Positions 1 to 33,021 of a DNA stretch of 33,021 nucleotides are shown piece by piece. Below the pieces are notes generated by a model that saw only the letters and a program-made list of their open reading frames with translations, was not told the origin of the DNA and ran no database searches. The stretch is from a virus. A program made the position numbers and the translations under genes. Where the stretch lies: positions 1 through 33,021 of IMG/VR virus record IMGVR_UViG_3300030098_007219; one strand, given 5' to 3'. Numbering within the stretch: the first letter of the stretch is position 1; each line of letters opens with the position of its first letter.

Positions 1-137
1 TCCATTTTAGGTTCCGCCATTTTCTTTAGATGCTTTAAAATATCTAATACAGACCATTCGGGGGAAAGTCCTAAAACTTCTCTTAGTTTCCGAAGTTCGA
101 TCACTTCATCTTTAGAAGCGTGTCCTTCTTCTTTCGC
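1..137. repeat. Left copy of the contig-end overlap
   Basis: These 137 bases match 32885-33021 except at positions 12, 15 and 60. The match plus the in-frame continuation of the protease gene shows that the window is one turn of a circle with a short overlap. All three differences fall at third codon positions and are synonymous. Confidence 0.93.
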
Positions 138-680
138 TAATTCTTCTTTTTTATCATCCATTTTTTCATCCAATTTTTCGTCGTAACCTTTCATTTTATT
201 AACCTCTTCAAAAAGACCATTTAGGTTTAAAATTGCCGGATCATTCGTTAGAGTCGCTCCCACAAAAGAAGCCGAGCCCGTATCTTGAAAAATTATTTCA
301 CTTGAAACATAACGAAATTCGCGGTCTTTAATTCTTTGTTTAGCTTTATCGGTCCAATCGACTAACGCCCACAATTCTTTATTTTCGTTACGCGATTCTA
401 ATCCGTGAATCCATCCGCTCGCGATTCTGTCTTCAACCGAACTAACCCGTTTAGCCCCATTATGAAGATAATCAAACCGTCGATAATTAGAGGGATTTTC
501 TTCTAAGTGGGATTTGTATTGAAGGGCCGCGGTTTTAATATGCTCGGGTGTAATTTCAATTTCTCTATCCGGCACTTTCCCCGATTTGAGAACTTGAACC
601 CAAAATAGGGGACGGCTGTCTTCAGTTGTTAACCCTGAATCTTCACCACCTACCGAAGTTTCAAATAAACCGATAAACAA
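1..680 (-). CDS. Prohead protease/scaffold, Mu gpI-like (N-terminal part, cut by window edge)
   Basis: This is the N-terminal 226 codons of a protein that continues at the right end of the window (32884 down to 32440), 374 residues in total. The family cleaves head proteins during prohead maturation, and its C-terminal part acts as scaffold. The visible protease pattern fits Mu gpI: a DYLH segment (usual form DYNH, with the presumed catalytic His), then SGWI, ALVDWT, FRYVSSEI and a GATLTNDPAIL block. I place the start at a TTG (678-680), because a TGA lies two codons upstream in the same frame and AGGTGA sits just before the TTG. A highly charged Lys/Glu linker follows the protease domain. 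It lies 48 bases downstream of the portal gene and is followed by the decoration and capsid genes, the usual order. Confidence 0.9.
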   Translation of the reverse strand, partial: MFIGLFETSVGGEDSGLTTEDSRPLFWVQVLKSGKVPDREIEITPEHIKTAALQYKSHLEENPSNYRRFDYLHNGAKRVSSVEDRIASGWIHGLESRNENKELWALVDWTDKAKQRIKDREFRYVSSEIIFQDTGSASFVGATLTNDPAILNLNGLFEEVNKMKGYDEKLDEKMDDKKEELAKEEGHASKDEVIELRKLREVLGLSPEWSVLDILKHLKKMAEPKM

Positions 681-728
681 AATTCACCTATAGAGCTTCT
701 AAAAGAATTATTGATTTTCGCGCTTCTG

Positions 729-3539
729 TCAAGTTCGGATTCTTTCGCTATCGAAAATATAAATTATCATACACCGGCATAAATCTTTTCCCTTACAAGC
801 AGAAAGGGGGGGTTTAAATTCCTGAGTTTGATCAAAAGTTAATCCCGTAGAGTTCGGAGAATGGGGGTCCCCCGGCTCCCCATAAAGCCGGTCCATTTCT
901 CGGCAAGGGTCGCACGTATTAGAATCTAAAATAGCAGAATAAAAAGCGGTTCGTACCGCATCATTTTCCGAAGCTGTATCTCCTGCTAAAGCTCTTCCAC
1001 TTGAAAAGCTTAAAATGCCCGCGGCATTTCCTCGGCTTCTTAATTGTTTCACTGAAAGATTATCTAATGTTTCTTTTAGATTTTCTTCATTAAAAACTCC
1101 CGATTGAGCTTGAAGAAGAGCGCTATTAACTCCTGTATTTACTACTCTTTGTTCTACCCAGTTTGAAGCTTGAATAGCGGCCCCTCCTATAATTTGAAGA
1201 GGATCCATACCGTCCGTCGGCTCTAACTGATCAAAATCTACGGTTACCGAAGAAACCCCCGATAAATAAGCCCCCGGCAATGCATCTATTTCTTTTTTCT
1301 TATTCGTTAAATCTTCGTTTTCTATTTGAAAATGAATAGGGCGGTCTTCGTCTTTATCGATGGGTAAATCTTTAAGTTGTCTAACCATCTCCTCCCCAAC
1401 TGAAGCATATCCCGCGGATAATGATTCTTTTAAAGGACCCTCTAATTTAGAAGCCAGTTCTTTAGCCCCATCGGGGCGAAATTCCATAATCGCTTCAATA
1501 TCCTTTTTTTCTATTAGGGGCTTAACGCTTTTAATAAACTCTTCTATCATTTCCGATTGAGCAGTTTCCATAAGGGCGGCGACTTTAGACCCGACATTAT
1601 TTTGTTTCTTCTCTATCTTTTCAAAAGAAACAAACTTTTCAAAAGCGGTTAACGGTCTCCAGTATTTAGAACTTTCTAAAGAAGTTGGGGCCCCAGTTTT
1701 AGAAGAATCAAAATGATTACATTTATCACTCCCGCAATGATTACACCCGTTTTCTAAAGACTCTTTTTTTTTAGTCGCTTCTTCAATCTGGGATTTATGC
1801 CCATTTTCTTTAAGCCAGCTTTTAACTTTTTCAGCCGTCCAGCCGTCTTCCACTTTAAATCTAAAAGATTGGGTCGCGGTGCTTCCGTCTTCTTTAATCC
1901 CCAGAACCATATCAACCCCTTTAGGAAAATCTTTAGGGTGAATTCTTCTAAAGGATTTAAAGAGTCCTGGATCTAATTGTCGTGCCGCGTGTTCGGATGG
2001 ATAGGGGAATCCTTGTGAAGGAAGATCTTCACTTTCAAATCCTGAATACGAAGAAACTCCCGCGAGCATTAAATCCACTGAAGAATCATCTAATCCCATT
2101 AGATAAACAAGCATAGCGCGCGCCGCTTCTTTAGTGATCATCCCCATATAAGCTTCATTAATAATTTGTTTAGCGGCGACAATTTGAGTCCCATCTAAAA
2201 CGGGTTCCGGCTTTATAGTTACTTCTTCTTCTTCTTCAGGGGCCGCCGGTAACTTTAATTTATTTCTAATATGGATTTCGTCGTCGCGGGTGGGTTGAAT
2301 CAATCCACTTTGGATCGCGGTATTTAAAGAAGCGATTAATTCTATCGCATCTTTTTCCCCTACTGAAGAGCATACTAATTTCGGATAGTCCCTAACATTA
2401 GGAAAATTAAAGTCTACTAACTGTTTAATAACTCCTGGATATCCATCGGTCCCGTCGCTTAAAACCTCGGAAATTTGATCGGTAATTGCCGATAAGGATT
2501 GAGATAAAAAGGAAGCTTGTTCTTTTCCTAGTGATTGGGTGCCCGTTTCTCTTCCCGTCATTAAGAAATTCGTTAAGGTAGACATAACAATTTCATAGGC
2601 AGTTTCTTTTAAAAAACTGGATGGGTCCATTCCGCTTTTAGGTGAATAGCTGTCTAACTTCACGGAATCAGGAAGAACTATTCTCCCTTTATCATTGGTT
2701 CTTAATGATTGAAGCGCTTTAGAAATTTGAGTCTTAAAGCTTGAATATGAAGTCTCTCTAATAGTCGCAATCGGAGTAGGGACCGCCCATCGCTCTAAAC
2801 CTATTCCCCATAATTTCCAAGCTTTCCGACGAATAAAATAAGGACGGTAAGCGGCCCTTAAAGAGCTTCTTCCTTCAAAATTTTGTCCCGCTTGTTGATA
2901 GGTTAATCGTACTAATTTCCACGCGGGAATCATTCGGTTAATGGGGGTTCCTGCCTGATCGACTTGAATAATCCCGCTTAATCGTTCGCTATAATCATTA
3001 GAAACGATCCAGCGATCTACGGTCCACGGCATACGAGGGGCTAAATGACTTAAAGTAATATGCCCATGATATTTATCTTTAGGGTCGTCTATAAGCTTAT
3101 AGATCCTCTCAAAGAGCATAAAGCCAAAAGTTAAATAATCTAAAGCTTGTTCTAAAAAGCCCCTCCAAGAATCGCGATTATGAACGAATAAAGCTTCATG
3201 TATAAACTCCGCTATTTCTCTATTTCGTTCGGGATCTCCTTCTTTCCCCGGCTCAATTTGCCAGGTAGCAGAAAGAATAGGAAGCTTCATCGCTCGTTCA
3301 ACTGCTGCTATAACGCTATCCTCTCTTCTCATACGGGAAACGATCCCATGATCTCCCCCGATCCCTCTCCATTTTTTCGGGGTTAAATCAGGGTTATATT
3401 CGTCTTCTATATCCCCATTCCAAAACGCGGTTCCTGAAGTTCCTAAAGAAATTTCATAAGGAGCGGGTTCTTTCGGAGGCTCCTCGGCTGTCGCGGTAGC
3501 AGTATAAAAAGCTTCATTAGGTGTTTCGTTAGTACTCAT
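729..3539 (-). CDS. Portal protein fused to a MuF-type minor head domain
   Basis: A 936-residue head protein. The first ~430 residues look like a DUF935-type portal (Mu gp29 family), which forms the ring through which DNA enters and leaves the head. The C-terminal end (about 850-930) carries a MuF-like ending, with AFYSAILDSNTCDPC, a following YGEP, and a final Cys-rich CKGKDLCRC segment. Portal and MuF are usually separate adjacent genes, so this looks like a natural fusion with no internal stop. Near residue 600 there is an extra CNHCGSDKCNH cluster that could bind a metal. The ATG shares one base with the terminase stop (TAATG), so translation is probably coupled. About 50 bases separate its end from the protease gene. 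Confidence 0.85.
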   Translation of the reverse strand: MSTNETPNEAFYTATATAEEPPKEPAPYEISLGTSGTAFWNGDIEDEYNPDLTPKKWRGIGGDHGIVSRMRREDSVIAAVERAMKLPILSATWQIEPGKEGDPERNREIAEFIHEALFVHNRDSWRGFLEQALDYLTFGFMLFERIYKLIDDPKDKYHGHITLSHLAPRMPWTVDRWIVSNDYSERLSGIIQVDQAGTPINRMIPAWKLVRLTYQQAGQNFEGRSSLRAAYRPYFIRRKAWKLWGIGLERWAVPTPIATIRETSYSSFKTQISKALQSLRTNDKGRIVLPDSVKLDSYSPKSGMDPSSFLKETAYEIVMSTLTNFLMTGRETGTQSLGKEQASFLSQSLSAITDQISEVLSDGTDGYPGVIKQLVDFNFPNVRDYPKLVCSSVGEKDAIELIASLNTAIQSGLIQPTRDDEIHIRNKLKLPAAPEEEEEVTIKPEPVLDGTQIVAAKQIINEAYMGMITKEAARAMLVYLMGLDDSSVDLMLAGVSSYSGFESEDLPSQGFPYPSEHAARQLDPGLFKSFRRIHPKDFPKGVDMVLGIKEDGSTATQSFRFKVEDGWTAEKVKSWLKENGHKSQIEEATKKKESLENGCNHCGSDKCNHFDSSKTGAPTSLESSKYWRPLTAFEKFVSFEKIEKKQNNVGSKVAALMETAQSEMIEEFIKSVKPLIEKKDIEAIMEFRPDGAKELASKLEGPLKESLSAGYASVGEEMVRQLKDLPIDKDEDRPIHFQIENEDLTNKKKEIDALPGAYLSGVSSVTVDFDQLEPTDGMDPLQIIGGAAIQASNWVEQRVVNTGVNSALLQAQSGVFNEENLKETLDNLSVKQLRSRGNAAGILSFSSGRALAGDTASENDAVRTAFYSAILDSNTCDPCREMDRLYGEPGDPHSPNSTGLTFDQTQEFKPPLSACKGKDLCRCMIIYIFDSERIRT

Positions 3540-5104
3540 TAAAAATCCATTTCTAAAACGCCCGAAAATTCAGGAAGGGTTTCTTCTTTTATATCATTTA
3601 TATCCCACTCATTTATTTTTTGAGTATGGGCCAATCTCCACGCACCCTCTAAAGCGTCTAATCCATCATCATATTCGTTATTTTTTCCTTGATATCCTAT
3701 AGCCTGATCTCGAAGGGCTAAATGATCCCCTGAAGTAGAAAAACGAATCCTTCCGAATTCTACTTCTCCGCTTAATGCTTTAATTCTACTGACTTTAGAT
3801 AATTGATTATGACTTTGAAGGAGAGGAATCGCCGCCCGATGAAGTTGTTTTTCTTTAACCCTGTTTTCAAAGATAGGAATTAAAAACTCCTGCTGTCCCG
3901 CATCCTCAATCGCATGTGAATCAGGGGACCAGATCGTCCATAAATCTAAATAATCATCTACTAACTTTAAGGGTCTTCTTCGTTCCATAGAACAATGGAC
4001 AACCCAAGAAACACCGCGGGAGTCTAAATCTAAAACTACAATCGCGGATAAATCCGATTTAGAATTTCTTCCTAAAGATGGATCGCAATAAATCACTCTA
4101 TGAACTTCTTCACGAGATGGGGGGGTATCCATCCATTTTAAGATCCACGCTTCATCAAAAAGCCTAACACCCCCACCTAATGGATCTAATAAATATTGAC
4201 TCGCGAAGGCGCGGCTTCCGATTGCTCGCTTTCTTCTTAGAAGCTGATCGCGGTTCCATACTTGAGGCAAAAGAGGGCGACCCACTCGATCAAAACAAGG
4301 AAGCTTAACTCTATTCCAACCCGGCCATAATTCCGGCTTATTTATGATCTCGCTAATTAGATCATGATCATTAAAAGGGGTTCCTGTTACACCGAATCGC
4401 GCTTTAGGTTGAAAAGCTGCCGTGAAAGCAGTCCTAAAAGTTGTTTTAACTCGGGCGGTAATATCGGGATTTTCGCTTTCAAGATCTTTCATTGGATCAT
4501 CGATCCACCCAAAATCTGGGCGTTTTCCTAAATCGACTAATCCCCTAATATTCATTTCTCCCGAATTAATTCCGCGGACAGAAATTCGTCTTCTACAGGA
4601 AGAGGAATTCCCGCTTACATAATAAGCGAAATCTTCAACCTGCCAGAGTCCGACTTCTTCTCTTTGGGGATGATGCTTAGAAGGAACTAACCCCCAATCG
4701 CTAACAAGAAGCGCTCCTCCCCCATCATCTTTAACTAACGGTCCTAAACCGCTAATCATTAATCTAAGGTCCCTCGATAATTGTTTATAGAGGGTTCCAG
4801 CCGTCCCTAAAACGGCATAATCTGATCCCCAAGAAGCCGCGGGATGATTGTTGCGGAGTTGAACCCATAAAACGGCGATCATTAAAATTGAAGTAGTTTT
4901 TCCGTGCCCTCGGGGAATCATTAAAGCAAACTGAAGATTTTCCAATTCTTTAGCTTCTACAATTTTTTCAAATTGTTGAATCGCGTGAATTTGTCCCGTT
5001 GAATATTTCAAAGGAGTTCCATCAATTCCCGTAAAGTAGGTTTCCCCAAAAGCCTTAAGAGATGATGCGGTGATCGCTCTTCTGATAATTGCCGGTGATA
5101 ACAT
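3539..5104 (-). CDS. terL: Terminase large subunit (ATPase-nuclease)
   Basis: This is the motor that cuts the concatemer and pumps DNA into the prohead. Residues 64-71 (PRGHGKTT) form the Walker A loop, and WIDDP around residue 220 fits Walker B. The C-terminal half has the RNase H-like nuclease signature: YCDPSLG followed by a Ser-Asp and a late DGLDALEGAW acid. The 521-residue length is normal. The start ATG directly follows AGGATCA, the ribosome binding sequence shared with early genes. It lies 9 bases after the small terminase stop and overlaps the portal start by one base. A circular contig without fixed ends would suit headful packaging, but that is inference. Confidence 0.95.
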   Translation of the reverse strand: MLSPAIIRRAITASSLKAFGETYFTGIDGTPLKYSTGQIHAIQQFEKIVEAKELENLQFALMIPRGHGKTTSILMIAVLWVQLRNNHPAASWGSDYAVLGTAGTLYKQLSRDLRLMISGLGPLVKDDGGGALLVSDWGLVPSKHHPQREEVGLWQVEDFAYYVSGNSSSCRRRISVRGINSGEMNIRGLVDLGKRPDFGWIDDPMKDLESENPDITARVKTTFRTAFTAAFQPKARFGVTGTPFNDHDLISEIINKPELWPGWNRVKLPCFDRVGRPLLPQVWNRDQLLRRKRAIGSRAFASQYLLDPLGGGVRLFDEAWILKWMDTPPSREEVHRVIYCDPSLGRNSKSDLSAIVVLDLDSRGVSWVVHCSMERRRPLKLVDDYLDLWTIWSPDSHAIEDAGQQEFLIPIFENRVKEKQLHRAAIPLLQSHNQLSKVSRIKALSGEVEFGRIRFSTSGDHLALRDQAIGYQGKNNEYDDGLDALEGAWRLAHTQKINEWDINDIKEETLPEFSGVLEMDF

Positions 5105-5113
5105 TGATCCTAA

Positions 5114-5545
5114 TTACTCTTCTATTAGATATTCATCTTCTACCGCTTCAGAAGCGGAAGCGATTTCTTTTAATTCTTGGGCTAATTGAGTTAGATCTAA
5201 ATCATCGACTCCGGCTTGTGAAGCGGGGGCAGTTTCATTTACTTTTGTGTAACCGTGTCTTCTTTCAAGCATCCAAAAACACGCCGTTAAATGCCCTGTT
5301 TGGATGTTTTTCATAATGGTCGCTAAAGCTAATTGGGCGTTTTGAGCTTCTGCCTTTTTTAAGTCCTCTAAAAATTCTACTTTTCCAGGTAGTCCCGCCC
5401 TACCTTCCGCTAACCATTTATATAAAGTCGCTTCACTAATACGCCCTGCCGCCGCGGCTAATTTGTAAGTCCCTCCGATTTGAATAGCCTTAATGATTCG
5501 TTCTTTCGTTTCCGCCGTGAACTTTGGTTTTCTTCCAGCACCCAT
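5114..5545 (-). CDS. terS: Terminase small subunit
   Basis: A 143-residue protein directly upstream of the large terminase, where the DNA-recognition subunit normally lies. The N-terminal ~50 residues form a helix-turn-helix (AAAAGRISEATLYKWLAEG). The middle is helical and suited to oligomerisation, and an acidic tail (final 30 residues) could contact TerL. AGGATT precedes the ATG. I assign it from the HTH, length and neighbour, since TerS sequences are poorly conserved. Confidence 0.83.
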   Translation of the reverse strand: MGAGRKPKFTAETKERIIKAIQIGGTYKLAAAAGRISEATLYKWLAEGRAGLPGKVEFLEDLKKAEAQNAQLALATIMKNIQTGHLTACFWMLERRHGYTKVNETAPASQAGVDDLDLTQLAQELKEIASASEAVEDEYLIEE

Positions 5546-5589
5546 AATTAATCCTTCAAGTTAAAGAAGAAGGGTAATAATCCCTTCTT

Positions 5590-6939
5590 TTATTCTAGTC
5601 CTCCTTCTCCTGGATCCTCTCCGTTTTCTAAAGCGTATTTTGTCCACCTCCTTCTAATTAGATCGCAATATTTAGGACTAATTTCGCATCCATAGCCGGT
5701 CCTATTGTTTCGAGCCGCGGCTATTAAAGTTGATCCGCTGCCCATAAACGGATCAAAGATAATATCTTTTTTATCTGTAAATGCTTTAATAAAGAATTCA
5801 GGAAGGGAGACGGGGTAGGCGGCACTATGCCCAGTAGATCCGGGATGTCCCCCACGAATTCTATTAGAAGGAAGAGCTATCCCTTCATAAAGCTCGGGTT
5901 TAACTCCGCTTTTATAATTATCGGAGGTTAGAGCGAAATGACTTTCAACTGAAAAAACAGGAATTATCTCGGACTTATGCCCCACCTCTAAAGGATAAAA
6001 TTTAAAAGTAGAAGGAGCGGAAAGGCTAAAGTGAAAAACCGGCTCCCATCCATTTTTAAACCTTCCTTTATAAAGTCCACACATCCCATGCCGCTCCCAG
6101 CAGTATTCATCGACAAACTTCCATCCCCATTTTCGAACATGGGCAAGGGTTAAATCCTTAACATACAAAACCCGTTCCCCGTTTTCGCAATGCTCTTTAA
6201 TATTTACAAACCAAGATCCATTGTCTGCTAAAAACTCTTTTACGTTTTGTTGCACTGGTTTAAACCACTCTACAAATTGATCGGGTTTAATAGGTTCAAA
6301 CTCTGAATCCTGATCGTAGTTTCTTTGCGCGGCATATGGGGGCGACGTGACCGCGATTTGTATTTTAGGAGAATCTTTAAATAAAGTCCTTACAATTTCA
6401 GGGTTTCTACAATCCCCACATATTAACCGATGGGGCCCCAGTTTATAAACGGTTCCAACGGTTGAAAAAACTTCTTCTTGTAATTCTGGAAGCGCTTCTT
6501 CTTCTGAGTCTTCAAGATCTAAATCAGTTTCTTTTAAAAGAGAATCTAATTCTTCTTCCGAGAAACCCAAGCCGTCCAGATCTAATCCTTCTTCGTTCAT
6601 TGAGTGAATAACTTCAGAAAGTTTATCTTCATCCCACAAGCTCAACTCCCCGATTTTATTATCGGCAAGGGCTAATAATCTGGATTGATCTTGACTTAGA
6701 TCCATTAGACGGACGGGAACTTCTTTATACCCTAATAATTTGGCCGCTTTAAATCGGGTATGTCCCGCGATGATCATTCTATTTTCTTTTCTCGCTATAA
6801 TCGGAGAAGAGAAACCAAACCGTTGAATACTATCCGCGACAGCCGTCACGGCATCATCATTTAATCGGGGATTATCTGGCCAGGGTGTTAACTCTTCAAC
6901 CCCTAACCAAACCGCGGCGGCTTCTTGGTTATTGTTCAT
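5590..6939 (-). CDS. DNA methyltransferase with N-terminal ParB-like domain
   Basis: A 449-residue fusion common in phages. Residues 1-115 are a ParB/sulfiredoxin-like domain, including IIAGHTRFKAAKLLGYKEVPV. An acidic linker (about 120-157) leads into an amino-methyltransferase. Motif IV is TSPPY (198-202) and the SAM-binding FDPFMGSGST is at 395-404. Motif IV before motif I is the beta-class order, and SPPY rather than DPPY favours N4-cytosine over N6-adenine as target. Neither base nor recognition site can be read from the sequence. It may protect phage DNA from host restriction or mark it for packaging. It is transcribed between RusA and the small terminase. Confidence 0.9.
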   Translation of the reverse strand: MNNNQEAAAVWLGVEELTPWPDNPRLNDDAVTAVADSIQRFGFSSPIIARKENRMIIAGHTRFKAAKLLGYKEVPVRLMDLSQDQSRLLALADNKIGELSLWDEDKLSEVIHSMNEEGLDLDGLGFSEEELDSLLKETDLDLEDSEEEALPELQEEVFSTVGTVYKLGPHRLICGDCRNPEIVRTLFKDSPKIQIAVTSPPYAAQRNYDQDSEFEPIKPDQFVEWFKPVQQNVKEFLADNGSWFVNIKEHCENGERVLYVKDLTLAHVRKWGWKFVDEYCWERHGMCGLYKGRFKNGWEPVFHFSLSAPSTFKFYPLEVGHKSEIIPVFSVESHFALTSDNYKSGVKPELYEGIALPSNRIRGGHPGSTGHSAAYPVSLPEFFIKAFTDKKDIIFDPFMGSGSTLIAAARNNRTGYGCEISPKYCDLIRRRWTKYALENGEDPGEGGLE

Positions 6940-6974
6940 ATCTGTTCCCTTGTTTAATAATTAAGTTCTTATTT

Positions 6975-7430
6975 CTATTCTGCCCAATTTAATTTTTTTA
7001 ATTGAAACTGCATAAAAGGATTTTCATCTTTTGCGGCAGTTAAAGAAATCCATTCAACAAAAACTATTTGAGCATCATCATTTATAATTCTACTTTTAGT
7101 TATAGAATCCATAATTAATTTTAAAACGTTATCCCCATCGGGTCGAGCGGGTCGCCAGCACCGAACCCCATTTTTCCATTCTGAAGAAGGAATATAAGCG
7201 GGTCTGCTTTTGGGTCGAGGATGAACAATTAAAAGTTTTAATTTTGCGGGTCCTGCATATAAAGTTGAAGCTTTCAATCTAATTTGATTAGCTATTAATA
7301 ATTCAAAATCTAAAGTTGATTTTGGGGTGTATGTGATTGTTTTCCCTTTTCTATAGACAAATCGGGGGCGCTCCTTCGCTCGGGGTTTCCCTGGGATTAT
7401 GAGGTCTATAATTAATTGATCGTCTATCAT
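6975..7430 (-). CDS. RusA-like Holliday junction resolvase
   Basis: A 151-residue endonuclease of the RusA family, which resolves branched recombination and replication intermediates before packaging. The family pattern is clear: IIPGKPRAKERPR near the N-terminus, PDGDNVLKLIMDSI with Asp98 and Asp100, and a later NDDAQI with Asp119. These are the counterparts of the three RusA catalytic aspartates. The length is slightly above E. coli RusA. It starts 5 bases after the upstream gene; no strong ribosome binding site is visible, so it is probably translated by coupling. Confidence 0.88.
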   Translation of the reverse strand: MIDDQLIIDLIIPGKPRAKERPRFVYRKGKTITYTPKSTLDFELLIANQIRLKASTLYAGPAKLKLLIVHPRPKSRPAYIPSSEWKNGVRCWRPARPDGDNVLKLIMDSITKSRIINDDAQIVFVEWISLTAAKDENPFMQFQLKKLNWAE

Positions 7431-7435
7431 GATTT

Positions 7436-7831
7436 CTAATAATCATTAGAAAATGGAAAATGATCTAATGTCTCTCCCCCTGGGGCGACTTCTATCCAAT
7501 CGGGAATCACATCAAAAGGAGAGGGTTTGCCCTCGAGGGATTCGGGAATTTCGCTTCTTTCTTGAAAAGAATAAAATATACATCGAGGATCATTCTTTTC
7601 TAAAGGAGGATAAGGAAGTCCCGCTTCTTTTGCCCATTTTAGAGCCATCCCCCGAAGATAAGCCGCGGTAAGTCCGAAATAAGTTTCTAACTTAACCCAC
7701 GAGCTTTCCTTCATAAAATGATAGGTCCAATAAACCCTTTCATTTTTTCCCATAGGCGTTTTCCGGCGACCCTTGAAGTTCCAGATATGATCTTTTTTTC
7801 GGCTTCTTTTTCTGGGTTTAGGCCAGCACAT
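7436..7831 (-). CDS. Small basic protein of unknown function, possible HTH
   Basis: I do not recognise this 131-residue protein. The first 30 residues are rich in Arg and Lys (RKRSRKKD, KGRRKTP), and a central stretch around 45-75 could be a helix-turn-helix, so nucleic acid binding is plausible. The frame is open up to 7885, but I choose the ATG at 7831. It has AGGAG about 8 bases upstream and avoids a 53-base overlap with the methylase gene. It sits between a Dam-like methylase and RusA, suggesting a role in replication or recombination. Confidence 0.65.
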   Translation of the reverse strand: MCWPKPRKRSRKKDHIWNFKGRRKTPMGKNERVYWTYHFMKESSWVKLETYFGLTAAYLRGMALKWAKEAGLPYPPLEKNDPRCIFYSFQERSEIPESLEGKPSPFDVIPDWIEVAPGGETLDHFPFSNDY

Positions 7832-7832
7832 T

Positions 7833-8327
7833 TTAAACACTCCTATGTTTAGGTTGAAGAAAACTACTAATCGCGGGAGGTCCATTTTCTAAACCTCTAA
7901 AAATAACCAAACAACTTGGGGCGGGTGCTGGGTTCGGAAGCTGATCTCCTCCTAAAGAAAACTTTATCCGTGCTTTAATAAAACGAATTTCGGAAGCTTT
8001 CATTATAAAATCGTGAAACCATCGGGTGTCTGTTCTCGCAAAAACTAAAAGAACGATTGTTTTATTTTTTCGGGATTCTTCATAGGCTTTTTTAACAAAT
8101 TTACCCACATCCTTTCCATAGGGGGGATTACAAAATATAGACCCCCCCTCCCACTCAACCTTTAGAGCGTCTTCTTCTGGCGAGATATAATTTGAACATA
8201 ATTTGTTCCCAGAATGGGCGGCAGCGTCTAAATCAAAATTAAATTCTTCGTTTAATTCGTTAAAGAGCCACGAAGGAGTCCTCCAAGTTTGATCATTAGA
8301 GGAAAATAAAGCACCCTTAAAACTCAT
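7833..8327 (-). CDS. Phage N6-adenine DNA methyltransferase (Dam-like)
   Basis: A 164-residue protein of the phage N-6-adenine methyltransferase family (the pfam05869 type). It shows WRTPSWLFNELNEEF, FDLDAAA (31-37, SAM region) and the catalytic NPPY (67-70). This compact form is found in many siphophages and methylates adenine, in several characterised members within GATC, though specificity is not readable here. Its start overlaps the stop of the Cys-rich gene by one base (TAATG), and its own stop lies one base before the next start. The family has no separate recognition domain, which fits the short length. Confidence 0.92.
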   Translation of the reverse strand: MSFKGALFSSNDQTWRTPSWLFNELNEEFNFDLDAAAHSGNKLCSNYISPEEDALKVEWEGGSIFCNPPYGKDVGKFVKKAYEESRKNKTIVLLVFARTDTRWFHDFIMKASEIRFIKARIKFSLGGDQLPNPAPAPSCLVIFRGLENGPPAISSFLQPKHRSV

Positions 8328-8749
8328 TATTTCACCGTCCTTCTAAGTCGGGTTTTGACATTAGGAAGAGGGGGCAAAATTGGAAGAGGAATTAAAGGAA
8401 GAGCTTTAGGCGGCAAAAGTCCGAGCGCTTCACCGATAGAAATCATTCTATTAAAATATTGAGACTCTCTTTTCATCCTCATTAATCGGGAGCGCCTCAT
8501 AAGATCAGAAATTTGATCTGGTTTTTCTGCCTCTTCTTTGAGGGCTTGAATTATTTCTACGTGCTTATCGGAAACCTTGATCCAGTCTCTAACTACCTCG
8601 TCAAGTTTCCCAAAGTTTTTAGAATATAAATCTCCTTTGGAACAAGTACACCGACAGAGACCATAAATAAAAGTTAGTCCCGATTGGCTTAAGGTTGAGA
8701 CCCCTACAAGTCCTTCATTTCCGCATAAAAAACAATGCTGCTTATCCAT
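8327..8749 (-). CDS. Cys-rich protein, putative zinc-binding, replication cluster
   Basis: A 140-residue protein. The N-terminus has CFLC (6-9) followed about 23 residues later by CRCTC, the spacing of a zinc-ribbon. The middle is a charged helix, and the C-terminus is a Pro/Leu-rich tail ending in basic residues. It overlaps the upstream putative helicase loader by 8 bases, so translation is coupled. AGGATCA is present upstream, further from the ATG than usual. Its place next to the initiator and loader suggests a replication accessory role, but the family is not recognised. Confidence 0.7.
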   Translation of the reverse strand: MDKQHCFLCGNEGLVGVSTLSQSGLTFIYGLCRCTCSKGDLYSKNFGKLDEVVRDWIKVSDKHVEIIQALKEEAEKPDQISDLMRRSRLMRMKRESQYFNRMISIGEALGLLPPKALPLIPLPILPPLPNVKTRLRRTVK

Positions 8750-9350
8750 TGGTTGTGATCCTTTTGTGATTTTGTGTTTCTAATTGAGTTTGATTTGAAT
8801 TATCGGCTGTCGCCGCGGCCGTCTTAATAAAGCTTCTTTCAAGGGCGCCCATCTCAAAAGATCCATTTTCTATCCCTTGAATTCTTTTAAATTGCCTCCA
8901 GCCGCCCACACTTTCTAAAGCTTCAGAAATAGGAGCCGGTAGCCCTTGGGGATAATGTCGGGCTATCGCCTCCTTCCACTCGTTTTCCTGCTGTCTTCTC
9001 GAATACTCGGACCCGTAATATCCAGGGAGAGAATTTATTAATCTTCTAATCTTTTGAAATTCTGCATTTACATTTATTCTTTTAATGTTCTTAGATTTCC
9101 AAATTTCTAAAAGCTGTCCAGGCTTGGGGAAAAAAGGAGAATCTCCCGCGACCCATAAATCCACCGCTTCTAAAAATTGAATCGCTGTAAATCTAAATTT
9201 TAAAGCTCTAACATAATTTCCAACGACCCAATCAAACCGATTATCGGGAAGAGGGAATTTAAAATTGCATCCAATTAGATAAACAAATCCTTGAGTTACA
9301 ATTTCATTGTTTAAAGGGGAGTCTTCATTTAATTTTGAATTAATGTCCAT
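8742..9350 (-). CDS. Putative helicase loader (lambda P-like position)
   Basis: A 202-residue protein directly downstream of the replication initiator, overlapping it by 22 bases, as in lambda O-P type gene pairs. The N-terminal half includes FFPKPGQLLEIWKS, a pattern resembling loader proteins that dock on host replicative helicase. The C-terminal half has GGWRQFKRI and a late FIKT segment, and the last 20 residues are polar. CCAGGATCA lies three bases before the ATG. The function is inferred mainly from order and weak resemblance. Confidence 0.6.
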   Translation of the reverse strand: MDINSKLNEDSPLNNEIVTQGFVYLIGCNFKFPLPDNRFDWVVGNYVRALKFRFTAIQFLEAVDLWVAGDSPFFPKPGQLLEIWKSKNIKRINVNAEFQKIRRLINSLPGYYGSEYSRRQQENEWKEAIARHYPQGLPAPISEALESVGGWRQFKRIQGIENGSFEMGALERSFIKTAAATADNSNQTQLETQNHKRITTNG

Positions 9351-10216
9351 GTTTGATCCTGGTTTGTTTCTTGGTTTTGATTACGATATCTGTTTTCTAA
9401 CATATCTAACACGCCCCCACCTGATCCGCTTATAGAGGGTGCCGAGCTTTTAGGTTGAGGAGTTGAAGCCATGATCCAATAGTCTTCAAGCTTGTTTTTT
9501 AAAAGGGTGTCGATTTGACTCCAGTTAGTTCTAAGCCAAACCGCTTTAAAATGTGAGGAGTTTTTAACCCAGTCTGCATAACGACCCCAGTTTTCTAAGC
9601 CGTCTACATGCTTTAAAGCCGCTCCTATAGTTTTTTTTCTTTTAGCGCTTAATTTCCTCCGATTACCTAAACCGTCATAATCTTTAATTACGCTCCAAGC
9701 CGTTAAGATTTCTTCTTCTGTAAATCCCCCATATGTTTTAGGGATCTTTAACTGATCTTTAACTGATCTCTTATTTTGTTCCGCTACGTGTTCCGCCTCC
9801 TGTTCCTCTATGTGTTCCGCTATGTGTTTTGTTTTCTCTGTAGAATTGCTATCTATCAAATTTGAGCTATTACGCCCCGTGTTTCGGTCGGTGTTTCGAC
9901 GGCTGTCTCCCTCGGTGTCCCTCTCTAATCCGGGTTCTCTTAAATGGATTTGTTGAGGATTAATTCTATCTCCAGGAATTATTTTAAATTCCTCTGGACC
10001 CATGATCTTTTTTAAAGTCTTCAGGGTTCGAGCTACAGAAGCGACCGAGCACTTCCAGCGCTTAGATAAATAGCGATGGGAAGCAGGAAAAGAATCCCAT
10101 CTATTAAAATTCCCCATCCTATAAAGATCCACCGCGCGACCTAAAATCGACATATCGAGATCAGAATTTAAGATAGGTTGCGGAAACTTCACATATAGAA
10201 TAATATCATATCCCAT
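9329..10216 (-). CDS. Replication initiator (lambda O-like), origin embedded
   Basis: A 295-residue protein. The N-terminal ~90 residues look like a winged-helix DNA-binding domain (HRYLSKRWKCSVASVARTLKTLKK). A low-complexity hinge follows (about 95-150), with four-residue repeats such as RNTD-RNTG and IEEQ-EAEH-VAEQ. The C-terminal domain (160-255) contains WGRYADWVKNSSHFK and ends in a Ser/Gly/Gln-rich tail. Initiator and replisome organiser proteins carry an N-terminal origin-binding domain and a C-terminal helicase-recruiting domain. The hinge-coding DNA carries two arrays of 12-bp repeats, as in lambda O. The ATG lies 8 bases after AGGATCA-A and overlaps an ATG-TAA minigene. Confidence 0.82.
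   Translation of the reverse strand: MGYDIILYVKFPQPILNSDLDMSILGRAVDLYRMGNFNRWDSFPASHRYLSKRWKCSVASVARTLKTLKKIMGPEEFKIIPGDRINPQQIHLREPGLERDTEGDSRRNTDRNTGRNSSNLIDSNSTEKTKHIAEHIEEQEAEHVAEQNKRSVKDQLKIPKTYGGFTEEEILTAWSVIKDYDGLGNRRKLSAKRKKTIGAALKHVDGLENWGRYADWVKNSSHFKAVWLRTNWSQIDTLLKNKLEDYWIMASTPQPKSSAPSISGSGGGVLDMLENRYRNQNQETNQDQTWTLIQN
9777..9836. repeat. 12-bp tandem repeats (iteron array 1)
   Basis: Five consecutive 12-bp units all begin with TGTT. Units 1-4 read TGTTCCGCTACG, TGTTCCGCCTCC, TGTTCCTCTATG and TGTTCCGCTATG; the fifth is diverged. On the minus strand they encode four-residue repeats of the EAEH/VAEQ kind. Confidence 0.85.
9879..9926. repeat. 12-bp tandem repeats (iteron array 2)
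   Basis: Four consecutive 12-bp units: GTGTTTCGGTCG, GTGTTTCGACGG, CTGTCTCCCTCG and GTGTCCCTCTCT. They differ from array 1 but keep its period. The GACGGCTGTC word at 9898-9907 spans the boundary between units 2 and 3. Confidence 0.75.
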
Positions 10217-10244
10217 TACATTGATCCTGTACTGGTTTTGTTTT

Positions 10245-10283
10245 AGCCGCCCCCATTTAATCTACCTGGATTGGGGGGCGGCT
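10245..10283 (+). terminator. Strong hairpin between regulator and initiator genes
   Basis: AGCCGCCCCC (10245-10254) pairs perfectly with GGGGGCGGCT (10274-10283), with a 19-base loop. A T-run follows only on the plus strand (10283-10287). It thus resembles an intrinsic terminator for rightward RNA, although the flanking genes run leftward. For leftward transcripts it may act as an attenuator or processing site. Confidence 0.6.
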
Positions 10284-10286
10284 TTT

Positions 10287-10616
10287 TCATTTAAGAGAAT
10301 AGGCCAACTTTAAAACCTTTAATTTTGCCTCTAATCCCTCAAAATCTTTCAACCCATTAAGGTTAGGGGTTCTAAGCTGAAAGATTCCAAACTTTTCTAA
10401 ATCGGATGCTTCTAACCATTCTAAAATTGATGGAATCAAAATTAGAGGCATTGAATTATCCCCTGTAATCCATCGCGAAATAGTAGATCTATCAAAAGCC
10501 TTCCCGCGACTCGATCTAAATCCTAAATCTTCAAGCTTTCTCATTAAATCTCCTGAAGAACGACCCTTAGAAGCTAAAAGAGCTTGAAGCGCTTCCCCGA
10601 ATTCTTTATTTCCCAT
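10287..10616 (-). CDS. HTH transcriptional regulator (putative repressor)
   Basis: A 109-residue protein, first gene of the leftward convoy and directly facing the rightward early promoter. An XRE-like helix-turn-helix covers roughly residues 5-60: an ALLASKG helix, then a turn and a recognition helix in DRSTISRWITGDNSMP. The C-terminal part is short, without a protease or large dimerisation domain, so it is smaller than a CI repressor. I choose the ATG at 10616 rather than the TTG at 10622, because AGGATTGAAA ends right before it. Its position in the divergent control region makes it the prime candidate to bind the operator-like dyads at the plus-strand promoters. That is inference. Confidence 0.75.
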   Translation of the reverse strand: MGNKEFGEALQALLASKGRSSGDLMRKLEDLGFRSSRGKAFDRSTISRWITGDNSMPLILIPSILEWLEASDLEKFGIFQLRTPNLNGLKDFEGLEAKLKVLKLAYSLK

Positions 10617-10757
10617 TTTCAATCCTGTTAATAAATGTGTTGATTCACTCTCATATAATAACAGATTAAATGTAAAGCGGAAGTAAAGACTCTTTTATCT
10701 TTCCCGAACAGAGGAAGAAGGGAGCCCCAACTTTCTTAACTTTCTTCAAATAAACCC
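10617..10757. promoter_or_regulatory. Divergent control region, leftward promoter expected here
   Basis: About 140 bp of gene-free, AT-rich DNA separate the regulator from the first rightward promoter. On the minus strand, CTTTACATTTAATC (10677-10664) resembles the -35 and spacer start of rightward promoter 1 (CTTTACTTTTAATC). TATTATAT follows, but not at good spacing, so the leftward start site cannot be fixed. Confidence 0.45.
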
Positions 10758-10833
10758 TTTACTTTTAATCAATAGGTGACTATATTACATTTAGAAATTG
10801 AGAGAAACACTTCTAAACAACAGGATCAAAAAA
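10758..10833 (+). promoter_or_regulatory. Early promoter 1 with conserved leader
   Basis: The -35 box is TTTACT (10758-10763), followed by a 17-bp spacer and -10 TATATT (10781-10786). A dyad TTTAGAA/TTCTAAA (10790-10796 and 10811-10817) spans the likely start point, and AGGATCA (10822-10828) leads to the ATG at 10834. The spacer and leader match promoters 2-4 almost exactly. Here only the right arm TCAATAGG (10769-10776) of the -35 dyad is kept. Confidence 0.85.
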
Positions 10834-11145
10834 ATGAGCTTTTATCAAAAACAAGAAATTATCCAAAACCTTATTGAATCTAACGGCGGAAAGCATGAAA
10901 GAGCACACGCTTTAGTCTTAGATAGATTGGTTAGATCTTTAGGTGATGATTTTGATTGTTTCCAACAAGAAATCATGAATACGGAATCTTCTATAGAGGA
11001 TTACGAAGAGTCCTTAGATATTCTTTTAGACTTCTTTGGAGGAGAAGATAACCGAGCCGTTGAAAGAATTACTGACGAAATCCTTCTTCGTTCTTCTAAT
11101 AGGCAATTTCAGAACTTTTTATCATTTTTCAAAAACTCTAACTAA
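10834..11145 (+). CDS. Early protein of unknown function, module 1
   Basis: First rightward gene after the divergent control region, 103 residues. The frame is open from 10798, but the ATG at 10834 is chosen because it follows the shared AGGATCA at normal spacing and the earlier ATG overlaps the promoter leader. The protein appears all-helical and acidic in the middle (SIEDYEESLDILLDFFGGEDN), with no recognised motif. As the most promoter-proximal gene it is probably made immediately after infection. A host-takeover or anti-defence role is possible, but nothing in the sequence proves it. Confidence 0.75.
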   Translation: MSFYQKQEIIQNLIESNGGKHERAHALVLDRLVRSLGDDFDCFQQEIMNTESSIEDYEESLDILLDFFGGEDNRAVERITDEILLRSSNRQFQNFLSFFKNSN

Positions 11146-11156
11146 TAGGATCACCC

Positions 11157-11390
11157 ATGATTAATAAAGCTACAAATCATAAAGCAAGTAAAGCCGCTTA
11201 TAAAGTATGGATAGAGAAGGACGAAGAGTTCGGAGAATGGGTCGTCTATTCTGTTCATGTTCTTAATGGAATGAAGGAGTCCCGATATTTCTCCGATAAA
11301 CGACAAGCTATTGTCTATCAAAAGGATTTAGAAGGATGGACTTTAGACCACTTGGATCCATATTGGATTGAAAAAAACTTTCCCTCCTAA
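11157..11390 (+). CDS. Small early protein of unknown function, module 1
   Basis: A 77-residue protein starting 11 bases after the previous stop, behind AATAGGATCACCC. It is rich in Trp, Tyr and charged residues (YKVWIEKDEEFGEWVVYSVH). The pattern suggests a small beta-sheet domain of 2-3 strands followed by a helix (DKRQAIVYQKDLEGW). I recognise no family. A GC-rich hairpin follows the stop. Confidence 0.7.
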   Translation: MINKATNHKASKAAYKVWIEKDEEFGEWVVYSVHVLNGMKESRYFSDKRQAIVYQKDLEGWTLDHLDPYWIEKNFPS

Positions 11391-11396
11391 CTTATT

Positions 11397-11424
11397 GGGC
11401 GGCCGTCTTTATCGGCTGTCGCCC
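11397..11424 (+). other. Intergenic leader hairpin, type B copy 1
   Basis: GGGCG-GCCG (11397-11405) pairs with CGGC (11413-11416) and CGCCC (11420-11424), with a 7-base loop and a TGT bulge. It stands between a stop codon and the next AGGATCA. An almost identical copy is at 15369-15396 and half-copies precede the genes at 12692 and 14530. It may be an RNA processing or protein-binding site. Confidence 0.6.
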
Positions 11425-11452
11425 ATCAAAAAAAATCAAATCAGGATCAAAC

Positions 11453-11719
11453 ATGGAATCAAAGTTCTTTATCTTCGTAACCCGAGCCCCTTCTAAATCT
11501 TCCGTTCGCCGCTGGGTCTTTAATATCTACTTTCCTAAACATAAATTCTCTTTTGAAGTTCCCGCTTCCTCGGAGGGGGTGAGAATCGATTTATTTAATA
11601 AAGACCAGATAATCCGCGAGGTTTCCAAAGAATGCGCGGAAAATGCCCTTACTCAACTTCTGCATAAGTGGAGAGGATTGCTTAACGAAGAAGAAAAAAG
11701 AGCTTTATATTTAGTTTAA
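11453..11719 (+). CDS. Small early protein of unknown function, module 1
   Basis: An 88-residue protein after the type B hairpin leader and ATCAGGATCAAAC. The N-terminal half is basic and looks beta-stranded (FFIFVTRAPSKSSVRRWVFNIYF). The C-terminal half is helical and acidic (NKDQIIREVSKECAENALTQLL). I do not recognise it. Spacing to the next gene is 27 bases. Confidence 0.7.
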   Translation: MESKFFIFVTRAPSKSSVRRWVFNIYFPKHKFSFEVPASSEGVRIDLFNKDQIIREVSKECAENALTQLLHKWRGLLNEEEKRALYLV

Positions 11720-11746
11720 AAACCCATCAATAAAACAGGATCAAAA

Positions 11747-12241
11747 ATGGACAAATTTATTTTAGTGAAAAACTTAGAAGCGCTTCCTTCATTTATGGCT
11801 CCCTTAGAATTGGATAAGGGGGATTCACATCTTTATAAAAAGATTATCTCTACATTTTCTTCATTAGAAGAAGCTTCAATCGCTCAATTAAACCACTCCA
11901 TAAACGGGATAAAAACCGAAATCTATCCTATAGATCGGCAAACTCGAAGAATGCTTTCCCTCTGGGGTAGTGTCGCTTACGGTTGGGATATTTTCGATGG
12001 GAAAGTCGAACTCCTTCGGGACAGGTTCGAGACATTAAGCCAGTTCTTAGATTTTTATCTAAAAGAGTTGGGGGAAGATCTCTTCTGGAAATGGATAAAA
12101 GAATATCTTCATAACGGAACCTCTTCAGAAACGATGGGGTGGATCAATACTTTAGAAGAAGAAAAAAGAGGAGATTTATTATCTTTTCTCCTCATTTTAA
12201 ACGGAACGAGCCGTCAAGAATGGGGCTCTACCGAGCTTTAA
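11747..12241 (+). CDS. Early protein of unknown function, last gene of module 1
   Basis: A 164-residue, mostly helical protein preceded by AACAGGATCAAAA. Trp residues are clustered in the second half (FWKWIKEYL, MGWINTLEEE), and the C-terminus ends in QEWGSTEL. No catalytic motif or membrane segment is visible. The next promoter begins about 30 bases after its stop, so it closes module 1. Confidence 0.72.
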   Translation: MDKFILVKNLEALPSFMAPLELDKGDSHLYKKIISTFSSLEEASIAQLNHSINGIKTEIYPIDRQTRRMLSLWGSVAYGWDIFDGKVELLRDRFETLSQFLDFYLKELGEDLFWKWIKEYLHNGTSSETMGWINTLEEEKRGDLLSFLLILNGTSRQEWGSTEL

Positions 12242-12265
12242 CTTTCTTCACTTTCTGCCTTTTTC

Positions 12266-12343
12266 CCTATTGACCTTTAATCAATAGGTGACTATATTAC
12301 ATTTAGAAATTGAGAGAAACACTTCTAAACAACAGGATCAAAA
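12266..12343 (+). promoter_or_regulatory. Early promoter 2 with 23-bp dyad operator and leader
   Basis: -35 TTGACC (12270-12275), 17-bp spacer, -10 TATATT (12293-12298). A perfect dyad, CCTATTGA (12266-12273) and TCAATAGG (12281-12288), covers the -35 box and half the spacer, as expected of a repressor operator. The downstream TTTAGAA/TTCTAAA dyad (12302-12329) and AGGATCA repeat as in the other copies. Confidence 0.87.
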
Positions 12344-12658
12344 ATGGCTAAAACTTCAACTCTTCAACTTCTTGATCGTCATATTAAATGGAAAATTGAA
12401 GGATATGGGCATTGCCCGATCGATGAAATAGCCCTCTGTTTAACTCAAACCCCCAGTCTATTAGAAGAGCTTGAAAACACATCTCGTTTATTTACTCTAT
12501 TGAAGGATAGAGAAATGAAACCCCTAAAACTTCTTATCCGACGAAGAATTAACTCCTTAGAAAAAGCAGGAATCTTAACCCGAGTCGTGAAAGGATGGAG
12601 CCTTAATCGGAATGGATATGTTCTTAATTGGAGACTAACCGAAGATAGCCGATATTAA
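12344..12658 (+). CDS. Winged-helix-like early protein, paralogue A
   Basis: A 104-residue protein that opens module 2 and starts MAKTS, as other module-head genes begin MAK. It has an N-terminal helix (LLDRHIKWKIEG), a CPIDEIALCL helix, then LIRRRINSLEKAGILTRV and a short hydrophobic hairpin. This fits a small winged helix with a LEKAGIL recognition segment. The pattern LIR-x7-LxxxGxL recurs in the genes at 13632 and, less exactly, 15632, so I regard the three as paralogues. DNA binding, perhaps to the repeated promoters, is inferred. Confidence 0.72.
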   Translation: MAKTSTLQLLDRHIKWKIEGYGHCPIDEIALCLTQTPSLLEELENTSRLFTLLKDREMKPLKLLIRRRINSLEKAGILTRVVKGWSLNRNGYVLNWRLTEDSRY

Positions 12659-12691
12659 TCGGCTGTCGCCCATCAATAAAAGGAGTCAAAA

Positions 12692-12910
12692 ATGCCCAAC
12701 GAAGAATTAAGAAATCTTAGAAAAATTTTAGAGCATCAACTATCCCAAAAGAGAAAAGAATTAAATTCCGCTTTTGAAGATTATTCCCAGAAAAGCCGGA
12801 CCCCAGGAGTGGTTTTATCTAATTCAGCTTCTCGGGATCATTGGATTAAAATTAAAGGGGAATACGAAGGTTTATCTTCTGCTTTAGAAAGTCTTTATTC
12901 TATCTTATGA
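12692..12910 (+). CDS. Small helical early protein, possible coiled coil
   Basis: A 72-residue protein in module 2. The first 40 residues form a charged amphipathic helix (NLRKILEHQLSQKRKELNSAF) and a second helix ends the protein (GLSSALESLYSIL), suggesting a helical hairpin or dimer. Its leader contains a half type B element (CGGCTGTCGCCCATC). The ribosome binding site is AGGAGTCA, a variant of the AGGATCA used by its neighbours. A hairpin follows the stop. Function unknown. Confidence 0.68.
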   Translation: MPNEELRNLRKILEHQLSQKRKELNSAFEDYSQKSRTPGVVLSNSASRDHWIKIKGEYEGLSSALESLYSIL

Positions 12911-12919
12911 AACTTAACC

Positions 12920-12944
12920 GGCTCCAGCCGTCGAAGCTGGGGCC
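12920..12944 (+). other. Intergenic GC-rich hairpin
   Basis: GGCTCCAGC (12920-12928) pairs with GCTGGGGCC (12936-12944), nine pairs including one G-T wobble, with loop CGTCGAA. No T-run follows, so it is more likely a processing or stability element than an intrinsic terminator. Confidence 0.55.
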
Positions 12945-12964
12945 CCTAAATTACAGGATCAAAA

Positions 12965-13408
12965 ATGGAACGAAATTATAAATGGAATCAACCCGAAGAA
13001 GCATCTTTAACGATGGCCGAATTAATGATCTTATGTGAACTTCAAAGAAGAGGAAGTTTAGGAGCTTCTTGTGAAGATTTAGAAGATTCAATCCGATGGT
13101 TAAGTTTTAGCGGAAGAATAGAAGAAACGGTCGGAGGATGGGAATCTATAGGTGGATGGGGGTTTGAAGTTCAAAAGCTTTATATGTCTTTAGAGGAAAG
13201 AGGATGGGCGACAACCGCTAAAGAGCATTATCGACCCATGATTTCTAATCCCGAAACCCAGCGGGCATATTTTGCTCAACTTGAATTTTTAAAGAAACAT
13301 TATTCCAATAGGGAGCGATTTTTTATATCAGAACTGGGGCGGCTCGTTTTGTTTAAGCAATTGGAACGTTTAGGAGAAATTGAAGAAATGATGGGAGAAG
13401 AGACATGA
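12965..13408 (+). CDS. Early protein of unknown function, possible winged helix
   Basis: A 147-residue protein in module 2 preceded by TTACAGGATCAAAA. Residues 15-90 alternate helices and Gly/Trp-rich turns (TMAELMILCELQRRG, VQKLYMSLEERGWATT) in a way that could form a winged helix. The C-terminal half is helical and basic, ending in an acidic tail. I recognise no family. Its TGA overlaps the ATG of the next small gene (ATGA), so the two are translationally coupled. Confidence 0.7.
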   Translation: MERNYKWNQPEEASLTMAELMILCELQRRGSLGASCEDLEDSIRWLSFSGRIEETVGGWESIGGWGFEVQKLYMSLEERGWATTAKEHYRPMISNPETQRAYFAQLEFLKKHYSNRERFFISELGRLVLFKQLERLGEIEEMMGEET

Positions 13409-13506
13409 AAGATATTCCTCTTTTAACGAGCCTCTTATTAAGTCTGATCTTTACGGTATACGTTTTAATCCTTCAAGCTTTAGAAGTTGGCTTCTTTTGG
13501 GGCTAA
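13405..13506 (+). CDS. 33-residue single-pass membrane peptide
   Basis: A short frame coupled to the preceding gene through an ATGA overlap. After MKDIP comes a stretch of about 20 hydrophobic residues (LLTSLLLSLIFTVYVLILQA), then a short tail ending FFWG. It looks like a single transmembrane helix. It ends about 50 bases before the promoter 3 dyad, closing module 2. A small phage membrane peptide could act on the cell envelope or membrane-bound defences, but that is speculation. Confidence 0.55.
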   Translation: MKDIPLLTSLLLSLIFTVYVLILQALEVGFFWG

Positions 13507-13553
13507 ATCTGGGGCTCCAACTTTCTTAACTTTTTTCACTTTCTGCCTTTTCC

Positions 13554-13631
13554 CCTATTGACCTTTAATCAATAGGTGACTATATTACATATAGAAATTG
13601 AGAGAAACACTTCTAAACAACAGGATCAAAA
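13554..13631 (+). promoter_or_regulatory. Early promoter 3 with 23-bp dyad operator and leader
   Basis: -35 TTGACC (13558-13563), 17-bp spacer, -10 TATATT (13581-13586). The dyad CCTATTGA/TCAATAGG (13554-13561 and 13569-13576) is perfect, as in promoter 2. The upstream pyrimidine-rich CAACTTTCTTAAC tract is also shared. In the leader dyad one base differs (ATAGAA for TTAGAA). Confidence 0.87.
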
Positions 13632-13988
13632 ATGGCTAAAACAACTAAAGTAGAAAGAGCAGAATTAGACCTTAGAGTCTTAAAAGCCGTCCGTGAATTA
13701 GATAACGAGTCCACCGGTTGGCACGGTGGATCTATAGGGGCAATTATTGCCCTCTTAGAAGTTAAACATATTCCCGTCCAATCGGAATCGATGGAACAAG
13801 CGCTTTTTGAGCATTCAATCAATATGAATAAAAAGCTTCATATCCTGATTAGAGGAAGCGTTAGGAGACTGTTAAAAACAGGACTTATTTATGAATTTTA
13901 TGGAATCGGCTTTAACGGCCGTGAATGTAAATACTATGGAGACGGGATAGAGCATCAAGCGCGGTATGATCAGTTCTGGAACTCCTAA
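13632..13988 (+). CDS. Winged-helix-like early protein, paralogue B
   Basis: A 118-residue protein heading module 3, starting MAKTT and preceded by CAACAGGATCAAAA. Its order of elements matches the gene at 12344: an N-terminal helix (LRVLKAVREL), a middle helix (GGSIGAIIALLEV), then LIRGSVRRLLKTGLIYEF and a beta-rich tail. The tail is longer here and contains GFNGRECKYYGDGIEHQ. A small DNA-binding protein is likely. Both promoter and gene head are shared with module 2, pointing to module duplication. Confidence 0.72.
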   Translation: MAKTTKVERAELDLRVLKAVRELDNESTGWHGGSIGAIIALLEVKHIPVQSESMEQALFEHSINMNKKLHILIRGSVRRLLKTGLIYEFYGIGFNGRECKYYGDGIEHQARYDQFWNS

Positions 13989-13996
13989 TTATTAAA

Positions 13997-14012
13997 AGGG
14001 GCTTTTGCCCCT
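13997..14012 (+). other. Intergenic hairpin
   Basis: AGGGGC (13997-14002) and GCCCCT (14007-14012) flank a TTTT loop. Only AAACTTTC follows, so it is a poor intrinsic terminator. It may stabilise or help process the module 3 transcript. Confidence 0.5.
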
Positions 14013-14041
14013 AAACTTTCAACCTTAAACAGGATCAAATA

Positions 14042-14476
14042 ATGTTTAATTATTCATTTACACAAGAAGAAATCGCTCCATTCAAGGACCTCGACCTCGA
14101 ATCTAAAATCTACATAGGGAACTACCTTCCCGCCGGAAACCGTCATTTCTCGCTTCAACTCGTCCATAAAATGAAATGGAAAGCGGAAGGAATAATAATC
14201 TCTTCAACCGCGACAAAATCATTAAAAACCGCCCCCCTGTTCGCTGGTTATCCTTCTTTAATATTCGGATTTTTTCCGAATGAAGCTTCCTATAATGGAA
14301 GCACCGAATTTAACTGGGCGCGCGGAAAGACCGCTTCAATTGCCGCTTTTGAAGGGTTAATCACTTGGGAACAAGCAGAAAAAATTAATAAACTGCTTTT
14401 AGCGGCGACTAAAATTAGTCGGAAAGAAATGAAAGCTTTTAATATACGCGAACGGTTTATAAAATCCGATCATTAG
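14042..14476 (+). CDS. Early protein of unknown function, module 3
   Basis: A 144-residue protein after AACAGGATCAAATA. The centre appears beta-rich (WKAEGIIISSTATKS, PSLIFGFFPNE) and the C-terminal third is helical (WEQAEKINKLLLAATKI). No motif is recognised. Its last six residues, FIKSDH, and their 21-bp coding DNA are identical to the end of the next gene. Confidence 0.7.
   Translation: MFNYSFTQEEIAPFKDLDLESKIYIGNYLPAGNRHFSLQLVHKMKWKAEGIIISSTATKSLKTAPLFAGYPSLIFGFFPNEASYNGSTEFNWARGKTASIAAFEGLITWEQAEKINKLLLAATKISRKEMKAFNIRERFIKSDH
14454..14474 (+). repeat. 21-bp direct repeat, copy 1 (gene 3' end)
   Basis: These 21 bases, running from GGTTTATAAA to CGATCATT, recur exactly at 14741-14761. 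Both copies form the 3' end of a gene, immediately before the last base(s) of the stop codon. Confidence 0.9.
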
Positions 14477-14529
14477 ATATTGAGAGACAGCCGTCGACCA
14501 TCAATAAAACATCAAATCAGGATCAAAAA

Positions 14530-14763
14530 ATGATTAGAGGCACTTCCTATTTCCCTACTTTAGCGGATGCGATTTCTTATTATCACGTTTCTAAAATACC
14601 TAAAGAGCAGGTTCTTTATAAAATTGAAACTAAAGAAATCTTTATCGGTGTTCCCCCTCTAAAAAAAGGAGAGCGACTTCTTTTAAGAAGTGAATATCCT
14701 AAACACCCGATTTCGAAACGATGGAAAGTTCCTTATCGTTGGTTTATAAAATCCGATCATTGA
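14530..14763 (+). CDS. Small early protein of unknown function, module 3
   Basis: A 77-residue protein behind a partial type B leader (GACAGCCGTC at 14486) and ATCAGGATCAAAAA. It is basic, with short beta-like stretches (VLYKIETKEIFIGV) and a basic loop (LKKGERLLLRSEYPKHPISKRWK). It ends in FIKSDH like the gene before it, so one of the two 3' ends was probably acquired by recombination. Function unknown. Confidence 0.68.
   Translation: MIRGTSYFPTLADAISYYHVSKIPKEQVLYKIETKEIFIGVPPLKKGERLLLRSEYPKHPISKRWKVPYRWFIKSDH
14741..14761 (+). repeat. 21-bp direct repeat, copy 2 (gene 3' end)
   Basis: Exact copy of 14454-14474, ending in the stop codon of the 77-residue gene (TGA here, TAG in copy 1). 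Confidence 0.9.
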
Positions 14764-14770
14764 TCCAAAA

Positions 14771-14787
14771 GCCCCATAATCTGGGGC
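14771..14787 (+). terminator. Possible terminator of module 3
   Basis: GCCCC (14771-14775) pairs with GGGGC (14783-14787) around ATAATCT. A pyrimidine-rich tract with a run of six T follows some 20 bases later, which is far for an intrinsic terminator. It lies between the last gene of module 3 and promoter 4. Confidence 0.4.
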
Positions 14788-14825
14788 CCCAACTTTCTTA
14801 ACTTTTTTCACTTTCTGCCTTTTTC

Positions 14826-14903
14826 ACTATTGACCTTTAATCAATAGGTGACTATATTACAGTTAGAAATTGAGAGAAACACTTCTAAACAACAGGATCA
14901 AAA
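14826..14903 (+). promoter_or_regulatory. Early promoter 4 with dyad operator and leader
   Basis: -35 TTGACC (14830-14835), 17-bp spacer, -10 TATATT (14853-14858). The dyad keeps seven of eight pairs, with an outer mismatch (ACTATTGA at 14826-14833 against TCAATAGG at 14841-14848). The leader starts GTTAGAA instead of TTTAGAA. AGGATCA precedes the ATG at 14904. Confidence 0.86.
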
Positions 14904-15362
14904 ATGGCTAAACCTAAATTAAATATTCCGAATCTTCCTAAAAGCTTATGGGATATGAGTGAAGAAGAGCTTCAAGCATGGAAAAGCTATTTAGCTTCTT
15001 CTCCTTGGGATTCTTTCGCCCAGAAATTATGGAGCGATATTTTCACCGTTCAAACTCATAATAGAAAAGATGCTCAATGGATTATATTTGATAATCATAA
15101 TCCTAATAATCCTCTTTCTTTTGGTTCCTCTAAAGAAGAAGCTTTAGAAAATTTAAACTCTATGGATCCCGAGTGGGATTTTATCTTTAGAAGCGCTCTA
15201 AAGACCGAAGAAGAGGAAGAGAAAAATTATTTAGGGGAGTTACACGTAGTAGAAGAAAAATGGAATCTATATACTACAGAAGCGGAATTTATTTGTCTAT
15301 CCCGTGAAGAGTGGGAAAAAGACAGAAACTCCTTCGTCCCTCATTATCACCCTAATATTTAA
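14904..15362 (+). CDS. Acidic early protein of unknown function, head of module 4
   Basis: A 152-residue protein starting MAKPK, so it shares the module-head start codon context with the genes at 12344 and 13632 but not their winged-helix pattern. It is strongly acidic (EEEEEKNYLGE) and rich in Trp. The segment WIIFDNHNPNNPLSFGSSKEEALENL looks like a small beta-alpha unit. Acidic early phage proteins are often inhibitors or DNA mimics, but no family is recognised. Confidence 0.7.
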   Translation: MAKPKLNIPNLPKSLWDMSEEELQAWKSYLASSPWDSFAQKLWSDIFTVQTHNRKDAQWIIFDNHNPNNPLSFGSSKEEALENLNSMDPEWDFIFRSALKTEEEEEKNYLGELHVVEEKWNLYTTEAEFICLSREEWEKDRNSFVPHYHPNI

Positions 15363-15368
15363 TCTTCT

Positions 15369-15396
15369 GGGCGGCCGTCTTCATCGGCTGTCGCCC
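15369..15396 (+). other. Intergenic leader hairpin, type B copy 2
   Basis: The same GGGCG-GCCG / CGGC-TGT-CGCCC hairpin as at 11397-11424, differing in a single loop base (TCTTCAT for TCTTTAT). It is followed by CATCAAATCAGGATCA and a start codon. Confidence 0.6.
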
Positions 15397-15426
15397 ATCA
15401 ACAAAACATCAAATCAGGATCAAAAA

Positions 15427-15657
15427 ATGGCTATTTCAACACCGCGATTAATCATTGGTTTTCGTATCGAAAACGGAATCGAAAAAGAGAAAATGTACAT
15501 AAACACTCTTCAACTTTCTTTTATCTCTCCATTGAAAGAAGAAGGATTCTATAAAATTGTAGTAGTAGGATATCCAACCTCTTTAGTAATTAAAGACTGG
15601 GGGGAGAGCATTAAAGATTATCTCGAGATTTTTGGTAGAACAGACTTTGATTATTGA
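15427..15657 (+). CDS. Small early protein of unknown function, module 4
   Basis: A 76-residue protein. The frame is open from 15304, but the ATG at 15427 follows ATCAGGATCAAAAA and avoids overlap with the previous gene and the hairpin leader. It appears mainly beta-stranded (RLIIGFRIENG, FYKIVVVGYPTSLVI) with an acidic C-terminus. It overlaps the next frame by 26 bases. Confidence 0.7.
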   Translation: MAISTPRLIIGFRIENGIEKEKMYINTLQLSFISPLKEEGFYKIVVVGYPTSLVIKDWGESIKDYLEIFGRTDFDY

Positions 15658-15961
15658 AAAATATACCTGGGATCAACGATTGTTAGTCCTTGAAATTGAA
15701 GACGCATGGATAGAGCGCTCGCGAGATGAAGCGTTATCGCCTCTACAAATAGCAAAAAGGTTAGATTTAGAGCATCTATATTCGGCGGCAGTTGATGAAG
15801 GACGCCTGCATAAAGCGGCGGAAGAAGCGATAAAAAACAATCGTTTCGGCTCTTTATCTCGTTTAATTCGGGAACGCCTGCCCATTCTTCTTGAAGAAAG
15901 AATTCTTTTAGAAGTTAAAAAGGGATCATTTACCCGAACCAAAATTAATTCAAGTTGCTAA
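15632..15961 (+). CDS. Winged-helix-like early protein, paralogue C
   Basis: A protein of up to 109 residues. No ATG is available: the frame starts at a TTG (15632) or a second TTG at 15647. It is the only gene in the early convoy, apart from the ATGA-coupled ones, without an AGGATCA-type site, so it is probably reached by coupling through the 26-base overlap. The order of elements resembles paralogues A and B: an N-terminal helix (RLLVLEIEDAWIE), a middle segment (LSPLQIAKRL), then RLIRERLPILLEERILLEV and a basic tail. It may be a diverged third copy. Confidence 0.62.
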   Translation: MVEQTLIIEKYTWDQRLLVLEIEDAWIERSRDEALSPLQIAKRLDLEHLYSAAVDEGRLHKAAEEAIKNNRFGSLSRLIRERLPILLEERILLEVKKGSFTRTKINSSC

Positions 15962-15979
15962 ATCAAACAGGATCAAAAA

Positions 15980-16528
15980 ATGGATATAAAAGATATTCAA
16001 AGAAAATTAGTTAAGATGTTATCCCACCCTGGGGAAGGATACGAAATTCCAGAACAGGGGAGAGAATTATTCGAATCTTTAGGATTATCATTCTTTCAGG
16101 GTGTCAACTTTCCCAAATTGTTTAGTACAGATATTTCATGGGAATATTTAAAAACAGGAATAGCCCCTCCTAACGGAATTCCAGATAAGGATTTAGGATG
16201 GTGGTTAGACTCCGAAGGATATATGGGTCTTCACTTTTATTGGACCAATCTCTCTTACGCGAACTTAGAAGGATGTTCCTTTTCATTCCCGAGATGGGAA
16301 TCTATGAGAAAAGGAACCACCAACTCATATTTTGATCATGTCTCTTTTTTTCAAGCCAATTTAAAAGATGCTGACTTTAGGGGTGCTTGGCTTAATCATG
16401 TCTGTTTTAAAGATGCGAACTTGGAAGGGGCAAACTTTACAGGTGCGATGATGGAAAACTGTAATTTCAATAACGCCAAGGGGATCCCTATTGGGTGGAC
16501 TTCCCCTTTTGGGAAGAACTTCTTATGA
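15980..16528 (+). CDS. Pentapeptide-repeat protein
   Basis: A 182-residue protein with an N-terminal ~85-residue region of unknown nature. Pentapeptide repeats (A(N/D)LxG-type) follow in two blocks: LSYANLEGCSF near residue 90 and FFQANLKDADFRGAWL through CFKDANLEGANFTGAMMENCNF at about 120-170. Such repeats fold into a square beta-helix; some family members mimic DNA and bind gyrase, others have no known role. AACAGGATCAAAAA precedes the ATG. Its stop overlaps the methyltransferase start (ATGA), so the two are made in step. Confidence 0.82.
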   Translation: MDIKDIQRKLVKMLSHPGEGYEIPEQGRELFESLGLSFFQGVNFPKLFSTDISWEYLKTGIAPPNGIPDKDLGWWLDSEGYMGLHFYWTNLSYANLEGCSFSFPRWESMRKGTTNSYFDHVSFFQANLKDADFRGAWLNHVCFKDANLEGANFTGAMMENCNFNNAKGIPIGWTSPFGKNFL

Positions 16529-17394
16529 TTAAAATCGGAAGCGTTTTTTCGGGGATAGGCGGTTTTGAAATAGGAATAGAAGCGGCTTTAAATTCGGAAA
16601 ACATTAAAACTAAAGTTTGTTTTCAAATAGAAAAAGATCTCTATTGCCGGCAGGTATTACAAAAGCACTGGCCCGACTCTTCTATTTTTTCAGAAATTCA
16701 AAACGTTAAAATTGAAGAGTTAGAAGCTGTAGATCTTTTAATGGGTGGATTTCCTTGTCAGGACATCTCCGCCGCCGGAAAAGGAGAAGGATTAAATGGA
16801 TCAAGATCAGGATTATTTTATGAATTGCTCCGAATTATTCGCGAGTTGGAGCCCCCAGTCGTCCTGCTGGAAAACGTCCCAGCGATCTATTTTCGGGGAT
16901 TGGGAGACGTTTTCGGGGAGTTGGCCTCTTCAGGGTATGATATCCGATGGAAAAGCTTATCGGCTTCCGAGGTGGGATTCCCCCACCTTAGAAAAAGATG
17001 GTTCGCTCTGGCCTACTCCCACAAAAGGATTCGGACAGAACTTTCCGATTCCTCAACTTCACCCAACCCGATTCCGAAAAATAATCCCCAGCGGTCTTCA
17101 TGGGGTCAACCTATCGGAAGCCGTCCAATGCTATCACGGAAAAGGACAACTAAACCCGCAATGGGTAGAAGCATTAATGGGATTTCCCATCGGCTGGACC
17201 GAAGTCCCGCCTATAGAGGAGAAGATCAGTTTAAATGGGAGCCCCGAAGAATCTCCTTAAAACGAAGGAAAAACGAATCTAAAAGAATTCATTTATTAGG
17301 GAATTCTATTGTTCCTCTTCAAGCCGCTATGGCTTTTAAGCAATTGGGACTAATTGAAGTAATTCAATCTTTAAAAACTGATCTAACTCTTTGA
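16525..17394 (+). CDS. DNA cytosine-C5 methyltransferase
   Basis: A 289-residue enzyme that methylates cytosine C5 using SAM. Motif I is VFSGIGGFEIG, motif IV GGFPCQDIS with catalytic Cys78, motif VI LLENV, motif VIII FPHLRKRWF, and motif X HLLGNSIVPLQAAMAF. The target recognition region between VIII and IX is short, as in many phage enzymes, and its site cannot be read. I choose the ATG at 16525, which overlaps the upstream stop, rather than the in-frame ATG at 16495. The 3' end overlaps a convergent minus-strand gene by 31 bases. Codons about 90-245 also encode a second protein in the +1 frame. It may shield phage DNA from host restriction. Confidence 0.93.
   Translation: MIKIGSVFSGIGGFEIGIEAALNSENIKTKVCFQIEKDLYCRQVLQKHWPDSSIFSEIQNVKIEELEAVDLLMGGFPCQDISAAGKGEGLNGSRSGLFYELLRIIRELEPPVVLLENVPAIYFRGLGDVFGELASSGYDIRWKSLSASEVGFPHLRKRWFALAYSHKRIRTELSDSSTSPNPIPKNNPQRSSWGQPIGSRPMLSRKRTTKPAMGRSINGISHRLDRSPAYRGEDQFKWEPRRISLKRRKNESKRIHLLGNSIVPLQAAMAFKQLGLIEVIQSLKTDLTL
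16796..17260 (+). CDS. Overprinted protein in the +1 frame of the methyltransferase
   Basis: A 154-codon frame lying entirely inside the methyltransferase gene. AAGGAGAAGGATTAA directly precedes its ATG, close to the phage's AGGATCA style. It reads WKTSQRSIFGDWETFSGSWP, GMISDGKAYRLP, LWPTPT and LNPQWVEALMGFPIGWTEV. I recall the same ordered motifs from phage database proteins labelled hypothetical or methyltransferase. Generic C5-methyltransferase codons from motif VI to IX, read in +1, yield the same motifs, so the frame may be a conserved overprint. It has no known activity. The other reading is a by-product of the enzyme's codons that is never translated. Confidence 0.6.
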   Translation: MDQDQDYFMNCSELFASWSPQSSCWKTSQRSIFGDWETFSGSWPLQGMISDGKAYRLPRWDSPTLEKDGSLWPTPTKGFGQNFPIPQLHPTRFRKIIPSGLHGVNLSEAVQCYHGKGQLNPQWVEALMGFPIGWTEVPPIEEKISLNGSPEESP

Positions 17395-17732
17395 ATTAAT
17401 TTAAATTGCCTTTTTTTCGGTCTATCTTCTCTAACCTCTAAAACCCAGAGAGTAATTTCTACTAGTCCGATTAAAAGACGGTCCCTTCTTTCTTCATTCA
17501 TTTCCTCCCACCCTAAAGCGCCCGGTAAATAAACGGGATCGTCTAATTCTTCGTCGATCCAATCCCCAATCGCTTCTACTACTGCTCTTCTTTTATCTTC
17601 TCCTTTTGCTTCTTCAATTTCTCGAAGTTGTTTAATTAGGGCTACAATATGAGATAAAATTTCGCTTAGAAGTTCGACTTCTTCTACGCTTAACCATTTT
17701 TTTAAAAGAAGATATAGAAGCTCGATTTTCAT
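17364..17732 (-). CDS. Unknown helical protein at the end of the lysis cluster
   Basis: A 122-residue protein, last gene of the leftward convoy, two bases downstream of the endolysin stop. It is all-helical, with a hydrophobic N-terminus (LLYLLLKKWLSVEEVELLSEIL), an acidic middle, a GALGWEEM segment, a second hydrophobic helix (LLIGLVEITLWVLEV) and a basic tail. There is no clear signal peptide or lipobox, so it is not an obvious spanin. Its place suggests a lysis or late function, but I cannot name one. Its 3' end overlaps the converging methyltransferase gene by 31 bases. Confidence 0.65.
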   Translation of the reverse strand: MKIELLYLLLKKWLSVEEVELLSEILSHIVALIKQLREIEEAKGEDKRRAVVEAIGDWIDEELDDPVYLPGALGWEEMNEERRDRLLIGLVEITLWVLEVREDRPKKRQFKLIQRVRSVFKD

Positions 17733-17734
17733 TA

Positions 17735-18571
17735 TTATTCCCCGATTTTTTTATGAATAGCCGCGGAAACCCATTGGGTCCAACAACCGTCCACAACTAA
17801 TCCGTTATCCTGTTGAAACTGTTCTAATGCCCCTTGACTCATACGTCCCCACGACCCATCCGCTCCCCAACTTCCTAAATTATAACCCGCTTTAATAAGC
17901 GCTTTTTGTCGGGCGACAGCCGTCCAATAAGGACTCCAGATGTCGGAAATAGAATCATCTTCATAAATGCCCCTTAAAATCCGAGCCATAGGAAATCCTA
18001 AAACGTCGATTTTTCGAGAAGGGGCTAAATCCGCGTGTCCGTGATGATGCCGAGCTTTAATGTGGGGATATTTTTCAATAATGAATTTACCCAATTGAAT
18101 CATCATTTCGATTTGTTCATCGGGCCAGGGTGCGATTTTCATTTCTTGTCTTCCGTTTTGAGATAAACAAGAAATCCAATCGTCTTTAGAAGGGATTCCT
18201 TTTCGGGCATATCCAATATGGACAACTTCAATCCCAATCGTTACGCGGCTTCCTTTATAGCTTGAAGATCTTAATTTTCTTCCATCTATTTCTAAAGACT
18301 GTCCCGCTCCGCAATGCCAGGATCTATTAGATAGATCGACATATTGATGAATCCCTTCATTTTTAGTTTTTCCTAAACCGAAATGGGCAGAAGCTTTTCC
18401 TTTTCTTAAAGGATTTTTTCCTCCTAAAATTCGGGTCGCCGTCTTTAAATCGTGGGTCGCTGTCCAATGCCAGGTGATCCCGAGCGGTTTAAAATCTGTC
18501 GCTCGGGTCCACATCCGCGAGACTGCTTGCCCTTTTTCAACTGGTATTAAATGGGAGCGATCCAGATTCAT
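17735..18571 (-). CDS. Endolysin: N-acetylmuramoyl-L-alanine amidase with peptidoglycan-binding domain
   Basis: A 278-residue cell-wall hydrolase. Residues 30-195 are an Amidase_2 domain: ITWHWTATH with His35 as likely zinc ligand, HQYVDLSNRSWHCG, IGIEVVHIGY, and GHADLAPSRKID with His179 and Asp189, matching the family's zinc-site signature. Residues about 220-275 form a PG_binding_1-type domain (YNLGSWGADGSWGRMSQGALEQFQ), here at the C-terminus. It has no signal peptide, so it needs a holin. Its ATG overlaps the stop of the small membrane protein upstream by four bases, the usual holin-endolysin coupling. Confidence 0.93.
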   Translation of the reverse strand: MNLDRSHLIPVEKGQAVSRMWTRATDFKPLGITWHWTATHDLKTATRILGGKNPLRKGKASAHFGLGKTKNEGIHQYVDLSNRSWHCGAGQSLEIDGRKLRSSSYKGSRVTIGIEVVHIGYARKGIPSKDDWISCLSQNGRQEMKIAPWPDEQIEMMIQLGKFIIEKYPHIKARHHHGHADLAPSRKIDVLGFPMARILRGIYEDDSISDIWSPYWTAVARQKALIKAGYNLGSWGADGSWGRMSQGALEQFQQDNGLVVDGCWTQWVSAAIHKKIGE

Positions 18572-18801
18572 TTTTTCTCGCGTTTATCTTCGTCGATTAC
18601 AATATGAACAACCGGCTTAAAACCCCTCAAAATTAAAGCTCCTAAAACAATTCCTAAAGGAGTACTTCCCGCGGATCCCAATAAAGCCATTAAGGGATCT
18701 ACATTCGCGTTTTGAGTTAAAACTTCTGTCGCGACTAAAGCATCTTGGGCCATAGCTGGGGCAGAAAGAAGAATTAGAATAAAAAATAAAACCTGACTCA
18801 T
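18568..18801 (-). CDS. Putative holin (small two-segment membrane protein)
   Basis: A 77-residue protein just upstream of the endolysin and overlapping it by 4 bases. The N-terminus is a signal-like hydrophobic segment (VLFFILILLSAPAMAQD, with an AMA-Q cleavage-like site). The middle has a second hydrophobic stretch (STPLGIVLGALILRGF), and the end is charged (DEDKREKK). Holins of this size form membrane holes that release the endolysin. If the first segment is cleaved, one transmembrane helix remains. The role rests on size, topology and place. Confidence 0.68.
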   Translation of the reverse strand: MSQVLFFILILLSAPAMAQDALVATEVLTQNANVDPLMALLGSAGSTPLGIVLGALILRGFKPVVHIVIDEDKREKK

Positions 18802-19079
18802 TAAATTAACTCCCTATTTCCCCGTTTATTATTATACTTTTTTTCTAAAATATGATCTCTATCTTCTACCGTTTTTCGACTTAAAGAATAATAATTCAAT
18901 ATTTGATCGCTACGGATAGAAAAGGATTCTACCTGATAATCAGGCATTTTAGGATCCTCTAATCCCTTAACTCCGAGCAATTGAATTAGTCCCTTTACTA
19001 ATTGATCAGGGACCAGATCAGCCGCTTTCACGGTGATCTGGTCCTGTCCATTTTTAAAAGTTACGATAAACTGAATCAT
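18801..19079 (-). CDS. Small protein between fibre and lysis genes, unknown
   Basis: A 92-residue protein whose stop shares a base with the holin start (TAATG). It begins beta-like (MIQFIVTFKNGQDQITVKA) with a helix after it, and its second half is polar, ending in a basic NNKRGNREL tail. Nothing identifies it. It starts 6 bases after the fibre gene's stop and may be a small tail or lysis accessory. Confidence 0.65.
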   Translation of the reverse strand: MIQFIVTFKNGQDQITVKAADLVPDQLVKGLIQLLGVKGLEDPKMPDYQVESFSIRSDQILNYYSLSRKTVEDRDHILEKKYNNKRGNRELI

Positions 19080-19085
19080 TAGAAA

Positions 19086-20741
19086 TCATTCATAAATATA
19101 AAAGAGGGTCACATCTTCACCGCTCGCGGGAGCCGCTCCTAATGTAACCGTCGTTGTTGAGCCGTTATCACTAATAGAATATTCGCTCGCATCCGAAGGA
19201 GACCCATTAAATTTAATCTTTTGACCGTTTCGGAAAACGATAATCGATTGTCTCCATGTCGCGGTTGCAATTCTATTAGTTAGGTTAAATGCTACCGTGC
19301 TTCCGTCACCTGAAAAAGATTCCTGGTGGGGTACAAAAGCAGCTTTAGCAAAAGTAACATTAGAATTAACAATAGAAGCGGTAACAACTGCATTAGAAGC
19401 CAATTGATCGGCTCCGACCGCATCATCCGCGATCATTGCTTGTTCAACTGCATCATTAGCAATAGTTACGGCTCCTCCTGCCGCGACTGTTACATCCCCA
19501 CTTAAGGAAATATAAGAAATATCTGTCCCGTTAGACTGAATCAATTGTCCAGCAGTTCCAGCAGAAAGGGCCGCGGGATCTCCTGAAGCATCCCCATAAA
19601 TAACGCTACCGCGAGCAAGTCCAGCCATTTTAGCTAAACTAACGGAATTATCCGCAATAGTTAAAGCTCCTGAATCGGTCGCTGTCGCATCCCCACTTAA
19701 AGCGCTATAAATGTATTTTTTAACCCGACTTAAAGCGGATTTCCGATTTGTTCCTGCTGCTCCATCATCGACGATAAAAAGATCTGCATCCGCGAGATCC
19801 GCCCCAATATCTGTCCCACCGTCAATTTCTAAAGCAGAAAGAAGAACTTTTCCCGCGGTAGAAATAGCATTTAATTTACTGTCGGCAATGGATCCGGCGA
19901 GTTGGGCATTACTGATCGTTCCAACTAAAGAAGAAGTCGGATAATTAGTCGCATCCGCGAGATCAAAAGCAGGGGTTGCATCGCTGCTACCTAAAGAAAC
20001 ACTAACCCCACCGAATGAAACAGCAGAGTTAGAAAGCTTATCGTTTCCAATAGATCCGGCGAGTTTACCCGCGGAAATGCTTCCGGCGAGCATCGCATCG
20101 GAAATACCTAAAGCTTTAACTCTTAACGAATCGCTGGAAATTTCAATAGAGGAATTATCGGTATTGACCGACAGGGTATTTCCTGACTTACTTAATCCAT
20201 TTCCCGCGGTTACTTGACCGGCCCCTGTAAATTGAGCAAAAGCGATAGAATCGCTTCCCACGGATGGATTACTGTCATTAGTACAAACCCAACCCGAGTC
20301 GGCATTAACGGAACCTTCCCGAACGAAAAAAGCAGCCCCCGGAAATTCGCTTCCTGCATCCATATCCCCAGAGCGACTCCAAGCACCGGCAGCGACAACC
20401 CAAATCCCATTTTCCGCGGCACTCGATTGATTCTTAACAAGAATTCGGTTTCCAGCGGATAGAGAAATACCGTCTACAGTTTGAGTACCTGAAAGAGTTA
20501 AATTAGCGGTAGAAGCTGCCCTAACACTATCTTTAAAATGAAGCCCCTGGGCGACCGCATCTACATAACTTTTATTCGCTACATCGCTTGAAGCACTGGG
20601 GGAACCGGCTTGAAGGGTGCCGCTTGAAAAGTCGAAAGAACCTGTTAAATCGATTTTGCCGGCAGTAACAGCAGTATTAGCAATTTTCGCGGTAATAATT
20701 GCCGAGTCTTTTATCTGATTGGATACAAATTGAAGGGCCAT
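19086..20741 (-). CDS. Tail fibre protein
   Basis: A 551-residue protein expected at the tail tip for host binding. It is low in Cys and rich in Ser, Ala, Gly and Asp. A fibre-like head (AITAKIANTAVTAGKIDLTGSF) is followed by a NKSYVDAVAQG segment common in phage fibres and a GNRILVKNQSSAAENGIWVV domain (about 85-175). Repeats of the LAGSI-xxxKL type occupy 210-300, and GDVTVAAGGAVTIAN-type repeats follow. The last 80 residues (FRNGQKI-containing) form a small beta domain shared with the next upstream 83-residue gene. No chaperone or adhesin gene follows. Confidence 0.85.
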   Translation of the reverse strand: MALQFVSNQIKDSAIITAKIANTAVTAGKIDLTGSFDFSSGTLQAGSPSASSDVANKSYVDAVAQGLHFKDSVRAASTANLTLSGTQTVDGISLSAGNRILVKNQSSAAENGIWVVAAGAWSRSGDMDAGSEFPGAAFFVREGSVNADSGWVCTNDSNPSVGSDSIAFAQFTGAGQVTAGNGLSKSGNTLSVNTDNSSIEISSDSLRVKALGISDAMLAGSISAGKLAGSIGNDKLSNSAVSFGGVSVSLGSSDATPAFDLADATNYPTSSLVGTISNAQLAGSIADSKLNAISTAGKVLLSALEIDGGTDIGADLADADLFIVDDGAAGTNRKSALSRVKKYIYSALSGDATATDSGALTIADNSVSLAKMAGLARGSVIYGDASGDPAALSAGTAGQLIQSNGTDISYISLSGDVTVAAGGAVTIANDAVEQAMIADDAVGADQLASNAVVTASIVNSNVTFAKAAFVPHQESFSGDGSTVAFNLTNRIATATWRQSIIVFRNGQKIKFNGSPSDASEYSISDNGSTTTVTLGAAPASGEDVTLFYIYE

Positions 20742-20745
20742 GGGA

Positions 20746-20997
20746 TTATGATCTCCGTGTGTAGATAACTTCTATTTTTTCCCCGTTGGCTGGAATAAAA
20801 TTAAGCCTAATAGAAGTCGCCGTCAATATTGAATATCCATCATCATTATCGGATTTTAATATCTTTTGTCCGTTTCTGAAGACCTGAAGAGAAGGGCGGG
20901 AAAAAGGAAACGTAATAGAAAAAGTTCTATTTTCGCCGTCTATTTGGGAAGATAAATCTTCATTTCTAATTAGAAATCTCCAGGCCGGAACCCCCAT
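20746..20997 (-). CDS. Small tail-tip protein sharing the fibre C-terminal domain
   Basis: An 83-residue protein. The pattern FRNGQKI followed by a YSI strand, an LNF strand and a final EVIY strand matches the last ~80 residues of the downstream fibre gene, so the two probably arose by domain duplication. A single compact beta domain is expected, perhaps a fibre cap or adaptor. It sits 4 bases upstream of the fibre start and 1 base after the previous stop. Confidence 0.68.
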   Translation of the reverse strand: MGVPAWRFLIRNEDLSSQIDGENRTFSITFPFSRPSLQVFRNGQKILKSDNDDGYSILTATSIRLNFIPANGEKIEVIYTRRS

Positions 20998-20998
20998 C

Positions 20999-21409
20999 TT
21001 ATTCCCATCCTGCCGAAATATAAATAACTACATTTTCCGAACATGTTCCGGCATCCGTTGCCCCTCTATAAAATAAAGACCCAGTAGAAGAATAATAGGG
21101 CATATATCCATTAGTCGGAATTGCTTGAATTACCGTCCCGATTGCTCCTGTAGATGCGGCTCTAAAAACCGCCTGGGTTCCTCCTGCCGGATTTGTTAAC
21201 GTTCCAATAATAGGTTGAGTTGTAGCGGCTCCCCCTCCTGCTGTAGAAGTAAACGTCTTAATACTTAAAACTTTTCCTGTTTTAGGAATTCCTGAAATTT
21301 CAACTTCTGTTGAAGGACCAATAGAAGTCCCTGAAATAGTTACTTCATAAAGATCAGGATTCGGAGAATGTCCAGAAAATCGAGTAACGGAAGGAGTTGA
21401 ATAAGCCAT
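20999..21409 (-). CDS. Structural tail-tip protein, unknown family
   Basis: A 136-residue, Thr/Ser/Gly-rich, beta-type protein without Lys-rich or helical segments, typical of a virion surface or fibre-base component. It starts MAYSTPSVTRFSG and ends in VVIYISAGWE. AAAAGGACTTTTAAAA precedes the ATG, so it uses an ordinary late ribosome binding site. It lies between the large tail-tip protein and the small fibre-domain gene. Confidence 0.65.
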   Translation of the reverse strand: MAYSTPSVTRFSGHSPNPDLYEVTISGTSIGPSTEVEISGIPKTGKVLSIKTFTSTAGGGAATTQPIIGTLTNPAGGTQAVFRAASTGAIGTVIQAIPTNGYMPYYSSTGSLFYRGATDAGTCSENVVIYISAGWE

Positions 21410-21423
21410 TTTTAAAAGTCCTT

Positions 21424-23013
21424 TTAAGTGTTAGAAATATGATAGGATTTAATAACGTGAATTCCTGTTTCCAGATTAACAGAAACCGCCCGAACATGTC
21501 CTAAACCAAGATAATCATTAACTGATCTCCAATCAAAACGAATTCGATTCCCTGGGAGAATACCCGTCGCGCTCGGTCCAATTGTAGAAGTTACTACAAT
21601 AATTTTTTGAGAATGAAGGGTATTAATAGCAGTCGCTACCCCGCTCGCGGCTGGAACCCTGATTCCTTGGAAATTAATATCTTGTTGGACGGTTGCCCCC
21701 ACCGCCGTCACCTCTCCCCCATCGGTAGCCGAAGACCGCTGTAATCGATCAGAAACATAATGGGCATATACTCCATTAACGACCGTTTTATTAGCGTATT
21801 CTCCCGAGGGATCTAACTGCTCTTTTAGATCTAAAATATCATCCGCGATAAATGTATAATCTGGACTGCTCGAAGCAAAAGGAAACACGGGCTCTAATTT
21901 ATAATTTCCTGCTGTATTAATTCTTAAAATTGATCCTGTTCTTTTCATACACTCTTTTAATATGTCTATCTGTTTAACGGGATTAGTTTGACCCCTAAAA
22001 GGGAAAACTCCGTAAAGTTGATTAAACCCAGTAGATAAAGAGCTTGCCCACGAATCATTAACAGAGCGCGAAAAATCCGCTTGAGGAGTTGTACTTTCAG
22101 AATATCCACAAGCTTCTAAAATAGAAGACAAAACATCACCCACCCCGACAACTGAAGTAGTTACGTCTTTTAGTCCTTTATTATCGACAATAATAATAGA
22201 ATCATCTTCTACATTAATTGTCCCCCCGTCTTCTATTTGAAAAGTTCCCGCGGAAGCATTCCAGTTTCCCCACTGTCCAGCCGCTGGGGCCCCACCGCTG
22301 GGACCAGAAACCGCTATCCCATTAACTCGAACCGCGGAGGGTTGTTCATACTGAAAAGAAGAAGGAACTCCTCCGACGGAAACGGTAGAAGTCGTCCCAG
22401 TTTGTCCCACTAAAAAAGCATACGTAGGAAAACCGGTGGGAGAAGTAGATAAATTTTTCATTCCAAAAGCTAAAGGTTTAATTGTTCCCTCTAATGATTG
22501 AGGGAATCCCGTCGCCCCTGAAGTATAAACTTCAGTAGATAGATCGCCGGTTATAGTAATAGCGCTTTGGATTTTCAGTTGGACTAATCCTGTTTTATAG
22601 GAATAAGAATAAGCCCCTGTAAATGGAACAGAACCGATAAAAACTCGGGTTAAATTAGATATAGAAGTTTCACTTCTGGACCCATACCAGATTTCGACAG
22701 CCGACCCTTCAATCCTGTTTGAAGAAAAATCCGCTAATAGATCTGTTCCGTCATTTCCTCTTTTTTGAGGGTCTCCAGTTAAAATAACAGTTTGAAAAGT
22801 TTGTTTAGCAATTCCTTCCGACAGATTACCGCAATCTTGAACAATTTGTCCCCCTGCTAATCTCGGCTCCCAAAATTTGTCCGCGGTTACTCCTGAAGTT
22901 GAATCATAAACAATACATCCCCCCGGATCCATTGCCATATTAGAAAAATACCTAACTGTAGAATTAGGATATTTAAGCTTTAATAAAATTCTATTCGAAG
23001 GAAAATAGCTCAT
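21424..23013 (-). CDS. Tail-tip/hub protein
   Basis: A 529-residue protein in the tail-tip section. The N-terminal 200 residues are beta-rich (RVFIGSVPFTGAYSYSYKTGLVQLKI), like distal-tail or hub proteins. The middle includes NVEDDSIIIVDNKGLKDVTTS and the C-terminal part GILPGNRIRFDW, resembling the OB-like end of hub proteins. Its ATG overlaps the upstream stop by four bases. By position, third after tape measure, chaperones aside, it may be the baseplate hub to which the fibre attaches. Confidence 0.65.
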   Translation of the reverse strand: MSYFPSNRILLKLKYPNSTVRYFSNMAMDPGGCIVYDSTSGVTADKFWEPRLAGGQIVQDCGNLSEGIAKQTFQTVILTGDPQKRGNDGTDLLADFSSNRIEGSAVEIWYGSRSETSISNLTRVFIGSVPFTGAYSYSYKTGLVQLKIQSAITITGDLSTEVYTSGATGFPQSLEGTIKPLAFGMKNLSTSPTGFPTYAFLVGQTGTTSTVSVGGVPSSFQYEQPSAVRVNGIAVSGPSGGAPAAGQWGNWNASAGTFQIEDGGTINVEDDSIIIVDNKGLKDVTTSVVGVGDVLSSILEACGYSESTTPQADFSRSVNDSWASSLSTGFNQLYGVFPFRGQTNPVKQIDILKECMKRTGSILRINTAGNYKLEPVFPFASSSPDYTFIADDILDLKEQLDPSGEYANKTVVNGVYAHYVSDRLQRSSATDGGEVTAVGATVQQDINFQGIRVPAASGVATAINTLHSQKIIVVTSTIGPSATGILPGNRIRFDWRSVNDYLGLGHVRAVSVNLETGIHVIKSYHISNT

Positions 23014-24212
23014 ACCTGCCGCCGCGGAATTTGCCTAAAGGTAATTGGGGCTAAAGTCCATCGGGACGGCTCGGCACGGTTAACAGTTAAATTAGGAGAG
23101 TTCATTAACTGACAATAAAGAGTTTCTTTCGCTCCGGTTGTTGTGTCTCCAGTAACTAAAAGAGGGTTCGGGCGGTCTTTATAAACATCTTCTATAATAT
23201 CTTTATCCGCATCTTCAACGGAAATCCATTGGACCACGATTGATCGAACAATCGGAAAAGATTGTCCTGTTAACATTCCCCCAAAAGTTGAAGATTGAGG
23301 AGAAGGGTCACTTAAATTGGCCTGATAATTTCGAGCCCATGATCTGGAAGGTTTAGTCAAGAATCCTAAAGCTCCTCTTCCTATTTCATGATTTAATCGA
23401 TCATCCCGAGGAGTTGGATCGCTAATGTATAAAGTCCAATATTGCCGAGCCGTAGACGGATTTAATTCAGAAAATCCCATATCGCTAAAGTCAGAATATA
23501 AAAAATCTGTTCCCGCGGTAAATGCTTTTTCTAAAGTTCCTCCTCCGTCAAACTGCTCTAAATAAGTATTTCCTGTTGGGATAGGGGAAAGCATAGAAGA
23601 AGCGGAAGAATAAAGCCGAATTACTGCATTAGAGGAAAAGTTTGTTCCAACGAAAAAAATTCCTGTTGGGGATTGAGCGGACCCTAAATTAAATTCTATG
23701 TATCCTTCGCTATGAACCCTAACTAAATCTCCTTCATAAGAGATCCCCCCCGAATCATTAGAAGAATAACCTAAAAGATTAGCTGCTTTAGAGGTTGTCC
23801 ACGTTATCCCAAAAGCTACCGCGACGGTTCGAGCGATAGTAAATTTTCCCGTTGTAGTCGAATAAGTACAGGTATAAACCCCAGTAGAGCCGGCGGCCGT
23901 CATACGTGCCGCGACTTCTGTCGCTAAAGTTGTTCCTGTATAATTTCCAGGATTTAAAGTAACCGTTGCCGCCCCATCAATAGGATCATTAAAATTAATA
24001 GTGTCATTTTCCCCCACTGCAACTCTAAACAGTCCCCCACCGTCTCCCGCTACCGCGAACTTAAACGGTTTTCCAGTATAAACATTTTGAAGATTAGTTT
24101 TAGGAAAAGAAGTAGATTCACTCGAAACAGTAATAGATCCCGAGCTAATAGAATCGGTTGAAATTTTAGATCCATACATAAAAGCGACATTAGAACTCAT
24201 TTTAGATCCCAC
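23010..24212 (-). CDS. Tail-tip protein with a marine-phage-type structural domain
   Basis: A 400-residue protein immediately after the tape measure gene, where the distal tail protein is usually encoded. Residues about 55-140 (NDTINFNDPIDGAATVTLNPGNY... then TTLATEVAARM and TGKFTIAR) match a motif I know from many environmental phage structural proteins. The C-terminal half is beta-rich and includes RPNPLLVTGD. The start may be the ATG at 24212, overlapping the tape measure stop by 11 bases, or an internal one at 24200. Confidence 0.66.
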   Translation of the reverse strand: MGSKMSSNVAFMYGSKISTDSISSGSITVSSESTSFPKTNLQNVYTGKPFKFAVAGDGGGLFRVAVGENDTINFNDPIDGAATVTLNPGNYTGTTLATEVAARMTAAGSTGVYTCTYSTTTGKFTIARTVAVAFGITWTTSKAANLLGYSSNDSGGISYEGDLVRVHSEGYIEFNLGSAQSPTGIFFVGTNFSSNAVIRLYSSASSMLSPIPTGNTYLEQFDGGGTLEKAFTAGTDFLYSDFSDMGFSELNPSTARQYWTLYISDPTPRDDRLNHEIGRGALGFLTKPSRSWARNYQANLSDPSPQSSTFGGMLTGQSFPIVRSIVVQWISVEDADKDIIEDVYKDRPNPLLVTGDTTTGAKETLYCQLMNSPNLTVNRAEPSRWTLAPITFRQIPRRQV

Positions 24213-26721
24213 TCGCGGTTAAAGGGTCTCGTAGAATTAATTGAGGATTTATTTCTGTGTTTATTCTTCTCTGTCTAATGGACTGCTGAATTAATGGATC
24301 TAAACCGAATCCAAGTCTTTCCGCATCCGCGGATAAAACCAACTGAATAACATTATTAGATCCTTCATTCTGGGCATTGCTCGAAGGACTTTTTAATCCT
24401 GAAAAAGCCATAACGGTATCATTAGGGGAAAGACGAAAAGACCCCTCAGGACCTACATAAAAACGGTTTTTAGAATTAGGAGGAGAATATAAATCCCCTG
24501 CTTCTTGAGTAAATCCTTTAAAAGAACTAGTAATCCAATCGGGCAAAAGCGATTTAAAAAACTCTACAACTCCTCCCACTAAATCTTTAAAAAAGCTTTT
24601 TATACTTGCTCCCAGATCTCTAAAAGCCCCTTTCCAGTCTTCTTTAAAACCTCTAAAAAATTCTCCTATCCCACTTCCAATTTCTAAAGCGGCATCCTTT
24701 AAACCCCCGAAAATATGCTTTAAAATAACTTTGGGGATTTCTACATAGATTGTAATAAATATATCTATTAATCCCCGAATTAACGCCGGTATAATCGCCC
24801 CTAATGCTTCAATTAATTGGGTTACAAATCCTTCATCTAAAAGACTTTCTAATCCCGCGACTAATCCGTCCATCGCTTGAGGAATAGCTTGAGGAATTGC
24901 CCTTAAAAGATTTAAAACACTCTCGCTAATAGCTGGGACCAGAGCTTCTATTAGGGGCCCCATTTCTGTTAAAATTGCCTCAAAAGCTCCTATTGTATCG
25001 GAAAACCCTTCCGCTAATTTTTCCGCTCCGTCTTCTTCCATTAAGATTTGACCTAAATCAAAAACGGATTTAACAATTTGACCGGCTAATCCTGGGATTT
25101 CATTTAATAAAGAAGCTCCCCCAGATAAAAAGGCGTTAGTGATTTGATCAGTTAAGCCGGATGCTTTCGCCGCTTGTTCCTGAGATAGACCCGTAAAGCC
25201 AAAATTTCCAGCCGCCGCGAGTCTATTAATTTCTTCTAATTCTTCTTTTGCTTCCTGAAGCTGGGGGCCGAATTCTTGAATTATACTCGCTAAAGAACCA
25301 GGACCCCGAAGAGTCGCATCCATCATTAAACCAGTAATGGTTTTAATGGTTTCTTCTAATTCTTCTCCCCGTGTTTTTGTTTGAGGCGGAAATAGGTTCT
25401 TTACTTTTTCTCGAAATTTATCTAATTCGCTTAATTGTTCTTTAATTGCTTTAGCTGCTTCTTTAGCGGAATCCGCGGAATTTTGATTCCCTTCTGTTTG
25501 AAGATTAGCTATATCTCTTTGAGATCTTTCCACTAAAGCTAATTTTGCATTTTGAATTTCAGCTAAAACCGCTTCATTAGTTCGATATTTTTTCTCTAAT
25601 CGTTCTAAAGCTTCTATTTCAACCTGAAGCGCGACCTCGATTCTTTGTTGGTCTGTTAAGGTATCTTCAACCGCTGCCCTCCGTTGGGCGGCTAATTGAA
25701 GAAGGACCGACTCTATATCTTTTTTATACGCTGCCCATTTTGCGGCTTTTCTGCTCGCTTCTGCTTCTGCTTCATCGGCTTTAATTTTTTCTCTTTGAGC
25801 TTCAATCGCTTTTGTGGTGGAAGCCGTTAAATTATTTCGTTTTTCCGTTAGATTTTGAATATCGCCGGTTAGTCTTCGGACCGCTTCTTCCGCTTTTTTA
25901 ATCGCTTTATTATTCTTTTCGATAGCAGGAATATTCTTTAGAGTTCTTAAATGATCTTCACTTTTTAAGTGGGTCAATAATTTTTGAGCTTCTGCTAAAT
26001 CTTCCATCGCTAATTTAATCTGGCCCGAAAATGCTTGTCTATTAGCCAGATCGGCTTGTTTAATACGAATATCATATTCGTCTAAACTTCCATTCATTAG
26101 CGATAAAGCGGTCTTAACTTCTTCTACTCTATCTTTTAAATTTCGGTGCGCTTCCGCGAACTTTTCGGTTCTTTGAGCCGCTGCTTCTTGGGCTATGTCT
26201 GCTTCTTCAACTTGTTTTTTTAATCTACTATAGGCTAAAGCTAAAGCTCCAACTGTTAAAGTTATGATCGCTAAAGGTCCGGCGAACCGAGATCCCCCTT
26301 TAGCGACTGCTTCCATAACAGAAGCCATTTCTCCGATTTTAGAAACCGCTGACCCAAGCTCGGGATTTAATTCGCTTAAACCCCCCGCTAAAGCGCTTAC
26401 GATTGAATCTGTTTCCCCTGCTGAATCTTCAAAAGATTTTAAAGCTTGTGAAGCATCTTTAGAAGAAGAAGCAGTTTCTTTAAAATCTCCAGCCGCCGAA
26501 GAAGCAGCTATCCCCACTTCTTTGATCTGGTTGGTTTGAAGTCCGTTAACCGCGGATGAAACTTCATTAACTGAAGTCTCTAACTGATCCATAGAAGAAG
26601 AACCTACTTTTCCCGTTTCTTTAAAGTCTTCTCCTAATTCAGAAACCGCCCCTCCGATTGAATCTAAAGCACCGACGGCGTTTTGACTTTCTGCATTAAT
26701 TCTTAAGGTTAAATCGGCCAT
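24202..26721 (-). CDS. Tape measure protein
   Basis: An 839-residue protein that sets tail length, about 125 nm by the usual 0.15 nm per residue. The N-terminal ~150 residues are helical with many Ser-Ser-Val-Asn repeats. A membrane-like segment (PLAIITLTVGALALAYS) sits near 150-168. Long coiled coils cover about 170-450 (Glu/Lys/Ala-rich), and hydrophobic helices follow at about 630-670 (IIPALIRGLIDIFITIYV). It is the longest tail gene and directly follows the chaperones, as expected. No lysozyme-type domain is seen. Confidence 0.93.
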   Translation of the reverse strand: MADLTLRINAESQNAVGALDSIGGAVSELGEDFKETGKVGSSSMDQLETSVNEVSSAVNGLQTNQIKEVGIAASSAAGDFKETASSSKDASQALKSFEDSAGETDSIVSALAGGLSELNPELGSAVSKIGEMASVMEAVAKGGSRFAGPLAIITLTVGALALAYSRLKKQVEEADIAQEAAAQRTEKFAEAHRNLKDRVEEVKTALSLMNGSLDEYDIRIKQADLANRQAFSGQIKLAMEDLAEAQKLLTHLKSEDHLRTLKNIPAIEKNNKAIKKAEEAVRRLTGDIQNLTEKRNNLTASTTKAIEAQREKIKADEAEAEASRKAAKWAAYKKDIESVLLQLAAQRRAAVEDTLTDQQRIEVALQVEIEALERLEKKYRTNEAVLAEIQNAKLALVERSQRDIANLQTEGNQNSADSAKEAAKAIKEQLSELDKFREKVKNLFPPQTKTRGEELEETIKTITGLMMDATLRGPGSLASIIQEFGPQLQEAKEELEEINRLAAAGNFGFTGLSQEQAAKASGLTDQITNAFLSGGASLLNEIPGLAGQIVKSVFDLGQILMEEDGAEKLAEGFSDTIGAFEAILTEMGPLIEALVPAISESVLNLLRAIPQAIPQAMDGLVAGLESLLDEGFVTQLIEALGAIIPALIRGLIDIFITIYVEIPKVILKHIFGGLKDAALEIGSGIGEFFRGFKEDWKGAFRDLGASIKSFFKDLVGGVVEFFKSLLPDWITSSFKGFTQEAGDLYSPPNSKNRFYVGPEGSFRLSPNDTVMAFSGLKSPSSNAQNEGSNNVIQLVLSADAERLGFGLDPLIQQSIRQRRINTEINPQLILRDPLTASGI

Positions 26722-26722
26722 C

Positions 26723-27175
26723 TTATCGCCTCTTTGAATTTTGAAAAGCTCTGTCCGCTTTCATTCTCGCTTTTTCAATCTTTACTTTATCATTTTCGAT
26801 TCTATCTTGTTCGCCCGAAATTAACTCTAAGGAATCCATAAGGGCGGCAGGTTGATCTAATAGTCCTCCGGAGTAGGGTAATAAATGCTTATTCCGAAAA
26901 GCTCCAGCCAATTTAAATTGATTTAAGACATTAGGATCAATTCCCCCACTTCTTCTAAAATGATAATTTAAAGGGCAAGAATCAATCCAGAGATCTTTAT
27001 AATCTAAAGCGATTAGCGGATGATGGGCAGAAAAAACGGTTTCTGAAGGACTAACTAATTCGTGAGAAGATTTTTCTTCCCTAATTAGTCCTCCGCAATT
27101 TCTCCTTTTTTGAAGTTGTTTCTTAATACAACTCGAACAGTCCCACGGTTGATCCATATTCATAATATGAACCAA
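26723..27175 (-). CDS. Tail assembly chaperone, frameshift part (T domain)
   Basis: This 150-codon frame follows the first chaperone and is probably made as its -1 frameshift extension, as lambda gpGT. It starts with TTG at 27175 as an independent frame, but no stop separates it from the slippery site at 27184-27190. It contains a Cys-rich stretch (DCSSCIKKQLQ), an HHPLIALDYKD segment, and a basic helical tail. AAGGAGG lies 12 bases before an ATG at 27163, so some independent product is possible. The tape measure gene begins one base after its stop. Confidence 0.82.
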   Translation of the reverse strand: MVHIMNMDQPWDCSSCIKKQLQKRRNCGGLIREEKSSHELVSPSETVFSAHHPLIALDYKDLWIDSCPLNYHFRRSGGIDPNVLNQFKLAGAFRNKHLLPYSGGLLDQPAALMDSLELISGEQDRIENDKVKIEKARMKADRAFQNSKRR

Positions 27176-27180
27176 CCTCC

Positions 27181-27615
27181 TTAGTTTTTTGCGGCACTCG
27201 TTGCTAACCGAGAAATATCTAAGAGATCATTTACAACCCGAATTAAAAGCCAATCGGGGGCATAATGATAAAGCAATTGGGAAGGAGTCGAATATCTTTG
27301 ATCTTCTCCTTCAAAATTTACCCCAGAAATAATTTCTACAACTTGCCCGAATGCGTGCCCCGCTTCATTCTCTCTTTGATTTTGCATTTTGTCGGCTATG
27401 TCGTCGTTTCCTTCGTCTCGAATTTGAGCGATTGAAAGATTTTCTAAAAGAAGCTGGGTATTAGTTCCGCTTCTCGCATAACGGCACCGTTGAAGCGCTG
27501 ATCGCTGGGCTCCATTCGGAGGAGTTAATTTAAGTTCTATTTTCGAATCGTTATGTTCGTATGATTTGGATTGATTAGAGCTTTTTAATAAAATATTGAT
27601 CATGATTGTTCCCAC
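27181..27615 (-). CDS. Tail assembly chaperone, first part (G domain)
   Basis: A 144-residue protein directly upstream of the tape measure genes, in the place of lambda gpG. It is largely helical in the middle and ends LLDISRLATSAAKN. Its last codons form the heptamer A-AAA-AAC in the reading frame, one codon before the stop, so part of the ribosomes should shift by -1 into the next frame and give a fusion of about 297 residues. Such chaperones coat the tape measure protein and recruit tube subunits. ORF length and layout fit the family even though the sequence is not recognised. Confidence 0.85.
   Translation of the reverse strand: MGTIMINILLKSSNQSKSYEHNDSKIELKLTPPNGAQRSALQRCRYARSGTNTQLLLENLSIAQIRDEGNDDIADKMQNQRENEAGHAFGQVVEIISGVNFEGEDQRYSTPSQLLYHYAPDWLLIRVVNDLLDISRLATSAAKN
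27184..27190 (-). other. Programmed -1 frameshift site A-AAA-AAC
   Basis: The zero frame reads GCA-AAA-AAC-TAA, which contains the canonical X-XXY-YYZ heptamer. After the shift, translation continues CTA-AGG-AGG-TTG into the 26723-27175 frame without a stop. An AAGGAGG lies just downstream. Confidence 0.85.
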
Positions 27616-27618
27616 TTG

Positions 27619-27681
27619 AAAAACAGCGGCAAGGACCGAGCTACACGGGGAACAGATAGCCTAACCCTGCCCCCACCGCTG
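27619..27681 (-). terminator. Possible terminator or processing hairpin after the tail tube gene
   Basis: On the minus strand CAGCGG (27681-27676) can pair with CCGCTG (27629-27624), followed by five T. The 46-base loop is large but contains further GGGG/CCCC pairing. It could reduce readthrough from the abundant tail tube gene into the chaperone genes. Confidence 0.4.
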
Positions 27682-27699
27682 AAAATATAAAACTTTTGA

Positions 27700-29118
27700 C
27701 TATCCAAAAGCGAGCTTTAATTCATCTTCTGAATTTGTAGCAAGTCGCGCTTCCCCGCGTAAAGTAACAGTAATCGGACCATCTCCCGAGCCGGAAATCG
27801 GTTGTCCTTGAAAAACACAATTGGGCATAGATAAAGCTACAACTTTTCCAGCCGTCCGGCCCCATTGGATTAAACATTGAGCCCCTAAACCCATAAATCC
27901 GCGAAAAGCGTCTAATTGAGAAGAATCACGAAGATAACCCTCGATTTCTACTTCTACGGTTCGCATTCCTGGGGCATATGCCGTCCCTTGTCCTTCAGAA
28001 GAAGAAGAATCCCTTAAAACTGTAATATTATCATTAATAACTACATTAACGCGGGTCGCCGGAAATTGGGTCGCTTTAGTTCCTATGATTACATCGCAAT
28101 AAATACTAGGAATGGGGGCAGTCGTAGAAAGAGAAGGGGTAACCCGATAAGGTCGGACAGCCGTCGAAATGCTATGGGTATCTCTTGTAGTTCCATCATA
28201 TCCCCTTTCAACCGTTATAGTTCCGGCTCCTGTTTCTCCAGACTTTGCGGTTACTTTCATTGCTTCCGCATCAATTAAGATACGTGACCCGATAGAAACT
28301 ACTCCTCTTTCAGTTAAAGAAATCGTTGTATCTGTCGCTAAAGCCCCTGTTATAGCCGCGGAAAGAGTTGTCCTTCCTGTAAAGATTTCTTCTCCCGAAC
28401 CCTCACCGGCAAAAGACATATTTAAATATCCTTCTCCTCCGTGCTCCCAATTAATAGTTAAGGAAGTGGGAGCGAAACCAGGCATACATTGAGAAACCAT
28501 CGCGACTTTATCTCCGCTATCGAGATAAGTCCAGAAAGTTAAACTTCCATCCCGTGCCGCTTTAACGGAATAAGTATTAGTTGCCGAAACTACATCCGCG
28601 GAAGCGGGAGCCGCTGAAAATTCAGGGGTTACAACTAAAGACCCAGAACTGTTTGAAGTACAGACCCGAGCTTCCGCGGTCCCTACATTATCAAAATTAT
28701 TTGAAGTTACAACGATAATAGAGCCAGCATTAACATTTCCAGGGGTTCCAATATCAAAACCCGTTACGGATGGGGTGGGGCTCGCTTGAACGGAATCCGC
28801 GCTATTATCTACTGAATCCCCGAAAAAAGTCGCTTGAAGGATTCCGTCAATATTGGGAGGAGTTCCGGCTACCCCTGAAGTTCGAGTCACGATATTAAAA
28901 GTACCGTCACTAGTGGGGAATCCTGGGATAGCTCCTCTTTGAGATCGGCTTGTTCCTGTTTTGTCAGGAATCGCGGCGTTAACCCTTGAAGCGGAAATTT
29001 CGGTCCCATCGGAAATATGATAAAAATCAGTCGCGCTGGGATCAACGGCGACCCCATAGGTTGATTCAACTTTTAGGGCGCATGCTTGAAAAACGGAAAC
29101 TGCTTGTGTTGAAGCCAT
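27700..29118 (-). CDS. Major tail (tube) protein
   Basis: A 472-residue protein located between the tail terminator and the chaperones, the position of the tube protein. It is Ser/Thr/Gly/Ala-rich and beta-structured, and begins with ALKVESTYGVAVDPSATDF, a pattern seen in large phage tail tube proteins. An insertion with EAMKVTAKSGETGAGTITVERGYDG (about 280-320) looks like an extra surface domain. ATTAAGGAGTAG lies before the ATG, a strong ribosome binding site suiting high output. Confidence 0.8.
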   Translation of the reverse strand: MASTQAVSVFQACALKVESTYGVAVDPSATDFYHISDGTEISASRVNAAIPDKTGTSRSQRGAIPGFPTSDGTFNIVTRTSGVAGTPPNIDGILQATFFGDSVDNSADSVQASPTPSVTGFDIGTPGNVNAGSIIVVTSNNFDNVGTAEARVCTSNSSGSLVVTPEFSAAPASADVVSATNTYSVKAARDGSLTFWTYLDSGDKVAMVSQCMPGFAPTSLTINWEHGGEGYLNMSFAGEGSGEEIFTGRTTLSAAITGALATDTTISLTERGVVSIGSRILIDAEAMKVTAKSGETGAGTITVERGYDGTTRDTHSISTAVRPYRVTPSLSTTAPIPSIYCDVIIGTKATQFPATRVNVVINDNITVLRDSSSSEGQGTAYAPGMRTVEVEIEGYLRDSSQLDAFRGFMGLGAQCLIQWGRTAGKVVALSMPNCVFQGQPISGSGDGPITVTLRGEARLATNSEDELKLAFG

Positions 29119-29130
29119 TTTAACTACTCC

Positions 29131-29655
29131 TTAATTTTCTAAAAAACGAACTAACAAGGGTATAAGAAACGTACCATATAGCGGGCCCTTGCCGTCGGCT
29201 ATTTGTCCGCTCCATATTGTCGATTGGGGCAAAATCTGGACAATTTGAGGATCATTACTCGCGGTTTGTCCTGCTGTCGGATCTAATTCAAAAAGGTATC
29301 GAGTCGCTCTTTCAAAACGAGACCTTCTTCTAAAAAGTCTTTCCCTATTTCCTCGGGGTTCCTCACAAGCAACCCATAAAGTAATAACGGCATCCGATAA
29401 GCCATTAGTTCGCGAAACAGGGTTAATTTCTTCTGCATCTAAAACGATAATTGTATGATAAGGAAAAGACCGATTAGCGCTAAAGTCCCCTCCCCCTACA
29501 TAATAAGCATTATTAACAGGGGCGGTTAATCCTAAATTTTGTTTTCCTTGGGCTACCGCTTCCGAATCAATCGCGGTTAATTGAGCCTGTAGGTTAGTCT
29601 GCATATAAGAACGAATTAAATCTATTACTCCTTCAATTCCGATAGATAGGGGCAT
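29131..29655 (-). CDS. Tail terminator / tail completion protein
   Basis: A 174-residue protein between the gpG-like completion gene and the tail tube gene. The length and sequence pattern fit minor tail proteins of the terminator type: an N-terminal IEGVIDLIRSYMQ helix, then an AYYVGGGDF loop, beta strands (HTIIVLDAEEI, DAVITLWVACEE), and a long RRRSRFERATRYLFELD helix. These proteins cap the finished tail and join it to the head. The assignment rests mainly on place and fold pattern. Confidence 0.68.
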   Translation of the reverse strand: MPLSIGIEGVIDLIRSYMQTNLQAQLTAIDSEAVAQGKQNLGLTAPVNNAYYVGGGDFSANRSFPYHTIIVLDAEEINPVSRTNGLSDAVITLWVACEEPRGNRERLFRRRSRFERATRYLFELDPTAGQTASNDPQIVQILPQSTIWSGQIADGKGPLYGTFLIPLLVRFLEN

Positions 29656-29658
29656 TTT

Positions 29659-30177
29659 TTAGTCCTCTATAAAAAACGAGTCGGCAGGTTGAACACCCGC
29701 TCGCATAGATCGGGTTAACGCTTTTCTTATAACTTCTGTTAATCGTTGGGGTGCTCTTCCTGATAATTGAAGGGCATTCCTGCCTAATTGAGCTTGTTTA
29801 ACTGCATAGGGAACTTTTGTTCCAAAAACTAAAGCATTCGGAAGACTTATCCGAATAGAATCCCGAGTCCCAGCAGGATTAGCTAAACTGTTAACTAATC
29901 TTCCGCTTAACTCTAAAATAGAAGTCCCAGGATATTTAACTGGGTTTTTAGCATGTGCTGCTTTTTTCCATAATAGATAAGTGGGACTTAATTTTTTAAA
30001 TGGATTGCCCGCGCTTCTTCCTTCTGATCCAAAGTTTTCTAAAACTTCTTCTTCTAAGACCGCGAACATTTCAGGGGCTAAAGGTCTTAAATCGGAAAGA
30101 GTTCTTTTTCCTAAATCTAATCGCCGGTTAATTTCTACCTGTCCGAATGCTTCAAACTTTAGATCGAGCCAACCCAT
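29659..30177 (-). CDS. Virion morphogenesis / tail completion protein, Mu gpG-like
   Basis: A 172-residue protein of the phage virion morphogenesis family (pfam05069 type). It has the ordered signs KKLSPTYLLWKK, ILELSGRLVNSL, RISLPNALVFGTKVPYAVKQAQLG and a late GRAPQRLTEVIRKAL. In Mu the related gpG helps complete tail and head joining. Its stop lies three bases before the tail terminator start, and its start is next to the connector gene's stop. Confidence 0.82.
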   Translation of the reverse strand: MGWLDLKFEAFGQVEINRRLDLGKRTLSDLRPLAPEMFAVLEEEVLENFGSEGRSAGNPFKKLSPTYLLWKKAAHAKNPVKYPGTSILELSGRLVNSLANPAGTRDSIRISLPNALVFGTKVPYAVKQAQLGRNALQLSGRAPQRLTEVIRKALTRSMRAGVQPADSFFIED

Positions 30178-30178
30178 T

Positions 30179-30694
30179 TTAAAATTCGGAAGTTAGGGTA
30201 ATATCGGGTCCCGTGTCTGATCCAGGATTATCTAATAAATAAGTGGAAATTAATGAATTAGAATGGGGTGTATAAGTTGAAGTAATTCCGCTATTAATTA
30301 GAATCATCGGATTAGGGGGGATTTGTTGAGTAGAATCCCCCACAATTCTTTTAAAATCATTAAAAGCAAAAGTTTCTAATTCTTGAAAATAAGCCGAGGG
30401 TTCCCCCCCATAGGCGTTAGAGTTTCCAGCCGTCGAAGCTTTAGCGATTTTAGCCGCAACCAATCGCGAGCCGATATTACCTAAAAGCTTAAGTCCAATA
30501 GAAGAGGCTCCCGTTATAGGAACCGTAAATCCTAAAGCAGCTAATTCCCCATTCATCATAGCTTCAACTTCTATAATAAATTGGGTTACCTGACTATCGC
30601 TCGGAGAAGTATTAGAATCCCATCCTCCCGAATAAGTGGGGATGTATCCTTGAATCGCGGTAGAAGTTATATAATCTCCGTTAGTTACCGCCAT
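30179..30694 (-). CDS. Head-tail connector (DUF1320/adaptor-like)
   Basis: A 171-residue protein. Its N-terminal half reads as the helical bundle of head-tail adaptors (SQVTQFIIEVEAMMNGELAALGF, GLKLLGNIGSRLVAAKIAK). A YFQELETFAFNDFKRIV helix follows and a polar, probably flexible C-terminus ends the protein. It sits between capsid-side genes and the tail completion gene, and overlaps the 113-residue gene by 14 bases. The assignment is from fold pattern and order. Confidence 0.7.
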   Translation of the reverse strand: MAVTNGDYITSTAIQGYIPTYSGGWDSNTSPSDSQVTQFIIEVEAMMNGELAALGFTVPITGASSIGLKLLGNIGSRLVAAKIAKASTAGNSNAYGGEPSAYFQELETFAFNDFKRIVGDSTQQIPPNPMILINSGITSTYTPHSNSLISTYLLDNPGSDTGPDITLTSEF

Positions 30695-31022
30695 CTTTTA
30701 CACTCTCGATTCTATTTTTTATTGATCGAATCGCGGATTTTCTGTTTTTATCGGCTTCTTCTGCTTCTAAAAGAAGCTTTAGAAGATCTAAATCTTGAAT
30801 TTCCGAAACGAAGAATTTAACCTCGGTTACGGTTCTTTCTAATATAGAAATGTTTGGGTGTTGAGGAGGATTTGATTGAAGGGTTTCACTCGGTTCTATA
30901 TCCCCTTCTTCGTCTTCAAAAACGTAACCGTGACGGATCATAATTTCCTGAAGAGCTTTAGGAAGCTCTTTCAACGGTGTTCCGTGAACGAATTTATCAA
31001 TTTTCCCCTCAATTCTCAACAC
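30681..31022 (-). CDS. Small protein between capsid and connector, unknown
   Basis: The frame is open to a TTG at 31037, but I prefer the GTG at 31022. It lies behind GGAGAG with good spacing and starts MLRIEGKIDKF. That gives 113 residues. It has a VHGTPLKELPKALQEIMI helix, an acidic loop (FEDEEGDIEPSETLQ) and a long charged C-terminal helix. Small genes here often encode capsid-vertex or connector accessories, such as Mu gp35-like proteins, but no family is recognised. Confidence 0.65.
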   Translation of the reverse strand: MLRIEGKIDKFVHGTPLKELPKALQEIMIRHGYVFEDEEGDIEPSETLQSNPPQHPNISILERTVTEVKFFVSEIQDLDLLKLLLEAEEADKNRKSAIRSIKNRIESVKDGGN

Positions 31023-31039
31023 CCAAACTCTCCACAATT

Positions 31040-32056
31040 CTAAGTATTCACGGCATCCGTAACGATAAACCCAGTTAAGGAAGAAACTTGGGTCGCTTTA
31101 GATAGATCTCGGACTCGGTGCCAGTCGCCGTGACGGTCTTCATCATACCAGCGATCAACGAAAAGCCCAGCGGCCCCAGCACCGCGCGGCATAAATCGAT
31201 AAGCAAAATAAGGGGCGAAAACCTGATCCACCGGCATAACCTGCCCGCGACCTCGTCCCAATAATTCAGGGGGCATATAAAGAAGACTAATCATTGTCTC
31301 TGTCCAGACATAGCCTGGGCTAATCGTTGCTCCTGCATTAGCGGAATTATAAGCAGCTTTTCCAACGAAGATCTTATCCAATCCAAGAAGATTAGCGATA
31401 GTTTCTAAGTTGATATTCTGATTATATTGAATACCGCCCCCGCGCATATTGCCCCCAAAACCATTCACGGCAGCCTGGGCAACCTTAGAACCGAAAATAG
31501 CGACATTAGGAGTTAACCCGCTTTGTTTCTGAACAGCGAAAATCCATTCTTGAAACTTTTTAACTGGGTTTCCGTTAGTGTCGTCTAATTGGGTTGTTAG
31601 GGTTTCTCTTAGATTACTATCGTAATTAGTAGAAGTGAAAAGCAGAGAAGCCGCTTCACGTTCCCGACGAATCAAACAATTCTGAAGAAGTCGACGGATT
31701 TTAACCGCGCGCACATCAACAGAAGCATAAGATTGGCGAGTTTGAGGAACTAATAATTTCTGGGCGTGTTCCTCAAAAGTGATTTGGGATAAAGACGTAT
31801 CATAAGACGTTACCGTCTGAGTTTGAGCCCCAGCGGCTCGAAATGATTTGTCTGGATCTGTTACGTCCGCATCCCCGAAGAGTTCGCGGCGATCAAAAGT
31901 CACATATTCCCCTCGCCAGGAGCCAGACTCGGATTCTTCCGCGTTAACACTAGTGGGAGGAACTACAAGATCCGCAATAAAATTAGAATCCTGGTTCATG
32001 TAGGCGATAGCTTTTGAAGCTAACGGCCGATCGCTAAAGGGTGCTGAATAAGCCAT
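31040..32056 (-). CDS. Major capsid protein (HK97 fold)
   Basis: A 338-residue protein downstream of protease and decoration genes. It begins FSDRPLASKAIAYMNQDSNFIADLVVPP, a known start pattern of one group of HK97-type capsids. It continues with a RREREAASLLF spine helix and NVAIFGSKVAQAAVNG, and ends in a DRHGDWHRVRDL segment. There is no long N-terminal scaffold arm; the scaffold lies in the separate protease gene. CCGATAGGAATTAAA precedes the ATG. Its codon use is similar to that of its neighbours. Confidence 0.9.
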   Translation of the reverse strand: MAYSAPFSDRPLASKAIAYMNQDSNFIADLVVPPTSVNAEESESGSWRGEYVTFDRRELFGDADVTDPDKSFRAAGAQTQTVTSYDTSLSQITFEEHAQKLLVPQTRQSYASVDVRAVKIRRLLQNCLIRREREAASLLFTSTNYDSNLRETLTTQLDDTNGNPVKKFQEWIFAVQKQSGLTPNVAIFGSKVAQAAVNGFGGNMRGGGIQYNQNINLETIANLLGLDKIFVGKAAYNSANAGATISPGYVWTETMISLLYMPPELLGRGRGQVMPVDQVFAPYFAYRFMPRGAGAAGLFVDRWYDEDRHGDWHRVRDLSKATQVSSLTGFIVTDAVNT

Positions 32057-32064
32057 TTTAATTC

Positions 32065-32433
32065 CTATCGGTTAGGGCCAATATTAACAAGGACTCGGAC
32101 TACATCGCCCGCCGAGTCCGCTTTTTCTAAAGCTTGTCCCAAAAGAACATCCGCGGCGGCGGCCGTTTCTTGTGCTTTTCCGTCTGCATCCGCTTTTAAA
32201 AAAGCTCCTGCTGGAAACCCTGCTCCCGCGATTACATAGGCTTCGCCCATAACGCATAAAGCCAATTGATTCCCAGAAGTCGCGGAATCAGGGGCATTTT
32301 CGTTAAGAATTCCTACTAAAGTATCGGTGTTAGATGAAGCCTTAACCAGTTTCCCAGTTGAAAGCTTCATAATGTAATAACGGCCGGAAGAAAGATCCGC
32401 CCCATTTTCCATAGTGATAATAGTTGAAGACAT
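32065..32433 (-). CDS. Head decoration protein (DUF2190-like)
   Basis: A 122-residue, Ala-rich beta protein between protease and capsid. The pattern is typical of DUF2190-like decoration or stabilisation proteins: SGRYYIMKLSTGKLVKAS, a LVGILNENAPDSATSGNQ loop and a final GDVVRVLVNIGPNR strand. Such proteins bind the outside of the shell after expansion and may trimerise. It starts 6 bases after the protease stop and ends 8 bases before the capsid ATG. Confidence 0.87.
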   Translation of the reverse strand: MSSTIITMENGADLSSGRYYIMKLSTGKLVKASSNTDTLVGILNENAPDSATSGNQLALCVMGEAYVIAGAGFPAGAFLKADADGKAQETAAAADVLLGQALEKADSAGDVVRVLVNIGPNR

Positions 32434-32439
32434 TATCTT

Positions 32440-33021
32440 TTATCCTCGTTTTAAGCCTAAAGTTTGAGCACGTTTATAAACAGAATACGCGGCGGGATGG
32501 GATTCTTCAAAATCAGTTTCCGATTTTCCAGCCTCGAACCATTGAGCCATTTTTTCTGAAGCTGCCCCAAATTCGTTAACGGTTGGGGCTCCTTCTGAAG
32601 AATAGGTAGGGCTCGCTTCCCCTGTAATACCTAAACTTTTAGTCAGGGCTTCAAATTTTCCAGCCTCATACAAAAGGGCATCCGCAACCGCCGGATCCTG
32701 ATTATAGAGTTTTAGGAAAATATCTTTTTTCGATGGAAGAATTTGATGTGATTGAAGGGCAACCTCAAAAGCCCGCTCCGCTTTCATGGTTTTTAATTCA
32801 GCTTGAAAAGCTTGTAATTCTTCAAATTGGGAGCGCTCTAAAATAACCTGATCGGTATTTACTGAAGCTTCTAAAGATGATGCTTCCATTTTAGGCTCGG
32901 CCATTTTCTTTAGATGCTTTAAAATATCTAATACAGACCATTCAGGGGAAAGTCCTAAAACTTCTCTTAGTTTCCGAAGTTCGATCACTTCATCTTTAGA
33001 AGCGTGTCCTTCTTCTTTCGC
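32440..33021 (-). CDS. Prohead protease/scaffold, C-terminal part (gene continues at position 680 down to 1)
   Basis: The right-edge part of the same 374-residue gene, including the 137-bp overlap. Read through 33021-32885, it repeats the end of the linker and then adds the scaffold section: a Glu/Lys-rich helix (LEASVNTDQVILERSQFEELQAF), AERAFEVALQSHQILPSKKDIFLKLY, and a flexible Ser/Gly segment ending in AAYSVYKRAQTLGLKRG. There is no independent start; the ATG at 32988 is internal to the whole gene. Mu gpI likewise carries its scaffold at the C-terminus. Confidence 0.9.
   Translation of the reverse strand, partial: AKEEGHASKDEVIELRKLREVLGLSPEWSVLDILKHLKKMAEPKMEASSLEASVNTDQVILERSQFEELQAFQAELKTMKAERAFEVALQSHQILPSKKDIFLKLYNQDPAVADALLYEAGKFEALTKSLGITGEASPTYSSEGAPTVNEFGAASEKMAQWFEAGKSETDFEESHPAAYSVYKRAQTLGLKRG
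32885..33021. repeat. Right copy of the contig-end overlap
   Basis: Matches 1-137 at 134 of 137 positions; it differs at 32896 (C for T), 32899 (G for C) and 32944 (A for G). Reading across it joins the two parts of the protease gene without a gap. Confidence 0.93.

Follow-up and report, generated by a model that had tools for sequence, protein, structure and literature searches.

The window analysed here, 33,021 nucleotides (positions 1 to 33,021 of IMG/VR record IMGVR_UViG_3300030098_007219), belongs to an uncultured tailed phage, siphophage-like, whose genome is about 32.9 kb long. The sole run of plus-strand genes in this phage is a block of four modules, and a conserved small regulator is encoded divergently to it. 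Four near-identical regulatory stretches (P1 to P4) lie in the block, and each heads a short set of mutually unrelated small genes (Table 1).

Table 1. Coordinates of the features in and next to the four-module block
Feature	Position	Strand	Details
Small HTH, XRE-like regulator	10287..10616	-	109 aa from ATG 10616; divergent from P1
P1 upstream tract	10721..10757	+	Partial homology to the tracts of P2-P4; the alignment contains an indel
P1	10758..10833	+	-35 TTTACT 10758, 17-nt spacer, -10 TATATT 10781, leader; ATG 10834
Module 1	10834..12241	+	Genes 10834-11145, 11157-11390, 11453-11719, 11747-12241; without confident family
Second linker	11397..11452	+	Hairpin GGGCGGCCGTCTTTATCGGCTGTCGCCC (-18 kcal/mol), then TCAGGATCAAAC-ATG
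P2 upstream tract	12218..12269	+	Terminator-like hairpin 12221-12240 and pyrimidine-rich tract
P2	12270..12352	+	-35 TTGACC 12270, -10 TATATT 12293, invariant leader, ATG GCT AAA
Start-motif example	12333..12346	+	CAGGATCAAAAATG; similar copies ahead of most block genes
Module 2	12344..13506	+	Genes 12344-12658, 12692-12910, 12965-13408, 13405-13506 (33 aa)
Second linker, partial copy	12653..12691	+	AGCCGATATTAATCGGCTGTCGCCCATCAA
P3 upstream tract	13506..13557	+	Terminator-like hairpin 13497-13520
P3	13558..13640	+	-35 TTGACC 13558, -10 TATATT 13581, invariant leader, ATG GCT AAA
Module 3	13632..14763	+	Genes 13632-13988, 14042-14476, 14530-14763
Second linker, partial copy	14485..14529	+	93% identity over 43 nt with the copy at 15387
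P4 upstream tract	14778..14829	+	Preceded by hairpin GCCCCATAATCTGGGGC
P4	14830..14912	+	-35 TTGACC 14830, -10 TATATT 14853, invariant leader, ATG GCT AAA
Module 4, first genes	14904..15961	+	14904-15362, 15427-15657, 15632-15961 (start uncertain)
Second linker, full copy	15369..15426	+	
Module 4, pentapeptide-repeat protein	15980-16528	+	PF00805, E 2e-14
Module 4, C5 DNA methyltransferase	16525-17394	+	PF00145, E 8e-41; module spans 14904..17394

The regulatory stretches are four copies of a block of about 135 nt, starting at 10706, 12218, 13506 and 14778, and no further full copy was found elsewhere in the record. Relative to the copy at 13506, identity is 96% for that at 14778, 97% over 115 nt for the second (12238-12352) and 83% for the first (10721-10832). 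All four contain a sigma70-like promoter with a -35 hexamer, a 17-nt spacer and a TATATT -10 box. A sequence-only reading of this DNA had started the promoters at 10758, 12270, 13558 and 14830, and the -35 hexamers are found exactly there. The conservation it had described from the -35 box to the ATG was confirmed, spacer, -10 box and leader being free of substitutions in P1 to P4, and so was the sharing of upstream tracts among promoters 2 to 4, which reaches back to roughly -100 in P2 and roughly -120 in P3 and P4. The core AATAGGTGACTATATT occurs four times, while shuffled sequences gave 0.42 occurrences on average (≤3 mismatches) and none reached four. Promoter-like matches across the region show no excess over chance (13 versus 15.9 expected), so that it is position and conservation that carry the promoter call, and not the consensus score by itself; three of the four P1-P4 promoters are the top-scoring matches. 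Terminator-like hairpins lie upstream of P2 and P3, and such matches occur region-wide at chance level.

Among P2 to P4, no site varies in the 29 nt from -35 to -10 or in the 40-nt leader, and 2 of 5 sites vary just before the predicted +1. Within the coding start, codons 1-3 vary at 0/9 sites and codons 4-20 at 46/51. The DNA identity thus extends into the first three codons and then ends, which explains why the genes heading modules 2 to 4 begin with MAK: the earlier reading was correct in noting this, and the common residues are encoded where the DNA repeat ends (ATGGCTAAA) and do not indicate common protein ancestry. P1, whose -35 hexamer differs from that of P2-P4, matches P2 at all 68 positions between the end of the -35 box and the ATG, whereas its upstream tract has strongly diverged, with 29 mismatches in 44 positions when compared ungapped (Fisher p=4e-16). 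This combination favours constraint over uniform drift.

High identity could partly come from recent copying or gene conversion. In its full form, this explanation supposes that the promoters work, that the leader is under no special constraint and that identity merely reflects age; the 96% identity of P3 and P4, upstream tracts included, would fit it. However, P1 is old as judged from its upstream tract and yet retains the complete match in the block, and the identity of all four copies ends at the start-codon region, so that we consider recent duplication rather unlikely as the whole account. Several near-identical copies of about 135 nt within one genome might also suggest a small MITE-like mobile element that happens to include a promoter. 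This possibility seems very improbable, since all copies are intergenic, in the same orientation and in register with the start codon, no single block contains both arms of an inverted repeat, full copies are confined to the positions given above, and the core has no exact match in other viral or genome contigs. A riboswitch or other structured leader was also considered and rejected: Rfam gave only sub-threshold chance matches, and the hairpin of the 5' leader, at -1.5 kcal/mol, is weak and disrupted in P3, which leaves a structured leader unsupported.

The genes behind the promoters are mostly orphans, as had been claimed, the exceptions being the pentapeptide-repeat protein and the C5 DNA methyltransferase of module 4, and the description of the region as four promoter-led units of small genes is supported. 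No convincing paralogy was detected among the block products, the best blastp E value over 120 pairs being 0.058, with a shuffle test giving the same answer. The proposal that these units arose by repeated duplication is therefore supported for the promoter cassette and not supported for entire modules, given the lack of convincing paralogues. The module heads at 12344 and 13632 look alike by eye (helix-rich, then strands), and blastp and shuffles did not support them as paralogues; their AlphaFold models are of low confidence (pLDDT 51 and 47). PDB matches of the 12344 product to designed pentatricopeptide repeats were discarded as repeat-helix artefacts, no stretch passing alone. A tblastn search of three early proteins against phages gave no match. 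By analogy, the block may serve in anti-defence or takeover; a domain that would fit such a role is present only in the methyltransferase and perhaps in the pentapeptide-repeat protein.

Scans for relatives used TerL, the portal, the MCP, the replication protein and the head protein of module 3. In IMG/VR they gave a single close relative (L007, 9,960 b, TerL 76% identical) and, besides it, one remote TerL match (L008, 24%). Megablast in INPHARED found no relatives, and exact 26-mers of the promoter had 0 matches in IMG/VR and GTDB contigs. A 15-mer core was found in 88 single-copy stretches, none related to the early block or structural genes of the phage, and these were taken as chance. L007 covers only two early genes, both unrelated to the genes of the block.

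Exchange of whole modules at the cassettes is a plausible reading of the array. In its strongest form, the 135-nt repeats would be mainly sites of homologous recombination, at which modules are swapped, lost and gained in response to host defences. It agrees with this that identity stops at the ATG or no more than three codons from it, with unrelated genes downstream, that the two early genes of L007 are different ones, and that deletions between intergenic repeats are known in Cluster O mycobacteriophages (PMC4351075). On the other hand, no gain or loss of modules was seen, the scans of INPHARED and IMG/VR having found no relative that covers the block, and recombination alone leaves unexplained the invariant leader of P1 beside its diverged upstream tract. 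Exchange as the main function of the repeats seems possible but doubtful.

Within the units, genes are joined by a second type of linker, composed of a strong hairpin followed by an AGGATCA start motif; this repeat had been overlooked in the sequence-only reading. When AGGATC or AGGATT was counted within 20 nt of the start, the motif (Shine-Dalgarno sequence AGGATCAAAA) was found ahead of 12 of the 16 block genes, 6 of 10 repressor, replication and packaging genes, and 0 of 20 late genes (block versus late, p=1.5e-6). It is thus restricted to non-structural genes. In L007, the one relative, copies precede the regulator gene and both of the early genes that can be seen. The presence of the motif in the block and in non-structural genes and its absence from late genes support an early class for the block, and give the earlier designation of an early region independent support; the timing itself is what we infer from this distribution.

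The regulator resembles phage transcriptional regulators weakly (phrog_8, E 0.006), and a homologue 51% identical is found at the equivalent place in L007. It is a candidate that probably controls the switch of the block. A putative operator half-site, TTTACWTTTAATC, that the block promoters would have in common with the regulator's own promoter looked good on a designed pattern and was marginal under a fair shuffle (matched by 19/500 shuffles for P1 and 140/500 for P2), and is not claimed. A small HTH regulator that is divergently encoded and conserved in L007 could also belong to a temperate phage, in which a repressor holds off or tunes the promoters in the lysogen and the modules are morons for lysogenic conversion or superinfection exclusion. 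This seems unlikely, given that the scanned proteins included no recognisable integrase or separate partition system, that the half-site common to the promoters is not significant, and that replication genes also carry the early start motif.

Taken together, P1 to P4 are most likely a reiterated early promoter, of sigma70 type and read by the host RNA polymerase, with its leader. We consider it probable that this is an early block along which one regulatory cassette occurs in four copies and restarts transcription for each unit, probably under the HTH switch. The copied cassette comprises the end of the preceding unit, the predicted promoter, the leader of about 40 nt, the Shine-Dalgarno sequence and the start codon, and each copy would switch transcription on again for the three to five small first-wave genes behind it. 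With transcription re-started at every copy, genes far from P1 would be expressed no later and no more weakly than those at the front; because the second linker carries the same ribosome-binding motif, nearly any inserted gene would receive an identical start signal. A further proposal, which we regard as rather unlikely, is that the cassettes are standardised expression slots. The stretch between the terminator and the third codon would then act as a shared control element, its RNA leader being recognised as a unit by a factor of the phage or the host, and also as the homology for exchange, so that new anti-host genes could plug into early expression.

Comparable arrangements are known in other viruses. 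In SIRV2 and other archaeal viruses, as here, many small unrelated early genes stand behind one promoter-centred sequence that is highly conserved, unlike the genes, and a small HTH regulator is encoded nearby (PMC11065993). A conserved promoter-centred sequence before several genes, with mutually unrelated genes downstream, is present in this phage too. The SIRV2 system differs in having archaeal BRE/TATA promoters and mostly single genes, while here the promoter is bacterial and sigma70-like, has a full leader and heads polycistronic units; for SIRV2-type early genes, roles against host defences have been tested (PMC11065993), whereas in this phage we infer them by analogy. The SPO1 takeover module and kayviruses likewise have several operons of small early genes with their own host-type promoters, those of kayviruses being TTGACW-17-TATANT (PMC6873191, PMC7698491). 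In the passages describing them, those promoters share consensus boxes, with no mention of a copied unit of 70-135 nt up to the start codon such as this phage has, and the phages differ from the present one in type and size (PMC6873191, PMC7698491).

The start-associated sequence (SAS) of Cluster K mycobacteriophages resembles the motif described here in being short and in lying just 5' of the start codons of many unrelated genes (PMC3203893). The SAS is conserved across related phages, and some copies have an extended upstream element (ESAS) (PMC3203893); the motif here was seen in one relative, L007. However, the SAS consists of GGGATAGGAGCCC with 17-bp imperfect inverted repeats, while here the Shine-Dalgarno motif is joined to a promoter and a 40-nt leader (PMC3203893). 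The Cluster K motif with its inverted repeats was not found in this phage and there is no sequence relation; the AGGATCA system works like the SAS and is not a member of it. Cluster O phages also have an array of small genes with 17-bp repeats in its intergenic gaps, and recombination between the repeats has been held responsible for deletions; the repeats are short dyads mostly untied to promoters or start codons, in contrast to the long promoter-leader units here (PMC4351075).

Where other viruses have a comparable arrangement, it marks early genes involved in handling the host, and in archaeal viruses reasoning of this kind led to anti-defence genes that were then tested (PMC11065993). The four copies offer a clean test of whether the leader of this phage is kept for an RNA function or as a recombination site. 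If the interpretation is true, the repeated promoter-leader would tag first-wave genes at the sequence level in a group of phages that has no characterised relatives and in which protein homology tells almost nothing.

Each of the four predicted sigma70-like promoters (P1 to P4, -10 box TATATT) lies in a copied unit of about 135 nt that also holds the leader, and no further full copy of this block is found elsewhere in the record. Four promoter-led units had been described in the sequence-only reading; that observation proved real and precise, and the four -35 positions given there were exact when checked against the sequence. The core AATAGGTGACTATATT occurs four times in the record, while in shuffled sequences the average is 0.42 even when three mismatches are permitted. 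Among P2 to P4, no site varies from -35 to -10 (0/29), in the leader (0/40) or in codons 1-3 (0/9); variable sites number 9 of 37 in the upstream tract, 2 of 5 directly before the predicted +1 and 46 of 51 in codons 4-20. P1 and P2 agree at all 68 sites that lie between the -35 box and the ATG, whereas upstream of -35 they are mismatched at 29 of 44 sites (ungapped; Fisher p=4e-16 for the contrast). Since the two variable bases sit just upstream of the predicted +1, the predicted RNA leader is invariant in all four copies. A structural role for the leader hairpin TTAGAA/TTCTAA is unsupported, its stem being weak and shortened in P3.

The copied unit takes in the end of the unit before it, the promoter and the leader, and stops at the start codon in P1 and at the third codon in P2 to P4. 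The MAK starts noted earlier for the genes heading modules 2-4 are indeed present, but they are the tail of this DNA repeat. The best of 120 pairs of block gene products reached E 0.058 in blastp, and a shuffled-alignment test gave no convincing related pair among them. Because the downstream genes are not detectably related and MAK belongs to the repeat, the proposed duplication holds for the regulatory cassette and not for the genes: as judged from the sequence, the regulatory unit has either been duplicated or stayed the same, and the genes were not duplicated alongside. Cassette exchange and an anti-defence repertoire, the other elements of the sequence-only reading, stand as hypotheses. 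Separately, an identical 21-nt stretch (GGTTTATAAAATCCGATCATT, at 14454-14474 and 14741-14761; both C-termini FIKSDH) closes 14042-14476 and 14530-14763, two adjacent genes without other relation; it may be a recombination scar.

Inside the units, several genes are joined by a second linker that the earlier reading lacked. It consists of a hairpin (GGGCGGCCGTCTTYATCGGCTGTCGCCC, about -18 kcal/mol) with CATCAA..TCAGGATCAAAAATG after it, and is tied to the start motif AGGATCA. Because no T-run lies 3' of the stem on the + strand, the hairpin more probably serves RNA stability or processing than termination.

Features of the probable early region and its borders
Feature	Position	Strand	Remark
Small HTH regulator	10287-10616	-	divergent from the + strand run
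Copies of the ~135-nt block	starts 10706, 12218, 13506, 14778	+	-35 boxes at 10758, 12270, 13558, 14830
Second linker, full copies	11397-11429, 15369-15401	+	0 expected in shuffles
Second linker, partial copies	near 12653 and 14485	+	
Pentapeptide-repeat protein	15980-16528	+	PF00805, E 2e-14
C5 DNA methyltransferase	16525-17394	+	PF00145, E 8e-41
Gene 17364-17732	17364-17732		convergent with the + strand run

The only long + strand gene run in the window is 10834-17394; every gene recognised as serving replication, packaging, structure or lysis lies on the - strand. The virus is siphophage-like by its gene set, which includes both terminase subunits (small and large), portal, major capsid protein, scaffold/decoration protein, neck protein, tape measure, tail fibre-like protein and amidase. 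Positions 1-137 recur directly at 32885-33021 (137 nt, 98% identity, 3 differences), and an interrupted protease-like reading frame runs on across this overlap; the window, the full virus record of 33,021 bases, thus probably represents a nearly complete genome of about 32.9 kb with a circular map. The three differences suggest that it was probably assembled from slightly varied strains.

AGGATC or AGGATT within 20 nt of the gene start was found for 12 of 16 genes of the block, 6 of 10 in the repressor-to-large-terminase run and none of 20 late genes (block versus late, p=1.5e-6). This distribution is the best independent support, at the sequence level, for classing the block as early. In the only close relative found in IMG/VR (L007, 9,960 b; TerL 76% identical, portal up to 82% in the best segment), the motif precedes the regulator and both early genes within reach. 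The two early proteins match no protein of the window, and the promoter core was not found in L007. The motif before unrelated genes is the sole pointer, and a hint, that gene content here may turn over while the signal stays.

Other differences from L007 were seen. The long portal (729-3539, 936 aa) has a conserved N-terminal part, and its L007 counterpart (7555-9960) carries an additional inserted stretch mid-protein. The ParB-like and DNA methyltransferase fusion at 5590-6939 matches L007 3912-5549 in its N-terminal part (72% over 130 aa); its methyltransferase half looks swapped for a different one. With Dam (7833-8327) and the C5 enzyme, this 33-kb genome holds three methyltransferase-type genes.

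Most early products have no confident family, as had been stated; the pentapeptide-repeat protein and the C5 methyltransferase, for which PADLOC returned methyltransferase models only, are exceptions. DNA methylation can shield DNA against restriction, and gyrase is the target of some pentapeptide-repeat proteins.

Most likely, host RNA polymerase would initiate at each of P1 to P4, about 7 nt past TATATT, so that four short polycistronic RNAs would share one 5' end. Such re-starts would hold output level across the 6.6-kb block, in which terminator-like hairpins precede P2 and P3, and the identical leader would equalise translation starts. The leader may be bound by a factor. The divergent regulator may act here; a 13-mer shared with its own promoter is marginal as a putative operator.

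In archaeal SIRV2, 11 of 13 early genes, differing among themselves, stand under one common regulatory sequence, and some of the anti-defence genes predicted by this rule were validated (PMC11065993); the logic is nearly that of the block studied here. The takeover regions of SPO1 (PMC6873191) and kayvirus (PMC7698491) hold several early operons under host-type promoters. Cluster K mycobacteriophages carry start-associated sequences ahead of unrelated genes (PMC3203893), and in Cluster O phages deletions have been seen between repeats in intergenic DNA (PMC4351075). The P1 to P4 arrangement works like these and by sequence is a member of none. It clearly counts as a new example of an already known type of arrangement, in a phage group having almost no known relatives.

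Follow-up and report, generated by a model that had tools for sequence, protein, structure and literature searches.

A +1 overprinted protein inside a phage C5-cytosine methyltransferase gene is probably the beta subunit of a two-protein enzyme

The window, that is, the whole stretch of 33,021 nucleotides from virus record IMGVR_UViG_3300030098_007219 that was analyzed, encodes a C5-cytosine DNA methyltransferase with a second open reading frame in +1 inside its gene. Comparative analysis of this locus and its relatives makes it very likely that the +1 frame is translated and that its product is the beta subunit of a C5-cytosine DNA methyltransferase made of two proteins, in an arrangement like that of M.EcoHK31I. 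The frame 0 product (alpha) would fold as the catalytic domain, comprising the AdoMet site, the PCQ and ENV motifs, and motifs I-VIII and X. The +1 product (beta) would start from its own internal ribosome-binding site and contribute the motif IX segment as well as a variable region for target recognition. Together, alpha and beta would rebuild the full enzyme, for which we infer complex formation and methylation activity. The pair is probably an orphan methyltransferase whose role in the phage is to protect or mark its DNA; no restriction enzyme was noticed among the neighboring genes. The function of the +1 product had been described as unknown in the preliminary description of this DNA. This is probably not the case, as beta resembles a second subunit of this enzyme, for which M.EcoHK31I is a precedent, and the best reading is that its function is known in kind.

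The 33-kb record carries portal, large terminase, major head, tape-measure, tail, and endolysin genes. Alpha (289 aa; 16525-17394) begins with an ATG at 16525 and ends with a stop at 17394 on the + strand, on which all features of the pair are encoded. Beta (154 aa; 16796-17260) is nested wholly within alpha, and its ATG is offset by 271 from that of the methyltransferase, which places it in +1. The 154-codon open frame, an AAGGA-type site 5' of its ATG (16787-16791), and four motifs (FGDWETFSGSWP, GMISDGKAYRLP, LWPTP, and LNPQWVEALMGFPIGWT) had all been reported in the preliminary description, and each was confirmed in the sequence. The AAGGA is itself preceded by a purine-rich AAGGAG (16781-16786), and the resulting AAGGAGAAGGA (16781-16791), which is the putative ribosome-binding site of beta based on predicted anti-SD pairing, doubles as the codons for alpha residues K-G-E-G, 3' of motif IV.

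Beta comprises an N-terminal domain (residues 10-60; 16823-16975) that lies over alpha motifs VI-VIII and carries the conserved pattern SSWRTSQ...FSETWPRSGMMRNGxxY, a variable region with a WPTP module (16976-17143) that is the probable target-recognition region, and the motif IX segment LNPQWVEALMGFPIGWT (17150-17200). Motif X of alpha (GNSIVP; 17299-17316) is again in frame 0, with G259 and N260 invariant in the A3 alignment. A pentapeptide-repeat protein (15980-16528, + strand) is encoded directly 5' of alpha, and its stop codon overlaps the alpha ATG as ATGA, which suggests translational coupling. Elsewhere in the window, a 449-aa protein (5590-6939, - strand) combines a ParB-like N-terminal domain with a DNA methyltransferase (PHROG 498, 67, and 620), indicating that the phage has a second methyltransferase that is unrelated to alpha.

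The +1 frame could in principle be open and similar among relatives only by way of the conserved amino acids and codon usage of the enzyme, and thus be untranslated. In the alpha gene of the window, a +1 open stretch of this length arose in 0.24% of 5000 permutations of synonymous codons, and the +2 frame was ordinary in the same permutations (p = 0.50). Among 51 representatives with less than 60% alpha identity, the matched stretch contained 3 stops in +1 where well over 100 were expected from permutation, although this openness is partly ascertained because the set was found via beta. We then trained a beta profile on half of the representatives and scored the other half. Real +1 frames had a mean of 132 bits, synonymous permutations 35 bits, and the +2 frame about 0 bits, with the real +1 frame above all 40 permutations in each of the 49 genes scored. 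A separate set of bacterial and other loci from outside the training alignment behaved alike (99.8 versus 21.4 bits when permuted; 47/47 above the permutations). The conservation of the +1 frame is therefore in excess of that imposed by the enzyme. It had been proposed that the codons of the enzyme alone could give rise to the beta motifs. This holds for the portion of the profile score that survives synonymous permutation (about 26%), and conserved motifs such as GKGEGLNG do yield the beta start region for free, but it does not account for the remainder.

The pattern of variation along the gene is likewise at odds with passive openness. We computed the ratio of differences at codon position 3 to those at codon position 1 of alpha (pos3/pos1) for 52 independent pairs, with 95% confidence intervals. 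Upstream of beta, the ratio stood at 2.51 (2.30-2.75). It fell to 1.35 (1.26-1.46) across motifs VI-VIII, a stretch that encodes both proteins, to 0.82 (0.71-0.94) across the variable region, and to 0.63 (0.53-0.74) across motif IX, and rose again to 1.97 (1.76-2.24) once beta has ended. Variability thus switches to the +1 frame precisely where beta is encoded and reverts downstream of it. In alignments built on beta codons, third positions were the most variable both in the variable region (0.45 versus 0.25 and 0.20) and at motif IX (0.23 versus 0.07 and 0.12), which is the mark that a translated +1 frame would leave. In the N-terminal overlap (VI-VIII), both frames are constrained and the alpha frame is dominant. 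For this domain, the beta profile scored above every permutation in just 21 of the 47 genes (mean of 23.3 versus 6.2 bits), and the evidence for the N-terminal domain is therefore weaker than that for the rest of beta. Passive openness of the +1 frame was rejected by the synonymous permutation and codon-position tests, with nothing recovered from the +2 control, and we consider an untranslated overprint to be extremely improbable.

Features of the beta start point in the same direction. Start codons and anti-SD pairing were better than in permuted sequences (p = 6e-10, n = 100). In the window, the predicted pairing of -8.7 kcal/mol, together with an ATG, compares with a permuted mean of -5.6 on a scale that adds a bonus of 1.5 for ATG. 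The start codon is not strictly conserved and the exact site varies among relatives, with one recurring start, which is also that of the window, at the AAT-GG step within alpha G-K-G-E-G-L-N-G. Collectively, the excess conservation, the +1 periodicity, the +1 position of homologs, and the better starts bear out the earlier suggestion of a conserved +1 protein family that resides inside C5-methyltransferases and travels with the enzyme. As judged from sequence comparisons, the coding nature, nesting, and conservation of beta appear firmly established, as does the lack of motif IX in alpha.

Alpha matched PF00145 (E 8e-41) over residues 3-178 only, corresponding to motifs I-VIII, and also matched PHROG 363 and TIGR00675. 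The catalytic motifs with PCQ and ENV are present, as indicated by invariant P77 and C78, E116 and N117, and R156 and R158, and motif IX is absent from the alpha frame throughout the alpha alignment. In the AF2 model of alpha, pLDDT was >90 up to residue 160 or so, dropped below 50 across most of residues 189-243, and was again >90 in the C-terminal helix; the variable region of beta lies over alpha sequence that is predicted to be disordered. Foldseek matched the model to M.HhaI (E 8.6e-16) and M.HaeIII in the PDB. These two enzymes share the fold of the alpha catalytic domain (about residues 1-165) but are single chains, with TRD and motif IX in frame and no overprinted partner.

A count that is independent of beta was obtained by selecting viral loci solely on patterns in two alpha motifs, I and IV, which are upstream of beta. 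A +1 beta with motif IX, and no motif IX in alpha, was identified in 77 of 80 such loci, a figure that speaks for this clade and not for all C5-methyltransferases since the alpha profile was derived from beta-bearing genes. Of the other three loci, two are truncated at the end of a contig and L259 has motif IX in alpha, such that an in-frame motif IX was not found in 79 of the 80 alpha relatives. Three canonical single-chain C5-methyltransferases (L109-L111) have an in-frame motif IX and no beta. To our knowledge, the motif IX segment is needed by every complete C5-methyltransferase.

Beta matched PHROG 1008 ('DNA methyltransferase'; E 6e-21), and its C-terminal part reads LNPxWVExLMGFPxGWT at the position of motif IX. 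In direct profile comparison with canonical motif IX, beta aligned at the right place but marginally (P 0.019, 2.5% probability), and a profile of the segment alone did not find canonical motif IX in the three single-chain enzymes. Because the direct similarity is marginal, the assignment of motif IX to beta rests on position and gene anatomy. When the segment is fused to the enzyme, as in L186, the product aligns with PF00145 from end to end (profile positions 2-319 of 324), and a second PDB domain of L186 puts the segment on M.HhaI LHPRECARVMGYPDSY, a match that is weak and not significant by itself. These observations suggest that beta is very probably the missing half of the same enzyme, supplying the motif IX segment and most of the variable, target-recognition region.

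Beta might alternatively work independently of the enzyme as a separate protein, such as an inhibitor or an anti-restriction protein. No Pfam or NCBIfam family was found for beta, and its structural model, which was of modest confidence (mean pLDDT of 67.8; 82-89 in the N-terminal domain; input alignment A2 of IMG/VR loci), had no fold match in the PDB, including for the N-terminal domain. Among PDB sequences, glycolipid transfer protein matched the beta profile (E 0.02) over one short stretch, which was judged to be due to chance. A separate role is nonetheless very unlikely, given that alpha is without motif IX and beta has a segment in its place, that staggered and fused relatives place this segment between motifs VIII and X of the enzyme, and that M.EcoHK31I provides a precedent.

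Homologs of beta are widespread. Searches by tblastn with the beta product recovered 137 phage records and at least 547 IMG/VR stretches, and beta was in +1 relative to alpha in every locus with comparable matches of both, in line with what had been predicted for homologs of the +1 product. Alpha falls in the frame of beta at L059 and L063, and there only for its first part (motif I). Matched genomes include Proteobacteria, Firmicutes, Actinobacteria, and Bacteroidota, and a nested alpha/beta pair is present on an archaeal plasmid. Among all loci fetched at that stage, 168 had a nested pair, in which the alpha ORF holds motif X and the +1 ORF motif IX, and the non-nested loci comprised a few that were staggered, three that were fused, and a remainder that was partial. 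In the staggered relatives (Dylan, Chubster, ArV1, Brevibacillus borstelensis, and a Desulfobacterales MAG), alpha stops after motif VIII and beta continues in one frame from the motif IX segment into motif X. In L134, L186, and L259, the motif IX segment is in the alpha ORF between motifs VIII and X. L186 and L259 come from the same lineage, assembled separately, and L134, like L129, may be a single-indel variant or an assembly error.

These gene forms bear on whether a programmed +1 slip after motif VIII could generate one alpha-beta chain with no separate beta. A single such slip in the staggered relatives would give a complete I-X chain, and some relatives have motifs IX and X in the alpha ORF. 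Yet a frameshifted product has no need of the conserved N-terminal domain of beta, which is encoded farther upstream, across motifs VI-VIII, the nested genes would require a second slip back to reach motif X, and the start and ribosome-binding sites of beta are better than in permutations. Moreover, beta usually stops before motif IX in the relatives that have this motif in alpha. We regard frameshifting as improbable as an explanation for the +1 frame and as unlikely even as a route to part of the product, and favor a separately initiated beta subunit.

The relatives with motif IX in alpha form a clade that was found by searching with the fused end of L259. It comprises 46 loci (L276-L321 with L186 and L259, the latter two counted) that have motifs IX and X in alpha and keep the +1 beta ORF, which usually stops just before motif IX. 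Across 22 independent pairs in this clade, the alpha pos3/pos1 ratio fell from 2.64 upstream and 2.33 over motifs VI-VIII to 0.49 across the variable region, and was 2.52 over motifs IX-X. The value of 0.49 indicates that the variable region of beta is the selected product even without motif IX, and the alpha frame across this region is apparently little more than a spacer in the clade. The region between motifs VIII and IX of C5-methyltransferases makes sequence-specific contacts (PMC3404938). Since the variable region is selected in the beta frame, we infer that target recognition is carried by beta.

The two polypeptides of M.EcoHK31I divide the motifs between them, with I-VIII and X in the larger and IX in the smaller, and its TRD is predicted to be in the large subunit (PMC3404938). 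M.AquI is also a split C5-methyltransferase, with motifs I-VIII in one chain and motif IX in the other (PMC3404938). The window resembles M.EcoHK31I (YGGCCR, E. coli) in having a large subunit with motifs I-VIII and X and, as assigned by position, motif IX in a second polypeptide. A further likeness is that the small subunit of the window is encoded in another frame inside the gene of the large subunit. In the work of Lee, Kam and Shaw from 1995, the small polypeptide of M.EcoHK31I was reportedly also encoded in another frame within the gene of the large one, and both polypeptides are said to have been required in vitro. The organization of the window matches M.EcoHK31I on every feature examined, and we therefore file it, by organization, as an enzyme of that kind. 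It differs in that the window carries a phage gene and in that the variable region is constrained in the beta frame, whereas the published prediction for M.EcoHK31I places the TRD in the large subunit. Relatives in plasmids and E. coli genomes are annotated as a cytosine methyltransferase gene, and M.EcoHK31I itself was not identified among them. The pattern of M.AquI (CYCGRG) is shared by the staggered Dylan, Chubster, and Brevibacillus genes, which have motifs IX and X in beta; unlike in M.AquI, where beta has motif X, motif X of the window stays in alpha and beta is fully nested.

A search of the openly accessible literature found no description of this overprint in phages. The overprinted arrangement, known from one old laboratory example, is common and mostly unannotated in phages and bacteria. 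What seems to be new here is how widespread this family is, that neither Pfam nor NCBIfam has a model for it, that nested, staggered, and fused forms make up a series, and that there is evidence for target recognition by beta. We lean, by a modest margin, toward the broader proposition that many phage and bacterial C5-methyltransferases annotated as a single gene are two-protein enzymes with a +1 target-recognition subunit, that the corresponding stretch of alpha is a spacer, and that in one clade motif IX moved back into alpha, so that beta there acts in trans and serves specificity alone.

A single gene is annotated for many phage 'orphan cytosine methyltransferases'. If the overlapping subunit is required, the annotated gene expressed alone would yield an inactive protein, specificity predictions from alpha would miss the recognition region, and gene callers would drop a whole family of proteins, one with no Pfam or NCBIfam model. 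The pair is also a deep case of long-lived dual coding, the nested, staggered, and fused forms of which allow the route of gene splitting to be reconstructed.

Several individual loci show further variation. Beta of the Arthrobacter phage Chubster (L003, 1201-2646) has at least six LLPTP/FPTP-type modules, the number of which differs widely among relatives and which are possibly repeated target-recognition units. The annotated start of Chubster gene 82 (KX670786; locus position 1384) falls too late to include the conserved N-terminal domain of beta, the beginning of which is near 1201. In mycobacteriophage Llama (L194, 735-1650), the enzyme is annotated as two DNA methyltransferases and is broken by a frame change, such that alpha and beta both continue in other frames. 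A Roseovarius assembly (OX638333) has five loci (L160, L161, and L163-L165) with identical scores for the gene pair, and these probably represent a multi-copy prophage. Lastly, an Actinomycetota MAG (L154, 2101-4165) encodes a second alpha-like C-terminus and a second beta match downstream of the first, perhaps as a tandem pair.
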